Source: Pseudomonas cichorii (lineage in GTDB: Bacteria; Pseudomonadota; Gammaproteobacteria; Pseudomonadales; Pseudomonadaceae). Taken from it: a stretch of DNA of 64,000 nucleotides. Positions within the stretch are counted from its first letter, which is position 1. Every line of letters starts with the position of its first letter. The notes below the pieces were generated by a model that did no database searches, was not told where the DNA came from, and worked only from the letters and a program-made list of their open reading frames with translations. The position numbers were made by a program, and so were the translations under genes. This document shows, in pieces, positions 1 to 64,000 of this stretch. The stretch spans positions 3,338,001-3,402,000 of the forward strand of contig NZ_CP074349.1 in NCBI RefSeq assembly GCF_018343775.1. The letters are read 5' to 3'.

Positions 1-1097
1 ACAGGCGCCGAGGGTGCCGTTGTCAGGTGCGAGACGCCCTCGCCATGCAACTTGAGGCGCAGGCGCACGTTGTTTTGCGAGTCGGCATTCTTCAGGGCTT
101 CCTCTTCGCTGATGACCCCTTCTGCCGCCAGGTTGAACAGCGCGGTATCGAAGGTCTGCATGCCCAGGCTGCCGGACTTCTCCATGATGCCCTTGAGTTC
201 AGTCAGTTGGTTGCGCTGGATCAGATCACGAATGGTTGGCGTGCCCATCATCACCTCAACAGCAGCCCGTCGTTTTCCATCCGGGGTCTTGACCAGTCGC
301 TGGGAAACGAAGGCCTTGAGGTTATTGCCCAGGTCGTGCAGCAGTTGTTCGCGGCGCTCTTCCGGGAAGAAATTGATGATTCGGTCCAGGGCCTGGTTGG
401 CGTTGTTGGCATGCAGGGTCGAGATGGCCAGGTGACCGGTATCGGCAAAGGCCAGCGCATGCTCCATGGTTTCCCGGTCACGAATCTCGCCGATCAGGAT
501 GACATCCGGTGCCTGACGCAAGGTGTTTTTCAGGGCGGCACGGAAACTGCGGGTATCGACCCCCACTTCACGCTGGTTGACGATGGACTTCTTGTGGCGA
601 TGGATGAACTCCACCGGGTCTTCGATGGTGATGATATGGCCACTGGCATTGCGGTTACGGTAATCGATCAGGGCCGCCAGGGAAGTAGATTTACCCGAGC
701 CAGTCGCGCCTACGAACAGCACCAGCCCGTGTTTTTCCATGATCACATCGAGCAGGATCGGCGGCAGGTGCAGGTCCTCGAAACGCGGGATATCCAGTTT
801 GATATTGCGCGCAACGATGGAGACTTCGTTGCGTTGCATGAAGATATTGATCCGGAAACGCCCGATACCGGCCAGCGACACCGCCAAGTTCATCTCCAAC
901 TCACGCTGGAATTCGAGCTTCTGTTCCTCATCCATCAGGCCTTGGGCGACGATCGCCACCTCACCGGGCTTGAGGGTTTCAGTGCCCAGCGGCTTGAGCA
1001 CGCCATTGAACTTGGCGCAAGGCGGCGCTCCGGTGGAAAGATAAAGGTCCGATCCGTCCTGGCTGGCCAGAATCTTCAACAACGCCGGAAAATCCAT
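1..1097 (-). CDS. PilT/PilU-family type IV pilus retraction ATPase (3' end cut by window edge)
   Basis: This is a cytoplasmic hexameric secretion ATPase of the PilT/PilU class, which powers pilus retraction. About 365 residues are visible from the ATG at 1097, close to the family length, so only a short C-terminal tail is missing. The start MDFPALLKILASQDGSDLYL fits the family N-terminal domain. Walker A is GATGSGKST at about residues 130-138. An ITIEDPVE Asp box is near 157, a Walker B region with LIGEIRDRETM near 201, and a HANN histidine box near 229. It is encoded divergently from ppiC and no other pilus gene is nearby, so it is an orphan retraction ATPase. PilT and PilU cannot be separated with certainty from the visible sequence. 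Confidence 0.9.
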   Translation of the reverse strand, partial: MDFPALLKILASQDGSDLYLSTGAPPCAKFNGVLKPLGTETLKPGEVAIVAQGLMDEEQKLEFQRELEMNLAVSLAGIGRFRINIFMQRNEVSIVARNIKLDIPRFEDLHLPPILLDVIMEKHGLVLFVGATGSGKSTSLAALIDYRNRNASGHIITIEDPVEFIHRHKKSIVNQREVGVDTRSFRAALKNTLRQAPDVILIGEIRDRETMEHALAFADTGHLAISTLHANNANQALDRIINFFPEERREQLLHDLGNNLKAFVSQRLVKTPDGKRRAAVEVMMGTPTIRDLIQRNQLTELKGIMEKSGSLGMQTFDTALFNLAAEGVISEEEALKNADSQNNVRLRLKLHGEGVSHLTTAPSAP

Positions 1098-1229
1098 AAT
1101 CAACACCGCACAATAAAATATGAAAACGTTTGTCTGCCCATCACACTCGATGGCTTTCGACGAGCAGATTTATTCATTCAGGTCAGGGCAGGCATAATGG
1201 CAGCCTTTTCTGACAGGTGATATTGCGAC

Positions 1230-1505
1230 ATGAAAGCCCAAGCCCGCCATATTCTGGTGAAGACCGCCGAAGAAGCCGAACAGCTCAAGCTGCGTATTGC
1301 CAAGGGTGAGGCCTTCGACGTGCTAGCGAAGAAGCATTCCACCTGCCCGTCCGGCAAGCGTGGCGGCGACCTGGGTGAAGTGCGGCCCGGCCAGATGGTC
1401 GGCGCCATCGACCAGGTCATCTTCAAGAAACCGCTGCGCACCGTGCACGGCCCCATCAAGAGCAAGTTCGGCTACCACCTGGTTCAGGTGTTCTACCGCG
1501 ACTGA
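1230..1505 (+). CDS. ppiC: parvulin-type peptidyl-prolyl cis-trans isomerase
   Basis: A 91-residue single-domain parvulin that catalyses cis-trans isomerisation of prolyl peptide bonds in the cytoplasm. There is no signal peptide. The rotamase signature is clear: ARHILVKT near the N-terminus, a KKHSTCPSG segment, GGDLGEVRPGQMV in the middle, and FGYHLVQV at the C-terminus. The length equals that of the stand-alone PpiC family. The start is ATG after GACAGGTGAT. It is a single gene between the divergent pilus ATPase and the convergent pgm gene. Confidence 0.93.
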   Translation: MKAQARHILVKTAEEAEQLKLRIAKGEAFDVLAKKHSTCPSGKRGGDLGEVRPGQMVGAIDQVIFKKPLRTVHGPIKSKFGYHLVQVFYRD

Positions 1506-1559
1506 TCTGGCTCCAGGCTACTCACGCCCAACGGCAAGCGTAGCCCGAAACCTGCGTTA

Positions 1560-3206
1560 TCACTTCGGCGCAATGGCTCCATCGACCAGCACCTGAGCTT
1601 CAGCCACCAGACGCTGGAGGTGATCCTCACCCAGGAAACTTTCTGCATAGATCTTGTAGATGTCCTCGGTCCCGGATGGACGTGCGGCGAACCAGCCGTT
1701 CTCGGTCATCACTTTCAGACCGCCGATAGCCTGATCGTTGCCCGGCGCATGGCTGAGAATGCCCTGGATCTTTTCACCCGCCAGTTCCGTGGACGTGACC
1801 TGCTCAGGCGACAGCTTGCCCAGCAGCGCCTTCTGCTGCGGGTTGGCCTTGGCATCGACGCGAGTCGAGAACGGCTCGCCCAGCTCATCGGTCATAGTCT
1901 TGTAGCGTTCGCTTGGATCGCGCCCTGTGCGGGCGGTGATTTCAGCAGCCAGCAAGGCCGGGATCAGGCCATCCTTGTCGGTGGTCCAGACCGTACCGTC
2001 GCGACGCAGGAACGAAGCACCGGCGCTCTCTTCGCCACCAAAGCCCAGCGAACCCTCGAACAGGCCTTCGGCAAAGAACTTGAAGCCCACCGGGACTTCA
2101 TACAGACGACGTCCCAGACGCGCCGCAACGCGATCGATGATGCCGCTGCTGACCACGGTCTTGCCGACGGCCGCATCGGCGCGCCAGTCCGGACGGTTCT
2201 GGAACAGGTAATCGATGGACACTGCCAGATAGCTGTTGGGCGTCATCAGTCCGCCGGTCGGGGTCACGATGCCGTGGCGGTCATGATCCGGGTCACAGGC
2301 AAAGGCAACCTGATAGCGGTCCTTGAGGCCGATCAGGCTCTGCATCGCATGGCTGGACGATGGGTCCATGCGGATCTGGCCATCCCAGTCCACGCTCATG
2401 AAGCGGAAGGTCGGATCGACGAACTGGTTCACCACGTCCAGGTTCAGGCCGTAATGTTCACCAATGGCCGACCAGTAGCGAACCCCTGCCCCGCCCAGCG
2501 GATCGACGCCCAGACGCAGACCGGCATCGCGGATGGCGTTCAGGTCGATGACGCTTTTCAGGTCGGCCACGTAGGTGTTCACGTAGTCATGACGATGGGT
2601 GGTATCGGCACGCAGGGCTTTTTCATGGCTGATGCGCAACACACCCTGGAGCTTCTCGGCCAGCAGTTCGTTGGCCTTGTTCTCGATCCATTTGGTGATG
2701 TGGCTGTCAGCCGGGCCACCATTGGGAGGGTTGTACTTGAAACCGCCACTTTGCGGCGGGTTGTGGGACGGCGTGATCACGATCCCGTCTGCCAGACCGG
2801 ATGTACGGCCACGGTTGTAGCAGATGATCGCGTGGGATACCGCCGGAGTCGGCGTGTATTCATCACCTTCGGAAATCATCACCTGCACGCCGTTGGCAGC
2901 CAGCACTTCCAGGGCCGTTGCGCTGGCAGGCGTCGAGAGTGCGTGGGTATCGGCGCCCAGGAACAGCGGACCATCGATGCCATTGGCCTGACGGTACAGG
3001 CAGATCGCCTGGCTGATGGCCAGAACGTGCCACTCGTTGAAGCTCAGCTCAAACGAGCTGCCACGGTGGCCGGAAGTACCAAAAGCCACGCGCTGGGTTG
3101 TGATCGAAGCGTCCGGCTGTCCGGCGTAATAGGCCGTTACCAGTCTCGGGATATCGACCAGTAACTGCGCAGGTGCCAGCTTGCCGGCGAAAGGACTGAG
3201 ACTCAT
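1560..3206 (-). CDS. pgm: phosphoglucomutase (alpha-D-glucose phosphate-specific)
   Basis: A 548-residue phosphohexomutase that interconverts glucose 1-phosphate and glucose 6-phosphate, feeding glycogen, trehalose and envelope sugar synthesis. The family motifs are in order: GTSGHRG at residues 43-49, the phosphoserine loop TPSHNP at 145-150, the metal-binding DPDHDRHG at 305-312, a sugar-binding GGEESAG segment near 396, and the phosphate-binding [10 protein letters not shown] segment near the C-terminus. The length is that of the bacterial Pgm class and not of AlgC or GlmM. The ATG at 3206 is preceded by a strong GGAGG, which supports this start. It appears monocistronic, with about 100 bp to the upstream helicase gene. 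Confidence 0.95.
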
Positions 3207-3308
3207 ACAACCTCCACGTAAATGGGGACAGGAAATTCGGTTTTGGCGAAAACGGCTATGGTGCGGCAGTTTACTGGCAGTTTGACCGGAATGCTTGGCT
3301 ATCGATCC

Positions 3309-5636
3309 CTAAGTCTCTGAGTTAGCGAGCTGCCACCAGGTCGGGAGCAGTTGTTGCACCTGACGCTCGGCAAAACGGTCATCGATCAGCATGACCACAC
3401 CGCGATCGTTCTGGCTGCGGATCACTCGTCCGGCAGCCTGCACAACTTTCTGCACGCCGGGATAAAGATAGGTGTAATCGTAGCCAGAGCCGAACAAGGC
3501 AGCCATTCGTTGCTTGAATTGTTCGTTGACCGGGTTCAGTTGCGGCAAGCCAAGGGTCGCGATGAACGCGCCGATCAGCCGTGCTCCGGGCAAGTCGATA
3601 CCCTCGCCAAATGCACCGCCCAGTACCGCAAAACCAATGCCTCTGCTGCTCAGGGTGAAGCGGTCGAGAAAGGCCTGTCGCTCGCCTTCACTCATCCCGC
3701 GCTCCTGTTGCCATAACTCGATCTTCGGCCAGGTCTGGCGCATCAGCTCAACCACTTGTTGCAAATAATCGAAGCTGCTGAAGAACGCCAGATAATTGCC
3801 CGGTTGCACCTGAAACTGCTCCCCCATCAAGGAAACGATGGGGGCCAGTGATGCCTGACGATGAGTGAAGCGGGTCGATATATGGCTGACGATCCGCACA
3901 TTCAGTTGATCGTGATGAAACGGCGACTCCACATCGATGCAGACTGTTTTCTCTGGCAGCCCCAACAAGTCAGCGTAGTAGCGTTGCGGCCTCAGCGTGG
4001 CAGAAAACAACACAGTACCCAGCGCTGCACTCAGGCGCGGCGCAATGAAACGGGCCGGCACCACATTGCGCAATGTCAGCCGGGAAAAACGGCGTTTTGC
4101 GCCCCAATCGCGCACGGCGATATCGAAGATGAAATGCTCGTCGAACAGCTCGGCAATCCGCACAAAACCGATGGCATCGAAATAGAAGCTTTGCAGCGCG
4201 CCATCGACGGCATGGGGATGCTCGTTGAAGTAGTCGCCTATTGCCGCTACACAAAGGTTCAGGCTGCTGAGGAATTTGCCCGGCAGATCGGCGTAAGCCT
4301 GATAAGCGCCCGCCTGTTCCTTGTGCAGCGCATTCCATTGGCGATTGAGCCGTTGCAGGGTTTTCTGCAGGGGCTGCGGAGCCGTCTGCCGAAGCGCATT
4401 GAGGCTCTGCTGGTCGAGACTGGCGCTGTACATGCTGCGGGCACGCTCGACCATGTTATGGGCTTCGTCCACCAGCACCGCCACGCGCCACTGATTGAAC
4501 TGGGCAAGGCCGAACAACAAGGCACTCAGATCAAAATAGTAGTTGTAGTCCGCGACCACCACATCCGCCCAGCGCGCCAGCTCCTGGCTGAGGTAATACG
4601 GACAGACCTGATGCTGCAAGGCGACTTCCCGCACGCCAGCCTGATCCAGCCACGGCGCCTTCAAGGCGGAGCTGCGTGCAGCAGGCAGGCGGTCATAGAA
4701 ACCGTTGGCCATCGGACAGGAGTCGCCATTGCAGGCCTTGTCCGGATGCTCGCAAGCCTTGTCCCGTGCAACCAGCTCCAGCACACGCAGCGCAAGCTCA
4801 GGCGAACTGCGCCCGATCACTTGCAGGGCATCCAGTGCCAGTTTGCGGCCCGGTGTCTTGGCCGTCAGGAAAAACACCTTGTCGAGCTTTCGAGTCGGTG
4901 CAGCCTTGAGCATGGGAAACAGCGTGCCCACAGTCTTGCCAATCCCGGTCGGCGCCTGGGCCATCAGACAGGAACCGGTGCTGACAGCCTTGTAAACCGA
5001 CTCGGCCAGCATCCGTTGCCCGGTGCGAAAGCCGGGATAAGGAAATGCCAGCGCTTTCAGGTTCTGGTTGCGCAATGAGGTATGCGCCAGTTCCTGCTGC
5101 GCCCAGTACAGGAATATCTCGCATTGCTGCTCGAAGAACGCCCGCAACGCTTCGCGGCTGAAAGGCTCGCGGATCACGGTTTCCTGCTCGCTGACGATAT
5201 TGAAGTACACCAGCGCCAGGGTAACGTCGCTCAGGTTCAGATGCTGACAAAGCAGCCAGCCGTAGATCTTCGCCTGGGCCCAGTGCAATTGGCGATGATT
5301 GGCCGGCATGGCATCGAGTTCGCCGCGGTAGGTCTTCACTTCCTCCAGTTGATTGAGCGCCGCATCGTAGCCATCGGCCCTGCCCCGGACCGTCAATTCC
5401 CGATAGTCGCCACTCAGCGACAGCTCGGCCTGATAACTCGCGCCACGCCGCGCCGCCACAGTGCGATGGCCAGCAATGCCTTCCTGAGCCGTGGGCGAAG
5501 GCGTGAAGCGCAGGTCCAGGCTGCCAGCCTTGGCCGTAAACTCACACAACGCACGCGCCGCCACGACATAGCGCGAAGGTTCTGCGCTGGTCGGTGGCGG
5601 TTTCAGGTCAGGGCTGGAAGGAATCGTCAGGGTCAC
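3309..5636 (-). CDS. DinG/XPD-type ATP-dependent DNA helicase with N-terminal nuclease-like domain
   Basis: A 775-residue superfamily 2 helicase of the iron-sulfur XPD/DinG group, expected to unwind structured DNA during repair. An N-terminal region carries GRAD at 85-88 and EEVK at 98-101, the pattern of a PD-(D/E)XK (Cas4-like) nuclease. The helicase follows: Walker A APTGIGKT at 228-235, cysteines at about 295, 302, 307 and 345 placed to bind a 4Fe-4S cluster, DEAH at 390-393, and a motif VI segment AAGRVIRSQ near the end. The first codon is GTG at 5636 with only a weak ribosome site, so the exact start is uncertain. Whether the nuclease-like part is active was not tested. Confidence 0.9.
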   Translation of the reverse strand: MTLTIPSSPDLKPPPTSAEPSRYVVAARALCEFTAKAGSLDLRFTPSPTAQEGIAGHRTVAARRGASYQAELSLSGDYRELTVRGRADGYDAALNQLEEVKTYRGELDAMPANHRQLHWAQAKIYGWLLCQHLNLSDVTLALVYFNIVSEQETVIREPFSREALRAFFEQQCEIFLYWAQQELAHTSLRNQNLKALAFPYPGFRTGQRMLAESVYKAVSTGSCLMAQAPTGIGKTVGTLFPMLKAAPTRKLDKVFFLTAKTPGRKLALDALQVIGRSSPELALRVLELVARDKACEHPDKACNGDSCPMANGFYDRLPAARSSALKAPWLDQAGVREVALQHQVCPYYLSQELARWADVVVADYNYYFDLSALLFGLAQFNQWRVAVLVDEAHNMVERARSMYSASLDQQSLNALRQTAPQPLQKTLQRLNRQWNALHKEQAGAYQAYADLPGKFLSSLNLCVAAIGDYFNEHPHAVDGALQSFYFDAIGFVRIAELFDEHFIFDIAVRDWGAKRRFSRLTLRNVVPARFIAPRLSAALGTVLFSATLRPQRYYADLLGLPEKTVCIDVESPFHHDQLNVRIVSHISTRFTHRQASLAPIVSLMGEQFQVQPGNYLAFFSSFDYLQQVVELMRQTWPKIELWQQERGMSEGERQAFLDRFTLSSRGIGFAVLGGAFGEGIDLPGARLIGAFIATLGLPQLNPVNEQFKQRMAALFGSGYDYTYLYPGVQKVVQAAGRVIRSQNDRGVVMLIDDRFAERQVQQLLPTWWQLANSET

Positions 5637-5767
5637 TGCACAGAGGAACTGTTGATTGCCAATACTGGATGGGTATACAGATAACAGTCTTTACCCGGCT
5701 CTGGCAAATACAAATGGATCAGCGGCTCCATCAACATGAATTTTGTTTGTGAAGTGCGTCCATCTCA

Positions 5768-7174
5768 TCAATGCTGCCGCGCCTGCTTCAAGGCTTCGAC
5801 CAGTGCAGTCAGAAGACGGGGAATATTCTGAGTCCAGTCGATGGCGTAGCCGATGCGCAGGTGTTGCCGATGCAAGCCCTGGAGACTGAACAGCTCGCCG
5901 GGGGTGATGATTATGCGCTGCTGCAAGAGGCTCTCGAATACCTGACGCATGTCCACGGGATGCACACTTTGCACCCATATTCCGCAGCCGCCTTCTGGCA
6001 GGTCATAGCGCAGCAATTGCCCCAGATGTCGATCCAGCAACTGCACCATCATCTTCATGCGCTCCACCAGCAAACCCCGCAACTCAACCAGATGGGCATC
6101 CAGCCGCCCGCTGCTACAGAGCCTGGCGATTGCCTTCTGACGAATAGGCGGCAACTCGAAGGCCCGCAACAGGAAATACTGCTGCCACTGGACCTCGAAG
6201 TGCTTGCACAGCAGATAACCATAAGGCGCTTCCGGCCCAAGGGTCTTGTCGAAGCTGCCCAGAATCAGCAGGCGCTGGGGATCGATCAGGTCACGCAAGC
6301 GGGTGGGTTCAGGCGTAAAGACCAGCTCGCCGTGACTGTCGTTTTCCAGCACCCAGACCCGATAACGATTGAGCAATTGGGCGACGGCCTGGAGGTTGGC
6401 AAGCGGCAACAGGCTGCACTGCACCGGGTTCAACAGCGAGGGTAAAAACGCCAGGCCAATGTTTTCCGTCAGCAACACCTGGTCCAGCGCTGCCAGATTG
6501 ATGCCGCCGGTTTCGTCCAGCGGTATCTCGATGACCCGGATGTCGAAGGATTGCAGCAGACGTAGCAACGTCCAGGTACAAGGCGACGCCACCAGTACGG
6601 TTCCACCGCGCAGGTTCAGAACATCGATAACCGCTGTCAGCATGCCGGGCATGTCCGGCCCGATATAGACATTTTCCGGATGCCAGCAGTGCTGGGCATC
6701 ACGGGTATGACGAGCCGCCAGGGCCGTGCGCAGTTCAATATCGCCAAACGGCTGAAATACGGCATTCAGCGGGCGTGGGTAATACCTGAGCAATTCGCGC
6801 TCCATGGCCAGCAGCGGGCTTTCCATGGATTGCAGCAAGGTGGGCTCGTCGTTGCCCAATACCCATCCACCCGGGCGACGGACATGCCGGTAAAACGTTT
6901 CCAGCAGGTTGTCATTCTCGAATACCGGCTCAGGAGACTCATCGCCGACCCCGCCTGGCAAGGCGTAATAGCCGGACTTGGGCATGGAGCACACCCGCCC
7001 TTCTTTCTCCAGCAGCGAATAGGCGCTTTGCACCGTCGAGATCGATACTCGCAGGCGCCGGGACAACTGCCGCAAGGAGGGCATCCTGGTCGTTGAATCG
7101 GTTTGCACTTCGTCAATCAGACGAACGAGATAGCGGTAGACCGCCTGATAGGCGAAATCCGTTTTGTTTTTCAT
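5768..7174 (-). CDS. MocR-type regulator (GntR HTH fused to class I aminotransferase domain)
   Basis: A 468-residue transcription regulator. The first 75 residues form a GntR winged helix with MPSLRQLSRRLRVS and VQSAYSLLEKEG. The rest is an aminotransferase-like domain that binds PLP and usually acts as a ligand sensor. The PLP lysine is probably that in SFDKTLGP, and ENDSHGEL is the substrate/PLP Asp segment. The ATG at 7174 matches where the domain begins, but it has no good Shine-Dalgarno. In-frame ATGs at 7225 and 7255 would add 17 or 27 residues, and 7255 lies 16 bp after the upstream PP-loop gene. The pair may be one transcript, so this protein is a likely regulator of its neighbour. 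The ligand is unknown. Confidence 0.85.
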   Translation of the reverse strand: MKNKTDFAYQAVYRYLVRLIDEVQTDSTTRMPSLRQLSRRLRVSISTVQSAYSLLEKEGRVCSMPKSGYYALPGGVGDESPEPVFENDNLLETFYRHVRRPGGWVLGNDEPTLLQSMESPLLAMERELLRYYPRPLNAVFQPFGDIELRTALAARHTRDAQHCWHPENVYIGPDMPGMLTAVIDVLNLRGGTVLVASPCTWTLLRLLQSFDIRVIEIPLDETGGINLAALDQVLLTENIGLAFLPSLLNPVQCSLLPLANLQAVAQLLNRYRVWVLENDSHGELVFTPEPTRLRDLIDPQRLLILGSFDKTLGPEAPYGYLLCKHFEVQWQQYFLLRAFELPPIRQKAIARLCSSGRLDAHLVELRGLLVERMKMMVQLLDRHLGQLLRYDLPEGGCGIWVQSVHPVDMRQVFESLLQQRIIITPGELFSLQGLHRQHLRIGYAIDWTQNIPRLLTALVEALKQARQH

Positions 7175-7271
7175 GGGGAGACAATCCGGCGCAGGGCCAA
7201 AAGATTTTCCAGGCGATGGCGACATGGCTGATACCGAGTCCAAGGCAACAGCCATATCCAGACAAGAAGGC

Positions 7272-8774
7272 TCAGCGTCCGGAGAGCACTTCAGCCATGA
7301 CGCCGCCGGTTTCAGGATCGACCGTCACGACCCGGCACTTGTCCGGGTCAGCAGCGCGAACCTTGGCGATGATCGAGTGTTCATTGTCAAAGTTGACCCG
7401 CGATTTGCAGTACAGGCTCTGCAAACCCTTGAGACTCAGGCCGCTGATATCCACCAGCCATTGCACCACCTGCTCCGGTGCCGTGAGCCCCGAGAGCACC
7501 TTGTGCAGGTCCGGCAAAGCCACCAGCATGCCCGGATGACAAGAACGCAGAAATGCTTCCAGCTCCCGCCCACGATCCACAAATGGCGAGAAAGTCATGC
7601 AGACCAGTTGCGACTCATTCAGGCCAAATCCATCCAGGGCGTAGCTGGCGGCCAGTTCACGTCGCGACTCGATACGCTCAGGCCCGTCATAGGCATCCAT
7701 GGCCAGCTTGATCAGCCGTGCCGGCATCTGCTTCCTGCGCATCAGCATCCGGGCCAGTGCCAGGTACTCGGCAATACCGTCGGCATAGCGGCGGCCATGC
7801 AGGTATTGCGCCTTGAGACCCCGGATGTGGGCCATCAACAATGGATTGGCGCAGTCAGATTCGCTGAACGCGAACGCCAGGTCATCAAAGCGAAAGCCCA
7901 GGAACTCGGTCAGCAGGTTCCAGTGCTCCTCGACCTTGCAACTGACCAGATCACAGATGCTGATGAAGGCCGGCACAATCGCCTGATTGGGGGAAACCAC
8001 AGCCCGCGGCGACCTGGCGGCCTCATCGCCCTCTCCATAGAGTTCATGGAAATAAGCCTGGCCGATCGTGTCGATGGACCTGAGGATGCCATTGAGATTC
8101 TGGCCACCCCAGTTGACCTTGCCCTGCCCCGTTCGCTGGGCAAGACGCATCGCCCAGGTGACGTAGTGTTTCTGCTCCTTTCGGGAGTCGCCATTGACCA
8201 CGGCATCCACGCCGCTGCCCCAGCTAGAAGCCCGCCCCAAAAACTCCGCAAGCCCCAGATAGCAACGATTGCAGAAAGTGGTGCGGCCATCGCCGCCGGT
8301 CAGATGGCCGGCCAGCAACATGTCCGAGCGATTCTGCTCGCGCCCCGCACTGGAAAACGGCAGGTCCGGCTCGAATGTCTGGGTATATTGGTTATCGACC
8401 ACAAGCATTTCCACCCGCGGGTCGTCATACAGAAACAACGCCGAGTAGGTGCGATGAATGTTATCCATCACGGCCTGGGTCAGCCCTACATGGCGCATGT
8501 TGGCCACCCGCAGATTGAAAGTGCCGGGGGATCTGCCTGCGATGCTCAGTTGCGCAGCTCTCAGGAAAGCCAGTGTATAGGCACTGTCCTTGCCGCCACC
8601 GAACGCGACCAGCACCTTGAAGCTGGAGATTCGCTCGATACCACCCGCGGCCACGATCAGTCGCTGAATCAGCAATTGCAGGGCCGTGCGCTCAGCTCTC
8701 GTGAAATAGCCCAGCAAGCGCTGCAATACTTGCTGGTACACATAATTCATGGCTTGTTCGTGAATGGAACTCAT
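7272..8774 (-). CDS. unidentified PP-loop (adenine nucleotide alpha-hydrolase-like) ATPase
   Basis: A 500-residue protein I cannot assign to a named family. What is visible is an ATP-pyrophosphatase P-loop, AFGGGKDSAYT, with GGGKDS at residues 59-64, and a CNRC pair at 168-171 like the cysteine pairs of tRNA-thiolation PP-loop enzymes. There is no signal peptide or membrane segment. The helical C-terminal 250 residues match nothing I recognise. PP-loop enzymes adenylate a carboxylate or carbonyl to form an amide or thio bond, so a ligase or thiolase role is possible but inferred. It precedes a MocR-type regulator on the same strand, a common arrangement for specialised metabolism. The start is ATG after GGGTGAAAAAGT. 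Confidence 0.65.
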   Translation of the reverse strand: MSSIHEQAMNYVYQQVLQRLLGYFTRAERTALQLLIQRLIVAAGGIERISSFKVLVAFGGGKDSAYTLAFLRAAQLSIAGRSPGTFNLRVANMRHVGLTQAVMDNIHRTYSALFLYDDPRVEMLVVDNQYTQTFEPDLPFSSAGREQNRSDMLLAGHLTGGDGRTTFCNRCYLGLAEFLGRASSWGSGVDAVVNGDSRKEQKHYVTWAMRLAQRTGQGKVNWGGQNLNGILRSIDTIGQAYFHELYGEGDEAARSPRAVVSPNQAIVPAFISICDLVSCKVEEHWNLLTEFLGFRFDDLAFAFSESDCANPLLMAHIRGLKAQYLHGRRYADGIAEYLALARMLMRRKQMPARLIKLAMDAYDGPERIESRRELAASYALDGFGLNESQLVCMTFSPFVDRGRELEAFLRSCHPGMLVALPDLHKVLSGLTAPEQVVQWLVDISGLSLKGLQSLYCKSRVNFDNEHSIIAKVRAADPDKCRVVTVDPETGGVMAEVLSGR

Positions 8775-9300
8775 ACTTTTTCACCCACCCCGCGATCAAG
8801 ACAACACATGATGTAAGGGCGGCATTTAATATCGGGCTTATACGCGATTTTATAATCGATCATGACTCATTCCCTGAGTAAGAATTACCAAACTATTATC
8901 GGTATCCCTAAAACAATTACAAGGTACAGATCGACACCAAAAGAAATACACTTCGTTTAAACAGACACCCACAATAAACACCACGCTCAAACTGTAATGA
9001 TCCTGCTCCCGTCACGCGCTACCCGTAGCGCAAGCCAATCCGGTCAGGCCGAAGGCTCTGGAAAGGGTTTGTACATCAACCTCCCCGAAGCAGCCGACAA
9101 AAAATGGATTTTCAACCGTAGGAAACCCTGTTCATTCAAGCCAGCATCCGTCAGACACATTAAACACAACTACTCATTATGACTATTTTAAAAATGACGA
9201 CCCCACCTAACCGTTCATCCGTAAAACCGAAAAATATCAAACAACTAATATCACCTTTCTGATGCCTGCCCTGCAGTACAAGCCCACCTAGTTTCCACGT
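8775..9300. other. AT-rich intergenic stretch without a supported gene
   Basis: About 525 bp without a convincing gene. Base composition is markedly more AT-rich than the flanks from about 8820 to 8990 and from 9100 to 9300. It must hold the promoter of the PP-loop gene on the minus strand. A small palindrome, CGATT-TTAT-AATCG, lies at 8845-8858, about 75 bp upstream of that start, and could be an operator. The only open frame (8997-9182, plus) has no ribosome site and no recognisable sequence. Confidence 0.5.
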
Positions 9301-9330
9301 ATAAAAAAGCCCTCCTGAAAAGGAAGGCTT
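9301..9330 (-). terminator. Rho-independent terminator of the MDR oxidoreductase gene
   Basis: Read on the minus strand, AAGCCTTCC pairs with GGAGGGCTT around a TTTTCA-type loop, with one imperfect pair, and is followed by TTTTTTAT. It lies about 30 bp after the stop codon of the oxidoreductase gene. Confidence 0.8.
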
Positions 9331-9360
9331 CAAGTAGAACTTAACAAGCAGGTGACAAAA

Positions 9361-10383
9361 CTATGCCTGAGTGATTTCCAGCACAGCACGTCCACCAATC
9401 GGGCAAGCATCCATGTAGCGGTGAGCCTGGACCACTTGCTCAAACGGGAAGTTGCGCGTCTGTAGCGGCACCAGTACCCGGTCAGCCGTCAACTGGTTGA
9501 TATCGCGCAAGGCCCGTTGCAGCGCCTCGGTATCAGGAACAATGCCCAATTCGGGCTTGCCGGTGAAGTTACCCAGGCAGTGCACGAAGAACTGGATATT
9601 CTTCTGGAACGCTGCACAGGCCGGGAACGGCGTCTGGTTGCCACCTTGCAGGCCATACAACACCAGGCTGCCACGGGGAGCCAGAACATCGCCCATCATC
9701 GACATCTGCGGACCGCCCAAGCCATCGAACACCGCATCAACACCGCGATTGTCGGTGTACTTGTTGATGGCCATCAGCAAGTCCTGCTCCTCGGTGACCA
9801 CCACCTTGTCAGCGCCTTGAGCCAACAGATAATCACGGGCATCGTCAGTCTTGGTCGCTGCAATGACACGAGCGCCCAGCGCCTTGCCAACTTGCACGAA
9901 GCACGGCCCCGAGCAATGACTGGCATCGGTAACCAGCACGGTTTGCCCCGCCTTGATGCGAGCCAGCTCTACATAGGCAAAGTAGGCGACCAGCATCGGC
10001 GTGTAGTGCACGCTGGCTTCGACAGGGGTCAATACGTCGGGGTAACGGGTCAATGCCGAACGCGGCAATACGATGGACTCGCCATACACAGGATGCCTGT
10101 TGGCATCGGCGGCCGGAAAGCTGGCGACCTTGTCACCCAAGGCCAGATCGCTGACACCATCACCCAAAGCGCTTACAACACCCGCCATCTCATAGCCAAG
10201 ACCGGCAGGCAGACGCGCCTGGGTGGAAGCAAGATTTTGCCGCCAGAGAACGTCATACCAACTGACACCGATTGCCTGGACACGCACTTGTACCTCGCCG
10301 GGTGCAGGCAGCGCGTCGGGATGCTCTTCGACCTTGAGCACCTCGGCCGGGCCAAACTGGTGAAAACGGATCGTGCGGGACAT
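9361..10383 (-). CDS. zinc-independent MDR-family NAD(P)H:quinone oxidoreductase-like enzyme
   Basis: A 340-residue medium-chain dehydrogenase/reductase of the quinone-oxidoreductase branch. The GroES-like N-terminal half has GYEMAGVVSALGDGV. The Rossmann half follows, with VLVTDASHCSGPCFVQVGK in place of the usual GxGxxG, then GALGARVIA-type spacing and DAVFDGLGG. The catalytic zinc cysteine/histidine set of alcohol dehydrogenases is not apparent, which fits NADPH-dependent quinone or enone reduction. The ATG at 10383 has AGGCGAGG upstream. It is divergent from a LysR gene, its probable regulator. The physiological substrate cannot be read from sequence. Confidence 0.85.
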   Translation of the reverse strand: MSRTIRFHQFGPAEVLKVEEHPDALPAPGEVQVRVQAIGVSWYDVLWRQNLASTQARLPAGLGYEMAGVVSALGDGVSDLALGDKVASFPAADANRHPVYGESIVLPRSALTRYPDVLTPVEASVHYTPMLVAYFAYVELARIKAGQTVLVTDASHCSGPCFVQVGKALGARVIAATKTDDARDYLLAQGADKVVVTEEQDLLMAINKYTDNRGVDAVFDGLGGPQMSMMGDVLAPRGSLVLYGLQGGNQTPFPACAAFQKNIQFFVHCLGNFTGKPELGIVPDTEALQRALRDINQLTADRVLVPLQTRNFPFEQVVQAHRYMDACPIGGRAVLEITQA

Positions 10384-10694
10384 TTAGAACCTCGCCTTGT
10401 ATACCTTGATGCCGTGAACTCTATCCGGGCTCTGCCGACAACACTATCAGTGGCTATTAATAGTCGACATGCCTGTCATCGATTGTGCCTCATGGGCCGG
10501 GCGACAACGCCTGACACTCCCTGAAGGCCCATGCATTCATGGGCGGCCATTGTTGGCATGTCGACGAAACATTGCAACCTGTGTGGACATTTAAGACAGC
10601 GCCACGAAATTTTTCGATGCGCGTTATCAGCGTTTGCTCGTACTATCGCAGCCTCTCAAAGCACCAAATCGACAAATGGCCCGAGAAACTCCGC
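10384..10694. promoter_or_regulatory. divergent intergenic region between the MDR oxidoreductase and a LysR gene
   Basis: 311 bp separate the two divergent starts. An upstream in-frame extension of the LysR frame to 10539 exists but lacks domain support and a ribosome site. LysR regulators commonly bind such spacers. I could not pick a clear T-N11-A operator here, so only the promoter-bearing role is proposed. Confidence 0.45.
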
Positions 10695-11609
10695 ATGAAT
10701 CGCAACGACCTGCGTCGCGTTGACCTCAACCTGCTCATCGTTTTCGAAACCCTGATGCATGAAAGAAGCGTGACCCGCGCGGCCGAAAAACTGTTTCTCG
10801 GGCAACCGGCAATCAGCGCGGCCCTCTCGCGCCTGCGCGGCCTGTTCGACGACCCGCTGTTCGTGCGCACCGGCCGCAGCATGGAGCCCACAGCTCGCGC
10901 CACGGAAATCTTCGCCCTTCTGTCCCCGGCGCTGGACTCGATTTCCACCGCGGTCAGCCGGGCATCGGAGTTCGATCCGGCCACCAGCACCAACGTCTTC
11001 CGCATCGGCCTGTCCGACGACGTGGAGTTTGCCCTGCTGCCGACCCTGCTCAAACGCCTGCGCTCTGAAGCGCCAGGCATCGTGCTGGTGGTACGGCGCG
11101 TCAACTACATCCTGATGCCGGCACTGCTGGCCTCCGGCGAAATCTCCGTAGGCGTCAGCTACACCCAGGACCTGCCCGCCAACGCCAAACGCAAGGTATT
11201 GCGCAGAAGCAAGCCGCAACTGCTGCGCGCCGACTCGATTCCCGGCGCCCTCTCCCTGGATGACTTCTGCGCCCGCCCCCATGCACTTGTGTCATTCGCA
11301 GGCGACCTGAGCGGTTTCATCGATGAATATCTGGAAGCAGTAGGCCGCAAACGCCACGTCGTCCTGGCCGTCCCGCAGTTCAATGGCCTGGCCACCCTCC
11401 TGACCGGCACCGACATCATTGCCACCGTCCCGGACTACGCCGCACAGGTGCTGACGGCTGCTGGCGGGGTTCGATCAGAGGATCTGCCTATCGAAACCCA
11501 GACTTTTGAACTGCATATGGCCTGGCGCGGGGCGCAGGATAATGATCCGGGGGAGCGGTGGTTGAGGTCGAGGATTCAGATGTTTTTTGGGGATCCGGAT
11601 AGCCTTTGA
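10695..11609 (+). CDS. LysR-family transcriptional regulator
   Basis: A 304-residue LysR regulator with an N-terminal winged HTH (VDLNLLIVFETLMHERSVT, then AAEKLFLGQPAISAALSRLR) and a C-terminal periplasmic-binding-protein-like effector domain. The RRVDLNLL opening is typical of the NodD/SyrM-like LysR branch. The start is ATG at 10695, after GAGAAA and directly before the HTH; longer in-frame starts upstream are less likely. It is divergent from the MDR oxidoreductase gene, which it probably regulates. The effector is unknown. Confidence 0.9.
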   Translation: MNRNDLRRVDLNLLIVFETLMHERSVTRAAEKLFLGQPAISAALSRLRGLFDDPLFVRTGRSMEPTARATEIFALLSPALDSISTAVSRASEFDPATSTNVFRIGLSDDVEFALLPTLLKRLRSEAPGIVLVVRRVNYILMPALLASGEISVGVSYTQDLPANAKRKVLRRSKPQLLRADSIPGALSLDDFCARPHALVSFAGDLSGFIDEYLEAVGRKRHVVLAVPQFNGLATLLTGTDIIATVPDYAAQVLTAAGGVRSEDLPIETQTFELHMAWRGAQDNDPGERWLRSRIQMFFGDPDSL

Positions 11610-11734
11610 GATCGACCAGTGTCGCCTTCAACATCCACCGATTATTGGATCTGTGTTGCAATCCAAGGTAGTGGCACCATGATCTCAAAATGGTTAAAAT
11701 CGCCTTCTTTTAGTAGCTCGCAGGATAGCTAGCA

Positions 11735-12067
11735 ATGGATAGCGACGAGGATTCACAACAGGAAAAAAAATCTAAATCTCCCTATTTCGATCTCAAGGAT
11801 GCTTATCAAGAGTTATCTGGAGCGATAGGTGCCAAAGACACTGCTTTGGCTGGAGCCAAGCTTTTCGGCAAGGGGCTGTTCAACTCCGTTCTTTACGCAG
11901 GTACTTCGGCAGTAAAGAAAGTACGTGAAGCAAATGGACTGAAAGAAACATATCAAGACTTGCCGGACGCACAGTTACAGAAACTGCGCGACACAGGCAG
12001 GCTCGAAGAGAAAATGGCAGCCAACGCCGTTTTAAAAAACCGCCAAGGAACTGATCAAGAGGTATAG
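11735..12067 (+). CDS. 110-residue protein of unknown function, upstream partner of the zinc-knuckle gene
   Basis: Not recognised. It is a soluble, highly charged protein with an acidic/lysine-rich start (DSDEDSQQEKKSKSP), a central glycine/alanine-rich stretch (GAKLFGKGLFNSVLYAGTSA) that could form an amphipathic helix, and a helical charged tail. No signal peptide is seen. The stop lies 2 bp before the start of the zinc-knuckle gene, so the two are very probably co-transcribed and translationally linked. Local base composition is lower in GC than the core genes around it, which suggests acquired DNA. Confidence 0.6.
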   Translation: MDSDEDSQQEKKSKSPYFDLKDAYQELSGAIGAKDTALAGAKLFGKGLFNSVLYAGTSAVKKVREANGLKETYQDLPDAQLQKLRDTGRLEEKMAANAVLKNRQGTDQEV

Positions 12068-12069
12068 AT

Positions 12070-12246
12070 ATGTCGTGTAGTCAATGCGGAGCTGGTAATC
12101 ACACACTGCGGAACTGTCCTAACGTTAATCGATGCTCTGTATGCAGCAAACCCGGGCATAACGCTCAAACGTGCCCTGATGCCAGACGTTGCAGTATTTG
12201 CAGTGGGCGCAGTCATGATGCCCGTAACTGTCCAATGAAAAAATAA
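12070..12246 (+). CDS. 58-residue protein with three tandem CCHC zinc knuckles
   Basis: A tiny protein made almost wholly of three retroviral-type zinc knuckles with exact C-x2-C-x4-H-x4-C spacing: CSQCGAGNHTLRNC at residues 3-16, CSVCSKPGHNAQTC at 22-35 and CSICSGRSHDARNC at 41-54, ending in PMKK. Such knuckles bind single-stranded nucleic acid in retroviral nucleocapsids and CNBP-type proteins and are unusual in bacteria. The start ATG is 2 bp after the stop of the 110-residue gene, with AAGAGG just upstream. All nine cysteines and three histidines are present. A single-stranded DNA or RNA binding role is inferred from the fold. A strong hairpin follows 8 bp after the stop codon. Confidence 0.8.
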   Translation: MSCSQCGAGNHTLRNCPNVNRCSVCSKPGHNAQTCPDARRCSICSGRSHDARNCPMKK

Positions 12247-12253
12247 AGATAAA

Positions 12254-12314
12254 GGAGGGATAGTTGCTTTGTAGAAGAGCTAGAAGTATCTCCTTACAAA
12301 ATAACTCTCCCTCC
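12254..12314 (+). repeat. long imperfect inverted repeat (hairpin) after the zinc-knuckle gene
   Basis: The left arm starts GGAGGGATAGTT and continues to about 12277. The right arm is 12293-12314. Their reverse complements agree over about 20 positions with roughly three mismatches, around a loop of about 15 nt. It starts 8 bp after the zinc-knuckle stop codon. There is no clean T-run, so it may be a terminator, an RNA stabiliser or a binding site. Confidence 0.65.
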
Positions 12315-12507
12315 TCTATTCAGTGAAAAACTTGCGAAATCTTATGCGAAGCCTACCCTAGCCAGTGAAAACCTTAATCCGTCAAGTAATATCTAGGCGC
12401 GCGAGACACTAACGCAAGGGTGAACGCGATATCTACACCAGCTTCAAGCCTCAATCTCACGCTGAGGAGCGCTGACGGACAAATCGCACGAAGTAGAAGG
12501 CTTATCT

Positions 12508-13278
12508 TCATGCCCTTGCATTAGCTTTTACGACCCGACCAGCAATTTTCGGAACAACTAGCTCCCACTCTTGCGAGCGATGAAGCGCTCGATAGGGCTC
12601 TTCACATCTATCCGAATTTCGCACCAAAACAGCTGCAACTTCACACTCTTCAACCTCAATATCCAGGCTGAACGACTTTGATGTGCGACCTACAACCTGT
12701 CCGTTGGCATTCTGGATCAGATACCTGCCTTCATGGACCTTGAACGTAAGCATGTCGCCAGGCTCAAGCGCTGCCAATAACTGATGTATTGACGCCGTAG
12801 GGTTCTGACGCCCTGCATAATCAAGATCAATATCCTTCAAAGAGAGCTGTAGGTAGCGCTTTTCCAGTTCTGCAAGGAATTCGCCTTTAAAGGTGCGCCC
12901 CATGACCGCCTCGGTAAGTTGGTTACTGAAAGGATTGCCTTCAGGAAACTCGCACAAGGTCAAAGTTTGCTCGGCGCGAGTCATGCCTACGTAATAGAGT
13001 CGACGCTCATCGCTAAGCTTTTCGGGATTCGTGGACCAGCCGCCATCAAGCACGACTACGTGGCGGAACTCCAAGCCTTTGGCAGAGTGGACAGTGCCCA
13101 GGTAGAGGCCCTTTCTGGGTTGCTGACGCAGCTCTCGGAAATAGTCGTAGAGCCAATCGACCAACATCTCGGCACTTAGTGTGCATTGCCCAAACTCGGC
13201 GGTGAGCTGATCAAAAGCGATGAGTAATATGTCATACCATTCTGGCCCAAGCGGCCTCTTGTTTATGTATTTCCATGC
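12508..13278 (-). pseudogene. C-terminal part of the exonuclease-RecQ-UvrD helicase, separated by an in-frame TAG
   Basis: This segment continues the large helicase frame directly after its TAG at 13279-13281. It is open in the same frame for 256 codons, beginning AWKYINKRPLGPEW. It carries the missing UvrD motor motifs: V, with TVHSAKGLEFRHVVVLDG, and VI, with YYVGMTRAEQ. A roughly 100-residue tail follows. If translated alone it could start at the ATG at 13167 and give 219 residues, but it would lack the Walker motifs and could not be a helicase. A single base change away from TAG would restore a protein of about 1727 residues. Confidence 0.75.
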
Positions 13279-16200
13279 CTAGGAAGCACTCAGCGGCTCG
13301 GTAATTGCTCGTAGTATTTCAACAGCCTGTCCGAAGCCGCGTTGAGCGGTCAGAGGCAAAACACCTTCCTTATCGGCTGCAAGACAATATGGAACACCGT
13401 GAACTTCACACCAGGCCTGAAGGGGCAACAGGTACTGGTGGGTGCGGGCTAGCACAGCACACCCTTGCCAATCCTCGCTATCCAGACTGAGCAGACGCTG
13501 CAGCTCCGCCATCGCAGCCTGGGCCTGCAGATTCGCTCGAGCGTAGCCCTCAGCCTCTATTCTAAGACGAAGCACGCGACCAGCCCGTTCGGTGTCCAGG
13601 TTTTCCCAGTCGCCGCCTTTCGGCAGTGCACGACGAACAGTATCGATCTGGATCGGGTGATCCTTTTTGAGGCGATCGGGGTTGCGACCAATGACCCTGT
13701 TGGCCGCATCGATGATGCAGACGCTGGAGCGGTAGTTGTCGACCAGATAGTTCTTTGTAGCTGAGTATTCCTCGCGAAAGCGCTCTATGTAGCGATTATT
13801 CGTATCACGCCAGGCATAAATATTCTGATCATCGTCACCGACTGCCAGAATGCACAAACGCCCTTCTTCTTCGGCCTTGCGTCCGGCCAATGCACTCACG
13901 AGGCGATACTGAAGGTCGTCAATATCTTGGTATTCGTCGACAAGGATGTAACGGTAGCCTCGCATAAGTTGCTCGCGTAGATCGTCCTCGCCTTCTACCT
14001 GACGCTTGCCCTCAAGCAGCTCAACAGCTTCTTCCATCACTTGAGCAAGGCGCCCTTCCTCGACTGTTTCACCTCGCTCGAAGCGAGTCCCCGTCAGACG
14101 CATTGCCATCCGGTGATAAGTCATCACGTTGACCCCAAAGGCATCGGGACCAACCAACTTGAGCAGGCGCTGCTTGATCTCATTGGCCGCGTGACGGTTA
14201 AAGGTCAAAGCCACGATGCAGCGCGCAGGTACACGTCGAACTCGCAATAGATAAGCGATACGGTGCACGATCACACGAGTCTTGCCAGAACCTGGCCCCG
14301 CCAGAATCAGACGATTAACGTCATCGTCGTCGGATACGATAATCCGTTGGGCAGCACTGAGCCTCTCGACGATGCTACGCCAGGACTCCTCACTCGTGGC
14401 TAGCTTGAGTACTTCCTCGCGACCTACAAAGTAGCGGCGAATAAACTCCTGTTTGGCTAGCGTGAAATAGTGTTGAACGAGGCCACGGGCCTCTCCCATC
14501 GACCCGAGTCCAACCTCGGCATACTCACGCATAACGTGAACCTGAATACGTTTTTCTCGATAATGCTCATCAAGGCGCTGGTAGTCATCCTTAAGGTATT
14601 TTTCGTTACGTTTTTCCGGCTCGACTTCAATCGTCATAGCGCGACGCATGACTGTCATGCCGTGGTTCAACGTAAGCACGTCCTGTTTGTGCAGGTGTAG
14701 CAGTACGTGCTCAATAGCTTTACGTCGCTGCGGCTCGGGTATTCTGGAGCGCAACTCTAGATCCTGATCAATCAGGCTCATAAGTTCGCCGAACGTGGTG
14801 TCGACCAACAGGTCCTTGTTCCGTGAGCCTGGCGGCAATTTGCCAATCAAAAACGTAAGTACTACGGCAGCCAAGGCACGCCGGCGCTCGCCCAACCCTT
14901 GAATACCTCTCCAGCTGCACCCTCCACGGATACGAAGCTTGAGAAAATCCTGAGTGATTTGACGCAACTCGAAACAACTACGCTGTTGACTCTCGATATC
15001 GTGATCTTGAGCCAGACTACGCAGCAGTCGCAGGACATGAAGCGGTATCAGATCGTTGTTGCCGGTGGATGTTTTGAGTGTCGAGGTCAACAGGGGCACG
15101 TTAAGGTCCTGCCACTCCCCATGCTCGGCCTCCGGAGCCAACTCCTGTAACAGGTCGAACAAGGCAGATTCGAGCTTCAAGGTAGTCTGCAGACGTTGGG
15201 TCGAAGGAAATACAACGCCATGCCGGACGTACAAAGTGAGCTTAGAATCGTTGACTAAAATCCCCAAGTCCTCCATCTGGCGCAGTGTCGCAGTAACCTC
15301 TTCGGACGTGAGACTGGTGAGCGCCATTAAGGCGTCGGTATTGATGCGCTCATCAACACTCGCTTCATACAAATAACTCAGAATGGCCTTGAACTCTTCC
15401 AGCCGCCTGTCCGGCAGTTTAGCGGTGGTCAGACGCTTATCGGCTTCCTCCTTCGTCAGCTTCAGGCTTGCCGGAAAGATTTGGGTCTGATTCTCTTCCC
15501 GCTTTAAAAACTGCCCACGCTCTAGCCAGGATACAGCCGTGACCACCTTGGTTTCAGCATCGCGCTCTCCGGCCTCAAAACTGGTATCGACGTGTTCGTC
15601 CATCAATACTTCACCAGCAGTGATGACCAGCCGGCTGCCCTTGCGTCGGTCGCTCTCCTTGCGCAGTTTTCGCAGGATCTGCTGAATATCGCGCAGAGTC
15701 AGTTTCGACCCTTCGCACATCCCGAACTGGTTCTCGATATCCTGGGCGTCATACAGGAGAACGCATCGAGCCTGTCCTTGATCGCGCCCAGCCCGGCCAG
15801 CTTCCTGCAAGTAGTTCTCCAGCGAGCCCGGAATATCAGCATGTACCACCAGGCGAATATCAGATTTGTCTACGCCCATGCCAAAAGCGTTGGTGGCCAC
15901 GATAATCTTCAGTTCCCCATCCTTGAAGGCGTCCTGAATGTCCTTCTTGTCGTGTGGCTCAAGCCCAGCGTGAAAATGCTTGCAGGCCCAACCGTGGCCG
16001 ATCAAAAAATCCGCGAGTTCTTCGGCACCTTTGCGGCTAGACACGAATATCACCGCGCCGCCCTCACTACCGCCTAGCTCTTCCTCAAGTAACGCCTGGG
16101 TATGGTGACGCTTTTCTGAACGGGTACAAGGCAAGACTTCAAAGTGCAGATTGGTTCGCTCATGAGTACCGATGAAACGCTTGAAAGTGATGCCCAACTG

Positions 16201-17691
16201 TTCTTGAAAGTGCTGCTCGATATCCTCAAGCACGTCAGGCTTGGCTGTTGCCGTAAAGCAACCGATCGCTGCGAGTTGACCATCACCTGTGAACTGCTTG
16301 ATGAAACGCGAGACATAAAGGTAATCCGGCCGGAAATCTGCGCCCCACTTGGATAAGCAATGCGCTTCGTCGAAGATCCAGGCACCGACCTGACGTTGGG
16401 AGATCGCACGACGAAAAGCTATGTTGCGAAACTGTTCGGGCGAGACCAGCAGAATGCCGACGTCCCCTAACTGGATCTTCTCCAGCACTTCGGCCCGTTC
16501 AGGCATGGTCAGCAGGCCATTCAGGGTCGCAGCACACTGGACGTTGCGAGCAAGAAGGCCGTCGACTTGATCCTTCATCAGTGACTGCAACGGCGAAATG
16601 ATGACTGTCAGACTGCCGTTGCGGTGAAAGCGGTTCAGGGCCAGTAACTGGTAGCACAAGGATTTTCCGCCCCCAGTCGCGAGAATCGCGAGCACGTGCT
16701 TGCCCTGCATACCCGCCAGTACCACATCATGCTGTAAAGAGCGGCCGTCAGGTTCAGTCCGGAAATCCTGAATTGGAGCGAAGTAGCGCCTGAGCTCGTG
16801 GCGGGGATCATGAGTAGTGCTGCAGTAGCCGCAGTGGCTTTCTCCGCAGGGTACATCACGCAGCTCGGTAATCAATTTACCGGTTGCGGGAAATTGGTGA
16901 CGCACCCAGGGTGCCAGAACCGAGTTGCCGCCCGAAACGCGCAGCCAGGCCAACGCATAGGCCAGTGGCCAACGCAGACTTTCCTCCATCAGGTCGCTTT
17001 GTAGCAACTGGCTTAGTCGAGTACTGCAAACTTTGGAAGTACGCGTCAACGCCGGGTCGGTTTCCCTGAGCAGTTCAGGAATCAGACTGCGCAATTCTGT
17101 GAGATGTCTAGGCTCCTGACCAGTGATCGAGGCGAAGAACGTCTCCAGGTCGCTGTTCGGCGTTGGGGCGAGCAACGCTTGGTAGCAGAGGAGTTCTGAC
17201 TGGTGCTTATTATTCAGATTTTCAAACGCACGACGCTGGTCATTGAACAATGTCAGGGTCGAGCGGCAATCAGACAGCGGAGAGTTGAGGCTGTCACGAA
17301 TGAGTTTGTAGTCTTTGACCAAGCGGTGATAAGGGTTCTGCGGAAAAGCCAACGGCGATAGGCGCAGGGTGTCGATCACCGGCAACTGGTGTAAGTCAAG
17401 ATGCGCGGCTTGCTCTTGAAGTATCGGCAAGTCATGGTTGATAACGTTGTGGCCGAGTACAAAACTAGCGCCCTGCCCTAAGCGATCCAGTGCCTTGAGG
17501 GCTTCGGGCAGGTCCTTGTCGATTTTACGCTCGAGTTCTTCTTGCATGTCGGGACGCATCGCACCGACCATGAAGATACGGTCAGGTTGATTGGGTTTGC
17601 CGGGGACGACTTCCAGGTCAAATATCAGGCTTTTGGGTTGATCCGGTGAAACCATCTGAACAGCATCCTTGCAATAAACCTCTCGCATCAT
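13279..17691 (-). CDS. giant DnaQ-like exonuclease / RecQ helicase / UvrD helicase fusion, cut by an in-frame TAG
   Basis: A 1470-residue multidomain DNA enzyme. Residues 20-150 form a DEDD-type exonuclease with FDLE at about 24-27 and HNVINHD near 80-86. A cysteine cluster lies near 282-290. The RecQ helicase has TGGGKS near 339-344, DEAH at 441-444 followed by CLSKWGADFRP, and QEAGRAGRDQG near 629. The UvrD motor has GPGSGKT at 1132-1138, DEYQD at 1252-1256 and VGDDDQNIYAWRD. Motifs V and VI lie after the TAG. The ATG at 17655 has AAGGA upstream and may be the true start in place of the 17691 ATG. GC content is lower than in the flanks. A DNA repair or anti-phage role is inferred. In this strain it is probably inactive or only partly active. 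Confidence 0.8.
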   Translation of the reverse strand: MMREVYCKDAVQMVSPDQPKSLIFDLEVVPGKPNQPDRIFMVGAMRPDMQEELERKIDKDLPEALKALDRLGQGASFVLGHNVINHDLPILQEQAAHLDLHQLPVIDTLRLSPLAFPQNPYHRLVKDYKLIRDSLNSPLSDCRSTLTLFNDQRRAFENLNNKHQSELLCYQALLAPTPNSDLETFFASITGQEPRHLTELRSLIPELLRETDPALTRTSKVCSTRLSQLLQSDLMEESLRWPLAYALAWLRVSGGNSVLAPWVRHQFPATGKLITELRDVPCGESHCGYCSTTHDPRHELRRYFAPIQDFRTEPDGRSLQHDVVLAGMQGKHVLAILATGGGKSLCYQLLALNRFHRNGSLTVIISPLQSLMKDQVDGLLARNVQCAATLNGLLTMPERAEVLEKIQLGDVGILLVSPEQFRNIAFRRAISQRQVGAWIFDEAHCLSKWGADFRPDYLYVSRFIKQFTGDGQLAAIGCFTATAKPDVLEDIEQHFQEQLGITFKRFIGTHERTNLHFEVLPCTRSEKRHHTQALLEEELGGSEGGAVIFVSSRKGAEELADFLIGHGWACKHFHAGLEPHDKKDIQDAFKDGELKIIVATNAFGMGVDKSDIRLVVHADIPGSLENYLQEAGRAGRDQGQARCVLLYDAQDIENQFGMCEGSKLTLRDIQQILRKLRKESDRRKGSRLVITAGEVLMDEHVDTSFEAGERDAETKVVTAVSWLERGQFLKREENQTQIFPASLKLTKEEADKRLTTAKLPDRRLEEFKAILSYLYEASVDERINTDALMALTSLTSEEVTATLRQMEDLGILVNDSKLTLYVRHGVVFPSTQRLQTTLKLESALFDLLQELAPEAEHGEWQDLNVPLLTSTLKTSTGNNDLIPLHVLRLLRSLAQDHDIESQQRSCFELRQITQDFLKLRIRGGCSWRGIQGLGERRRALAAVVLTFLIGKLPPGSRNKDLLVDTTFGELMSLIDQDLELRSRIPEPQRRKAIEHVLLHLHKQDVLTLNHGMTVMRRAMTIEVEPEKRNEKYLKDDYQRLDEHYREKRIQVHVMREYAEVGLGSMGEARGLVQHYFTLAKQEFIRRYFVGREEVLKLATSEESWRSIVERLSAAQRIIVSDDDDVNRLILAGPGSGKTRVIVHRIAYLLRVRRVPARCIVALTFNRHAANEIKQRLLKLVGPDAFGVNVMTYHRMAMRLTGTRFERGETVEEGRLAQVMEEAVELLEGKRQVEGEDDLREQLMRGYRYILVDEYQDIDDLQYRLVSALAGRKAEEEGRLCILAVGDDDQNIYAWRDTNNRYIERFREEYSATKNYLVDNYRSSVCIIDAANRVIGRNPDRLKKDHPIQIDTVRRALPKGGDWENLDTERAGRVLRLRIEAEGYARANLQAQAAMAELQRLLSLDSEDWQGCAVLARTHQYLLPLQAWCEVHGVPYCLAADKEGVLPLTAQRGFGQAVEILRAITEPLSAS

Positions 17692-17885
17692 GGCACTTTA
17701 AAGGCAAATGGCCTAGCACGGATGGGCACGCGAGATTGCAGTGATGCTCAGACAAGTAGATAGAATTTTGATTTTTCTGGGACAGCCACGATGCCCAAGA
17801 GGCATACCCGACCGGCGACTCCAGCCCCTTGAGTCTGCCAAAATGGCGCCAGCCCCTAAGGCACGGCGTCACACGCCATAATCCC

Positions 17886-18190
17886 TTACCGATACCGCTC
17901 CAACCAATGCGCATAAGGCGCAGGCAATGTCCACGCGGCCTTCTCCACACCCAGCTCTTTCGCCGCAAAGTAAGCCCAATGCGGGTCAGCCAGATTCTCG
18001 CGCCCCACGGAAACCAGATCGAGTTGCCCAGCCTGCAACGCACCTTCCGCCAGTTGCGGCGTACCAAAGCCCTAGGCCGAGGTCACGGGCAAACCGGCTT
18101 CGCGTCGTACGCGCTCGGCGACAGGCCCCATGAATGCAGGCCCCATGGAATATTGGCTTCAGGGATGGACGTGCTTGAAAGCCGATTTCC
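17886..18190 (-). pseudogene. decayed 3' fragment of a XenA-like NADH:flavin oxidoreductase
   Basis: Read on the minus strand, this stretch encodes the C-terminal end of an old yellow enzyme of the XenA/YqjM type. Recognisable pieces are IPEANIPWG, then PAFMGPVAERVRREAGLPV, TSA-stop-GFGTPQLAEGALQ, LDLVSVGREN, and a final APYAHWLERYR before the TAA at 17886-17888. A one-base loss near 18140 shifts the frame between IPWG and PAFM. TAG at 18072-18074 replaces the expected Trp codon. The N-terminal two thirds are absent. The parent enzyme would reduce activated alkenes or nitro compounds with NAD(P)H. This copy is non-functional. Confidence 0.75.
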
Positions 18191-18265
18191 AGGGTTGCTT
18201 GCGAGTATTCTTGCGCAGAAATGAGATAAAGCAGTCAGAACCCTGACCGCTTTATCCTGCCCCAC

Positions 18266-19495
18266 TTACCGGCTCGACAAGACGTCCCCATCGGTACTTT
18301 CCTGCCGACTCGCCTGCCCCAACGCCGCCCACGCGAACGCTGAAGACGCGAGCAGGACCACCACGCCCAGAGCAAACGGACTCCACCAGCCCAGGCTGTC
18401 GAACAACGTGCCTCCAAACCCTGCACCGGCAGTGATCGCCATCTGAATGGTAGCGACCATCAGGCCGCCGCCCGCCTCGGCATCGTCCGGCAGGGTCTTG
18501 CTCAGCCACAGCCCCCATGCCACAGGCGCCGGCGTGGCAACCAGGCCCCATACCGCGAGCAGGATTCCCACTGCCCACATTGAACTGCCCATCTCGACCA
18601 GCAGTGCAGCGAGAACAGCCATCGTCAGTGGAATGGCGATGAGGTAGGCATACATGCGGGTTTGCAGCAGTGTGCCAATCAAGTAAGTGCCGACGACGCC
18701 GCTCGCCCCCAGCAATAGAAGCATGAACGACAGTGTCGTAACGCTCACGCCGGTGATGACTTCCAGAAACGGGCGCAGGTAAGTGAAGACCGCGAACTGC
18801 CCCATGAACAGCAGCATGATTGCCAGCATCCCGAGCGCAACCTGGGGATTACCCAGCAGGCGGAAAGGGTTGCTGGAACGAGTCGTCGCCTCACTGCGCA
18901 TCGCGGGAATGCTCAGCCATTGCCAGATGAAGGCAAGCACGGCCAATGGCACCACGAGGAAAAACGAGCCCCTCCACCCGATGAATTGCCCCAGATAACT
19001 GCCCAATGGTGCAGCAACAGTGGCCGCCAGTGCGTTGCCGCCATTGATGAGGGCCAGGCCTTTTGCAACGGAGTCCTTGGGCACCAGTCGCATGACGGTC
19101 GCGGTCGACATGGACCAGAAACCGCCAATTGCGATACCCAGCAGAGCACGCCCGGTCATGAAGAGCATGCCGTTGTGAGCCCAGGTAACAATTGCGCCTG
19201 AAATCACCAGCAGCAGGCTGAAGCCCAGCAGTACTTTGCGGCGATCGAACCGACCGGTCAGCGGCGTATTCAAGAGGCTGGTAAGGACGGCAAAAAAGCC
19301 GGAAATAGAGATCGCCTGACCTGCCTGGCCCTGGCTGATCCCGAGATCCTGGGCAATCGGCGTAAGAAGGCTGACCGGCATGAATTCCGATGCAATCAGT
19401 ACAACGACACAGAGCGCCATTGAAAATACGGCTCCCCATGCAGGAGGATGGCCGGAAGTCGTTTGTTGATCTGGACGGGTTTCCAGTGTGTTCAT
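18266..19495 (-). CDS. MFS efflux transporter, NepI-like (DHA1 family)
   Basis: A 409-residue inner-membrane transporter with about 12 hydrophobic segments. The opening AVFSMALCVVVLIASEFMPV, followed by SLLTPIAQDLGIS, and the segment GGFWSMSTATVMRLVP resemble the E. coli purine ribonucleoside exporter NepI and related DHA1 drug/sugar exporters. A conserved loop GRFDRRK lies between TM2 and TM3. The start is ATG at 19495. A LysR gene is transcribed divergently 124 bp away and probably controls it. A drug/proton antiport function is likely from the family; the substrate is not deducible. Confidence 0.87.
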   Translation of the reverse strand: MNTLETRPDQQTTSGHPPAWGAVFSMALCVVVLIASEFMPVSLLTPIAQDLGISQGQAGQAISISGFFAVLTSLLNTPLTGRFDRRKVLLGFSLLLVISGAIVTWAHNGMLFMTGRALLGIAIGGFWSMSTATVMRLVPKDSVAKGLALINGGNALAATVAAPLGSYLGQFIGWRGSFFLVVPLAVLAFIWQWLSIPAMRSEATTRSSNPFRLLGNPQVALGMLAIMLLFMGQFAVFTYLRPFLEVITGVSVTTLSFMLLLLGASGVVGTYLIGTLLQTRMYAYLIAIPLTMAVLAALLVEMGSSMWAVGILLAVWGLVATPAPVAWGLWLSKTLPDDAEAGGGLMVATIQMAITAGAGFGGTLFDSLGWWSPFALGVVVLLASSAFAWAALGQASRQESTDGDVLSSR

Positions 19496-19619
19496 ATGTC
19501 TCTACCTGTAAAGCTGATGCATGTCGAGCACGCCCCAAAATGTGGAGCCCAGCTTAAGGCAGGTGGATTAGAATGATTAGTCGACGTAATTTCCATGCAA
19601 TCATGAGAAAAGCTCAACA

Positions 19620-20513
19620 ATGAGCGCACCCAAAGTCAATGACTTACAGCTATTCCTTGCCGTAGCTCGCGACCAGAGCTTTACCAAGGCCGCTGCGAAA
19701 CTCGGCGTCACTCCTTCTGCCCTGAGCCATACCATCAGGGCACTTGAGGAAAGACTGGGCATCCGTTTGCTGGCTCGCACCACTCGCAACGTGGCGCCGA
19801 CTGAAGCCGGCGAAAAGCTGATGCAGTCCATAGGGCCGTTGTTTGATCAGATAGTCGCGGAGGTCGAAAGAGTCACCGAGCTGCGTGACAAGCCTGCCGG
19901 TACAATCCGGATAACCTGCTCCGATGATGCGGCCGAGAGCATTTTAAGGCCCATGCTTGCCGACTTTCTTGCGGCGTATCCGGATGTTCAGGTGGAGATC
20001 GGTATCGATTACGGCTTCACCAATATCGTGACCGACCGCTTCGATGCCGGTATCCGGCTGGGTGAATCCATCAGCAAAGACATGATTGCCGTGCGCCTGG
20101 GCCCTGACTGGCGACTTGCCGTGGTGGGCTCACCGCTCTACTTTAAAAAGCATGTTGCCCCTACCCAACCCCAGGACCTTACGCAACATAACTGCATCAA
20201 TATTCGCCACTCGGCAAATGGCAGTTGCTATGCATGGGAATTTGAAAAAGGTCAGCGAAAACTCACTATCCGGGTCAGCGGCCAATTGACCGCCAACAGC
20301 ATGATCCACGTGTTGAACGGCGCTCTGGATGGCCTCGGCCTGGCCTATGTTCCCGACTTCATGGCCAAGCCTTACCTGGCAAGCGGTCAGTTGAAAGAAG
20401 TGCTGGCTGACTGGAGCCCTTATTTTCAGGGCTTTCACCTGTATTACCCCAACCGCCGCCAGGCATCTTCGGCGTTTACAGCCTTTGTAGACGCGGTCAG
20501 GTATCAGGGTTGA
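19620..20513 (+). CDS. LysR-family transcriptional regulator
   Basis: A 297-residue LysR regulator. The N-terminal HTH has DLQLFLAVARDQSFTKAAAK and LGVTPSALSHTIRALE, with a conserved GIRLLARTTRNVAPTEAGE wing. The effector domain is of the type in the AaeR/DmlR-like branch, with DAGIRLGESI and YPNRRQASSAF at the C-terminus. It is divergent from the NepI-like exporter gene, the usual layout for a regulator and its target. The ATG at 19620 begins directly before the HTH. Its end meets the convergent hydrolase gene with 1 bp between them. Confidence 0.9.
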   Translation: MSAPKVNDLQLFLAVARDQSFTKAAAKLGVTPSALSHTIRALEERLGIRLLARTTRNVAPTEAGEKLMQSIGPLFDQIVAEVERVTELRDKPAGTIRITCSDDAAESILRPMLADFLAAYPDVQVEIGIDYGFTNIVTDRFDAGIRLGESISKDMIAVRLGPDWRLAVVGSPLYFKKHVAPTQPQDLTQHNCINIRHSANGSCYAWEFEKGQRKLTIRVSGQLTANSMIHVLNGALDGLGLAYVPDFMAKPYLASGQLKEVLADWSPYFQGFHLYYPNRRQASSAFTAFVDAVRYQG

Positions 20514-20514
20514 T

Positions 20515-21636
20515 TCAGTCGACGCGGTTCCACCAGGGCTCGAAGGACTGAGCCCTGCCGTCGACATGAACGGGCTGACCGATCATCGGTGTCCACAGGG
20601 CATAGCCGCGCCCTTCACTGGCTGCAGTCAGGCGCCGGAAAGGATCATTCCAGTCATGGGACGCGAGGGAGAAGCGTCCCACATGCCCGGGAGTCAATAC
20701 GCGGGTGCCCAGATCGACAGCAGCTTGAGCAGCCTCTTCGGGGTTCATGTGCAGGTTCGCCCAGCGCGGGTCGTACTGGCCGCTGTCGAGGGACACCCAG
20801 TCGAACGGCCCGAAGCGCTTGCCAATCTCGGCAAAGTGGCGTCCATAGCCGGAGTCACCGCTGAAGAACAGCCGACGCTGCGGTGATTCCAGCACAAACC
20901 CTGCCCACAACGCCTGATTGCGGGTCAATGTGCGTCCGGAGTAATGCCTGGCAGGCGTGGCATGCAACCGCAGGTCCATGCCGACTTCATGACGCTCATA
21001 CCAGTCCAGCTCGTGAATCCTGGCAGCGTCATAACCCCAGGACTCGAAATGTGCTCCGATTCCCAACCCGGTAACCACCTGTTTGACCAGCGGCTTGAGG
21101 GCAAGAACCGTCGGGTAATCGATGTGATCGTAATGGTCGTGGGTGATCAGGAGCACATCGATCCATGGCATGTCCTGCGCCGAATAGATAGTCGTGCCGT
21201 CAAACGCCGTCACGAATCCGGGCAACGGAGCAGCATGGTCGCTGAATACCGGGTCGATCAGGATGCGCTTGCCGTTCAGTTGCACATACCACGAGGAATG
21301 ACCGAGCCAGATCACCAGATCATCCTGCGGATTCAGGGAGCGCAGATCTGTTTTCTGGGTGGGAATGCTCTGAGTTGGACGTGGCTTGCCCTTTTCCGCG
21401 AAAAAGTTGTCGATGCGAATCGACAACTGGGTAGCGCCATTGGTCAGGAAAGGCGTGTCCTCCTGATTCTGAAAAGCACCGTTCACGTAGTTCGGTGATG
21501 CCTGGATACGGGCAAGCCGCTCTCCCTGCGGCAACTGGCCGAAAACCGGCTGACGCATATAGAAGAAGACCGCTGCAACCAGCACGGCAACGATAGCCGT
21601 GAGCACAGCCAATGTTCGCAACAGGATTTTTCTCAT
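20515..21636 (-). CDS. membrane-anchored metallo-beta-lactamase-fold hydrolase (NAPE-PLD/UlaG-like)
   Basis: A 373-residue hydrolase. Residues 7-26 form a hydrophobic anchor that would place the catalytic domain in the periplasm. The metal-binding HDHYDH motif is at about 166-171, preceded by GHSSWYVQLNGKRILIDP and followed by later histidine/aspartate motifs (FSGDSGYG, TPGHVGRF). These features match the N-acyl-phosphatidylethanolamine phospholipase D/UlaG branch. The frame can be extended 7 codons to a TTG at 21657, but the ATG at 21636 directly before the anchor is preferred. The substrate is unknown; lipid or lactone hydrolysis is possible from the family. Confidence 0.82.
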   Translation of the reverse strand: MRKILLRTLAVLTAIVAVLVAAVFFYMRQPVFGQLPQGERLARIQASPNYVNGAFQNQEDTPFLTNGATQLSIRIDNFFAEKGKPRPTQSIPTQKTDLRSLNPQDDLVIWLGHSSWYVQLNGKRILIDPVFSDHAAPLPGFVTAFDGTTIYSAQDMPWIDVLLITHDHYDHIDYPTVLALKPLVKQVVTGLGIGAHFESWGYDAARIHELDWYERHEVGMDLRLHATPARHYSGRTLTRNQALWAGFVLESPQRRLFFSGDSGYGRHFAEIGKRFGPFDWVSLDSGQYDPRWANLHMNPEEAAQAAVDLGTRVLTPGHVGRFSLASHDWNDPFRRLTAASEGRGYALWTPMIGQPVHVDGRAQSFEPWWNRVD

Positions 21637-21804
21637 CTTGGCTCTGGCCACATTCAAAAATTGCCCGCGATGTTAGGGGGAGAACGAGTATCCAACTAGA
21701 CCCGCATTACTTGATACGGTTATGAATGAAGTTCAGCAATGACGCTCGACAGAAGGCTGTGCAACCTATGGTCAGAAGCACTCGCAAATGGCTATGCTGC
21801 GCCC

Positions 21805-22203
21805 ATGAACACCTCGCCCCCGATCCGCAACCCATGCCCGCCCGGCGCTTGTAACTGCGAGCGTGAGCGGCTGGACGCTCCCGATGCCGATCGGCGCATT
21901 CTGCTTCTGACCCGCGAGGAAGAAAAACGCCTGCTGGAGCGGCTGGAGCGTATCGAAAGCCTCAGCGACCTTGAACGCTTGCAAGGCAAAATCCACGAGC
22001 AATTGGGTATCCGCGTGGAGATCGCGCCGGGTTTCAATGAGGTGCGTACCATGCGCGGTATCAGCATCTTTGTGCCCGAAAAGACCGGCCTGTGCCGCAA
22101 GACCCGCCAGTCGATTCCGGCGGCTATTCGGCGTGGCCTGGAAAATCGCCCCGAAATCGCCTGGGAACTGCTCAACGCCCATGACTTGTTGCGTGATGCC
22201 TGA
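21805..22203 (+). CDS. conserved hypothetical protein with N-terminal Cys motif
   Basis: A 132-residue soluble protein of unknown function. It opens with a cysteine-rich motif, CPPGACNC, at residues 10-17, which could bind a metal. A charged helical region follows (REEEKRLLERLERIESLSDL), then a compact C-terminal part. The start ATG at 21805 was chosen because the cysteine motif follows at once; the frame is open upstream to 21739 without support. It is 38 bp upstream of the GNAT gene and probably in one transcript with it. I recall similar uncharacterised proteins in Pseudomonas but cannot name a family. Confidence 0.65.
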   Translation: MNTSPPIRNPCPPGACNCERERLDAPDADRRILLLTREEEKRLLERLERIESLSDLERLQGKIHEQLGIRVEIAPGFNEVRTMRGISIFVPEKTGLCRKTRQSIPAAIRRGLENRPEIAWELLNAHDLLRDA

Positions 22204-22241
22204 GCTATGATGCCGGCTCATACCAATAAGGAAGAATCGTT

Positions 22242-22727
22242 GTGCCGCTCGAAATTCGCCCTGCCCGCCCCGACGACGCCAGCCAGATCCTTGCTTTCAT
22301 CACTGAACTGGCCATCTATGAACGTGCCCGTCATGAAGTAATCGCCACTGTCGAAGACATTCATCGCTCGCTGTTCGCCGACAATGCACCTGCCAAGGCC
22401 TTGATCTGCCTGTATGACGACAAGCCCGTCGGTTTCGCCGTCTATTTCTACAGTTACTCCACCTGGCTGGGCCGCAACGGTATTTATCTGGAAGACCTGT
22501 ACGTCTCGCCGGAAAACCGCAGCATCGGTGCCGGACGCGCCTTGTTGCGTCATATCGCCCGTGAAGCCGTCGCCAATGGGTGCGGCCGCTTCGAGTGGAG
22601 CGTGCTGGACTGGAATGAGCCGGCCATCAAGTTCTACAAGGCTTTGGGTGCGGCACCTCAGGACGAGTGGGTGCGGTATCGCATGGAAGGCGACGCGCTG
22701 CTGAGTTTTGCCAAGGGTGACGAATAA
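22242..22727 (+). CDS. GNAT-family N-acetyltransferase
   Basis: A 161-residue acetyl-CoA-dependent acetyltransferase resembling the spermidine/spermine (diamine) acetyltransferase branch. The acetyl-CoA site has the pattern LEDLYVSPENRSIGAGRALL, and the C-terminal SVLDWNEPAIKFYKALGA motif is characteristic of that branch. The start is GTG at 22242, well spaced after AAGGAAG, which decides the start. A polyamine or thialysine substrate is likely but not proven. A terminator follows at 22751. Confidence 0.88.
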   Translation: MPLEIRPARPDDASQILAFITELAIYERARHEVIATVEDIHRSLFADNAPAKALICLYDDKPVGFAVYFYSYSTWLGRNGIYLEDLYVSPENRSIGAGRALLRHIAREAVANGCGRFEWSVLDWNEPAIKFYKALGAAPQDEWVRYRMEGDALLSFAKGDE

Positions 22728-22750
22728 CCCCGTCATCACGCTTGAACCAG

Positions 22751-22774
22751 GCCCGACGCAATGTCGGGCTTTTC
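22751..22774 (+). terminator. Rho-independent terminator after the GNAT gene
   Basis: The perfect 7-bp stem GCCCGAC/GTCGGGC around GCAAT is followed by TTTTC. Confidence 0.85.
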
Positions 22775-22843
22775 AATGGAATACAGGCTCATGTCCGGGC
22801 CATGGCGGCTTGTTGCAATCAATGCGGCGAATCGGCATCATTT

Positions 22844-22862
22844 GATAATAATTTTCATTAGC
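22844..22862 (+). promoter_or_regulatory. putative Fur box before the FecI-type sigma factor gene
   Basis: GATAATAATTTTCATTAGC resembles the 19-bp Fur consensus of GATAAT hexamer repeats. It ends 9 bp before the ATG at 22872, where bound Fur would block transcription of the sigma factor when iron is plentiful. Confidence 0.7.
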
Positions 22863-22871
22863 CTTCGTAAC

Positions 22872-23402
22872 ATGATCCCGACCTCCCCCGATGCCCGCCC
22901 TCTGAGCGTGCGTAACCGTGTTCTGCAACAGTTGTTCGGCGACCATCATGGCTGGTTGCAGGAGCGATTACGTGCACGTCTGGGTTGTCATCACGATGCA
23001 GCAGACATGGCGGCCGAAACCTTCGCCCAAGTGGTCGCCCTGCCCGAGCCTCACGCCATTCGTGAACCAAGGGCGTTGCTGACGACCATTGCCAAGCGAC
23101 TGATTTTTGCTTCGTGGCGGCGCCGAGATCTGGAGCGGGCTTACCTGGAAGTACTGGCGCAACAGCCTCAGGGCTACGAGCCTTCCGCCGAAGAACAGGT
23201 ACAGGCGCTGGAAGCCCTGAGCACGATCGACCAGATACTGGATGGCCTGTCGCCCATGGGCCGCAGCGCCTTTCTGTATAGCCAGCTCGATGGCATGACC
23301 TACTCCGAAATCGGTCGCGCGCTGGGCATTTCCGCGCCACGGGTTCATCAATACGTCGTCAAGGCATTGGGCCTTTGCTATCTGGCCCTGGAGCAACGAT
23401 GA
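22872..23402 (+). CDS. FecI-type ECF sigma factor for iron uptake
   Basis: A 176-residue extracytoplasmic-function sigma factor. Region 2 includes DAADMAAETFAQVVALP and ALLTTIAKRLIFASWRRRDLE. Region 4 has LDGMTYSEIGRALGISAPRV, a helix-turn-helix for the -35 element. The start ATG at 22872 was chosen because the family begins just before this point; an open extension to 22761 would overlap the Fur box. It overlaps the anti-sigma gene by 4 bp (ATGA). Together with the receptor downstream it forms a surface-signalling unit: the loaded receptor signals through FecR to release this sigma factor and raise receptor expression. Confidence 0.9.
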   Translation: MIPTSPDARPLSVRNRVLQQLFGDHHGWLQERLRARLGCHHDAADMAAETFAQVVALPEPHAIREPRALLTTIAKRLIFASWRRRDLERAYLEVLAQQPQGYEPSAEEQVQALEALSTIDQILDGLSPMGRSAFLYSQLDGMTYSEIGRALGISAPRVHQYVVKALGLCYLALEQR

Positions 23403-24337
23403 GCACCCAGCGGCTATCGCCCTCTGTCGCCGAAGCCATTGAATGGCTGGCCCTGCAACGCTCCGGCAGCATCAGCACGACTCAACGCCAACACTTTCAG
23501 CAATGGCTGCAGAGCAGCCAGGACAATCGCGATGCCTGGGCGCAACTTGAGCAGCGTATCGGGCAGACCTTCGCCGGGCTGCCGCCCTTGTCACGCCAAG
23601 TGTTGAGTACGTCCGGGCAAAACCGTCGTCAATGGCTGCGCGGAGCATTGGGGCTGGCCGGAATGGGTGTCGGCGGCTGGTGGCTGCAACGCAACGGGCT
23701 GCTGCCATGGAATCGTGGCGATCTCTACACCGGACTGGCCGAGCGGCGCCCCTTCTCTCTGGAGGATGGCAGCCAGCTTCTACTCAATGCCCGAAGCCGC
23801 GTCGACCTGGCCTTCGACGACCGACAGCGCACCCTCATTCTGCATGAGGGCGCCCTCAGCATTCAGGTCGCTTCAGACCCGCAACGGCCTTTGGTCATTC
23901 GCACAGCCTTCGGCGAAGCCAGGGCACTGGGCACACGCTTCACCGTCAGCCTGCATGAACAGGGTACGCATGTCTGGGTGCAGGAATCTCGCGTGCAACT
24001 CACGGTTGCCAGCGGTGCGACTCAAACCCTGGGTCCAGGCCAGGGCGCACGGCTGCAGGACGGACGCATTCAGCCTCTGGATACGCGCCTGTCGAGCGAA
24101 AATGCCTGGAAAGAGGGCTTGCTCGAAGTTCACGACCAGCCGCTGGCCGATGTCATCGAAGCCCTGCGCGACTATCACCCCGGTCTATTGCGCATCGATC
24201 AGGATGCCGCCGCGCTGCGGGTCACCGGCGTCTTCACCCTGGATGACAGTGGCCAGACCTTGCGTTCGCTGCAGGAAGTGCTGCCGGTAAAAGTCGAGAA
24301 ACGCTTCGGCTGGTGGACGCACATCAGCCTGCGCTGA
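23399..24337 (+). CDS. FecR-type anti-sigma factor / transmembrane signal transducer
   Basis: A 312-residue inner-membrane protein. The cytoplasmic N-terminal segment holds the sigma factor (AIEWLALQRSGS, then QRQHFQQWLQ). A single membrane segment lies near residues 85-102 (GALGLAGMGVGGWWL). The periplasmic FecR domain follows, with RTLILHEGALSIQV and ALGTRFTV, and the C-terminal end contacts the receptor signalling domain. The ATG overlaps the sigma stop codon, so translation is coupled. It controls the activity of the adjacent ECF sigma factor according to the state of the downstream TonB receptor. Confidence 0.9.
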   Translation: MSTQRLSPSVAEAIEWLALQRSGSISTTQRQHFQQWLQSSQDNRDAWAQLEQRIGQTFAGLPPLSRQVLSTSGQNRRQWLRGALGLAGMGVGGWWLQRNGLLPWNRGDLYTGLAERRPFSLEDGSQLLLNARSRVDLAFDDRQRTLILHEGALSIQVASDPQRPLVIRTAFGEARALGTRFTVSLHEQGTHVWVQESRVQLTVASGATQTLGPGQGARLQDGRIQPLDTRLSSENAWKEGLLEVHDQPLADVIEALRDYHPGLLRIDQDAAALRVTGVFTLDDSGQTLRSLQEVLPVKVEKRFGWWTHISLR

Positions 24338-24418
24338 AAATATTTTTCATACCCCCTTAATTTCCAGGCCGCTCGCGTCACATAGCTGGCATCGACTACC
24401 CAAACGGGAAATGCTGCC

Positions 24419-26824
24419 ATGCACCGACCACTGCGCTTGACCCTGACACCGCTGGCATTTGCCCTGGCGTTCACCACGCTGGACAGCGTGGCCGATGATC
24501 CCGCCCAGCCCGCAAACGCCCGCCAGCAACTCATGGACCTGGATCTGCCAGCCGGCCCTCTGGATGCAACCCTGACCAGCATCGCTCGCCAGAGCGGGCG
24601 CAACATTGCGTTTAACGCAACGCTGACTCGCGGCCTGACAGCCGCGCCATTACGCGGTCGCTACAGCGTCGAGCAGGCGGTGAGCGAGGTGCTGCGAGGT
24701 TTGCCCCTGCAATTGAGCATCACCCCCAGCGGCACCTTGAGCATTGAGCGGCGCCCCGAGACTTCGGCCATGGAACTCTCGGATATCACGGTGAGTGCGG
24801 CCAGCCATGAACAAGACGCCTGGGGACCGGCTCACAGCTGGGTCGCACAACGCAGTGCAACCGTGAGCAAGACCGACACCTCCCTGCTGGAGATTCCCCA
24901 GTCGGTGTCGGTGATTACCCGTGAAGAAATGCAGTCGCGCAAACACGACAGCCTTGCCGACGCCCTCAACTACAACACCAGTGTGATCAGCCAGCCGAAC
25001 GGCTACAGCCGCGTGGCCGACGACTACCGCATGCGCGGTTTCGATATCGGCCCACGCACAGGCGGCGTAATGCGCGACGGCATGAAAATGCAGAGCACCC
25101 AGTTTGAAGGGGGTCAGGAACCTTACGGGCTGGAACGTGTGGAAGTGCTCAAGGGCGCATCCTCCGTACTGTATGGCCAACTGGCGCCCGGCGGGCTGAT
25201 CAACGCCATCAGCAAGCGTCCCACGCTCGACCCGTTGCATGAAATCAATCTGGAATACGGCAATCATGATCGACAGCAACTCTCCACCGATCACAGTGGC
25301 CGCATCGATGACGAAGGCCGTTTCAGCTATCGGCTGACTGCCCTGGTGCGCGACAGCGGCACCCAGTACGACGCCATCGACGATGACAAGCACTACATCG
25401 CCCCCGCGCTGACCTGGCAGATCAACGACGACAGCCGCCTGACCCTGCTCGCCAGTCATCAGCGCACACAGACCAGCCTGACGCCGCCCATGCGCTATGA
25501 CATCACCACCTTTAGCTCAACGCCGGGCTACAAAGTGCCCTATGACCTGTTTGCGGGCGAGCCGGATTTCGACGATTACGATGGCACCTTGCAGACCTTC
25601 GGCTATCTGTTCGAGCAGCGCCTGAACGACAACCTGCAATTGCGTCACGCGGCCCGCTACTTCGAGTCCCGCACCGACTATGACTACATCACCCTGAACA
25701 ACAGCCGGATCAGCGGCGCGAATCTGTCGAGCCTGTCGCGCACTTACAACTCACGCGAAGACATTGCCACCGGCTGGACCTCTGACACCAGCCTGCAACT
25801 GGATCTGGAAAACGGGCGCTGGAAACATACCCTGCTGGGCGGCCTGGACTACTACCGCAAGACCTACGACAGCCACCGCTTCAGCGGCAGCGCACCGGCG
25901 CTGGACCTTGCCAACCCGGTCTATGGCAACCTGCCTGCCGTGAACCGTAACATCGACAGTGGCTCCGACCTGCACAGCCATCAACTCGGCATTTACCTGC
26001 AGGAACAGCTGAAACTCGATGACCGCTGGCTTCTGATGATCGGCATGCGCCAGGACTGGGCTGACAACAGCACCCGCAACTACCGCAACGACTCGCGCAG
26101 CAGCACCGACGACAGCAAGGCCACTGGGCGCATCGGGCTGGTCTATCTGGCCGAAAACGGTCTGGCGCCTTATATCAGCTATAGCCAGTCCTTCCTGCCC
26201 TCTTCCGGCACCGATGCCAATGGCGATGCCTTCCTGCCCACCGAAGGCGAGCAATATGAAATCGGTATCCGCTACCAGCCTCCAGGTCGCGAGATGATGA
26301 TCAGCGCGGCGGTCTATCAGTTGACCCAGAGCAACGTCATCACCTCCATTGCAGGCTCGGACTTCGACGAGCAGACCGGCAAGGAACGCAGCACCGGTTT
26401 TGAAGTGGAAGCCAAGGCTCAACTGACGCCACAACTGGCCATGAACGCCGCCTATGCCTATACCGACGCCCATATCATCGAGGACAACGATGAAGTGCTC
26501 GAAGGGTCGCGCATCGAAGGCACGCCTTATCACAATGCCTCGCTGTGGCTGGATTACCGTTTCGCCTCGGCGGGCCTGAAGGGCCTGTCAGTGGGCAGCG
26601 GCGTGCGCTATGTCGGCACCACCCACACCACGCCCAGCGTCACGGATCGCAAGATCCCGGCCTACGCCTTGTTCGATGCACGAATCAGCTATGACCTGGA
26701 CGACAACTGGCAAGTCAGCGCCAAGGCACAGAACCTCACCAACGAGAAATACCTGTACTGCGCCAACTCATGCCGCTATGGCGATACCCGTAGTGTGGTG
26801 GGGGCGGTCAGTTATCGGTGGTAA
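24419..26824 (+). CDS. TonB-dependent siderophore receptor with N-terminal signalling domain
   Basis: An 801-residue outer-membrane receptor. A signal peptide (residues 1-25) is followed by a secretin/TonB N-terminal (STN) signalling domain at about 40-110, with LPAGPLDATLTSIARQSG. The TonB box region and plug follow, with IPQSVSVITREEMQS and VEVLKGASSVLYGQLAPGG, and then a 22-strand barrel ending in the aromatic residues VSYRW. The plug sequence resembles ferrichrome/hydroxamate receptors such as FoxA or FiuA, so a ferric hydroxamate siderophore is likely. Its position after fecI/fecR genes and the STN domain show that it is a transducing receptor. The AAATATTTTTC stretch before it may belong to its promoter. 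Confidence 0.92.
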   Translation: MHRPLRLTLTPLAFALAFTTLDSVADDPAQPANARQQLMDLDLPAGPLDATLTSIARQSGRNIAFNATLTRGLTAAPLRGRYSVEQAVSEVLRGLPLQLSITPSGTLSIERRPETSAMELSDITVSAASHEQDAWGPAHSWVAQRSATVSKTDTSLLEIPQSVSVITREEMQSRKHDSLADALNYNTSVISQPNGYSRVADDYRMRGFDIGPRTGGVMRDGMKMQSTQFEGGQEPYGLERVEVLKGASSVLYGQLAPGGLINAISKRPTLDPLHEINLEYGNHDRQQLSTDHSGRIDDEGRFSYRLTALVRDSGTQYDAIDDDKHYIAPALTWQINDDSRLTLLASHQRTQTSLTPPMRYDITTFSSTPGYKVPYDLFAGEPDFDDYDGTLQTFGYLFEQRLNDNLQLRHAARYFESRTDYDYITLNNSRISGANLSSLSRTYNSREDIATGWTSDTSLQLDLENGRWKHTLLGGLDYYRKTYDSHRFSGSAPALDLANPVYGNLPAVNRNIDSGSDLHSHQLGIYLQEQLKLDDRWLLMIGMRQDWADNSTRNYRNDSRSSTDDSKATGRIGLVYLAENGLAPYISYSQSFLPSSGTDANGDAFLPTEGEQYEIGIRYQPPGREMMISAAVYQLTQSNVITSIAGSDFDEQTGKERSTGFEVEAKAQLTPQLAMNAAYAYTDAHIIEDNDEVLEGSRIEGTPYHNASLWLDYRFASAGLKGLSVGSGVRYVGTTHTTPSVTDRKIPAYALFDARISYDLDDNWQVSAKAQNLTNEKYLYCANSCRYGDTRSVVGAVSYRW

Positions 26825-26900
26825 GTCTTCGCGAAACCCCTAACGCTCGACCAACATCAGCCATTGACGCTTTCCAGCTTCAATGATTTGATGCGCGCCA

Positions 26901-27081
26901 GTTTCAGGTGTCCCATGCCGCCGTGCATGGGATTAAACGGGAAGCCGGTGCGTCACTCTCTGTGATCAGTCCGGCGCTGCCCCCGCAACGGTAAGCGAGC
27001 GAAGCATTCAAAATACCACTGTGCCAAGGCATGGGAAGGTGAATGTTTCATGACCCTCGCAAGCCCGGAGACCGGCCTGCA
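26901..27081 (+). promoter_or_regulatory. cobalamin (AdoCbl) riboswitch
   Basis: All conserved blocks of the cobalamin aptamer are present in order: CAGGTG at the 5' side, TTAAACGGGAAGCCGGTG, CCGGCGCTGCCCCCGCAACG with GGTAAGCG (the B12 box region), CACTGTGCC, GGCATGGGAAGGTG, and the 3' block AAGCCCGGAGACCGGCCTGC. It lies about 120 bp upstream of a TonB receptor and its ABC importer genes. It should couple their expression to intracellular corrinoid. Confidence 0.95.
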
Positions 27082-27137
27082 ACCTTGTTTGGCAAACCCG
27101 CGGTGGGCGGGCGCAGGCCGGTCTTCGCGGGCTTTTT
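27061..27137 (+). terminator. riboswitch expression platform with competing hairpins and a T-run
   Basis: The 3' aptamer block (27061-27080) can pair almost fully with 27113-27134, just before TTTTT. A smaller stem, CCCGCG (27097-27102) with CGCGGG (27126-27131), uses part of the same right arm. The two are mutually exclusive, as expected for a switching terminator upstream of the receptor gene at 27203. Confidence 0.7.
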
Positions 27138-27202
27138 GCGCCTGCGATTCCCTATGCGTTGTTCCCTCCGGGATTCATTCATTCCTGATTGGCTGGAATC
27201 GC

Positions 27203-29332
27203 ATGTCCCGTTCTTTTCTGCTTCAATCCCTGAGCCTGCTTCCCTGTCTGGCGCTTTCGTCCCATGCATTGGCCGCTGACTCACAAACCCTGGCACTGCC
27301 CTCGGTCGCAATCACTGGCAGCGCCGATACGCCAGTAACCGATCTGGCAACCCCGACACCCAGCGGTTCGCGCCTGAACCTTACGGCGCTGGAAACACCC
27401 GCCAGCACCAGTAGCCTCGACAGCCAGCCCCTCGAAAGCCGCAATAACCTGACCGTTCAAGATGCAGTCAGCCGCTCGCCGGGCATCACCAGCATCGCAA
27501 CGCCCGGTGATGGCAATACAGCGCTATCCGCTCGCGGCTTCACCGGGCATTCCTCGGTCATGACCCTGTTCGACGGCTCGCGCCTGTACACCGGCGCCGG
27601 CACTCAGACCTTCCCGGTCGATCCGTTCATGGTCGAGCGTATCGACGTGATCCGTGGCCCGGCTTCGGTGCTTTATGGCGAAGGCGCAACCGGAGCCGTT
27701 ATCAACGTGGTACCGAAAAAGCCTTTCGAGGGCGAAATCCGCAATCGCCTGCGCCTGGGCTACGGCTCCAATGACCGCCAGCAACTGGGCCTCGACAGCG
27801 GCGGCTCGCTGAGCGATACCCTGAGCTATCGCCTTACCCTGAACCAGCAGGAAAGCAATGGCTGGGTCGATAACGGCAATTCCCGCAGCCTGGCCATGAG
27901 CGCAGCCCTGCGCTGGCAAGCCACCGACGACCTGAGCTTCACCCTCGCCCACGAACGTGGCGACAGCGAGCCGATGAACTACTTCGGCACACCGCTGATC
28001 GATGGCCGATACCGCGACAGCCTGCGCGACAAAAACTACAACCTGCGCAATGCCGTGCAACGCTACAACGATGAATGGACCCGCCTGAACACCGACTGGG
28101 CCATCAACGATAACGTCAGCGCCAGCAACCAGCTCTACTACATCAAGAGCCGCCGCCACTGGCGCAACGCCGAAGTCTATAGCTGGAGCAGCGCTCAGGG
28201 TCAGTTGTTGCGTGGCGACTACCTGGAGATCAAGCACGACCAGGAGCAGATCGGCGACCGCCAGAGTTTCACGTTCAACCATTCGCTGTTCGGCCTGGAC
28301 AGCCGCACGGTGATTGGAGCCGAGTACAACAGAATCCGCTTCGACGTCAGCAACAACTCGCCTTACAACGATGTCGGCGGCGACTTCATCGATCCATGGA
28401 GCCCGGCATCCGGCGACTTCCAGAGCCAGTCGGCATTCCGGCCACTGGCCGAAAGCACCACGCGCACTTTTGCCGTGTTCGCCGAAAACCGCCTGCAACT
28501 GTCCGAGCGCTGGTCGCTGGTGACCGGCGTGCGCCGCGACCAGAACCACATCGACCGCTATGACCAGCGTGCCGACAGCCGTAGCGACCGGAGCCTCACC
28601 GGCGGCAACTGGCGCGCCGGGCTGGTGTTCGCTGTGACCAATCAACTGTCCCTGTATGGCCAGTACTCCACCAGTGAAGACGGCGTCAGCAACCTTATCA
28701 GCATGAACCCGACCCAGCAGCAGATGGACCTGACCGAAGCGAAACAGACCGAGTTCGGCCTCAAGCAGCAGTTCTGGGATGGACGTGGCGAATGGACCCT
28801 GGCGGCCTATCACATCGTCAAGAAAAAACTCCTGGCCATCGACCCGGTGACCCGCCTGACCCAACAGGTCGGCCAACAGTCATCTGACGGCCTGGAAGCT
28901 TCTCTGGAACTGGCCCTTGCCAATGACTGGCACGTGTCGGCCAACGCCTCGGTGGTACGTGCCGAGTACGATGATTTCGATGAGACGGTTTCTGGGCAGG
29001 TCGTGTCCCGCGCCGGCAATCGCCCCACCGACGTCCCGCGCCGCACCGCCAATCTGTGGCTGAACAAGGCGCTGAACGAAACGCTGGATGCCGGCATGGG
29101 CCTGCGCTATGTAGACGAGCGTTATGCCAACACCGCCAATACCACCTCAGTGCCAGGCTACACGGTGCTGGACGCCAATCTGGGCTGGCAGGTGCAGCGC
29201 GATGTGCGTCTGGGCCTGCAACTGAACAACCTGCTCGACCGCCGCTACGCCGCGTCGCAGTACAACAACGGGCAGCAGTGGCTGATGGGCGAACCTCGCT
29301 CCTTCTTCGTCACGGCTGATTACAGCTTCTGA
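27203..29332 (+). CDS. TonB-dependent outer-membrane receptor under cobalamin riboswitch control
   Basis: A 709-residue outer-membrane receptor with a signal peptide (SLLPCLALSSHALAA). The plug domain has NNLTVQDAVSRSPGI and VERIDVIRGPASVLYGEGAT, and the long beta-barrel ends FFVTADYSF. There is no STN domain, so it does not signal. The riboswitch upstream and the ABC genes downstream indicate corrinoid uptake. It is longer than classical BtuB (about 610 residues) and its plug resembles siderophore receptors. The true ligand could be cobalamin, another corrinoid or a cobalt complex. The start is ATG at 27203; an in-frame extension to 27050 would lie inside the riboswitch and is rejected. Confidence 0.9.
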   Translation: MSRSFLLQSLSLLPCLALSSHALAADSQTLALPSVAITGSADTPVTDLATPTPSGSRLNLTALETPASTSSLDSQPLESRNNLTVQDAVSRSPGITSIATPGDGNTALSARGFTGHSSVMTLFDGSRLYTGAGTQTFPVDPFMVERIDVIRGPASVLYGEGATGAVINVVPKKPFEGEIRNRLRLGYGSNDRQQLGLDSGGSLSDTLSYRLTLNQQESNGWVDNGNSRSLAMSAALRWQATDDLSFTLAHERGDSEPMNYFGTPLIDGRYRDSLRDKNYNLRNAVQRYNDEWTRLNTDWAINDNVSASNQLYYIKSRRHWRNAEVYSWSSAQGQLLRGDYLEIKHDQEQIGDRQSFTFNHSLFGLDSRTVIGAEYNRIRFDVSNNSPYNDVGGDFIDPWSPASGDFQSQSAFRPLAESTTRTFAVFAENRLQLSERWSLVTGVRRDQNHIDRYDQRADSRSDRSLTGGNWRAGLVFAVTNQLSLYGQYSTSEDGVSNLISMNPTQQQMDLTEAKQTEFGLKQQFWDGRGEWTLAAYHIVKKKLLAIDPVTRLTQQVGQQSSDGLEASLELALANDWHVSANASVVRAEYDDFDETVSGQVVSRAGNRPTDVPRRTANLWLNKALNETLDAGMGLRYVDERYANTANTTSVPGYTVLDANLGWQVQRDVRLGLQLNNLLDRRYAASQYNNGQQWLMGEPRSFFVTADYSF

Positions 29333-29384
29333 TCCAGTTGGCGGCAAGCATACAACCTGTCGCCAGCCAACCCGGAAATCGAGC

Positions 29385-30167
29385 ATGTCCACCCTGAATA
29401 TCAACCGCCTGAACTGGACTGCGCCACAGGGCCAGGGCCAACACTGGCAGCTTGAAGGCATCGACCTGCACATCGGGCAAGGCGAATTCGTCGGGCTGAT
29501 CGGCCCCAATGGCAGTGGCAAGACCAGTCTGTTGCGCTGCGCCTACCGTTTCAACGAACCGGACAGCGGCTCGCTGCACCTCGACGGGCAGGATATCTGG
29601 CAACAGACACCCCGCTGGAGCGCTCAGCGCATGGCCGTGATGATGCAAGAATTTCCTCAGGAGTTCGGCCTGACCGTGCAGGATGTCGTGGCCATGGGGC
29701 GTACACCTCATCAGGGCTGGTTCGACGGCGAAAGCGCCGAAGACCTTGCCCTGATCGACAAGACCTTGAATCAGGTGGGCTTGCAAGGGCTCAGCGAACA
29801 CTCGTTCGTGTCATTGTCGGGCGGCGAAAAACAGCGCGCATTGCTGGCCCGCGCACTGGTGCAACAGCCCGGTCTGCTGATCCTCGACGAGCCCACCAAC
29901 CATCTTGATCCGCGCTACCAACTGGAGCTGCTGCACTCTTTGCGGCGACTGAAACTCAGCACGCTGGCCAGCTTTCATGACCTCAATCTGGCTGCGGCGT
30001 TCTGCGACCGGCTGTATGTCATCGAGCACGGCCAGATCGTTGCCAGTGGCACGCCGACCGAGGTTCTGACCGAACAACGACTGCTGCACGTATTCGGCGT
30101 CCACGCACTGGTGGATACCCATCCACTGGCACCTCATCCACGCATTACCTGGATCAGCCCATCATGA
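29385..30167 (+). CDS. ABC transporter ATPase for corrinoid/iron-complex uptake (BtuD/FecE-like)
   Basis: A 260-residue cytoplasmic ATPase. Walker A is GPNGSGKTSL near 45-54, the Q-loop has MMQEFPQEFG, the signature is LSGGEKQRALLARAL near 144, and Walker B is LLILDEPTNHLD near 164. The switch His is in ASFHDLNLAA. This is the FecE/BtuD class that powers import of metal chelates. It overlaps the next gene by 4 bp (ATGA), part of a receptor-ATPase-binding protein-permease operon downstream of the cobalamin riboswitch. Confidence 0.92.
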   Translation: MSTLNINRLNWTAPQGQGQHWQLEGIDLHIGQGEFVGLIGPNGSGKTSLLRCAYRFNEPDSGSLHLDGQDIWQQTPRWSAQRMAVMMQEFPQEFGLTVQDVVAMGRTPHQGWFDGESAEDLALIDKTLNQVGLQGLSEHSFVSLSGGEKQRALLARALVQQPGLLILDEPTNHLDPRYQLELLHSLRRLKLSTLASFHDLNLAAAFCDRLYVIEHGQIVASGTPTEVLTEQRLLHVFGVHALVDTHPLAPHPRITWISPS

Positions 30168-31132
30168 CCCGAGCCCTGGCCTGCCTGATGCTGCTTGCCG
30201 CCCTGCCACTGGCCGCTGCTGCCGATAATTTCCCCCTGACCGTGCAGAGTTGCGGGCGCGAGGTGACGTTCGATCATCCACCACAGCGGGCAGTCAGCCA
30301 TGACATCAACCTGACCGGCATGCTGCTCGCCCTCGGCCTGCGCCCCCGCATGGTTGGCTACACCGGCATCACCGGCTGGAAAACCCTCGACCCGGCCCTG
30401 CGCGAGGCGCTGGACGGTCTGCCCGAGCTGGCAGAGCGTTACCCGTCGGTGGAAAACCTGCTGGATGCCAATGCCGACTTTTTCTTTGCAGGCTGGAGCT
30501 ACGGCATGCGCGTCGGAGGCCCGGTGACGCCACACACACTGCAACCGTTCGGCATTCCCGTGTATGAACTAAGCGAATCCTGTTCGCGGATCATGACTCA
30601 GCGCGAAGCCAGCCTGGAGGATCTGTACCGCGACCTGCATAACCTGGGGCGAATCTTCGATGTCCAGCAACGCGCCGATGCCGTAGTCGAGGGCCTGCAA
30701 CAACGGGTCGCGCAGACAACGGCCCGACTGGGACAGGTCCGGCAACGCCCGCGAGTGTTCCTGTATGACAGTGGCGAAGACAGGCCCGCGACCTCAGGAA
30801 AACTGGGGATGCCACACGCCTTGATCGAAACGGCTGGCGGGCAGAACGTCATGGACGATATCGCCGCCAGCTGGACTCAGGTCAGTTGGGAAAGCGTGGT
30901 GGAGCGCAACCCGCAGGTGATCGTGATCGTCGATTATGGGCCGACCTCCTGGCAGCACAAGCGCGACTTCCTTTTACAGAACGCAGCCTTGAGCAGTGTC
31001 GAAGCCATCCGTCAGAAACGATTCGTGGTACTGCCCTATGTCGCCGTGACGCCTTCGGTCGATAACGCTGAAGCCATCGAAAAACTGGCCGCTGCGCTGC
31101 ATCCCGAACAGTTCGACGGAGCCCGGCAGTGA
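30164..31132 (+). CDS. periplasmic binding protein of the corrinoid/iron-complex ABC importer (BtuF-like)
   Basis: A 322-residue class III (helical backbone) solute-binding protein. A signal peptide is evident (LMLLAALPLAAAA). Recognisable regions are the N-terminal lobe (FDHPPQRAVSHDINLTGMLLALGL) and the C-terminal lobe (NPQVIVIVDYGPTSW, then VEAIRQKRFVVLP). The family binds vitamin B12, haem or ferric siderophores and delivers them to a FecCD-type permease. The cobalamin riboswitch at the head of the operon favours a corrinoid. Four-base overlaps with both neighbouring genes show translational coupling. Confidence 0.88.
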   Translation: MTRALACLMLLAALPLAAAADNFPLTVQSCGREVTFDHPPQRAVSHDINLTGMLLALGLRPRMVGYTGITGWKTLDPALREALDGLPELAERYPSVENLLDANADFFFAGWSYGMRVGGPVTPHTLQPFGIPVYELSESCSRIMTQREASLEDLYRDLHNLGRIFDVQQRADAVVEGLQQRVAQTTARLGQVRQRPRVFLYDSGEDRPATSGKLGMPHALIETAGGQNVMDDIAASWTQVSWESVVERNPQVIVIVDYGPTSWQHKRDFLLQNAALSSVEAIRQKRFVVLPYVAVTPSVDNAEAIEKLAAALHPEQFDGARQ

Positions 31133-32148
31133 AGCCTGTACGCAGCGTGGCCGGTTATCGCTGGCTGATCGGCACCCTGTTCGTTCTGCTGGCGCTGTCG
31201 TGCCTGATATCACTGGGCTTCGGTCCGGCGCGAGTGCCCTTGGCCAAGGTACTGGGCATTGTTTTGCAACAGGTCGGCTTCGATGCCGTGGTGGACTGGA
31301 GCAAGGGCCAGGCACAGATCATCTGGCTGATCCGCGCCCCCCGGGTATTGCTCGGTGCGCTGGTGGGCGCGGGGCTGGCACTGGTCGGTACGGCACTCCA
31401 GGCGGTGACCCGCAATCCGCTGGCTGACCCGCACCTGCTGGGCGTCAGTTCCGGCGCTGCTCTTGGGGCAGTGGTCGCGGTGTTGTATCTGGGTGAGTTC
31501 ATTGGCGTATTCAGCCTGCCGCTGGCCGCCTTCATCGGCGCACTGGGCAGCATGCTGCTGGTCCTGGCCGTCGCCAGCAGGCACGGACGTCTGGAAAGCG
31601 AGCGCCTGTTGCTGGCTGGGGTCGCGGTGTCATTCGTACTGATGGCCCTGGTCAATCTGCTGCTCTACACCGGCGATCAGCATGCCGCCAACTCCGTGAT
31701 GTTCTGGATGCTCGGCGGCCTTGGGCTGGCGCGCTGGGAGTTGCTATGGCTGCCGGTCGCTTGCGTATCGGGTGGTTTCATCGTGCTGCTAAGCCTGAGC
31801 CGTGCCCTCAATGCCTTGATGAGTGGCGAACAGACTGCCGTGAGCCTGGGGTTCAATACCCGGCATGTGCGCTGGCAGGTGTTTGTCAGCACTTCGTTGC
31901 TGACCGGCGTACTGGTGTCGCTCTCCGGTGCCATCGGTTTCGTCGGCCTGATGTTGCCGCACATGGCGCGTCGTCTGGTCGGAGCCGAGCACCGCAGGCT
32001 GCTGCCGGTCAGCGCCCTGCTTGGGGCGCTGTTCATGATCTGGGTGGACGTCGCAGCCCGCACGCTGATTGCGCCACAGGACCTGCCCATCGGCATCGCC
32101 ACGGCGGCCATTGGCGGTGTGTTTTTCATATTGCTGATACGTCGATAG
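31129..32148 (+). CDS. FecCD-family ABC permease (BtuC-like)
   Basis: A 339-residue inner-membrane permease with about 9-10 transmembrane segments. Family signatures are LIRAPRVLLGALVGAGLALVG-type text near residue 65, GTALQAVTRNPLADPHLLGV, a GxxLALSRALNAL-like cytoplasmic loop with LMSGEQTAVSLG, and the late GAIGFVGLMLPHMAR coupling-helix motif. The GTG start overlaps the upstream stop codon. It closes the importer operon. No second cobalamin gene follows; a LysR gene starts about 155 bp later. Confidence 0.9.
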   Translation: MKPVRSVAGYRWLIGTLFVLLALSCLISLGFGPARVPLAKVLGIVLQQVGFDAVVDWSKGQAQIIWLIRAPRVLLGALVGAGLALVGTALQAVTRNPLADPHLLGVSSGAALGAVVAVLYLGEFIGVFSLPLAAFIGALGSMLLVLAVASRHGRLESERLLLAGVAVSFVLMALVNLLLYTGDQHAANSVMFWMLGGLGLARWELLWLPVACVSGGFIVLLSLSRALNALMSGEQTAVSLGFNTRHVRWQVFVSTSLLTGVLVSLSGAIGFVGLMLPHMARRLVGAEHRRLLPVSALLGALFMIWVDVAARTLIAPQDLPIGIATAAIGGVFFILLIRR

Positions 32149-32229
32149 GGGTTGAGCAAACGCCTTCTCTCCCCTCACCAGATCATGCGTTTCATGCTTC
32201 AATAGCCCGGCAGCAGAGAACAGGCAGCT

Positions 32230-32258
32230 ACCTCTGTTCAGATTTACTGAACAGAGGT
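32230..32258. promoter_or_regulatory. perfect 12-bp palindrome before a LysR gene, probable autoregulatory operator
   Basis: The arms ACCTCTGTTCAG and CTGAACAGAGGT are perfect reverse complements around ATTTA. The core TGTTCAG-N5-CTGAACA has a T-N11-A-like LysR geometry. It lies 46 bp before the LysR start at 32304. A second copy of the TGTTCA/TGAACA core follows the gene at 33241. Confidence 0.75.
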
Positions 32259-32303
32259 CATGTGGTGTACATGCGGGATTGCCCGCGCAAGGTTGTGACC
32301 TTC

Positions 32304-33236
32304 ATGAATACACGATTCGTTGAAACCTTCATCCTGTTGGCCCATGTGGGCAGTGTTCGTCAGGTTGCAAAGCAGATGCACACCACACCGGGTGCTATCT
32401 CCATGCGTGTGCGCAAGCTGGAAGCCGAACTGGGTATTGTGCTCTTCAACTGGGACCACAAGACCCTTCAGATAACGCCTCAAGGCGCCAGCCTGCTGCC
32501 TCATGCCGAGCGTCTGGTGGAAGCCACACAGGCCTTTCAACGTGCGGCCAGCTCTCCAGCGAAAGAACAAGGCCGAATCCGGATTGCGGTAATCGAGACA
32601 GTCGTTCACACATTTCTACCGGACTTCATGAAACTCATGAGCCGGACAATGCCCGATGTCACCATAGACCTGTCCGTTGAACTGACTTCAAACTCGAAAG
32701 AGCAGTTGATGCGACGTGAAGTCGACCTGATCATCCGGGTCATCGCCGATGACGGCGACAATCCGTTTGCGATTACCAAACCGATTGCAGAGCTGCCCAT
32801 TCATTGGGTTGCACGCCCACGTGCTGTGCCGACACGGGATATGGTGCGTAAAGTGCTGAGCAAGCAAATGCTGACGCAGATGCGAGGCTCGGCCCCCTAT
32901 GAGTCCGCCGTTACCATCGCGCAACAGTTGGCATCGGAGCACGGGGTATTGGCCAGTGAACTGCGCATATCCGGTTCCCCTTCCCTGGCAGCGCTGGTAT
33001 CGCTGGTGAAAGAAGGTGTAGGCGTGGCGATCATGCCGGGCATTCTGGTCAAGAACAGCCTGCAACATGGCGAACTGCAAGAACTCCCGCTGCCCAGCCC
33101 GCCCTCGTTCAAGATCGCGACATCCCATATGAAAAATGCGCCTGCGCTGGTATCAGGGGTCGCAGACATCGTGCACAAGGTCTGCCGCACGTACTGTAAA
33201 CGCCAGGGGGAACACTGGATCATCAGTCACGGCTAA
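32304..33236 (+). CDS. LysR-family transcriptional regulator
   Basis: A 310-residue LysR regulator. The HTH is TRFVETFILLAHVGSVRQVA followed by MHTTPGAISMRVRKLEAELG. The effector domain has PDVTIDLSVELTSNSKEQLM and a C-terminal GVGVAIMPGILV segment. The start ATG at 32304 puts the HTH at the very N-terminus; the frame stays open upstream through the permease gene, but that is a shadow. Palindromes with the same TGTTCA/TGAACA core lie before and after it, so it probably regulates both itself and the downstream DUF1445 gene. Confidence 0.9.
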   Translation: MNTRFVETFILLAHVGSVRQVAKQMHTTPGAISMRVRKLEAELGIVLFNWDHKTLQITPQGASLLPHAERLVEATQAFQRAASSPAKEQGRIRIAVIETVVHTFLPDFMKLMSRTMPDVTIDLSVELTSNSKEQLMRREVDLIIRVIADDGDNPFAITKPIAELPIHWVARPRAVPTRDMVRKVLSKQMLTQMRGSAPYESAVTIAQQLASEHGVLASELRISGSPSLAALVSLVKEGVGVAIMPGILVKNSLQHGELQELPLPSPPSFKIATSHMKNAPALVSGVADIVHKVCRTYCKRQGEHWIISHG

Positions 33237-33240
33237 ATCA

Positions 33241-33263
33241 CCTGTTCAGTTAAATTGAACAGG
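33241..33263. promoter_or_regulatory. second TGTTCA/TGAACA palindrome, between the LysR and DUF1445 genes
   Basis: CCTGTTCA and TGAACAGG are perfect 8-bp arms around a 7-bp spacer. The core is shared with the 32230 palindrome. It begins 4 bp after the LysR stop and about 85 bp before the hydro-lyase start, a position suited to controlling that gene. Confidence 0.7.
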
Positions 33264-33346
33264 CATGGCGATTATTGTTGGATAGACACTGCCTGCAAGC
33301 TGTTCAAAGAATGACTCCCCTACTTCGTAATGCTGGAGCCTTCACG

Positions 33347-34132
33347 ATGAGCACGCCCTGGACCAACCCCGCCGAGTTTCGCGCAGCCGTCAGAGCTGGC
33401 CTTCATACTGGCCCCACCGCAGACGTCTGCCCTGGCTACACCCAGGGAAACCTGGCCATTCTGCCTCGTGAATACGCAGACGAGTTCTTGCGATTCGCCT
33501 GCCTCAACCCGAAGTCCTGCCCGATTATCGGCATGACCGAACCGGGAGACAGCCGGGTTCCTGAACTGGGCGGCGTGGATTTGATGGCCGACGTCCCGGC
33601 TTATTGCGTATTCCGCGACGGTGAACAGGTTGATGAAGTGTCGGATCTCAAAGGGCTGTGGAACGATGATCTGGTAGGTTTTGTCATTGGCTGCTCCTTC
33701 TCCTTTGAAGGCGCGCTTCTAGATGCAGGCGTACCGATTCGCCACATCGAACAGGGCTCCAATGTCCCGATGTACGTTTCCAATATTGCCAATGGCAAGG
33801 CAGGACGTTTCGGCGGGACCACCGTGGTCAGCATGCGTCCGATGACTCCGGCACAGGCCATCCGGGCGGTGCAGGTCACTTCCCGCTTCCCGAGTGTCCA
33901 TGGAGCGCCTGTTCACTTGGGTGACCCGTCCCAGATCGGCATCCGCGATGTCGATTCGCCCGACTTCGGCGAACGCTCGATTATCCGCCCAGGCGAAATC
34001 CCGGTGTTCTGGGCCTGCGGCGTAACCCCCCAACAAGCGATCCGCAGCGCACGCCCCTCATTCGCCATCACCCACAAACCTGGGCATATGGTGGTGACCG
34101 ATATTCTCAATAGTCATCTTGCGGTGTTTTAA
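33347..34132 (+). CDS. putative hydro-lyase of the DUF1445 (YcsI) family
   Basis: A 261-residue cytoplasmic enzyme of the D-glutamate cyclase-like/DUF1445 family, often annotated as putative hydro-lyase. Family-typical segments are [25 protein letters not shown] text at the N-terminus, [26 protein letters not shown] with a conserved Cys near residue 118, and a C-terminal [13 protein letters not shown] with another Cys. The start ATG at 33347 follows GGAG with 8 bp spacing. It is probably controlled by the upstream LysR through the palindrome at 33241. DUF1445 genes often lie with 5-oxoprolinase (pxp) genes; here a pxp operon lies about 6 kb away. The substrate is not proven. Confidence 0.85.
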
Positions 34133-34202
34133 GAATGACGTACTTGCAGGAGGCAGCTTGCTGGCGATAGGGCCTGTTGCAGTTTGACAACACCGCAGTA
34201 GT

Positions 34203-34281
34203 AGCGAATTCATTCGCGAAGGGCCAGCACATCCGACAGAGATATGTCGTTTGATATGCCGTTTTCGCGAATAAATTCGCT
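34203..34281. repeat. pair of inverted 18-bp palindromic elements between convergent genes
   Basis: AGCGAATTCATTCGCGAA (34203-34220) and TTCGCGAATAAATTCGCT (34264-34281) are reverse complements of each other with one mismatch. They lie between the convergent hydro-lyase and porin genes. They resemble short intergenic palindromes (REP-like) common in Pseudomonas and may end transcription in both directions. Confidence 0.6.
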
Positions 34282-34291
34282 TGTGCCAGCT

Positions 34292-35623
34292 TTAGAGGAT
34301 ATCCAGCGGATAAGTCACAATCACCCGATGCTCATCGCTGTCACGCTGGGAGGCGACTTCGCTGCGCAGCGAGGCATGTCGCAACTGGACGCCTAGCTTC
34401 TTCAGCGGGCCGGATTGCACCACGTAGCCCAGGGTCAGGTTGCGTTCCCATTCTTTCTGGTCGCCATTGGCCGTGCGAATGTTCGAGCCGCTTTCGTACA
34501 TGCCCATGAAAGTCAGGCCCGGAACGCCCACCTGAGCGAAGTCGTAGCCATAGCGAACCTGCCAGGTGCTTTCGCCGGCACGCTGGAATTTGCCGATCAT
34601 GGATTCGGTCATGAAGTACGCCGTAGAGCCATCGCCCTGGTTGAGCCATACAGCATCGCTGTCGCCGCTGACCTGCTGGAAACCGGCCGCAATGGTGTGG
34701 CCGCTGACCAGATAGGTGAACAGCGCGCTGGACAGGCGGCTGTCTACCTTGCCTTTCACCACACCGCCGCCGTAATAGCCGTTGGTGTAGAACGCCGGAT
34801 CATTGCCATTGGCGCCATCGGACTTGTTATCGAAATAGCGCAGGTCGGAACGCAAGGTGCCCGGCCCGACAGCAATATCGTATTTCACACCCAGGAAGTT
34901 CTGTTTGTAGAAGTCTTCCAGATGGCCGTAGTAATACTGCAAGGTCAGGTCTTTAGTGACTTTGTAATCGACACCACCGTAATAGAACTTGTTGACGAAC
35001 TCGCCAGTACGGGCGTTGTTCGCGCCAGGAATGGACATGCCCATCTGGTTGCTCGACCCGCGCCCTTTTACATGTTCCAGCTGGCCCAATGTAAAGGTGA
35101 AGTTATCGATATCCCTGGACTGAACCTGGCCACCATTGAAAGTCTGTTGCAACATGCGATCGGTGGACATCACTACCGGCAACATCGGCACCAGCGTGCC
35201 GTAACGGAACTCGGTCTTGGAAACCAGTGCCTTGGCGGTCAGGCCAACACTGCCGAATTCATCGACGGCACGACCATCGCCGTCGGTAGGGAACACGTTA
35301 CCGTTGAACGCTGAACTGGTCGGGTTGTAATGACGGCCCTTGCCGGAGTCCAGACGAAAACCGGCCATGCCCAATGCGTCGACACCAAACCCTACAAGCC
35401 CCTGGGTATAACCGGAACGAAAATCGAGAATGAAACCTTGCCCCCACTCCTGGGTGTAGTTCGGGTTGTCCGCCCCGCTGCGGTTATCGGCATTACTGAA
35501 GAAGTTACGGGCCAGCACACTGGCCTTGCTGTCCTCTACAAAACCGGCACTGAATGCCTGTTGGGCCATGACCATACCGCAAATACCAGCCACCAGACGG
35601 GGCGAGCGATTGATAAGCTCCAT
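34292..35623 (-). CDS. OprD-family outer-membrane porin
   Basis: A 443-residue porin of the OprD/Occ family, which allows specific uptake of amino acids or aromatic acids. A signal peptide ends near AFSAGF. The mature start FVEDSKASVLARNFFSN is typical of the family, as are QEWGQGFILDFRSGYTQGLVGFGVD and the strand ending VTYPLDIL. The start is ATG at 35623. It lies downstream of the MFS and aminotransferase genes on the same strand with about 50 bp between. A place in the same uptake pathway is likely but inferred. Confidence 0.93.
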   Translation of the reverse strand: MELINRSPRLVAGICGMVMAQQAFSAGFVEDSKASVLARNFFSNADNRSGADNPNYTQEWGQGFILDFRSGYTQGLVGFGVDALGMAGFRLDSGKGRHYNPTSSAFNGNVFPTDGDGRAVDEFGSVGLTAKALVSKTEFRYGTLVPMLPVVMSTDRMLQQTFNGGQVQSRDIDNFTFTLGQLEHVKGRGSSNQMGMSIPGANNARTGEFVNKFYYGGVDYKVTKDLTLQYYYGHLEDFYKQNFLGVKYDIAVGPGTLRSDLRYFDNKSDGANGNDPAFYTNGYYGGGVVKGKVDSRLSSALFTYLVSGHTIAAGFQQVSGDSDAVWLNQGDGSTAYFMTESMIGKFQRAGESTWQVRYGYDFAQVGVPGLTFMGMYESGSNIRTANGDQKEWERNLTLGYVVQSGPLKKLGVQLRHASLRSEVASQRDSDEHRVIVTYPLDIL

Positions 35624-35674
35624 CGAAATATCCTTTGCTGTAAGTAAGTGGTGTAAGCAGTCAGGAGTAGGCAG

Positions 35675-37225
35675 TTAAGTTTTATTGTTTTGAGGAGCAA
35701 CGAGAGTCGGCGCGGTGACTAACTTGACCGCGGGCAAGCGATACAGAACCAGTAATGCAATTACCCCAAGGCCTGCGCACATCAGCAGCCCGATCCCCAC
35801 CGAGCGTGCCAATGCCTCACGGGCCAGTTCCAGCAGGTGCCAGGCTTCGCCCGAATCATCAGAAGTCGATGTCAGCAACACTTGTGGATTGATATAACGG
35901 GCAATCGAACTTTCCTGGCCAGCCGCCAGAAACGCACGGTTCAGATGAGTGACATACAGCAAGTTGACCAACACCCCCATGACCGCAGTGCCCAGCAGGC
36001 CGCCGACCAGTCGCAGTGACTGGATCAGGGCCGTGGCAATGCCCAGGAACTGCCGCTCGGCCAGGGTTTGTGTGAACACGGTCAGGTTGAGCAGGATGAA
36101 CCCAAGCCCTACTCCGGCCAGCAGGATCAGCATCAGCAAGGTATTGAACGATGCACTGCGCCCCGCCAGCGCCAGGCCGGTACAGGCCAGCAACAAGGCA
36201 AGAAAACCGGCCAGCGGCAGCAGGTTCGGATTGCTCAAGCGGGTCACGATGCGGCTGTTGACGATGGCACCCAGGGTGATGCTCAAGGCCAGTGGTGTAA
36301 TCAGCAGGCCGGCGTCTTTCGGGGAGTAGCCGTAACTGCCTTGCAGCAGCAGCGGCAGATAGAACAGCAGGCTGAACATGATCGCCCCGGCCAGCACCGA
36401 CAGTAGAAACAGGGTGCGCATGCTCGATACGGCGAACATTGCCGGTGGCAACAGCGCCGACGTGCAGCGCCGCTCCCAGAACCAGAGCGTCGCCCCGCAA
36501 AGCAGGCAGATCAAGGCCAGGGACGCGCTAAGCAAGGTACTCGAATGCCCCATCCATTCAACGCCCAATTGCAGGCTGCCCAGTGCGACCGCAATCAACA
36601 AAGCGCCGAACCAGTCCAGGCGAATGCCCTGGGTCTGCACGGGCCGGTAATACGGCAGGTAACGCCAGGCGAAGAACAGCGCGATACACCCCAGCGGCAG
36701 ATTGAGATAGAACACCGAACGCCAGCCATAAGCCTCCGTCAGCAAACCACCCAGACCGGGACCGATGGCGTTGACCACACTGAACAGCGCGCTGAGCATC
36801 ATCTGCCAGCGCAGCCGCTGCCGGGTATCCGGGAACAGCTCAGGAATACAGGCGAATGCCGTACCGATCAGCATCCCTCCTCCGACACCCTGCAACGCCC
36901 GACCAATCACCAGCACCCGCATGTCGGTGGCCATCGCACAGATCAGTGAAGCCAGGGTAAAGACGATGGTCGCGGCAATCACGAAAGGCTTGCGTCCGAA
37001 GTAATCGCCCAACCGACCGAACACTGGAATGGTCACGATCGAGGTCAGCAGATAACCGGTGGCGACCCAGGCATAGAGTTCAAAGCCCTGTAGTTCGGCG
37101 ACGATGCTGGGCAACGCATTGCCGATCACCGTCTGATCGAGCGCCGAGAGCATCAGCACCAGCGAGATGCCGAGCATCGCCAACAGCGCTTGCCTGAAGC
37201 TCAAGGCACTTACCTGAGTCGTCAT
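35675..37225 (-). CDS. DHA2-family MFS transporter (14-TM, EmrB/QacA type)
   Basis: A 516-residue inner-membrane antiporter with about 14 hydrophobic segments. Motif D1 is seen as MLSALDQTVIGNALPSI near residue 25, motif A as GRLGDYFGRKP near 70, and motif C as NAIGPGLGGLLTEAYGWR near 152. These identify the drug:H+ antiporter-2 family. It starts 9 bp after the aminotransferase stop, so the two genes are co-transcribed. In this setting it may export an intermediate or analogue of the compound handled by the regulon and not be a general drug pump, but that is inference. Confidence 0.9.
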   Translation of the reverse strand: MTTQVSALSFRQALLAMLGISLVLMLSALDQTVIGNALPSIVAELQGFELYAWVATGYLLTSIVTIPVFGRLGDYFGRKPFVIAATIVFTLASLICAMATDMRVLVIGRALQGVGGGMLIGTAFACIPELFPDTRQRLRWQMMLSALFSVVNAIGPGLGGLLTEAYGWRSVFYLNLPLGCIALFFAWRYLPYYRPVQTQGIRLDWFGALLIAVALGSLQLGVEWMGHSSTLLSASLALICLLCGATLWFWERRCTSALLPPAMFAVSSMRTLFLLSVLAGAIMFSLLFYLPLLLQGSYGYSPKDAGLLITPLALSITLGAIVNSRIVTRLSNPNLLPLAGFLALLLACTGLALAGRSASFNTLLMLILLAGVGLGFILLNLTVFTQTLAERQFLGIATALIQSLRLVGGLLGTAVMGVLVNLLYVTHLNRAFLAAGQESSIARYINPQVLLTSTSDDSGEAWHLLELAREALARSVGIGLLMCAGLGVIALLVLYRLPAVKLVTAPTLVAPQNNKT

Positions 37226-37234
37226 CGATGCGCC

Positions 37235-38467
37235 TCAGACCAATGCCGCAACGGCAGTGGCGATTCGCGAGCAACCCTGCTCAAGGGTTTCCAGCGCCGT
37301 GGCAATGGACATGCGAAAGAACGGTGCCAGACCATAGGCTGTACCGGCAACCACCGCCACGCCCTGGCTTTCCAGCAGGTACATCACCACGTCAGTGTCG
37401 GTTTCCAGAAGCTTGCCATCGGGCGCGCGCTTGCCGATCAAGGCCCCGCAGTTCACATAGAGATAGAATGCGCCGTCGGGCTTGAGGCAGCTCAGGCCAT
37501 CAATGGCATTGATCAGTTCCAGGCAGCGATCACGACGCTGCTGATAGACCTTCACGCTCTCTTTGACGAAAGACTGATCACCGCTCAAAGCCGCCACCGC
37601 AGCCGCCTGGCTGACAGAACTGGCATTGCTGGTCGACTGCGACTGCAAGGTGGCCATGGCGTTGATCACATCGGCAGGCCCGGCCGCATAGCCAATCCGC
37701 CAGCCGGTCATGGCGTAGGTCTTGGAGACACCATTGATGACCAGCACCCGGTCACGCAACTGGGGCTCGACGCACAGGATGTGCGCGTTATCCGCCCCCT
37801 CGAAACGAATGTGCTCATAGATGTCGTCGGTCATCAGCAGCACATCGGGGAACTCCAGCAGCACGTCGGCCAGCGCGCGCAGTTCCTGGGCGCTGTAGCT
37901 GGCCCCGGTCGGATTGCTCGGTGAGTTGAGCAGCAACCAGCGGGTACGCTCGGTGATCGCGCCACGCAGTTGTTCGGCGGTGAGTTTGAAGCCGTTTTCT
38001 TCCGGGCAGGCCAGGGTCACCGGCTCACCTTCACAGGCCAGCACCATATCCGGGTAGGACACCCAGTAAGGCGCAGGAATCAATACCTCATCGCCTGCGC
38101 CAAGGGTCGCGGCGAAGGCATTGAAGATGGCACTCTTGGCTCCGCTGGTCACCACGATCTGCGAAGCCGGGTAATCCAGACTGTTTTCCCTGGCGAGTTT
38201 GGCGGCAATGGCCTGACGCAGCTCCAGTGTGCCGACGTTCGCCGTGTAGCGGGTTTCACCCCGTTCAATGGCAGCGCTGGCAGCCTCACGGATGTGTCTG
38301 GGGGTATCGAAGTCGGGCTCGCCGACGACCAGATTGATGATCGACTTGCCCTGGCGACGCAGCTCATTGGCACGGTCGGAAGCCGCGCTGCTTGGCGAAG
38401 GTTTGATGCGTTGCACGCGGGCGGCGATGCGGGAGGCGTTCAAGGTCGTAATCCTCGGAGGTGACAT
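37235..38467 (-). CDS. class I PLP-dependent aminotransferase (aspartate/aromatic type)
   Basis: A 410-residue fold-type I aminotransferase of the subgroup I gamma (thermostable AspC-like) family. It has NLVVGEPDFDTPRHI at the N-terminus, an APYWVSYPDMV loop, NSPSNPTG near 182, DDIYEHI, the PLP lysine in GVSKTYAMTGWRIGY near 246, and the substrate-carboxylate Arg in APFFRMSIA near the C-terminus. It transfers an amino group between an amino acid and a 2-oxoacid. It is divergent from a Nac-like LysR gene, with an ATA-N9-TAT site between them, and heads an operon with a DHA2 transporter. The specific substrate is unknown. Confidence 0.9.
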   Translation of the reverse strand: MSPPRITTLNASRIAARVQRIKPSPSSAASDRANELRRQGKSIINLVVGEPDFDTPRHIREAASAAIERGETRYTANVGTLELRQAIAAKLARENSLDYPASQIVVTSGAKSAIFNAFAATLGAGDEVLIPAPYWVSYPDMVLACEGEPVTLACPEENGFKLTAEQLRGAITERTRWLLLNSPSNPTGASYSAQELRALADVLLEFPDVLLMTDDIYEHIRFEGADNAHILCVEPQLRDRVLVINGVSKTYAMTGWRIGYAAGPADVINAMATLQSQSTSNASSVSQAAAVAALSGDQSFVKESVKVYQQRRDRCLELINAIDGLSCLKPDGAFYLYVNCGALIGKRAPDGKLLETDTDVVMYLLESQGVAVVAGTAYGLAPFFRMSIATALETLEQGCSRIATAVAALV

Positions 38468-38633
38468 TCGAGGCTCTACGTTACGAGTCGGAATCGTTGA
38501 GCGGATAAGACCGTTTCGTTCTGGTTTGATAGGAAGTCCTTATGACCGCTTGCAGACCGGCAACGCACCAAAATGAAACAGCCTCGGGACTGTTGCGCCT
38601 CACGCAGGCAGAACCGGCTGCTGATCAGCACGC

Positions 38634-38695
38634 CATAGCAAAGGCTTATAGATAGCGTCCAGCCTGCTGCGCGGCATGGCCTGTCTTTTGCTATG
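38634..38695. promoter_or_regulatory. ATA-N9-TAT site and inverted CATAGCAAA/TTTGCTATG arms before the Nac-like LysR gene
   Basis: ATAGCAAAGGCTTAT at 38635-38649 fits ATA-N9-TAT. CATAGCAAA (38634-38642) recurs as its perfect reverse complement TTTGCTATG at 38687-38695, 37 bp before the LysR start. These are candidate autoregulatory and divergent operators between the LysR and aminotransferase genes. Confidence 0.6.
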
Positions 38696-38731
38696 ACCCA
38701 TGGGATGTCAGCCCCAGCATGAGTCCGTCTT

Positions 38732-39646
38732 TTGAATCTCCGTCGTCTGAAATATTTCGTGAAAATCGTCGACATCGGCAGCCTGACACAGGCCGCCGAT
38801 GTCCTGCACATTGCGCAACCCGCCCTCAGCCAACAGTTGGCAACCCTGGAAGCCGAGCTGCATCAGCAATTGTTGATCCGCACCAAACGCGGCGTGACGC
38901 CCACCGAGGCGGGCAAGGTGCTTTACGGTCATGCGCAGCACATTCTGCGGCAGTGCGAGCAGGCCATCAGTGACGTGAACGACACCGGACACGCCTTGTC
39001 CGGACAGGTTTCGGTCGGGCTGGCACCGGGCACGGCAGCGTCCACCCTCGCCCTGCCGCTGCTGCGCCGGGTTCGCGAGCGCTATCCGGGGATTCTGCTG
39101 TACCTCAATGAAAACTTCGGCACCACCCTCAGCGAACTGATCATGAATGGCCGCATGGACATGGCGGTCTTGTATGGCGGGCGCGAAGTGCATGGCCTGA
39201 GCTTCGTCCCCCTGCTGCGGGAAAACCTGTATCTGGTCAGCGCAGACGAACACCTGGGCGAACGTGATGAAATCGCCCTGGCAGAACTGGCAACCATGGA
39301 CATGCTGCTGCCGCGCCCCTACAACATCATGCGCAAACTGGTCGACGAAGCGTTTCTGAGCATCAGCCTCAGCGCCCGAGTGGTGGCTGAAGTGGAGTCC
39401 TCGGCCACCCTGACTGCCGCCGTGGCAGAGCGCTTCGGCTCGACGATTCTTCCCGAGTCGGCCGCCAAGGTGCTGGTGGTCGCCACAGGTGCCCGCATGC
39501 TGCGCATTGTCGAACCCGGCATTCAGGCACCGTTGGCGTTGTGCCTGTCCGGTCACCTGCCATTGTCGGTGCCTGCTCAGGCAGTGAAAGCCATCCTCCT
39601 GGAGCTGGTGGCAGAACTGCGTAACCAGACCGATCCCGGGTCATAA
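38732..39646 (+). CDS. Nac-like LysR regulator of the pxp/amino-acid uptake cluster
   Basis: A 304-residue LysR protein. Its opening MNLRRLKYFVKIVDIGSLTQ, then AADVLHIAQPALSQQLATLE, is that of the nitrogen assimilation control (Nac) branch. The start codon is TTG at 38732, unusual but required to include the HTH; a longer ATG-initiated frame is not available in this phase. ATA-N9-TAT sites, the published Nac consensus, occur before its own gene, before accB and before the SDR gene, so it is the likely regulator of the block. The stop codon overlaps the ATA of the accB promoter site. Whether it senses nitrogen status or an intermediate is unknown. Confidence 0.85.
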   Translation: MNLRRLKYFVKIVDIGSLTQAADVLHIAQPALSQQLATLEAELHQQLLIRTKRGVTPTEAGKVLYGHAQHILRQCEQAISDVNDTGHALSGQVSVGLAPGTAASTLALPLLRRVRERYPGILLYLNENFGTTLSELIMNGRMDMAVLYGGREVHGLSFVPLLRENLYLVSADEHLGERDEIALAELATMDMLLPRPYNIMRKLVDEAFLSISLSARVVAEVESSATLTAAVAERFGSTILPESAAKVLVVATGARMLRIVEPGIQAPLALCLSGHLPLSVPAQAVKAILLELVAELRNQTDPGS

Positions 39647-39706
39647 GCGAGCCTTATCACCCCACAGCCAAACCGTCTTGGCGGTCCTGCGCGGCCCTCG
39701 TTAGAT
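39643..39706 (+). promoter_or_regulatory. accB-pxp operon promoter with Nac-type activator site
   Basis: ATAAGCGAGCCTTAT (ATA-N9-TAT, 39643-39657) is followed after 20 bp by -35 TTGGCG (39678-39683), 17 bp and -10 TTAGAT (39701-39706). ACAGCCAA-N-CCGTC just upstream of the -35 is repeated in the promoter at 44484. The activator site centres about 63 bp before the expected transcription start. Confidence 0.7.
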
Positions 39707-39751
39707 TGAAATTCATTCAATACGGCAAGCGGCATAGGTAAAGGCAAGGGT

Positions 39752-40198
39752 ATGGATCAAGAACGTATCAAGGCACTGATCGGGTTGCTGGCAGAGTCCG
39801 ACCTGATTGAGCTCAGCCTGACGGAAGGTGACAGCACCCTGCGTCTGTTCAAGGAGGCCGCGGGCAATATCGTGCAGGCACCTTCGCTATCCGCCAGGGC
39901 GACAATCGGCAAGGCCGCCAGCGTACCGGCACCGGCCATGCAGGCCGTCGCTCCTGCGCCCGCCAAAGGCGAGGTCAAGGCCAGCCTCTATGGCGTCTTG
40001 CACCTGACTCCGGCAGTCGGTGAAGCGCCCTTTGTACAGGTCGGCGATAGCGTGGAAGCAGGACAGACTCTGGCGGTCATTGAAGCCATGAAGATGTTCC
40101 ATCCGCTCAAGGCCAGCCGCTCGGGCATCGTCGAAGCGATCCTCGTGGACGGTGGCACGGAAGTCGAAGCCGGCCAACCCTTGTTCCGTATCGGTTGA
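39752..40198 (+). CDS. accB: biotin carboxyl carrier protein of the pxp-linked carboxylase
   Basis: A 148-residue biotin carrier. The N-terminal helical part ([20 protein letters not shown]) is linked by an Ala/Pro-rich hinge to a biotinyl domain with the biotinylation motif EAMKM near residue 110, and VGDSVEAGQ and [14 protein letters not shown] around it. The target lysine is intact. It is the first gene of a six-gene operon and is not the housekeeping fatty-acid accB, because pxp genes follow in place of a lone accC. It hands carboxybiotin made by the next gene product to an as yet undefined partner. Confidence 0.88.
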
Positions 40199-40227
40199 TC
40201 CCGACGCACATTTTTCAGGTATCTCGA

Positions 40228-41580
40228 ATGTTCGATAAAGTGCTGATCGCCAACCGTGGCGAAATTGCCCTGCGTATCCAGCGCGCTTGCCGTGGCCTGG
40301 GTCTGAAAACCGTCGCGGTCTACTCCGAAGCCGACCGTCATGCGCAGTACGTCACCCAGGCCGATGAAGCGCTGTGCATCGGCCCTGCTGCGCCCACCCA
40401 GAGTTATCTGAATCAGACCGCCCTGCTCTTCGCCGCCAAGGTCAGTGGCGCACAGGCCATTCATCCCGGTTATGGCTTTCTGTCGGAAAACGCCGCCTTT
40501 GCCGAACGTATCGAAGCCGCCGGCCTGACCTTTATCGGCCCCAGCGCCGAGTGCATTCGCACCATGGGCGACAAGGTTTCTGCCAAGCGGGCCATGCGCG
40601 AAGCCGGTGTGCCTTGTGTGCCGGGACCGGACTCAAGCATGCCCAGCGACCCACAAAGCATTCTCGCCGTCGCCCGGGAAATCGGTTATCCGGTGATCGT
40701 CAAAGCCGCTGGCGGTGGCGGCGGGCGTGGCATGCGTGTGGTGCAACAGGAACCGGAACTGCTGGAGGCGATTGCCCTGACCCGTGAAGAAGCGCGTCTG
40801 GCATTCGGCAATCCCGAACTCTATATCGAGAAGTTTCTCGGCCATCCGCGCCACGTCGAAATTCAGGTGCTGTGCGATGCCTACGGTCATGCCGTGTGGC
40901 TCGGCAGCCGCGACTGCTCCTTGCAGCGTCGCCATCAAAAGGTGCTTGAAGAAGCCCCGGCGCCCGGCATCGACCCGCAATTGATTGCCCATGTGGGCGA
41001 GCGCTGCGTCAAGGCCTGCCAGCAGATCGGCTATCGCGGCGTCGGCACCTTCGAGTTCCTTTATGAAGACGGCCAGTTCTTCTTCATCGAAATGAACACC
41101 CGCTTACAGGTCGAGCATCCCGTCACCGAGATGACCACCGGCATCGATATCGTCCAGCAGCAGTTGCGCATGGCCCGAGGTGAGCGCCTGGCGTTGCGCC
41201 AGGCCGATATCGTCGCCCAAGGCCATTCGCTGGAATGCCGGATCAACGCCGAAGACCCGCTCAGTTTCATGCCCACGCCAGGGCAAGTCACCCGCTGGGA
41301 AGTGCCGGGCGGTTTTGGCGTCAGGGTGGATTCCCATGTCACCACCGGCTACCGCGTACCGCCCTATTACGACTCCATGGTCGCCAAGGTCATCAGTCAC
41401 GGCGCCACGCGGGAAGAAGCCATGGCCCGCATGCGCCTGGCCCTCAGCGAGCTTCATGTGGAAGGCATTTCCACCAATATTCCCCTGCACCGGGAAATCC
41501 TCGACGACCCGGCGTTCTGCGCGGGCGGCGTCGATATTCACTACCTGGAGCACTGGCTGCAACAACGGAGCCCACAATGA
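40228..41580 (+). CDS. accC: biotin carboxylase subunit of the pxp-linked carboxylase
   Basis: A 450-residue ATP-grasp enzyme that carboxylates biotin with bicarbonate and ATP. The N-terminal pre-ATP-grasp domain opens [16 protein letters not shown]. The glycine loop [12 protein letters not shown] lies near residue 160. [14 protein letters not shown] near 235 and [15 protein letters not shown] near 288 are active-site signatures, followed by the C-terminal lid ([17 protein letters not shown]). The length is that of AccC. The start is ATG at 40228. It overlaps pxpB by 4 bp. A second, non-housekeeping biotin carboxylase is expected here; coupling to 5-oxoprolinase subunits suggests a urea-carboxylase-like logic. 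Confidence 0.92.
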
Positions 41581-42248
41581 GCATCGTGCTTGAGGACACA
41601 CGTCCGACCATCAGCCTGCTGGGCACCACCGCCCTGTTGTTCGAAGCACCGGGCAGCCTTGATCTGGCTCCGCAACAACGCATCTGGGCCATGGCTCGCG
41701 TGACCGCACAGTGGCCTGAAATCAGCGAATCGGTGCCGGGCATGAACAACCTGATGCTGACCTTCAAGGTCCCGCCACGGCACCTGAATGCCCTGACCGA
41801 ACGCTTGCTGGAAACCTGGCAGGCCTGCGAGCCGTTGCCGCTGGAAGGCCGCATCATTGAATTACCCGTGACCTACGGCGGCGAACACGGCCCGCACATG
41901 GGCGACGTGATTGCCCATACCGGGCTGGACATTGAAACCATCGCTCATCTGCACAGCGAACCGCTGTATCCGGTCTATGCCTTGGGCAGCCACCCCGGCT
42001 ACTGCTATCTGGGCGGCATGGACCCACGCATTGCCACACCCCGGCGCAAGGTTCCGGTGCTCAGCATCGGCGCTGGCGCGGTGTCCATCGGCGGCATACA
42101 GACCGGCGTTTCCGCCTCTGCCGGCCCCAGCGGCTGGAACACCATCGGGCGTACCGAAATGTCTTTCTTCGACCCCGGGCAATCGCCCCCGGCACTCTTG
42201 CAGCCGGGCGACCTGCTGCGCTTTCGCATCGAGAGGATCATTCGATGA
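41577..42248 (+). CDS. pxpB: 5-oxoprolinase subunit B (KipI-like)
   Basis: A 223-residue subunit of the ATP-dependent 5-oxoprolinase PxpABC, which opens 5-oxoproline to glutamate. The family core is [20 protein letters not shown], then [19 protein letters not shown] with a cyclophilin-like C-terminal domain, and [17 protein letters not shown] text near 185. The same domain occurs in urea carboxylase. Four-base overlaps with accC and pxpC show coupled translation. Whether the enzyme acts on 5-oxoproline itself or on an analogue carboxylated by AccBC cannot be told from sequence. Confidence 0.9.
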
Positions 42249-43216
42249 TCGAGATTCTATCCGCCACCGCCCTGGCCACTGTTCAGGATCTGGGCCGCAT
42301 CGGCAGCCTGGGTTATGGCGTCGGCACGTCCGGGGCCATGGACACACTGGCCGTGGCGACCGGCAATATTCTGCTGGGCAATGCCGATGACGCCGCGGCC
42401 ATCGAAATTCCGGTGTTCCCTTTTGAGGTGCGCCTGCTGGAAGACTGCGCCTTTGCCGTGACCGGTGCGGCCTGCGCCTTGAGCCTGGACGACGTCGCCT
42501 TCCCGCCGAACTGGGTGATGCAGGGCCATAAAGGTCAGACGCTGGTTATCGATCATCCTGTTGCAGGCTCTCGCGCTTATCTGTGCCTGGCCGGTGGTGT
42601 CGATGTGCCGGTGGTGCTCAATTCCCGCAGCACCCAGTTGCGTGGCGAGTTCGGCGGTTTTCAGGGTCGCGCCTTGCAACAAGGCGACCGTTTGAATGCC
42701 AGCTCGCCGGGCATCAGCATGCTGGCCACCGATTTCGGTGTGCTCAGCCCTGTGCATGCCTTACCGCTGGACGCGGACGGTGTACCCGCCATGCGCGTTT
42801 TGCCCGCAGCGGAATACCTGGCGTTCAAGGCTGATTCCCGAGCGTCCTTCTGGAGCGACGACTGGAAGATCACGTCCCAGAGCAATCGTTATGGCTATCG
42901 CCTGGAAGGCACGCCGGTCTTGCCCGAGCATGCCATGGAAGTGCGCTCCCACGGCATCGTACCGGGCGTGATTCAGGTACCTCACGGCGGCCAGCCGATC
43001 ATCCAGATGCGCGATGCGCAGCCCAGTGGCGGCTACCCGAAATTCGGCACGGTGATCGAAGCCGATCTGTGGCGTCTGGGCCAGGCAGCCATCGGCAGCC
43101 GGATTCGCTTTATCGAATGCAGTTACGAACAGGCCCTGGATGCCCTTGAGCAGAATCAGGCCTATCTCGCCGAAGTGCGGCGTCTTGTGGCCCTGCATGG
43201 CCTGGCCCGGCGCTGA
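42245..43216 (+). CDS. pxpC: 5-oxoprolinase subunit C (KipA-like)
   Basis: A 323-residue partner of PxpB. Family features are an N-terminal LSATALATVQDLGRIG segment, then GYGVGTSGAMDTLAVATGNIL, a central FGGFQGRALQQGD region, the conserved SNRYGYRLEGTPV near 220, and VPHGGQPIIQMRDAQPSGGYP near 245. In many bacteria PxpB and PxpC are fused, or both are part of urea carboxylase; here they are separate genes overlapping by 4 bp. It is needed for the ATP-dependent ring-opening reaction in the cytoplasm. Confidence 0.92.
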   Translation: MIEILSATALATVQDLGRIGSLGYGVGTSGAMDTLAVATGNILLGNADDAAAIEIPVFPFEVRLLEDCAFAVTGAACALSLDDVAFPPNWVMQGHKGQTLVIDHPVAGSRAYLCLAGGVDVPVVLNSRSTQLRGEFGGFQGRALQQGDRLNASSPGISMLATDFGVLSPVHALPLDADGVPAMRVLPAAEYLAFKADSRASFWSDDWKITSQSNRYGYRLEGTPVLPEHAMEVRSHGIVPGVIQVPHGGQPIIQMRDAQPSGGYPKFGTVIEADLWRLGQAAIGSRIRFIECSYEQALDALEQNQAYLAEVRRLVALHGLARR

Positions 43217-43226
43217 GGAAACGAAC

Positions 43227-43652
43227 ATGAACATTGAAGAGATTCGTCAACTGGCGGCTGATCTGACACTGGCAGGTTTGTCTGGCGCAGAGATCGAGAA
43301 GCCGGGGTTCAAGCTGAGCCTCAAACGCGGCGTTGCCTGTCAGGCATCGTCCTCACCAGCTTCGGTCGGCATGACCGAAACCGGATTGAATGCAGGTGCC
43401 CCCGCAATCAAGTCCAGCGGCATCGGCCGCTTGCTGGATGCCCACCCGGACAACGGTATCGTACTGGCACCGCCTGGCAGTGAAGTGCAGGTTGGCCAAC
43501 TGGTCGCACTGCTGGCCGTCGGCACTTTGATTCTGCCAGTCCGTAGCCTGCACGCAGGCAAGGTTTCAAACCTGCTGGTGTCCAGCGGCACAACAGTCGG
43601 TTACGGCCAGCCACTGATAAACCTCAGTGCCACAGAAGCGGAGCAACCATGA
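43227..43652 (+). CDS. degenerate biotinyl-domain (AccB-like) protein lacking the biotinylation lysine
   Basis: A 141-residue paralogue of the first gene of the operon. The N-terminal helix MNIEEIRQLAADLTLAGLSG corresponds to that of AccB. The C-terminal beta-barrel keeps VQVGQLVALLAVGTLILPVRS and GTTVGYGQPLINLS, which align with the AccB barrel. The EAMKM hairpin is replaced by AVGTL, so threonine stands where the biotinylated lysine should be. It cannot carry biotin. It may serve as a structural or assembly subunit, or be a decaying duplicate; its intact frame and 4-bp overlap with pxpA favour a retained role. Confidence 0.8.
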   Translation: MNIEEIRQLAADLTLAGLSGAEIEKPGFKLSLKRGVACQASSSPASVGMTETGLNAGAPAIKSSGIGRLLDAHPDNGIVLAPPGSEVQVGQLVALLAVGTLILPVRSLHAGKVSNLLVSSGTTVGYGQPLINLSATEAEQP

Positions 43653-44416
43653 AGATCGACCTGAATGCAGACATGGGCGAAGGCTTCGGCGCCTGGCGCA
43701 TGGGCGAAGACGAAGCCCTGATGGAGATCATTTCCTCGGCCAACGTCGCCTGTGGTTTTCATGCCGGTGACCCGTTGATCATGGATAACACAGCGCGACT
43801 GGCCAAGGCCCGAGGCATCGATCTGGGTGCCCATGTAGGCTTCCCAGACCTGATGGGTTTTGGTCGTCGCCAGATGAACATCGACATCCATGAACTGAGC
43901 ACGTACGTGACCTACCAGTTGGGCGCTCTGGCGGCAATGACCAGGGTCGCGGGCCATCGCATGACCCACATGAGCTTTCATGGCGCACTGGGCAATATGG
44001 TTGCCGCCGATGCAGAGATGGCTGCGCACCTGATTCGCAGCGTGGCGGCGTTCGACCCCGAGATCATCATCAGTTCGTCGAGCAGCCGCGCCATCGAAAG
44101 CGCCGCCAGCCAGTGCAACCTGCGGGTGGCGACCACCTTCCTCGCCGACCGCGCTTACGACGATGACTGTCTGCTGGTGCCACGCAAGATCGCCAACTCG
44201 GTCATCAAAGACCCCGCGACTGTACTGCAACGGGTTCGACAACTGCTGGAGGACGGCACCGTGACCAGCATCACCGGCAAAGTCATCAAGGTCAGCGCCT
44301 GTTCGATATTGCTCCACGGCGACACACCCGGCGCGGTTGAGCTGGCGCGCACGGTGCGCCATGAAATCGAATCGGCGGGCGGGCAGATCGTGCCGATTTC
44401 GCAGCTTGTGGCGTAA
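43649..44416 (+). CDS. pxpA: 5-oxoprolinase subunit A (LamB/YcsF family)
   Basis: A 255-residue subunit of PxpABC with a TIM-barrel-like NodB/glycoside-hydrolase-type fold. Family signatures are the N-terminal KIDLNADMGEGFGAW, ANVACGFHAGDPLIM near 32, DLGAHVGFPDLMGFGRR near 55, and a C-terminal ILLHGDTPGAVELARTVR with the conserved HGD. It is the last gene of the accB-accC-pxpBC-accB'-pxpA operon. Its stop is followed by about 70 bp before the next Nac-type site. Confidence 0.93.
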   Translation: MKIDLNADMGEGFGAWRMGEDEALMEIISSANVACGFHAGDPLIMDNTARLAKARGIDLGAHVGFPDLMGFGRRQMNIDIHELSTYVTYQLGALAAMTRVAGHRMTHMSFHGALGNMVAADAEMAAHLIRSVAAFDPEIIISSSSSRAIESAASQCNLRVATTFLADRAYDDDCLLVPRKIANSVIKDPATVLQRVRQLLEDGTVTSITGKVIKVSACSILLHGDTPGAVELARTVRHEIESAGGQIVPISQLVA

Positions 44417-44483
44417 GCCATCGCGGCCAAGGCCCCTCCCGCATGAGCCTTACAATCCTTGTGTGAGGCTGCAAGAAACGAAT

Positions 44484-44547
44484 CATAAGAGACGCTTATA
44501 GCCACACAGCCAATCCGTCTTGGTCGCCGGGGTTTGTGCTGGATAGA
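44484..44547 (+). promoter_or_regulatory. SDR/ABC-importer promoter with Nac-type activator site
   Basis: ATAAGAGACGCTTAT (ATA-N9-TAT, 44484-44498), 20 bp, -35 TTGGTC (44519-44524), 17 bp, -10 ATAGAG (44542-44547). The spacing is identical to the accB promoter. The 29 bp from CTTAT to TTGG agree at 25 positions between the two sites. Confidence 0.7.
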
Positions 44548-44588
44548 GTCGATGCATGAGCAACACACAGCATTCAGAGGTAAACGCA

Positions 44589-45341
44589 ATGCCATTTTCC
44601 GATTACAAAACCGCGCTGGTCACGGGCGCATCTTCCGGCATCGGTGCCGCTGTGGTTGAGCGTCTGTGCCAGGAAGGTATCGAAGTTCACGCGCTGGCCC
44701 GCAGTGCCGACAAGCTGGCCGATCTGGCGGCACGTACTGGCTGTATCGCCCACGCAATCGATGTCACCGATCTGGCCGGGCTGACGGCACTGTTCGGGCA
44801 ATACAACTTCGACATTCTGGTCAACAACGCCGGCGTCGACCGTCCGGGCTCGATCCTGAAGGCTGACGCCGAGGGCATCGACTTCCTGATCGACGTTAAC
44901 CTGCGTGCCGTGCTGCATCTGGCACGCCTGGCCTTGCCGGGCATGGTCGAACGCGACAGTGGCCATATCATCAACATCAGCTCGATTGCCGCCGCTTATA
45001 ACTTTGGCGGTAACTCGACCTACCACGCCACCAAGGCGGCGGTGAGCATGCTGTCTCGCCAGTTGCGCATCGATGCCTTCGGCAAGCGTGTGCGGGTCAC
45101 CGAGATCTGTCCGGGCCGGGTCGCCACCGACATCTTCGCCCACGTACATGGCGACTCAGAAGAAACCTACAAGCGCTTCGTCGAAGGTTTCGAGCTACCC
45201 GTCGCCGCCGATATCGCCAATGCCATCGCCTTCGCGATTGCCGCGCCGGTGTCCATGAACATCGGCCATATGGAAATCACCCCGACGCTGCAAGTGCCTG
45301 GCGGCCTGTCCACTGCACGCCCACAGGACTATCAGGGCTGA
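44589..45341 (+). CDS. short-chain dehydrogenase/reductase
   Basis: A 250-residue SDR oxidoreductase, NAD(P)-dependent. The cofactor motif TGASSGIG is near residue 11, NNAG near 82, the catalytic Ser in INISSIAAAY, and the YHATK Tyr/Lys pair near 150. The variant resembles YdfG-type 3-hydroxy acid dehydrogenases (EICPGRVATDIF, then PTLQVPGG at the C-terminus). The ATG at 44589 has AGAGG at 10-bp spacing and is preferred over the in-frame ATG at 44556. It is preceded by the Nac-type promoter and followed by a terminator hairpin before the ABC genes. A 3-hydroxy acid or amino-alcohol substrate is plausible. Confidence 0.88.
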   Translation: MPFSDYKTALVTGASSGIGAAVVERLCQEGIEVHALARSADKLADLAARTGCIAHAIDVTDLAGLTALFGQYNFDILVNNAGVDRPGSILKADAEGIDFLIDVNLRAVLHLARLALPGMVERDSGHIINISSIAAAYNFGGNSTYHATKAAVSMLSRQLRIDAFGKRVRVTEICPGRVATDIFAHVHGDSEETYKRFVEGFELPVAADIANAIAFAIAAPVSMNIGHMEITPTLQVPGGLSTARPQDYQG

Positions 45342-45390
45342 AAGCGTCACCCCCGAGAACAGAACGGATCAATCCGTCACATGCTCCCTG

Positions 45391-45416
45391 GCCGGGCCGG
45401 ACGCCCGGCATTTTTT
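45391..45416 (+). terminator. Rho-independent terminator between the SDR and ABC importer genes
   Basis: A perfect 7-bp stem, GCCGGGC/GCCCGGC, around CGGAC, followed by ATTTTTT. A smaller ACGGAT/ATCCGT hairpin lies just upstream near 45364. No strong new promoter is evident before 45448, so importer expression may depend on read-through. Confidence 0.8.
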
Positions 45417-45447
45417 CTGCCCCTACCCATGCTGATAGGGATTGACC

Positions 45448-46149
45448 ATGAAGCAAGACTTCGATTTAGCCCCGATCCTGCAAGGCGAATACGCCGAGCT
45501 GATCTTCAAGGGCATCGAAATGACGCTGCAACTGGCTTTGTTCGCCTGGTGTCTGGCCATGGCCCTCGCGCTTGTGCTGGTGACCGTGCGCCTGACCGGT
45601 AACAAATACGCCAATCGCCTGGTAGCGGCCTATGTCTCCTACCACCGCAACGTGCCAACACTGGTGCAGTTGATGCTCTGGTATTTCGGCATCCCGACCC
45701 TGCTGTCCAGCTCCACACAAATCTGGCTGGCAGGTTACAACACCGAATACCTGTTCTCGATCATTGCCCTTGGCCTGTGCCAGGCCGCGTATTTCAGCGA
45801 AGACATCCGCAGCGGCCTGCGCGCCATTCCTGCCGGACAGACTGAGGCTTCGCGGGCGCTGGGCATGGGCTACGTGCGCTCGATGCGTTACGTGATCCTG
45901 CCGCAAGGCGTGCGCAACTGCCTGCCGTCGCTGATCAACCATACGGTGCTGTTGTTCAAGAACACCAGCCTGGCCATGGCCATCGGCGTCATGGAGTTGA
46001 CGTACGCAACGCGGGAAGTCGAGAACTACACCTTCCGCACCTTTGAAGCCTTTCTGGTGGCTTCGGTGGTGTACCTGGCCTTTTCGCTGCTGCTGATGGC
46101 CCTCGGTGCCCTGCTGGCCAAGCGATTCAACAAAGCGTTGGCGAGGTAA
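45448..46149 (+). CDS. polar amino acid ABC transporter permease (HisM/GlnP type)
   Basis: A 233-residue inner-membrane permease with about five transmembrane segments. The cytoplasmic EAA loop is TEASRALGMGYVRSMRYVILPQG near residues 131-154. Family text at the N-terminus is FKGIEMTLQLALFAWCLAMA-like, and YHRNVPTLVQLMLWYFGIP follows near 65. The start is ATG at 45448; a TTG two codons earlier is less likely. The second permease begins 6 bp after the stop. The two permeases, ATPase and binding protein make a complete type I importer for an amino acid or derivative. Confidence 0.9.
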   Translation: MKQDFDLAPILQGEYAELIFKGIEMTLQLALFAWCLAMALALVLVTVRLTGNKYANRLVAAYVSYHRNVPTLVQLMLWYFGIPTLLSSSTQIWLAGYNTEYLFSIIALGLCQAAYFSEDIRSGLRAIPAGQTEASRALGMGYVRSMRYVILPQGVRNCLPSLINHTVLLFKNTSLAMAIGVMELTYATREVENYTFRTFEAFLVASVVYLAFSLLLMALGALLAKRFNKALAR

Positions 46150-46155
46150 GCGCAC

Positions 46156-46899
46156 ATGTTCGATATCTTCACGATTCTGCAGCAGAACTGGGCGCTGTTC
46201 CTGATCGGCCAATACCCCCACGGCCCGCTGGGCGGTCTGGCAAGTACTCTGATCCTTGCGGTTCTGGCGCTGCTGTTCGCCTTCCCCCTCGGTCTGTTGC
46301 TGGCACTGGCAAGGACGTCGCCCTGGAAAGCACTGCGCTGGCTCTCGACCGTATGGGTCTATGTGCTGCGCGGCATTCCGCTGCTGATGGTGATCTTCTG
46401 GACCTACTTCCTGGTGCCCTTGATCATCGGGCACAACATCACAGGTTTCACCACCATGCTCTGCACCCTGGTCATTTACCAGAGTGCCTATCTGTGCGAA
46501 ATCATTCGCGGCAGCATCCAGGCGTTGCCGAACGGTCAGTACGAGGCCTCCCGCGCTCTGGGCATGGGCTACATGCGTACCACAGTCTGGGTGATCCTGC
46601 CTCAGGCACTTTATAACGCGCTGCCCAGCCTGCTTAGCCAGTTCATTTCCATCATCAAGGAAACCTCGCTGGGCTATGTGATCAACGTGCAGGAAATAAC
46701 CTTCGCCGCCAACCAGGTGAACAACCAGTTACTGACCAAGCCCTTCCAGGTGTTCTTCATTCTGGCAGTCATTTACTACCTGCTCTGTTTTGGCCTGACC
46801 CATCTGGCCGACTGGCTGGAACGTCGCATCGCCCGCAAGCGCCTGGGCACCACCGTTGCTGCCGTTACCGACAGCCCTTTGCCTACCCCTATCAATTGA
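46156..46899 (+). CDS. polar amino acid ABC transporter permease (HisQ/GltK type)
   Basis: A 247-residue inner-membrane permease that pairs with the preceding one. The EAA loop is YEASRALGMGYMRTTVWVILP near residue 128. The VLRGIPLLMVIFWTYFLVP segment near 72 is typical of the family, and SIIKETSLGYVINVQEITF near 170 precedes the last membrane helix. A soluble charged tail closes the protein. It is spaced 6 bp after the first permease and 13 bp before the ATPase gene, so all are in one transcript. Confidence 0.9.
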   Translation: MFDIFTILQQNWALFLIGQYPHGPLGGLASTLILAVLALLFAFPLGLLLALARTSPWKALRWLSTVWVYVLRGIPLLMVIFWTYFLVPLIIGHNITGFTTMLCTLVIYQSAYLCEIIRGSIQALPNGQYEASRALGMGYMRTTVWVILPQALYNALPSLLSQFISIIKETSLGYVINVQEITFAANQVNNQLLTKPFQVFFILAVIYYLLCFGLTHLADWLERRIARKRLGTTVAAVTDSPLPTPIN

Positions 46900-46912
46900 A
46901 GAGGGCTGACTC

Positions 46913-47650
46913 ATGCGTCCAATGATCATGTTTTCCAACGTCAACAAGTGGTACGGCGAGTACCAGGCCCTGACCAATCTCACGGCCCAGGTGAATACCG
47001 GCGAAGTCGTGGTGCTGTGCGGCCCTTCCGGTTCGGGCAAATCGACCCTGATTCGTACCGTCAACCGCCTGGAAGATATTCAGGAAGGCCAGATCCTGTT
47101 CGACGGGCAAGACGTACACGGCACCGACGCCAACGTGAACCGGCTGCGCAGCCGGGTGGGCTTCGTATTCCAGAGCTTCAACCTGTTTCCGCATTTGTCG
47201 GTGCTGGACAACATCATCCTGTCGCCCACCAAGACCCTCGGGCTAAAAGGCATGGCGGCAAAACAGCGAGCGATGCAATTGCTGGAACGTGTCGGCCTGG
47301 CGCACAAGGCCGGTGCCTATCCCGCGCAATTGTCCGGTGGCCAACAGCAGCGCGTGGCGATTGCCCGTGCGCTGGCCATGGAGCCACCGGTCATGCTGTT
47401 CGACGAGCCCACCAGCGCCCTTGATCCGGAAATGGTGGGTGAAGTGTTGAGCGTGATGAAAGGCCTGGCCAAGGACGGCATGACCATGATGTGCGTGACC
47501 CACGAAATGAACTTCGCCCGCGAAGTCGCTGACACCATCTGGTTCATGGATGCCGGACAGATTCTTGAAAAAAGCGACCCGGAAAGCTTTTTCAGCCAGC
47601 CCCGACACCCGCGCGCACAGCGTTTCATCGCTGACTTGCGTGCCCATTGA
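46913..47650 (+). CDS. amino acid ABC transporter ATPase (GlnQ type)
   Basis: A 245-residue ATPase. Walker A is [11 protein letters not shown] near residue 41, the Q-loop follows [16 protein letters not shown], the signature is [19 protein letters not shown] near 141, Walker B is [17 protein letters not shown] near 163, and the switch His is in [12 protein letters not shown]. This is the GlnQ/HisP class that drives polar amino acid import. The start ATG at 46913 lies 13 bp after the permease stop and after GAGGGC. Confidence 0.93.
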
Positions 47651-47718
47651 TTGGCAAGAACGATTTGCAAGAGCTGCCGCTGGACCGATTACTGATCCTT
47701 AATCTTCTGGAGTTCCCC

Positions 47719-48552
47719 ATGCGTATGAAGCATCTGTTCGCCGCTGTAGCGTTGAGTCCCTTGGCAGTAACCCTGGCCCATGCCGATCAATTGAGCGACA
47801 TCATGGCCAGACAATCCATGAGCTGCGGCGTGTATGCCGACGTTCCGCCCTTCTCCGCACCGGACCCGAAAACCCGTGAGCTGGTGGGCATGGATGTCGA
47901 TCTGTGTACCGCGCTGGCGAAAAAACTGGGCGTGAAGCTGGAGCTCAAGCCGATGTCGGTGGAAGCACGGGTTCCGGAAGTGAAAATGGGCCGCGTCGAT
48001 GTGCTGTTCGCCAACCTGGCCTACACCCAGACCCGCGCCGATCAGATCCAGTTCAGCGACCCCTACTACATCGCCAAGGAAACACTGGTAGTGCATGCCG
48101 TCAACGCTGACAAGGACAAGGCCTTCTTCAAGGGCAAGCGCATCAGCTCCACCAAAGGCTCCACCTCCGAGCAATCGATCCGCATCGCTGGCGCAGTGCC
48201 GGTGACCTTCCAGGACACAGGTTCTGCTTACATGGCCCTGCAACAGAACAAGGTTCTGGGCCTGGTCACCAACACCATGACGGCCATCAAGCTGGTCAAC
48301 CAGGCCAAGGCGTCAGGGGTGGAACTGGCAATCGTCAAAGAGCCAATGGCGCTGGAGCCGATTGGTGCCGGTATGCGCAAAGGTGAGCCCGCGTTCCTGG
48401 CCAAGGTCAACGAGTCCCTGAAAGCCATGGACGACGCAGGCGAAATCGACGCCATCTGGGACCGCTGGATCGGCCCGAACACCGAATACAAGATGGTGCG
48501 CGAAGACAAGGTACAAAGCCTGAGCAGCCTGAAGTTCGACCCATTGCCTTGA
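47719..48552 (+). CDS. periplasmic amino acid-binding protein (family 3)
   Basis: A 277-residue solute-binding protein with a signal peptide (HLFAAVALSPLAVTLAHA). The family 3 signature GMDVDLCTALAKKLGVKLEL is near residue 60, and RVDVLFANLAYTQTRADQIQFSDPYY-type text spans 95-120. It delivers an amino acid or derivative to the two upstream permeases. The ATG at 47719 has CTGGAG at good spacing. The ligand is unknown; from the regulon, 5-oxoproline or a related cyclic or derivatised amino acid is a reasonable guess. A strong terminator follows. Confidence 0.9.
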   Translation: MRMKHLFAAVALSPLAVTLAHADQLSDIMARQSMSCGVYADVPPFSAPDPKTRELVGMDVDLCTALAKKLGVKLELKPMSVEARVPEVKMGRVDVLFANLAYTQTRADQIQFSDPYYIAKETLVVHAVNADKDKAFFKGKRISSTKGSTSEQSIRIAGAVPVTFQDTGSAYMALQQNKVLGLVTNTMTAIKLVNQAKASGVELAIVKEPMALEPIGAGMRKGEPAFLAKVNESLKAMDDAGEIDAIWDRWIGPNTEYKMVREDKVQSLSSLKFDPLP

Positions 48553-48585
48553 TCGATTCATGACCTGGCTCAACACATGAACCCC

Positions 48586-48618
48586 AAACGCCCGGCTTTT
48601 GCAGGGCGTTTCTTTTTT
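48586..48618 (+). terminator. Rho-independent terminator after the amino acid importer operon
   Basis: AAACGCCC pairs with GGGCGTTT around a short loop and is followed by CTTTTTT. Confidence 0.9.
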
Positions 48619-48702
48619 CGGGTTCAGTTATGAAAGCAGAGCCTGTAGCATCCTGTGGCGCGCCTGTATCCAAAACGGCGCAAGACCCGGAGCTTGAGAT
48701 AG

Positions 48703-48891
48703 ATGGCACATTCACTTCAGTATCAGGTATCAGACTCCATTCGTGGTATCGAGACCGAAGTCGGCCGACTGCTTGATCTGGTGACCATGCTCAAGGAAGC
48801 AGGCAATGAAGACCTGGCCGCAAAAGTCAGCCTGCAGGCACACAGACTGCTTGAGGTGGCTGTGGCGTTGAGGATGGCTTTGGCGGGGTGA
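48703..48891 (+). CDS. 62-residue hypothetical protein
   Basis: A small, probably all-helical protein (SDSIRGIETEVGRLLDLVTM, then AAKVSLQAHRLLEVAVALRM) with no signal peptide and no cysteines. The ATG at 48703 follows GGAG at workable spacing. It lies between the importer terminator and the srf operon, about 240 bp from each, and appears monocistronic. I recognise no family. Codon use is like that of its neighbours. Confidence 0.55.
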   Translation: MAHSLQYQVSDSIRGIETEVGRLLDLVTMLKEAGNEDLAAKVSLQAHRLLEVAVALRMALAG

Positions 48892-49042
48892 GTCATGCGA
48901 GGTTAACCACCGCAATAACAGCCAAAAACGCCCTATCGCTGCACACTTCCTCCCCCAGCAATACGCCTTCGACCCGCCAAAACTGCGCGAACAGACCGGC
49001 TGATGATTTGTCATCGCGACCCGGAAACCTTTTGTATAAAAA

Positions 49043-49072
49043 TTGACGTAAACATCACTTTGCCATTACTGT
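49043..49072 (+). promoter_or_regulatory. candidate sigma-70 promoter for the srf operon
   Basis: -35 TTGACG (49043-49048) and -10-like TACTGT (49067-49072) with an 18-bp spacer, about 60 bp before the srfA ATG. The -10 is weak, so activation may be needed. Confidence 0.45.
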
Positions 49073-49132
49073 TGCGCCTTGCGGCAGCGTCATTGCTTAG
49101 CCAACGGATTGAATTACAAGGGAATGTAAAGC

Positions 49133-51130
49133 ATGCAGGCTGCGCTGCTTCGTACGGGCAAAAGTGACGAATTCATCGCTGTAGGCGAAACCGGGCAACC
49201 TGTTTACAAAGCAGCCCTACAGTTGATCGCAGCCCTCACCCGCAAAGATCCCTCCCTGGCCAGATTTCTTGCCGTGCCCAAAAGCAACGAGCAAGGCAGC
49301 GTGATCGACTGGTACAGCCCGGTCCCCGGCGACGTGGTGCCCTGGAGTTCGGCAAGCGAAGACGAGCGCGACGACGCCAGGGCACAACTGCTCCGATTCA
49401 AGGACGCCATCGCAGGCATGAGCAAAGCCTTGGTTCAGGCCGCCAACAAGGATGAGCAAAGAGACCAGATCATCTTTGGAAAATTGCTGGGGCTGATTCC
49501 TCATGCACCTGCCGAAGACTACCTGTATCTGGTCCAGACAACTCGCACTGATACCAACGGCGTTAACGAACCCTGCATACAGCCGGTGCTGACTTTCTGG
49601 GGTTTCGTACAGAGCGAAGCCGACCGGTATCATGACCCGCTATATTTTCTGGCCCAGAGTCCAATCGTCCCAGACATCTCCTCCTCACCAAGTCCGGCAT
49701 CTGCTGCAGATGTGACGAAACCGCAGATTACAACCACATCCGTTACATCTGGCCAGCCTAATCCATTGCTTCGTACGGGCAAAAGTGACGAACTCATAGC
49801 AATGGGTGAAACCGGGCAGGCGGTATACAAATCTGCCTTGCAGCTCATTTCAGCACTCGCCCGTAAAGATCCCTCCCTGGCCAGATTCCTTGCCGTGCCA
49901 AAAAGCAACGAACAGGGCAGTGTGATCGACTGGTATAGCCCGGTTCCAGGCGATGTGGTGCCCTGGAGTTCGGCCAGCGAAGACGAGCGCGACGCCGCAC
50001 GGGCCCAACTGTCCCGTTTCAAGGAAAACATCGCCGCGATGAGTCAGGCGCTTGTGCAGGCGGGTAAAAAGGACGGGCAAAGCGACCAGGCCATCTTTGG
50101 CAAACTGCTGGGACTGGTTTCGCATGCACCAGACGAAAGCTATGTGTATCTGGTCAAGACAACACGCACCAATGCCAGCGGCGATAACGAGTCCTACATG
50201 CAGCCGGTGCTGACTTTCTGGGGTTTCGTAAAAACCGAAACTGATCGTAACCGTGAGCCACTGTACTTTTTGACACAACAGCGAAAGGTTTATGTTCCAT
50301 CACCCGAGTCGACACCTTCTGTAAACCCAGCCACACCCCAGATGACAGCCACTCCTGTTGTGCTGCGCCCTTGGTGGCGTCGCTTCTGGTGGTTATGGCC
50401 ACTGCTGCTCTTGTTGCTGGCCTTGCTGTTATTCGGCCTGCTTCGCGGTTGCTTGCCAACGGCTACGTTGCCTATCGGCGGCCTTTCAGTACCGCCTGCA
50501 GGTATCGCCACAAACACCATCAGTGCAAGTAGCCAGCCAGTAGAGGGCATGGCGCTCAATGGTTCGACACTGTCAGCCAGCAGGGGCACTGTCAGCCCCA
50601 CTCAGCCTCAGACACAGACGACAGAACCAGCAGCGATAGCGCCTGGGCCGACAGCACAGTCTCAAGTCAGCGAAACCGCTGCAACCGAATCCGAAGCCGC
50701 ACCTGAACAGCCAGCAGAACAACCGACAGCCGAAGCCCAGACACCGCAATCCGGAACGCCTGGCGAACCCTTAAGCATTCCGCAGGACACAGGCGAAGGC
50801 CCGGCCTCCTTCCTCAACGGCAACTACCGTGCAGGTGCAGGCATTATGGATGCCAAGACTTCCAGACCCTTGCGCCTCCAGTATGCCTTCGAGAAAGGCA
50901 AGGGCAACGTCACTATCCGCCGTCCTGACGGCGTGTCCTGCACAGGTGCGGTCGATGCCGCCATGAATGGCGGAAGCCTGGGCATCAACAGTCAGGATCA
51001 GGCCAACTGCACCGACGGCAGTCGCTATGACATGCCACAAGTGTCCTGCAAACCGGGTGCCCAAAGCATCGCGGATTGCCAGGGCAACTACGGCAACACT
51101 CAATTCCCCATGTCCATGCGGCGCGAATAA
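49133..51130 (+). CDS. srfA: SrfA-family protein with duplicated N-terminal domain
   Basis: A 665-residue single-pass membrane protein. Two copies of a roughly 190-residue domain (1-185 and 210-390) share long identical stretches such as KDPSLARFLAVPKSNEQGSV and SPVPGDVVPWSSASEDERD. A Pro-rich linker leads to one transmembrane segment near 418-438 (WPLLLLLLALLLFGLL). A low-complexity Pro/Thr/Glu region and a C-terminal domain of about 110 residues with four Cys (NGNYRAGAGIMD, CTGAVDAAMNGG) follow and are probably periplasmic. SrfA, SrfB and SrfC are named from Salmonella as SsrB-regulated factors. ATG at 49133 follows AAGGGA. It is the first gene of the operon. Confidence 0.85.
   Translation: MQAALLRTGKSDEFIAVGETGQPVYKAALQLIAALTRKDPSLARFLAVPKSNEQGSVIDWYSPVPGDVVPWSSASEDERDDARAQLLRFKDAIAGMSKALVQAANKDEQRDQIIFGKLLGLIPHAPAEDYLYLVQTTRTDTNGVNEPCIQPVLTFWGFVQSEADRYHDPLYFLAQSPIVPDISSSPSPASAADVTKPQITTTSVTSGQPNPLLRTGKSDELIAMGETGQAVYKSALQLISALARKDPSLARFLAVPKSNEQGSVIDWYSPVPGDVVPWSSASEDERDAARAQLSRFKENIAAMSQALVQAGKKDGQSDQAIFGKLLGLVSHAPDESYVYLVKTTRTNASGDNESYMQPVLTFWGFVKTETDRNREPLYFLTQQRKVYVPSPESTPSVNPATPQMTATPVVLRPWWRRFWWLWPLLLLLLALLLFGLLRGCLPTATLPIGGLSVPPAGIATNTISASSQPVEGMALNGSTLSASRGTVSPTQPQTQTTEPAAIAPGPTAQSQVSETAATESEAAPEQPAEQPTAEAQTPQSGTPGEPLSIPQDTGEGPASFLNGNYRAGAGIMDAKTSRPLRLQYAFEKGKGNVTIRRPDGVSCTGAVDAAMNGGSLGINSQDQANCTDGSRYDMPQVSCKPGAQSIADCQGNYGNTQFPMSMRRE
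49147..50280 (+). repeat. in-gene tandem duplication in srfA (unit offset 621 bp)
   Basis: The stretch from 49147 and the stretch from 49768 begin with the same GCTTCGTACGGGCAAAAGTG. They stay highly similar over about 500 bp, mostly with silent third-base differences, and the reading frame is kept. Confidence 0.85.
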
Positions 51131-51141
51131 AGGCTGGACCC

Positions 51142-54100
51142 ATGCTGCCAGAACTGACTCAATTTGAAGAAACCGTCCACTTGATCAATGACAGCGGGCT
51201 CCAGTTCATGGACTTCGCGGTCAAGCTTGATCTGCGTAACGAGCCCGCCGGGCGCTTTGCAAGGATGGGCAACACCCTGATCGCACGCCTGTTGCAGAAT
51301 CAGGAAAGCAAACAGTACTTCCACTTCGGCCCGGTGGGCACGGCCAGCCAGTCTGGCGAAAGGCTGGCACAGTCACAGGCTCAGGAACGCCTGATCAGTG
51401 AGGTCGACGACGAAGATCTGACCCTGAGCATGCAGACCAGCCTCAGGCTGCTCGATGGATTATGGTTGCCCGTCCCCTTCTTTCGTTTCCTGCCACCAGA
51501 GCGTTATGACGAAGGCCCGACCAACTGGGCAAGGGCGCGTCTGGTCGAGCTTGAGCAAGCGGATGTAGACGGCAACACTCACCGCCTGACCCTGGCGTTC
51601 GACACCCGCGCCATGGCCTCGGCAGCAGGCATGCAGTACCTGGCGCCGACCCGTGACGACATCAATGCTGGTTCATCTTTCCGTCTGGCGTGCCATGCAC
51701 GCCAGAGCCGCTGGTTTCTGGACCAGAAATGGGTGCAGGACTGGCTGGCGGAAATCTATCGCGAAGGCAACAAACATCGCCCCGGCGAAGACGTCGACGA
51801 GGAACTGGTCGAGCAGCGCCACATTGGTCACTACCTGAACTTGCTGAGCCTGATGGCCCGGCCAATTCCCGAGCAGCGTACCAGCGAGCCCGCACGCATC
51901 GAGGTACCGGAGGTCAAGCTCACCGCCAACGGCGTCGACTCCATCGACCCGCCCATTCCAGTAGATCTGGTGCTGGACGTCGGCAACTCACGCACCTGCG
52001 GCATCCTGATCGAGAATCACGGGCAATCCGGCGACGGGATGAAGCACAACTACATCCTGCAGATCCGTGACCTCGTACGCTCAGAGCGGGTTTACAACCA
52101 ACCCTTTGAAAGCCGGATCGAGTTTTCCCAGGCCGCCTTCGGCAAGGAAAACTTTTCGGTACAAAGCGGTCGCCATGACGCTTTCCAGTGGCCGACCATC
52201 GCCCGCGTCGGAGTTGAAGCCGGACGTTTGTCCGCACGTCGCCGTGGTACCGAAGGCTCGACCGGTCTGTCGAGCCCCAAGCGTTATCTCTGGGATGAAA
52301 ACGCCTACACCCACGGTTGGCGCTTCAACAACTCTTACGTACAGACCGACAACGAGCCCAAAGCCACTGCTGCGCCCTTCTCACACAAGATCACCAAGCT
52401 CGGCCAGGCGTTCTACAAGCTCAAGAACGAGGATGATCGCCTGCCCGCGTTCTCCCCGCAGTATTCTCGCAGTTCGCTGATGACGTTCATGCTCGCAGAG
52501 GTACTGACTCAGGCCTTGTCACAGATCAACAGCCCGGCGCAGCGGACCCGCATGGGCCACACCCAGCGGCCACGCCAGTTGTCCAGCATCACCCTGACCG
52601 TGCCGCCGGGCATGCCGCAAGTCGAGCGCAGTCTGCTCAATGACCGTCTACTGCAAGCCCTGGCGCTGGTCTGGAAATGCATGGGCTGGCACGAAGGCGA
52701 CCTCGACCCGAGCAAGGCCAAAGGCCTGAATTCACCGGTACCGGCGCCACGAGTCCCATTGCCACGAGTAAAAGTGGAATGGGATGAAGCCACCTGTGGC
52801 CAACTGGTTTACCTGTACACCGAAATCCGCGAAAACTTTGCCGGTCATGCCCAGGAGTTCTTCGACACCCTCGCACGCCCGGACAAGGCCAATCGGGAGC
52901 AGATCACCCTGGCCAGCATCGATATCGGTGGCGGCACTACCGATCTGGTCATCACCGATTACGCGCTGGAGCGTGGTGCCGAGCATGCAAGCGGCAGTAA
53001 CGTATCGATCATCCCCGAGCAGCGCTTTCGGGACAGCTTCAAGGTCGCCGGTGATGACATCCTGCTGGATATCATTCAGCGTTTCGTACTGCCGCCGCTG
53101 GAACAGGCACTCAAGGACTTCGGCGTGGTATCGCCACGCTCGCTGCTTTCGCGCTTGTGCGGCGATGAAAGTACCAGTGCTCAGGACGCCATTCTGCGCC
53201 AGCAACTGAACCTGCAAGTGTTCGTTCCCCTGGGCCTGCGCCTGCTCAAGGACTACGAGGCATACGACCCGGAATTGCCAAGCCCGGTCCATGACTACAG
53301 CTTCGCCGAGCTGCTGGAAAAAGACGCGATCAGCGAACGTATCCATGAATACGTGGCAGGTGGCGTACGCCGTATCGATGGTGGCCGTGACGGCTTCGAC
53401 CTGGGCAAGGTCGTGCTGCGCATCGACTTGCCTGCCATTCATCAGGCCTTCCTCAAAGGCCAGATCAACCTGAGCAAGATTCTCGATGCCCTGTGCGAAG
53501 TGGTGTTCCAGTACCCTTGCGACGCACTGCTGCTGACCGGTCGACCATCGCGCCTGCCGGGCGTACAGGCTTACATACGCCGCAAGGTGCCGCTGCCACC
53601 GGGACGCATCGTGCCCATGAACGGTTATCGCACCGGCGGCTGGTACCCGTTCCACCGCAATGGCCAGATCGACGACCCCAAGAGCACGGCTGCCGTGGGT
53701 GCCATGCTGTGCCTGCTCAGCGAACAGCGCAAAGTGTCGAACTTCTATTTCAGCGTTGGCCGTCTCAAGCCGTACTCGACCATGCGCCATATCGGCAAGC
53801 TGGACGAAAACAATCTGGTCATCGACCACGACATGCTCTACCGGGACGTGATCAAGAGCGACGCCCAGGGCAATGAGTTCCTGCAACTGCACGAACCGCA
53901 ACTGGAAGGTCCACAACTGCGGGTACTGGGCAAGACCCGTCTGGGTTATCGCCAGTTGAATGCAGAACGTTGGGTCGCGGCACCGCTGTACCTGATCGAA
54001 CTCACCGAGCGCGGCACTCGCAAACTGGTGGGCAAACCCACAACCGACGGTAAAGAAGCCTGCCTGCTGTTGCGCTTTCGCGTAGAAAGCGCCGACGCAG

Positions 54101-54279
54101 ATCGCAGCGACGCCGACATCATCGCCGAGACACTGATGATCGACGACAACATCGAAAGCAACGTCCTGGATCAATCCTTCGACCGTAAGGACGTAAGGCT
54201 GCAGCTCTACACCATGTTGAGCGCTGAAGGCGGTGCCTCCAACTATTGGCTCGACAGCGGGAGCGTGAGTCCGAAATGA
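51142..54279 (+). CDS. srfB: SrfB-family protein (Hsp70/actin-type ATPase fold)
   Basis: A 1045-residue cytoplasmic protein of the virulence factor SrfB family. Motifs of the actin/Hsp70 ATPase fold are visible: phosphate-1 DVGNSRTCG near residue 279, phosphate-2 DIGGGTTDLVI near 594, and an adenosine-type motif LLLTGRPSRLPGVQAYI near 796. This implies nucleotide-driven conformational work, perhaps chaperone-like or in complex assembly. It has no signal peptide or membrane segment. The start is ATG at 51142, 11 bp after the srfA stop. It overlaps srfC by 4 bp, so the three products are likely made in fixed ratio. The biochemical role of SrfB is not established. Confidence 0.9.
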   Translation: MLPELTQFEETVHLINDSGLQFMDFAVKLDLRNEPAGRFARMGNTLIARLLQNQESKQYFHFGPVGTASQSGERLAQSQAQERLISEVDDEDLTLSMQTSLRLLDGLWLPVPFFRFLPPERYDEGPTNWARARLVELEQADVDGNTHRLTLAFDTRAMASAAGMQYLAPTRDDINAGSSFRLACHARQSRWFLDQKWVQDWLAEIYREGNKHRPGEDVDEELVEQRHIGHYLNLLSLMARPIPEQRTSEPARIEVPEVKLTANGVDSIDPPIPVDLVLDVGNSRTCGILIENHGQSGDGMKHNYILQIRDLVRSERVYNQPFESRIEFSQAAFGKENFSVQSGRHDAFQWPTIARVGVEAGRLSARRRGTEGSTGLSSPKRYLWDENAYTHGWRFNNSYVQTDNEPKATAAPFSHKITKLGQAFYKLKNEDDRLPAFSPQYSRSSLMTFMLAEVLTQALSQINSPAQRTRMGHTQRPRQLSSITLTVPPGMPQVERSLLNDRLLQALALVWKCMGWHEGDLDPSKAKGLNSPVPAPRVPLPRVKVEWDEATCGQLVYLYTEIRENFAGHAQEFFDTLARPDKANREQITLASIDIGGGTTDLVITDYALERGAEHASGSNVSIIPEQRFRDSFKVAGDDILLDIIQRFVLPPLEQALKDFGVVSPRSLLSRLCGDESTSAQDAILRQQLNLQVFVPLGLRLLKDYEAYDPELPSPVHDYSFAELLEKDAISERIHEYVAGGVRRIDGGRDGFDLGKVVLRIDLPAIHQAFLKGQINLSKILDALCEVVFQYPCDALLLTGRPSRLPGVQAYIRRKVPLPPGRIVPMNGYRTGGWYPFHRNGQIDDPKSTAAVGAMLCLLSEQRKVSNFYFSVGRLKPYSTMRHIGKLDENNLVIDHDMLYRDVIKSDAQGNEFLQLHEPQLEGPQLRVLGKTRLGYRQLNAERWVAAPLYLIELTERGTRKLVGKPTTDGKEACLLLRFRVESADADRSDADIIAETLMIDDNIESNVLDQSFDRKDVRLQLYTMLSAEGGASNYWLDSGSVSPK

Positions 54280-56969
54280 CTACTCTGACCACCGAACAGA
54301 TTCAACTCGCACTCGCATGGACATCGGTACACAAGGGCGCTGGCCTGGCCCTGGACTGGGTGGAAGAAGTGGCGGGCAAAGTCGAGGAAGTGGCGGCCAA
54401 GGCTGTCCCGCTCAATCGCGACCTGCACCGTGCCCGCAATCTGGCACGCAGTCTGGGTCGAGTCTCCACCACCCCCATGGGCATAGGTTTCTTCGGTTTG
54501 TCCCAGGCAGGCAAGAGCTACCTGATTTCGGCTCTGGCCGCAGACAGCAAGGGCCAGCTTCTGACCCAGTTCGGCACCCAGTCACTGGACTTCATCAAGC
54601 ATGTAAATCCGGTGGGCGGCGGCAAGGAGGCCACCGGTCTGGTCACTCGCTTCACGCGCCGCGCAGAACCCGGCAAGGACCCTCAGTTTCCGGTGGAGTT
54701 ACGGCTGTTTCGTGAGGTCGAGATCGCCATTATTCTGGCCAATGCCTGGTTCGAGGACTTCGACCATCAGCGCCTGAACAGTCAGATCACCGATGCGCAC
54801 ATCGACGCTCTGCTGCAGCGCTTTGAAGATCACGCGGCCACGCAAGCGACGCCGGGTGTCAGCAGTGACGATGTCGTACTGCTCTGGGATTATCTGGAAC
54901 ACAACTACCCCAACGCCGTGCGCCCGCTGAATGCCCGCTACTGGCAACGGGTAGTCAAGCTGGCGCCAATGTTGTCGGTTCGTGAACGCGCCCAGTTGTT
55001 CTCCCTGCTGTGGGGCGGCATCAACAAGATGACCGAAACCTACGAGCAACTGGCAGCCGCCCTGCACCGCCTGGGTCTGGCCGAAACGGTCTTCGCGCCG
55101 ATCTCGGCGCTGGTCAGCGAGCGTGACGGCCAGATGATCCAGACCAACAGCATCATCAACGTGGACATCCTCAGCCGCTTGGGCGGTAGCGGGGACAGTG
55201 CACTGGAAGTCCGCCCGACCCATGAAGGCAACCTGGGGGCACCTGTGTCGGTGAGCAGAGCCGAACTGGCAGCACTCACCAACGAGCTGATTTTCCGTCT
55301 GGACAACGAACCGGCCAACGCCATCGTCAACAGCGTCGACCTTCTGGACTTCCCCGGCTATCGCAGTCGCCAGAAGCTGATGAGCATCGACGAAGCCAGT
55401 GAAGTGGACAGCAGCGGCGCAACCAACAACCCGGTTGCCAAACTGCTGCTGCGCGGCAAGGTCGCTTACCTGTTCGAGCGCTACACCAATGAGCAGGAAA
55501 TGAACGCGCTGGTCATGTGCACCAGCAGCTTCAAGCAAAGCGAAGTGGTCAGCGTGGGGCCGGTGCTCAAGAGCTGGATCGACAAGACCCAGGGCGCCAG
55601 TGCCCAGGAGCGCGATGGCCGGGCCAGCGGGTTGATATGGGCCTTGACCATGTGTGACGGCTTCATCGGCAGCGCGCTGAACGGCGAAACCGTGCAGTTC
55701 CCCGAGTCCTGCGACAACATGCTCAAGCTGACCATGATCGAGCGCTTCGGCAACGAAGAGTGGATGAAACAGTGGGGCAACACGCCGTTCAAGAACACCT
55801 ATCTGGTGCGCAAGCCACGCTTCAAGACAAGCTTCATCGACCTGGCAGCCGATGGTGAAGAACTCGGTTTCAACGACTCATCCAAAGTCGCCTTGCAGGC
55901 TTTGCAGGCAGCATTCGGCAACAACGAACTGGTCAAGCGCCATGTCGCCGAACCGCTGGATGCCTGGCAGGCGATGCTCAAGCTCAACGATGGCGGTATG
56001 AGCCGCTTCAGTAGTGCCTTCACGCCAGTGGCTAATATCAACTTCAAGCTGCAGCGTATCTCAGAACAGCTGGATGACTTGATGGTGAAGTTGCTGCCGC
56101 GCCTGGAGGAGTACTACGAGGCTGGCGGTGAAGACGAACGGGGCAAGAAAAAAGCCATTGCCAACCTGATCGTGCGCCCCTTCGCCACCACCAAGCACGG
56201 TAAATACGTACTGGGTGAACTGCTCGCCTACATGGCGGTGCCGGAAGATCAGTTGCGCGATCTCTATCTGAACGGCGACTTCGACAGCCCGGCTACCGAA
56301 ACCACCGATGCGGCCCCGGCCGACAGTGCCCCGGAAGTGGAATACGACATTTTCGGCGACGCTGTCACCCCGGCAGCCGAAGCGCCACCTGTCGCAGTGG
56401 CCGTGCCGCAATACCAGAGCCATGAGCACCGCTTTGCCCGTGCGGCATTCAACCTGTGGGCAACGCACTTGCGTGGCCTCAGCCGGCGCCAGCATTTGCT
56501 GGACCAACTGGAGTTGCCGTCCGACGCCATTGCCTTGCTGGTCAAGGAACTGGTGGTCTGCGCCGAACGTCTGGATGTGCCCTTGCAACTGAGCCAGGCC
56601 TTGCTCAAGCGTGCCCAGAGCGGCGTGCGCAGAGAAAACCTGGTTCAGCGCCAGGTGCTGACGGCACAACTGCTGCTCGACGATTTTACCGCCTGGTTCG
56701 GTCATACCGCCCAGCCAGCCAGCCAACGGCCTGCCGGCCTGCTGGGCGCAAAGCAGCCGCTGTTTTCTTTCTATCAGAAGGAAATGCCCGGTCGCTTCCC
56801 GCTTCTGGCACCGCAAGCCGACGACCAGAGCGTGATCTTCGCCGACGACTGGATTTCCGGCATTGCCATTCACACCCAGAACAATGTGGGCCATCGCAAG
56901 GGCAAAGAAATCACGCCCGAGCAGAATGAGGCCCTGGGCCGCGTCATCCAGGCCTTCAAAGCGAGATAA
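54276..56969 (+). CDS. srfC: SrfC-family protein (large P-loop GTPase-like)
   Basis: An 897-residue protein of the virulence factor SrfC family. A P-loop, GFFGLSQAGKSYLISAL, lies near residues 71-87 with GLSQAGKS as the Walker A/G1 motif. LLDFPGYRS near 359 resembles a dynamin-type G3 motif (DxPG). These suggest a dynamin-like GTPase, which would couple nucleotide hydrolysis to membrane or complex remodelling. The middle and C-terminal thirds are helical, with an acidic Pro-rich linker near 675-710. The ATG overlaps the srfB stop. The GTPase reading is inference from motifs. Confidence 0.88.
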   Translation: MTTLTTEQIQLALAWTSVHKGAGLALDWVEEVAGKVEEVAAKAVPLNRDLHRARNLARSLGRVSTTPMGIGFFGLSQAGKSYLISALAADSKGQLLTQFGTQSLDFIKHVNPVGGGKEATGLVTRFTRRAEPGKDPQFPVELRLFREVEIAIILANAWFEDFDHQRLNSQITDAHIDALLQRFEDHAATQATPGVSSDDVVLLWDYLEHNYPNAVRPLNARYWQRVVKLAPMLSVRERAQLFSLLWGGINKMTETYEQLAAALHRLGLAETVFAPISALVSERDGQMIQTNSIINVDILSRLGGSGDSALEVRPTHEGNLGAPVSVSRAELAALTNELIFRLDNEPANAIVNSVDLLDFPGYRSRQKLMSIDEASEVDSSGATNNPVAKLLLRGKVAYLFERYTNEQEMNALVMCTSSFKQSEVVSVGPVLKSWIDKTQGASAQERDGRASGLIWALTMCDGFIGSALNGETVQFPESCDNMLKLTMIERFGNEEWMKQWGNTPFKNTYLVRKPRFKTSFIDLAADGEELGFNDSSKVALQALQAAFGNNELVKRHVAEPLDAWQAMLKLNDGGMSRFSSAFTPVANINFKLQRISEQLDDLMVKLLPRLEEYYEAGGEDERGKKKAIANLIVRPFATTKHGKYVLGELLAYMAVPEDQLRDLYLNGDFDSPATETTDAAPADSAPEVEYDIFGDAVTPAAEAPPVAVAVPQYQSHEHRFARAAFNLWATHLRGLSRRQHLLDQLELPSDAIALLVKELVVCAERLDVPLQLSQALLKRAQSGVRRENLVQRQVLTAQLLLDDFTAWFGHTAQPASQRPAGLLGAKQPLFSFYQKEMPGRFPLLAPQADDQSVIFADDWISGIAIHTQNNVGHRKGKEITPEQNEALGRVIQAFKAR

Positions 56970-56972
56970 CTC

Positions 56973-57989
56973 ATGTCCATCACGATCAAGCTCACTCCCT
57001 TGGCCAGTCCGGCTCCCGGACGCGCCTTTCTTCAAGTACGTGGTTGGGAGCATGATGCTGGCAACCTGGAGTTCGCCATCCAGCGCAATCAGGATGATTA
57101 CTACCTGCAGCATGACCAGCAATGGGGCAATGCGCCCTGCTGGTTCGCCCAGCACTTCGTGGAAGATGCCGACGGCGACTCGATCAGCTATGAAGCTGGC
57201 CCGGAAATCGTCGATCCGTTGCTGCTGAGCTCTGTGACGAGCATCTTCAACTTTCGCCTGCGCAGCCCGGACGGCAGCGCTGAAGATGAAAACCCCATGC
57301 GCCTTGCTCCCGGCCTGAACTCATCCCTGGCGGTGAGTGCAACCAATGTGGGTGCAGCGCAAACGACTGTCAGCCTTGGGCAGCCTTCGGTAATACCGCA
57401 ACCGGTTGTCGAGCCCGTGGCCGAACAGCCAGAGGAAGTACAACCGCTACCCGAACCCATCGCCGAACCACCGACACCGGCCAAAAGCCGCACGGCCCTG
57501 CTGCTGATCGGCGTTCTGGTCTTGCTGGTTATCGCGGCGGGCTTGTGGTTCTGGCTCAAGAAGCCTGTGACTCCCGAAGCCGTTGCACCTGTAACGACTC
57601 CGGCAGTCGTCGCAGAACCGGTGCCCGCCCCGGCCGTAGCCGCGGTTCCTTGTAGCATCGAAGCATTGAGCAAAGAGACTGAACTGAACTTTGTCCAGAG
57701 CTGCATCAAACAGGCACCCGACAGCGCGACGCTGCTCAAGGTCATCGAGCTGGCCAAGGCCAACAAGCAATGTGGCGTCGCGCAGCGGCTGTACGCCAAC
57801 CGCGCCCAGGCAGGCAATGTCGAAGTGGCTCAGGCCTATGCCCGCGAGTACGACCCCAAGTACCTGCAACCCAGCGCCTGCTTCACCACTGCGGACAATG
57901 CCACTGCCGCTTACTGGTACGAGACCATCCTCAGCTATCAGGCCGACAACGCTGAAGCAGCAGAGCGTCTGAAGGAGCTCAAACCGTGA
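56973..57989 (+). CDS. single-pass membrane protein of the srf operon, unknown function
   Basis: A 338-residue protein I cannot name. Residues 1-115 form a compact beta-rich cytoplasmic domain (GRAFLQVRGWEHDAGNLEFA, then WGNAPCWFAQHFVED). A Pro/Glu-rich linker follows, then one membrane helix near 173-193 (LLLIGVLVLLVIAAGLWFWL). The periplasmic tail of about 145 residues is helical and repeat-like (CIKQAPDSATLLKVIELAKA, NVEVAQAYAREYDPKYLQPS), reminiscent of tetratricopeptide/Sel1 adaptors. It overlaps the next gene by 4 bp. It may link cytoplasmic SrfB/SrfC to the periplasmic VWA protein. Confidence 0.75.
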   Translation: MSITIKLTPLASPAPGRAFLQVRGWEHDAGNLEFAIQRNQDDYYLQHDQQWGNAPCWFAQHFVEDADGDSISYEAGPEIVDPLLLSSVTSIFNFRLRSPDGSAEDENPMRLAPGLNSSLAVSATNVGAAQTTVSLGQPSVIPQPVVEPVAEQPEEVQPLPEPIAEPPTPAKSRTALLLIGVLVLLVIAAGLWFWLKKPVTPEAVAPVTTPAVVAEPVPAPAVAAVPCSIEALSKETELNFVQSCIKQAPDSATLLKVIELAKANKQCGVAQRLYANRAQAGNVEVAQAYAREYDPKYLQPSACFTTADNATAAYWYETILSYQADNAEAAERLKELKP

Positions 57990-59971
57990 TCCTGCGCAAC
58001 GTCTCCCTGACACTCGCCACCTGCCTGTGCTTGAGCAGTGGCTACGCCCTGGCCGCCGACAAACCGCTGCTGCAGGAAGGCAAGAAGACTCTGTTCCAGC
58101 GCGTACTCACCACGCCCGGATGTCACTTGAGCACTGCTGCCGGTGGTACTCCCGGCGCGGAGCAACCGGCGTTCAGCCGTTTCTATGTTTACGAGCATGC
58201 CACCGCAGGCAATGCAGAGTGGCTGAAGGTCGGCCCGGACAGTTTCGGCAAGACCAGCGGCTGGTTGCCCGCTGCCTGCACCGTGGACTGGAAGATGCAG
58301 TTGACCCTGGCCTTCACTAACCCGGCCAACCGCGACCGCTTGATGTTCTTCAAGGAGCGCAAGACCCTGGAAGGCATCCTCGACGCGCCGGACCCGGTGA
58401 GTCATGTTGCCCCGCTGCGGGCCAAGCTCAAGCAGAACACGCTTGCGCCGGGCGTACTGGCTCAGGAGCCTGAATACTTCATCGACATGCACAAGCAGTT
58501 CTACCTGCTGCCGGTTCTCAGTGGCGAAGAAGTCATGACCGAAGCAGGCTTTCGCACACGCATTCTCAATGTTGCCTCGGTCAGCAAGGCTGATCCGGCA
58601 AACGCCGTGCCAGCAGGCCAGGCCGGTGCAGTACAGGGTCAGGGCCAGCTACCTCCAGACGCTGCCAGCCAGCTCAAGGAGTTCAGCGCCGCCGTCGTGT
58701 TCGTGATCGATTCGACCATTTCCATGGACCCTTACATCGAACGCACTCGCGAAGCCATCAGCAAGGTCTACGCGCAGATCGCCAAGGAAAACCTTGGGCG
58801 CCAGGTGAAGTTCGGCCTGGTGGCGTTCCGCTCCAGCACCCAGGCAGTACCGGGGCTGGAATACGTCACCAAGATGTATGCCGACCCCAATACCGTGAAA
58901 GATGGTGATGACTTCCTGGCCAAGGCCGCTGATCTGAAGCAGGCGAAAGTATCGAGCAAAAGCTTTGACGAAGACTCGTATGCAGGGGTCATGCAGGCCA
59001 TCGAACAAGTGGACTGGAGCCCCTTCGGCGCCCGCTATGTGGTGCTGATTACCGATGCAGGTGCTCTGGAAGGCGACGACAAGCTGTCCAAGACTGGCCT
59101 GAATGCCGAACAGGTACGCATCGAGGCCAGCAACCCTGGCGTGGCCATCTACACCCTGCACTTGAAAACAGCCGCAGGCGTCAAGGATCACGCCAAGGCC
59201 GAAGCCCAGTATCAGGCGCTGTCCACCTATACCGGCACCAACACCTCGCTGTACTACCCGGTGGATGCCGGCGACCTGAATACATTTGGCAGCAAGGTCG
59301 ACACGCTGGCCAGTGCGATTACCAGCCAGGTGAAAGCCGCCTACATGGGCGACGATGCCATTGGCAGCGCCATGAACGCCAAGGCCACCCCCGCCGAACA
59401 GAAAATGCTCGACGATGCGGCGCTGATCGGTCATGCCATGCGCCTGGCCTATCTGGGTGAGAAAACCGGTACCCAGGCACCGCCGGTATTTCAGGCGTGG
59501 ATTGCCGACCGTGACCCGATCAAGCAGAACGTCCCGACCACGGATGTGCGGGTGCTGCTGACCAAGGCGCAACTCAGCGACCTCAGCGACGTGCTGAAGA
59601 AAATCCTCGATGCCGCCAACGAAGGCCTGATTTCTCCGAGCGAGATGTTCGATCGCCTGCGTTCGGTTGCCGCCACCATGGGCACCGATCCCAATCAGCT
59701 CAAGCAGAACGGCACCGCCAAGCTGTCGGAACTGGGCGTGCTGGGGGAATACCTGGAAGACCTGCCCTATCACAGCGAAGTGCTGAACCTAGATGAGGAA
59801 ACCTGGAAAAGCTGGGATGGTCTGGCTCAGGAAAAATTCATCCGCACCCTGTCGACCAAGCTGCGCCATTACCAGGTGTACAACGCCGATGTGGACCGCT
59901 GGGTATCACTGGCAGAAGGCAGCGACGCCCGTGACAACGTTTACCCCGTGCCGCTGGAAATGATGCCCTGA
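57986..59971 (+). CDS. secreted VWA-domain protein resembling the periplasmic half of PpkA
   Basis: A 661-residue protein with a signal peptide (TLATCLCLSSGYALA). An N-terminal domain of about 170 residues is followed by a von Willebrand A domain with the MIDAS start VIDSTISM near 241-248, FGLVAFRSS near 277 and LITDAGALEGD near 354. A long helical C-terminal region follows. The order and text of the VWA part resemble, from memory, the C-terminal periplasmic region of the T6SS kinase PpkA, but the kinase and membrane helix of PpkA are absent. The start is GTG overlapping the upstream stop codon. MIDAS domains bind protein partners in a metal-dependent way; the partner here may be the TagR-like protein. 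Confidence 0.8.
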   Translation: MILRNVSLTLATCLCLSSGYALAADKPLLQEGKKTLFQRVLTTPGCHLSTAAGGTPGAEQPAFSRFYVYEHATAGNAEWLKVGPDSFGKTSGWLPAACTVDWKMQLTLAFTNPANRDRLMFFKERKTLEGILDAPDPVSHVAPLRAKLKQNTLAPGVLAQEPEYFIDMHKQFYLLPVLSGEEVMTEAGFRTRILNVASVSKADPANAVPAGQAGAVQGQGQLPPDAASQLKEFSAAVVFVIDSTISMDPYIERTREAISKVYAQIAKENLGRQVKFGLVAFRSSTQAVPGLEYVTKMYADPNTVKDGDDFLAKAADLKQAKVSSKSFDEDSYAGVMQAIEQVDWSPFGARYVVLITDAGALEGDDKLSKTGLNAEQVRIEASNPGVAIYTLHLKTAAGVKDHAKAEAQYQALSTYTGTNTSLYYPVDAGDLNTFGSKVDTLASAITSQVKAAYMGDDAIGSAMNAKATPAEQKMLDDAALIGHAMRLAYLGEKTGTQAPPVFQAWIADRDPIKQNVPTTDVRVLLTKAQLSDLSDVLKKILDAANEGLISPSEMFDRLRSVAATMGTDPNQLKQNGTAKLSELGVLGEYLEDLPYHSEVLNLDEETWKSWDGLAQEKFIRTLSTKLRHYQVYNADVDRWVSLAEGSDARDNVYPVPLEMMP

Positions 59972-59972
59972 C

Positions 59973-60665
59973 ATGCTTCGGATCAAGGGACTGAAGATAC
60001 AGCGAGGAACCGGCTCGAACGCGCACCGGGTTCATGTGCCCGAGTTGAACCTGGCACGCGGCGCAGTGCTGGCGATTACCGGCGAGAGCGGATGCGGCAA
60101 AAGCACACTGCTCGAAACCCTGGGTCTGCTGCTGGCTCCCGAAGCCCTTGGTCAGTATCGCCTGGGCAATCAGGATATTGCTGCCCTGCTGGCCGCCGAC
60201 GATCAAGTGGCCCTGGCCGATGTACGCGCCCGCTCACTGGGTTTTGTGCTGCAAAGCGGCGGGCTGCTGCCGTTCCTCAAGGTCAGGGACAACATCAACC
60301 TGCCCAGACGCCTGCTGGGGCTGAGCAACAAAAGCGCTCATGTAGAGCGAGCCATCGACGCTCTGCATCTGGGCCCCTTGCTGGACAAGCTGCCTCAGGC
60401 TTTGTCCATCGGCGAGCGGCAGCGGGTTGCCTGCGTGCGCGCCATTGCCCATCAACCACAACTCTTGCTGGCCGACGAACCCACCGCGGCACTCGACCCC
60501 CACAACGCGCGGCAACTGTTCGAGTTGCTGCTGGGGCTGGTGGACGAACTGGGCCTCAGCGCGCTGGTGGTCTCCCATGACTGGAGTCTTGTAGGCAGCT
60601 TCGGCCTGCCGCGCCTGAATGCCGTCAACCTGCCAGGGGAGACGCGCTTTGAAACAGTCCATTGA
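59973..60665 (+). CDS. ABC transporter ATPase, TagT/LolD/MacB-like
   Basis: A 230-residue ATPase. Walker A is GESGCGKSTLLETLG near residue 35, a Q-loop follows (GFVLQSGGLLPFLKV), the signature is SIGERQRVACVRAI near 147 with Ser-Ile-Gly in place of the usual LSGG, Walker B is LLADEPTAALDP near 167, and the His switch is in VVSHDW. It belongs to the mechanotransmission class (MacB/LolD/FtsE), which moves no small solute. With the next three genes it matches the order tagT-tagS-tagR-tagQ. It starts 1 bp after the VWA stop codon. Confidence 0.85.
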   Translation: MLRIKGLKIQRGTGSNAHRVHVPELNLARGAVLAITGESGCGKSTLLETLGLLLAPEALGQYRLGNQDIAALLAADDQVALADVRARSLGFVLQSGGLLPFLKVRDNINLPRRLLGLSNKSAHVERAIDALHLGPLLDKLPQALSIGERQRVACVRAIAHQPQLLLADEPTAALDPHNARQLFELLLGLVDELGLSALVVSHDWSLVGSFGLPRLNAVNLPGETRFETVH

Positions 60666-61872
60666 ACGCCTCTGCCTGTTGGCAGGCCTGGCTCTGGCCG
60701 ACCTCTGGCATGACCGAAAGGTGTCCTTGTGCATAGCGGCCTCGCTGGTGGCAGTGATCGCTCCCCTATTGTTGTTATTCGGGCTCAAACATGGCGTGGT
60801 CAGCCAGTTGCAGGACGAGTTGTTGCGCGACCCGCGCAATCTGGAAATCAAGCTGTTGAGCAGCGGCAACTATGACCAGCATTGGCTGAACACACTGCAA
60901 CAGAGGCCGGAAACCGGCTTTGCCCTGGGCATGACCCGCTCGCTCAATACCCAGGCTGACCTGATCGGCAGCAAAGGCCGTTTTGTCGATAACACCGAAG
61001 TCATTCCCACCGCTGTCGCAGACCCGCTATTGAACATGCCTGCCAGCGCACTCCTGCCCGGCCAGGTGATTCTCAGCTCTGCAGCTGCCGAACGCCTTTC
61101 CCTGAGGGTCGGCGATACCCTGCGCCTGCGTGTGCAACGGCGTCTGGACGGCGCTCTGGAAAGAGGCGAAACCACTCTGACGCTGGTTGCCACCCTGCCT
61201 GCTGCGGGCTTTTCGCGCCCGGCAGCATTCGTCTATCCCGACCTGCTGCTGCAACTGGAACGTTTTCGTGATGGCTATGCGGTCGATGCCCTGGGTGCCA
61301 CAAGCGGTCAGTCAGCAGAACACCTGGCGCCCCGCTATGCCCGCGCTCGCCTGTATGCACGGGACATAGAGAGTGTCGCGCCGCTGGAGCGCTGGCTGAA
61401 CGCGCAGCACATCGAAACCGGCAGTCGACTGGCCGACATCGAGAATGTCAAAGCGATAAACCACGTGCTGGGCGTGATCTTCGGGGTGATTGCCGGTGCG
61501 GCCCTGCTGGGCTGTATCGCTTCGCTGGTGGGTGCCTTTCTCGCCAATATCGACCGTAAGCGTCGCAGCCTGGCATTGCTGAGACTGCTGGGTTTTACCG
61601 GCCCGGCGGTTGCCGGTTACGTGGTCATGCAAGCCGTCGTGCTGGCATTGGCGGGCTACCTCGGCGGCCTGTGTTTCTACCTTGCTGGCAGTCAGGCTTT
61701 CAACCAGTTGCTGGGTGGTCAGCGCATCACCGGCAGTTTCGTTTGCCATATCACCCCTTTGCACGGCCTGGCAGCGCTGGCGCTCGCCCTTGCGGTCGCG
61801 GCGCTGGTCGCGCTGGTCGGTGCCACACGGGCTATCAGAATCCAACCTGCGGAGAGTCTTCGTGAACTCTAG
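60649..61872 (+). CDS. FtsX/MacB-type ABC permease, TagS-like
   Basis: A 407-residue inner-membrane protein. One N-terminal membrane helix (CIAASLVAVIAPLLLLFGL) is followed by a large periplasmic domain of about 230 residues and then three C-terminal helices (HVLGVIFGVIAGAALLGCIA, VMQAVVLALAGYLGGLCFYL, ALALALAVAALVALVGATRA). This 1+3 topology is that of MacB/LolC/TagS. The start is TTG at 60649 with AGGGGAG at good spacing, overlapping the ATPase gene by 17 bp. It is predicted to form, with the TagT-like ATPase, a transducer that passes ATP-driven motion to periplasmic partners. Confidence 0.85.
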   Translation: MKQSIERLCLLAGLALADLWHDRKVSLCIAASLVAVIAPLLLLFGLKHGVVSQLQDELLRDPRNLEIKLLSSGNYDQHWLNTLQQRPETGFALGMTRSLNTQADLIGSKGRFVDNTEVIPTAVADPLLNMPASALLPGQVILSSAAAERLSLRVGDTLRLRVQRRLDGALERGETTLTLVATLPAAGFSRPAAFVYPDLLLQLERFRDGYAVDALGATSGQSAEHLAPRYARARLYARDIESVAPLERWLNAQHIETGSRLADIENVKAINHVLGVIFGVIAGAALLGCIASLVGAFLANIDRKRRSLALLRLLGFTGPAVAGYVVMQAVVLALAGYLGGLCFYLAGSQAFNQLLGGQRITGSFVCHITPLHGLAALALALAVAALVALVGATRAIRIQPAESLREL

Positions 61873-63409
61873 ACACTGGCGCCACTTGCTGTTTGTGCCA
61901 CTGGCCCTGGCCAGCCTTCAGGCTTCGGCGGCCTGGGAAGAGAAACTCTACAACCCCATGCCCGCTGCCGAAGACGTGGTACTGCCCATGCCTTGCGACG
62001 GCGCCATGGTGTTTCGCAAAGTGTTCATTCCTCTGGCCGGCCCGCTGGACGACTACCCCATCAATATCGGTGGCGACAACAGCGAATGGGGCTATGTGGA
62101 ACAGACTCACCCGGCCTTCATCGCGGGCAGCTTCACCGCCGAGAAAACCGCAAAATCGCGTTACTACCTGCTGGCCAAATACGAGATGACGGACCTGCAA
62201 TACCGCTCCCTGACGCAGGCAGAATGTCCGACGCCCTCGAACAAGCAACGACTGCCAGCGGTATCCCTGAGCTGGATGCAGGCCATGGAAGCCGCCGACA
62301 AATACAACCTCTGGTTACGCCAGAACGCAGCCGACAAACTGCCCAAGGAAGATGGCGTGGCAGGTTTCGTACGCTTGCCGACCGAAGTGGAATGGGAATT
62401 TGCCGCTCGCGGCGGGCTGAACGTCAGCACTGCAGAGTTTCGGGACCTGCGCTATCCGATGCCGGATGGACTGAACGCTTATGAATGGTTCGCCGGGGCA
62501 CAGTCTTCCAACGGGCAGTTGCAACTGGCAGGCCTGCTCAAGCCCAATGCCCTTGGCCTGCACGATATGCTCGGCAACGTCGATGAGATGATGTTCGAGC
62601 CGTTCCGCCTGAACAAGCTCGACCGCCAGCACGGTCAGGCCGGTGGCTATGTGGTGCGCGGTGGCGACTACCGCACGGCTCAGGGTGAGTTGCGTAGCGC
62701 TTTGCGCAAGGAGCGCAATTACTACGAAGACAAGACTGCCGCTACCAGCAAGACTACAGGCCTGCGTCTGGCACTGGTGTCCAGCACTCTCACCTCCCGC
62801 GAACGGGTCAGCAGTATTGAAAGCAGCTGGAAAAAACTTGGCACCGGCAGTGGCGAAACAGCTCAGGGTAACGACAAGAATGCCGTGCAGGCGCTTGGCA
62901 CTCTGGCTTCGGGCGTTGCCGACGAAGCCCTGAAGGAACAGCTCAAGACCCTGGAAAACCAGTTGCGCGCCAGCAACCAGCAGCAGGAAGAAACCCGTGA
63001 CCAGGCCATACGCGCCAGCCTCAATCTGGGTGCGTTCCTGTGCACCAAGATGCTCGACGACGGCAAATACCTGGACTTCCTGCAGAAGAACTACGAGCTC
63101 AACTGCTCGGCAAGCGAGCAGGACAGCAGTTGCCCGATGCGCAAAAGCAAACTCGACGAACAGAAAGATCGTCTGCACAAGCTAAGCCGCTACTACGCCA
63201 GCAGTCTGGTGGATTCCGGCACCCTTTATGGCGAACCGCTGCTGGCCCGACAAGTACCGATCATGGGTGAAATCGTCGCCCGCAACGAACAGCTCAAAGA
63301 GCTCAAGCCGTATCTGCAGACCCACTGGGTCAATCAGCAGGCCTTTCTCAAAACCCAGAAAATCGACACCGATGCCTGGCTTGGCCGCTGCAAGGCCGTC
63401 AGTCAGTAA
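61862..63409 (+). CDS. secreted FGE-sulfatase-fold protein, TagR-like
   Basis: A 515-residue protein with a signal peptide (LLFVPLALASLQASA). Residues about 50-310 show the formylglycine-generating-enzyme/SUMF1 fold: RLPTEVEWEFAARGG near 174, LGNVDEMMFEPF near 240, VVRGGDYRTAQGE near 265 and TTGLRLAL near 297. The C-terminal 200 residues are helical with a likely coiled coil (KEQLKTLENQLRASNQQQEE). TagR of P. aeruginosa has the same fold and acts in the periplasm upstream of PpkA. The start is GTG at 61862 after GGAGAG, inside the permease gene by 11 bp. The catalytic cysteines of true FGE enzymes are not evident, so a binding role is more likely. Confidence 0.83.
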   Translation: MNSRHWRHLLFVPLALASLQASAAWEEKLYNPMPAAEDVVLPMPCDGAMVFRKVFIPLAGPLDDYPINIGGDNSEWGYVEQTHPAFIAGSFTAEKTAKSRYYLLAKYEMTDLQYRSLTQAECPTPSNKQRLPAVSLSWMQAMEAADKYNLWLRQNAADKLPKEDGVAGFVRLPTEVEWEFAARGGLNVSTAEFRDLRYPMPDGLNAYEWFAGAQSSNGQLQLAGLLKPNALGLHDMLGNVDEMMFEPFRLNKLDRQHGQAGGYVVRGGDYRTAQGELRSALRKERNYYEDKTAATSKTTGLRLALVSSTLTSRERVSSIESSWKKLGTGSGETAQGNDKNAVQALGTLASGVADEALKEQLKTLENQLRASNQQQEETRDQAIRASLNLGAFLCTKMLDDGKYLDFLQKNYELNCSASEQDSSCPMRKSKLDEQKDRLHKLSRYYASSLVDSGTLYGEPLLARQVPIMGEIVARNEQLKELKPYLQTHWVNQQAFLKTQKIDTDAWLGRCKAVSQ

Positions 63410-63441
63410 TTCGATGCACCTTTACCACCAGGAGCTGTAGC

Positions 63442-64000
63442 ATGAAACAAGTATGTGATTATCTTCCCAAGGCCATGCTAGGTCTGTTTCTGTCCGTCAG
63501 TCTGGTACTGGGCGGTTGCGCTCACACAGGCAGCAATATGCTTGGCGAGACCGGCACGGCACCCGACCCGCGCCTGACCCAGAGCGCCGACGCCAAGTTC
63601 TTCTCCACCTCAGGCCTGACAGCCTGTGCCGGTGCTGCTGGTGTGGGCATTCTGGCCTGCGCAGTAGCCAGCCCCAACGACAAGGTCAAATGCATGGTGG
63701 TAGCCGGTATCGCCGCGTGTGGCGTGGCCATGGGTGCCAACTATTACTACGACTATCGCCGCAGCCAGTACTCCAACACGACCCAGCGTCTGCAGTTGAT
63801 GAATGACGAAGTCAAAGCCGATACCGATAAAGTCGCCTTGCGTACCGCCACCCTGCAGCAGGTGATCAGCGACGACAAAGGCCGTATCGCCGATATCCAG
63901 AAGTCCATCCAGAACAAGACTGTGGACAAGGCCAAGGCCCAACAGGAAATCGCAAGCGTCGACAGCAACCTGACGCAAATGCGCAAAGACCTGGATGGCA
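63442..64000 (+). CDS. outer-membrane lipoprotein, TagQ-like (cut by window edge)
   Basis: At least 186 residues are visible and the frame is still open at the right edge. The N-terminus is a lipoprotein signal (LFLSVSLVLGGC) with Cys near residue 30. A Gly/Ala/Cys-rich hydrophobic stretch (TACAGAAGVGILACAVA, then CMVVAGIAACGVAMGANYYY) resembles a glycine-zipper segment. A long charged helix follows (LMNDEVKADTDKVALRTATL), probably a coiled coil. ATG at 63442 follows AGGAG. Position after the TagR-like gene and the lipoprotein nature match TagQ, which anchors TagR at the outer membrane. The identity is by context more than by sequence. Confidence 0.75.
   Translation, partial: MKQVCDYLPKAMLGLFLSVSLVLGGCAHTGSNMLGETGTAPDPRLTQSADAKFFSTSGLTACAGAAGVGILACAVASPNDKVKCMVVAGIAACGVAMGANYYYDYRRSQYSNTTQRLQLMNDEVKADTDKVALRTATLQQVISDDKGRIADIQKSIQNKTVDKAKAQQEIASVDSNLTQMRKDLDG

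What the first reader, a model, noticed from the sequence alone, without database searches (positions are those of the whole stretch)
49133..64000. Hybrid operon: SrfABC joined to a PpkA-VWA/TagTSRQ-like envelope module, without visible T6SS genes
Ten plus-strand genes are packed with overlaps or tiny gaps: srfA, srfB, srfC, a single-pass linker, a secreted VWA protein, then TagT-, TagS-, TagR- and TagQ-like genes. In P. aeruginosa TagQRST is the envelope sensor that activates PpkA of the H1-T6SS. Here the same architecture is attached to SrfB (Hsp70-like) and SrfC (GTPase-like). This suggests a self-contained trans-envelope machine that borrows the Tag sensor for another output, possibly toxin delivery or contact sensing.
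Basis: partly seen in the sequence, partly recalled or inferred. Interest (0 to 1): 0.85.

Follow-up and report, generated by a model that had tools for sequence, protein, structure and literature searches.

The report
Envelope sensor wired to dynamin-like machine
An eleven-gene bacterial operon joins proteins like the outer-membrane damage sensor of a bacterial weapon to an Hsp70/actin-like ATPase and a dynamin-like GTPase; it is widespread, mobile and found without the weapon, and its job is still unknown.

Summary
The operon runs about 2 kb past the window: eleven same-strand genes, srfA-srfB-srfC-Lnk-VWAp-TagT-TagS-TagR-lipoprotein-lipoprotein-TM/VWA, then katG. The Tag homology is real: VWAp matches the periplasmic half of PpkA but has no kinase; TagT, TagS, TagR and weakly TagQ match, in the order seen in five T6SS loci. 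It is not a local hybrid: all eleven genes occur in 27 of 28 SrfB-bearing Pseudomonadaceae, and SrfB-C-Lnk-VWAp-T-S-R stand in order in 71 of 73 named loci with enough flank. In a phylum sample, though, only 8 of 21 SrfB genomes have VWAp; 12 have srfABC alone, a nested, apparently reduced form. T6SS is not required: no marker in 31 srf stretches, and 7 of 28 genomes show no TssC. SrfC models as a dynamin-superfamily GTPase. The neighbourhood was already in print (PMC3608642, PMC6950479). Best reading: an envelope-stress sensor driving membrane remodelling; sensing and output are inference.

The parts
49133..51130 (+). srfA: cytosolic N-domain present twice in tandem, one TM segment (residues 416-446), periplasmic tail
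   Evidence: NF040486 525 bits; TM by hydropathy; the two copies 72% identical over 202 aa
51142..54279 (+). srfB: Hsp70/actin-type ATPase, 1045 aa
   Evidence: PF07520 1353 bits; near-invariant LDxGNSRTCG, D[IV]GGGT[TS]DL and [ST]GRP motifs in 14 rows; start codon
54276..56969 (+). srfC: dynamin-like GTPase, 897 aa, overlaps srfB by 4 bp
   Evidence: PF10139 1101 bits; invariant FGxSQAGKS and DFPGYR in 32 rows; model pLDDT 84; dynamin-superfamily matches
56973..57989 (+). Lnk: cytosolic beta-sandwich, one TM segment (168-199), periplasmic helical domain
57986..59971 (+). VWAp: secreted VWA protein matching the periplasmic half of PpkA, no kinase (GTG start)
   Evidence: weak PF00092, below its cut-off; family profile matches PpkA-type proteins at 547-587 bits and 509-551 bits in five T6SS loci
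59973..60665 (+). TagT-like ABC ATPase
   Evidence: PF00005 86 bits; profile matches T6SS TagT at 204-248 bits
60649..61872 (+). TagS-like FtsX-type permease (TTG start)
   Evidence: PF02687 39 bits; profile matches T6SS TagS at 284-318 bits; start
61862..63409 (+). TagR-like periplasmic FGE-fold protein; no Cys in the 28 residues from the RGG motif on
   Evidence: PF03781 104 bits; profile matches T6SS TagR at 240-260 bits; 16 of 16 rows lack the Cys
63442..64000 (+). Lip1, TagQ-like lipoprotein, cut by the window edge (ends at 64176 in window numbering)
   Evidence: ORF in L003 1443-2177; profile matches the gene after TagR in 4 of 5 T6SS loci at 28-40 bits
48597..49098 (+). upstream stretch shared with the P. 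capsici srf locus although the upstream genes differ; possible regulatory region
   Evidence: 506-column match at 79% to L105; no sigma-70-like site found in the stretch scanned

Best explanation
SHOWN BY SEQUENCE: this is a complete 11-gene Srf/Tag operon, the usual set in SrfB-bearing Pseudomonadaceae and not a local fusion. It encodes two lipoproteins (Lip1 weakly TagQ-like), a periplasmic TagR-like FGE-fold protein, a periplasmic VWA protein that corresponds to PpkA without kinase or TM, a TagT/TagS ABC pair, three single-pass proteins (SrfA, Lnk, VWAtm; SrfA and VWAtm share a cytosolic domain), an ATPase with Hsp70/actin motifs (SrfB) and a protein that models as a dynamin-like GTPase (SrfC). 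INFERRED: the Tag part senses local outer-membrane damage as TagQRST-PpkA does in P. aeruginosa. Since VWAp has no kinase or TM, the signal crosses the inner membrane through TagTS and the single-pass proteins (Lnk first, because it precedes VWAp and most mini cassettes checked have a like TM protein there). The output is ATP- and GTP-driven assembly of SrfB and SrfC on the inner membrane at that site, which remodels, tethers or repairs the envelope. It acts without a T6SS.
Confidence: 0.5

Rival explanations
1. It is a remote regulator of the T6SSs elsewhere in the genome: the Srf-linked Tag module senses damage and activates a T6SS that has no PpkA-VWA of its own.
For: The window genome has three TssC genes and no other VWAp or TagR homologue. 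Srf and PpkA-type proteins rarely share a genome (1 both, 27 srf only, 52 PpkA-type only, of 298; Fisher p 0.038, not corrected for kinship). P. syringae work counts a ppkA locus as a T6SS part and lists SrfB among T6SS genes (passages of PMC7146990).
Against: 7 of 28 SrfB Pseudomonadaceae show no TssC (one of them is only 76% complete); no kinase is encoded; all eleven genes travel together on a plasmid and in a chromosomal island.
Confidence: 0.12
2. SrfABC is a tripartite toxin or effector and the Tag/ABC genes export or time it.
For: SrfABC of Xenorhabdus stockiae was cytotoxic when all three were expressed in E. coli (PMC6950479, abstract and passages); PMC3608642 suggested that PpkA could trigger SrfC export (passages).
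Against: SrfB and SrfC have no TM segment and look like cytosolic NTPases; TagTS is an FtsX/LolCDE-type pair, which I would not expect to export large proteins; the T6SS-linked homologue acts as a sensor; 12 genomes of one family keep srfABC with no VWAp in the genome.
Confidence: 0.13
3. It is an anti-phage or anti-competitor defence system that guards envelope integrity.
For: Patchy presence (28 of 298 Pseudomonadaceae; 7 of 274 class genomes above cut-off); plasmid and tRNA-island copies; different upstream neighbours beside a SrfB 98% identical; a restriction-type gene set lies inside the Azomonas copy (named by eye).
Against: PADLOC gave only weak, coiled-coil-like hits to the two lipoproteins. 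No experiment. The same features fit any accessory trait.
Confidence: 0.15
4. It is an envelope transport or lipoprotein-handling complex (LolCDE/MacB-like) with helper NTPases.
For: TagT scores best against LolD, DevA and FtsE models; TagS matches FtsX and, weakly, LolCE.
Against: NCBIfam scores are far below the family cut-offs; patchy presence; the closest studied relatives are sensors.
Confidence: 0.1

Closest known systems
Srf/Tag neighbourhood of host-associated Deltaproteobacteria (PMC3608642, 2013) and of Xenorhabdus stockiae (PMC6950479, 2019)
   Same: srfABC beside tagQ and ppkA-like genes and mostly tagR, tagS and tagT, with T6SS machinery in only one of those Deltaproteobacteria (passages); T6SS post-translational control genes near srfABC (passages)
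   Different: The first names the VWA gene ppkA and suggests SrfC export; the second treats SrfABC as a toxin. Here the kinase is shown to be absent, Lnk, Lip2 and VWAtm are described, the spread is measured, and SrfC models as dynamin-like. The Deltaproteobacterial loci themselves were not examined here
TagQRST-PpkA threonine phosphorylation pathway of the P. aeruginosa H1-T6SS
   Same: Homologous periplasmic VWA, TagT, TagS, TagR and weakly TagQ, in the same order (the loci compared are unnamed Pseudomonadaceae)
   Different: No kinase and no T6SS genes; SrfA/B/C, Lnk, Lip2 and VWAtm are added; separate branch of the tree
Salmonella-type srfABC (three genes)
   Same: SrfA, SrfB and SrfC homologues
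   Different: The srfABC-only form has a shorter SrfC (710-820 aa) and no VWAp in the genome; its SrfB is one clade nested among the others. That Salmonella itself is of this form is recalled, not tested
Bacterial dynamin-like proteins (SynDLP, BDLP, IniA, LeoA) and mitofusins
   Same: Predicted fold and GTPase motifs of SrfC
   Different: About 8-12% identity; operon partners differ; GTPase activity untested

Membership tests
TagQRST-PpkA (T6SS threonine phosphorylation pathway) | PpkA periplasmic VWA region | tested here: met
   547-587 bits against 52 PpkA-type proteins; 509-551 bits in five T6SS loci
TagQRST-PpkA (T6SS threonine phosphorylation pathway) | Ser/Thr kinase domain in PpkA | tested here: not met
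   Pkinase found in L093 and L095, not in VWAp; kinase probe negative in all srf stretches probed
TagQRST-PpkA (T6SS threonine phosphorylation pathway) | TagT, TagS and TagR homologues in the order ppkA-T-S-R | tested here: met
   5 of 5 T6SS loci with TagTSR, TagT 204-248, TagS 284-318, TagR 240-260 bits; a sixth, L095, has the PpkA-type protein without them
TagQRST-PpkA (T6SS threonine phosphorylation pathway) | TagQ lipoprotein after TagR | tested here: inconclusive
   Position and lipoprotein-like start agree; 28-40 bits in 4 of 5 loci, none in L089
TagQRST-PpkA (T6SS threonine phosphorylation pathway) | PppA phosphatase and Fha partner in the locus | tested here: not met
   No PP2C or FHA family among the Pfam matches listed for the eleven proteins
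Type VI secretion system | Core genes (TssC, TssK, TssL, TssM, ClpV probed) in the locus | tested here: not met
   0 of 31 Pseudomonadaceae srf stretches, against 6 of 6 PpkA-bearing 20-kb loci
SrfABC family | SrfA, SrfB and SrfC profiles above cut-off | tested here: met
   NF040486 525 bits; PF07520 1353 and PF10139 1101 bits
SrfABC family | cytotoxicity | not testable with these tools
   claim seen in PMC6950479 only (abstract and passages)
Dynamin superfamily (SrfC) | GTPase P-loop and DxxG motifs | tested here: met
   FGxSQAGKS and DFPGYR invariant in 32 rows; motif meaning recalled
Dynamin superfamily (SrfC) | GTPase domain with N- and C-terminal helical neck/trunk | tested here: met
Dynamin superfamily (SrfC) | GTP hydrolysis and membrane binding | not testable with these tools
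   needs protein work
Actin/Hsp70 ATPase fold (SrfB) | phosphate-1, phosphate-2 and adenosine motifs | tested here: met
   near-invariant in 14 rows; motif meaning recalled
Actin/Hsp70 ATPase fold (SrfB) | overall fold | not tested
   no model made; no PDB sequence match
Formylglycine-generating enzyme (TagR-like) | catalytic Cys pair after the RGG motif (recalled) | tested here: not met
   no Cys in that stretch in 16 of 16 rows

The most novel reading that the evidence does not exclude
The Srf/Tag operon is a self-contained, horizontally mobile envelope-surveillance machine: a TagQRST-type outer-membrane-damage sensor in which, in place of a kinase, an actin/Hsp70-like ATPase and a dynamin-like GTPase remodel the inner membrane at the wound. 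Sensor modules of this family come in at least three forms (VWA-TagTS alone, kinase plus T6SS, Srf), and srfABC known as Salmonella virulence genes would be the stripped-down remnant of the third.
Probability: 0.3. Interest if true: 0.85.

Novelty: new variant of a known kind. Interest (0 to 1): 0.6.

Why it matters
srfB and srfC are annotated as 'virulence factors', and I found no mechanism for them in the papers searched. Showing that the full operon is an eleven-gene trans-envelope set with a known type of damage sensor and a dynamin-like GTPase turns a vague label into a testable machine, and may explain why SrfB was listed among T6SS genes in P. syringae work. It also shows that the TagQRST sensor is one member of a wider family that is not tied to T6SS. 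The eleven genes occur in Azotobacter vinelandii CA (L157; L048 is the same contig by its length), a harmless laboratory strain, though with extra DNA of about 1 kb in two places.

Tried and rejected
Distant MacB/FGE paralogues: rejected, since profiles built from the srf genes find the T6SS TagT/S/R at E 1e-61 to 1e-96, while the window genome has no second TagR match. T6SS cluster just downstream: rejected. Lnk N-domain as an FHA domain: only generic Ig-like matches were listed, which does not exclude it. PADLOC: only weak coiled-coil-like hits to the lipoproteins. PDB sequence searches with VWAp and SrfB: nothing. Phage records: no SrfB. Promoter and terminator scans: no promoter-like site upstream, one terminator-like site on the other strand downstream. 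Comparison of four flanking proteins with 60 srf loci: nothing at 1e-30, two weak hits at 1e-5; DNA matching gave three hits, one of them the shared upstream stretch in L105.

Limits and results against the reading. In the phylum sample 8 of 21 SrfB genomes above cut-off have VWAp, 12 are srfABC-only and one (G692) has SrfA-B-C and a Lnk-like gene but no VWAp; in the class sample 4 of 7 have it, and G060, G068 and G199 do not. L219 (G692) was labelled 'long' in the SrfB tree although it has no VWAp. My odds did not hang on that word and are unchanged. G275 lacks TagT onwards in the 20 kb fetched. One search counts presence, not order. Both trees are quick trees with SH-aLRT only, midpoint roots and flagged long branches; srf rows L220 and L221 fell outside the srf branch. 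T6SS context was checked in 6 of the 53 PpkA-type matches. L132 gave one TssL-like hit at 1e-26, not followed. In one search, 10 of 13 small TM proteins (8 of the 11 from mini loci) matched the Lnk profile, at E 9e-10 to 1e-3 against a 13-sequence file. In mini loci L233 and L235 the contig ends within 434 bases of TagS, so the lack of TagR there says little.
Full report
1. What is there. The window is G000:C1:3338001-3402000 of a 5.98-Mb single-contig genome. Its SrfB is 98% identical to that of Pseudomonas capsici and 95-97% to those of P. viridiflava and P. cichorii (best segments). From 49133 on, nine + strand genes are packed with overlaps or gaps of at most 32 bp: srfA, srfB, srfC, Lnk, VWAp, TagT-, TagS- and TagR-like genes and a lipoprotein cut by the window edge. 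In the genome the operon goes on with a second lipoprotein and a protein with a cytosolic domain, one TM segment and a weak VWA match, and ends before katG on the other strand.

2. Are the Tag genes real? Yes. A VWAp alignment (A3) run against 298 Pseudomonadaceae genomes gives two clear score classes: SrfB-linked matches (27 at 1176-1261 bits, plus one contig-end fragment in G390) and 52 at 547-587 bits, in frames mostly of about 1000-1190 aa, plus one at 358 bits in G305. The second class is PpkA: in L093 the protein starts with a protein kinase domain and stands beside IcmF, DotU and VasE. In five such loci the srf profiles find VWAp (509-551 bits), TagT (204-248), TagS (284-318) and TagR (240-260) in the order ppkA-T-S-R, and Lip1 weakly after TagR (28-40 bits) in four of them. 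T6SS probes (TssC, K, L, M, ClpV) ring in 6 of 6 PpkA-bearing 20-kb loci and in 0 of 31 Pseudomonadaceae srf stretches, 1 of 80 named srf loci (a TssL-like hit), 0 of 22 other srf stretches, 0 of 17 mini or related loci and 0 of 2 mobile copies; the kinase probe rings only in the PpkA loci. So VWAp corresponds to the periplasmic half of PpkA without its kinase and TM.

3. Is it a hybrid? Not a local one. SrfB occurs in 28 of 298 Pseudomonadaceae, and 27 of these 28 have all eleven genes in the stretches fetched (two of them over two stretches); G275 lacks TagT onwards there. In nine loci (Aeromonas and eight enterobacteria) the two lipoproteins and the TM/VWA gene stand upstream of srfA instead. 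In a tree of joined VWAp, TagT and TagS (53 rows), T6SS rows are one branch (5 rows, 100), srf rows another (29 of 31 rows, 99), and mini rows a third (14 rows plus L249, 100); two divergent srf rows lie outside and long branches are flagged.

4. But SrfB also lives without the Tag part. In the phylum sample 21 of 398 genomes have SrfB above cut-off: 8 have VWAp, 12 have srfABC alone, and one (G692) has SrfA-B-C and a Lnk-like gene but no VWAp. In the class sample 4 of 7 have VWAp; G060, G068 and G199 do not, and in the stretches of G068 and G199 SrfB stands without SrfC too. The 12 srfABC-only genomes are 12 of the 13 positives of one unnamed family (f177, by inference Enterobacteriaceae); their SrfC is 710-820 aa, and none has a VWAp match in the genome. 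Their SrfB form one clade (SH-aLRT 100) inside the others, next to L217, a full-operon member of the same family: one reduction is the simplest reading.

5. A third setting. Fourteen class genomes without SrfB have VWAp-TagT-TagS with no TagR, Srf or kinase nearby (in two the contig ends soon after TagS). In the 11 checked a small single-TM protein precedes VWAp, and in 8 of these 11 it matches the TM and periplasmic part of Lnk.

7. Does it need a T6SS? It seems not. 21 of 28 SrfB Pseudomonadaceae have TssC and 7 show none (G390 is only 76% complete). The window genome has three TssC genes over 380 kb away and no second VWAp or TagR of this family. Srf and PpkA-type proteins tend not to share a genome (1 both, 27 srf only, 52 PpkA-type only; Fisher p 0.038 without correction for kinship).

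8. Mobility. SrfB is found in 142 plasmid records, 114 of them Klebsiella, and VWAp in 125, again 114 Klebsiella. One Klebsiella plasmid carries all eleven genes between insertion sequences. DNA like the Klebsiella srfB lies in 31 of 5426 complete E. coli genomes, at 99% or more in 28, always chromosomal; in strain ET490 all eleven genes lie downstream of tRNA-Phe and an integrase gene. Beside a SrfB 98% identical, the window's upstream neighbours differ from those in P. capsici, while about 500 bp upstream of srfA are shared; the downstream side of L105 was not held.

9. Mechanism. In P. aeruginosa the TagQRST-PpkA pathway reports outer-membrane damage: deletion of tagQ or ppkA abolishes the response to indentation and to polymyxin B nonapeptide (PMC11881912, passages), and TagQ and TagR are the core, TagS and TagT modulators (PMC6657622, passages). 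I infer that the Srf module senses a like signal and, having no kinase, passes it through TagTS and the single-pass proteins to SrfB and SrfC, which act on the inner membrane. Sensing and output are inference. Published phenotypes, swarming for Salmonella srfABC (PMC4219756, passages) and cytotoxicity for Xenorhabdus SrfABC (PMC6950479, abstract and passages), neither prove nor exclude this.

10. Known or new. The neighbourhood is in print: PMC3608642 (passages) describes a ten-gene neighbourhood with srfABC, tagQ, ppkA and, in most genomes, tagR, tagS and tagT, with T6SS machinery in one genome only; PMC6950479 (passages) notes T6SS control genes beside srfABC. P. syringae work counts a ppkA locus as T6SS and lists SrfB among T6SS genes (PMC7146990, passages). 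In the listings I saw no paper on SrfC as a dynamin, on the missing kinase, on a reduction to srfABC, or on the mini cassettes; these searches were not aimed at each point, and the library holds open-licence papers only. I rate it a new variant of a known kind: a Tag-type sensor with a different output, functionally unstudied as far as I found.

Noticed in passing
L233-L246 (14 loci in class genomes without SrfB): Compact 'mini' cassettes of VWAp-TagT-TagS, in the 11 checked after a small single-TM protein with a helical periplasmic part; no TagR, Srf or kinase found nearby. A third setting of the Tag module that I did not see described.
   Followed up: partly
L205-L207, L209-L216, L218: srfABC-only operons with shortened SrfC in 12 genomes of one unnamed family, nested within the other SrfB: a probable single reduction.
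   Followed up: partly
window 49133-50400: srfA has a tandem duplication of its N-terminal domain (72% identity over 202 aa); P. capsici L105 has a SrfA of the same length, while P. cichorii L106 and P. viridiflava L107 have single-copy lengths.
   Followed up: partly
L044 6289-13877 (Azomonas agilis): A restriction-type gene set (HsdM-, HsdS- and HsdR-like ORFs and a small toxin-antitoxin-like pair, named by eye from sequence) lies between srfB and srfC.
   Followed up: no
L024 and L025: SrfB without SrfC or Tag genes, next to a small membrane protein and a response-regulator-like gene (named by eye).
   Followed up: no
L219 (G692): SrfA (two SrfA-like frames), SrfB, SrfC and a Lnk-like gene, but no VWAp match in the genome.
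   Followed up: no
L251 (Klebsiella plasmid pNH25.1) and L252 (E. coli ET490 chromosome): Complete eleven-gene copies on a plasmid and downstream of tRNA-Phe and an integrase; the SrfB genes are 99.8% identical.
   Followed up: partly
L247 and L248: Divergent VWAp-TagT-TagS-TagR sets without Srf, kinase or T6SS markers in the stretch.
   Followed up: no
window 48597-49098: About 500 bp upstream of srfA shared with P. capsici although the upstream genes differ.
   Followed up: no
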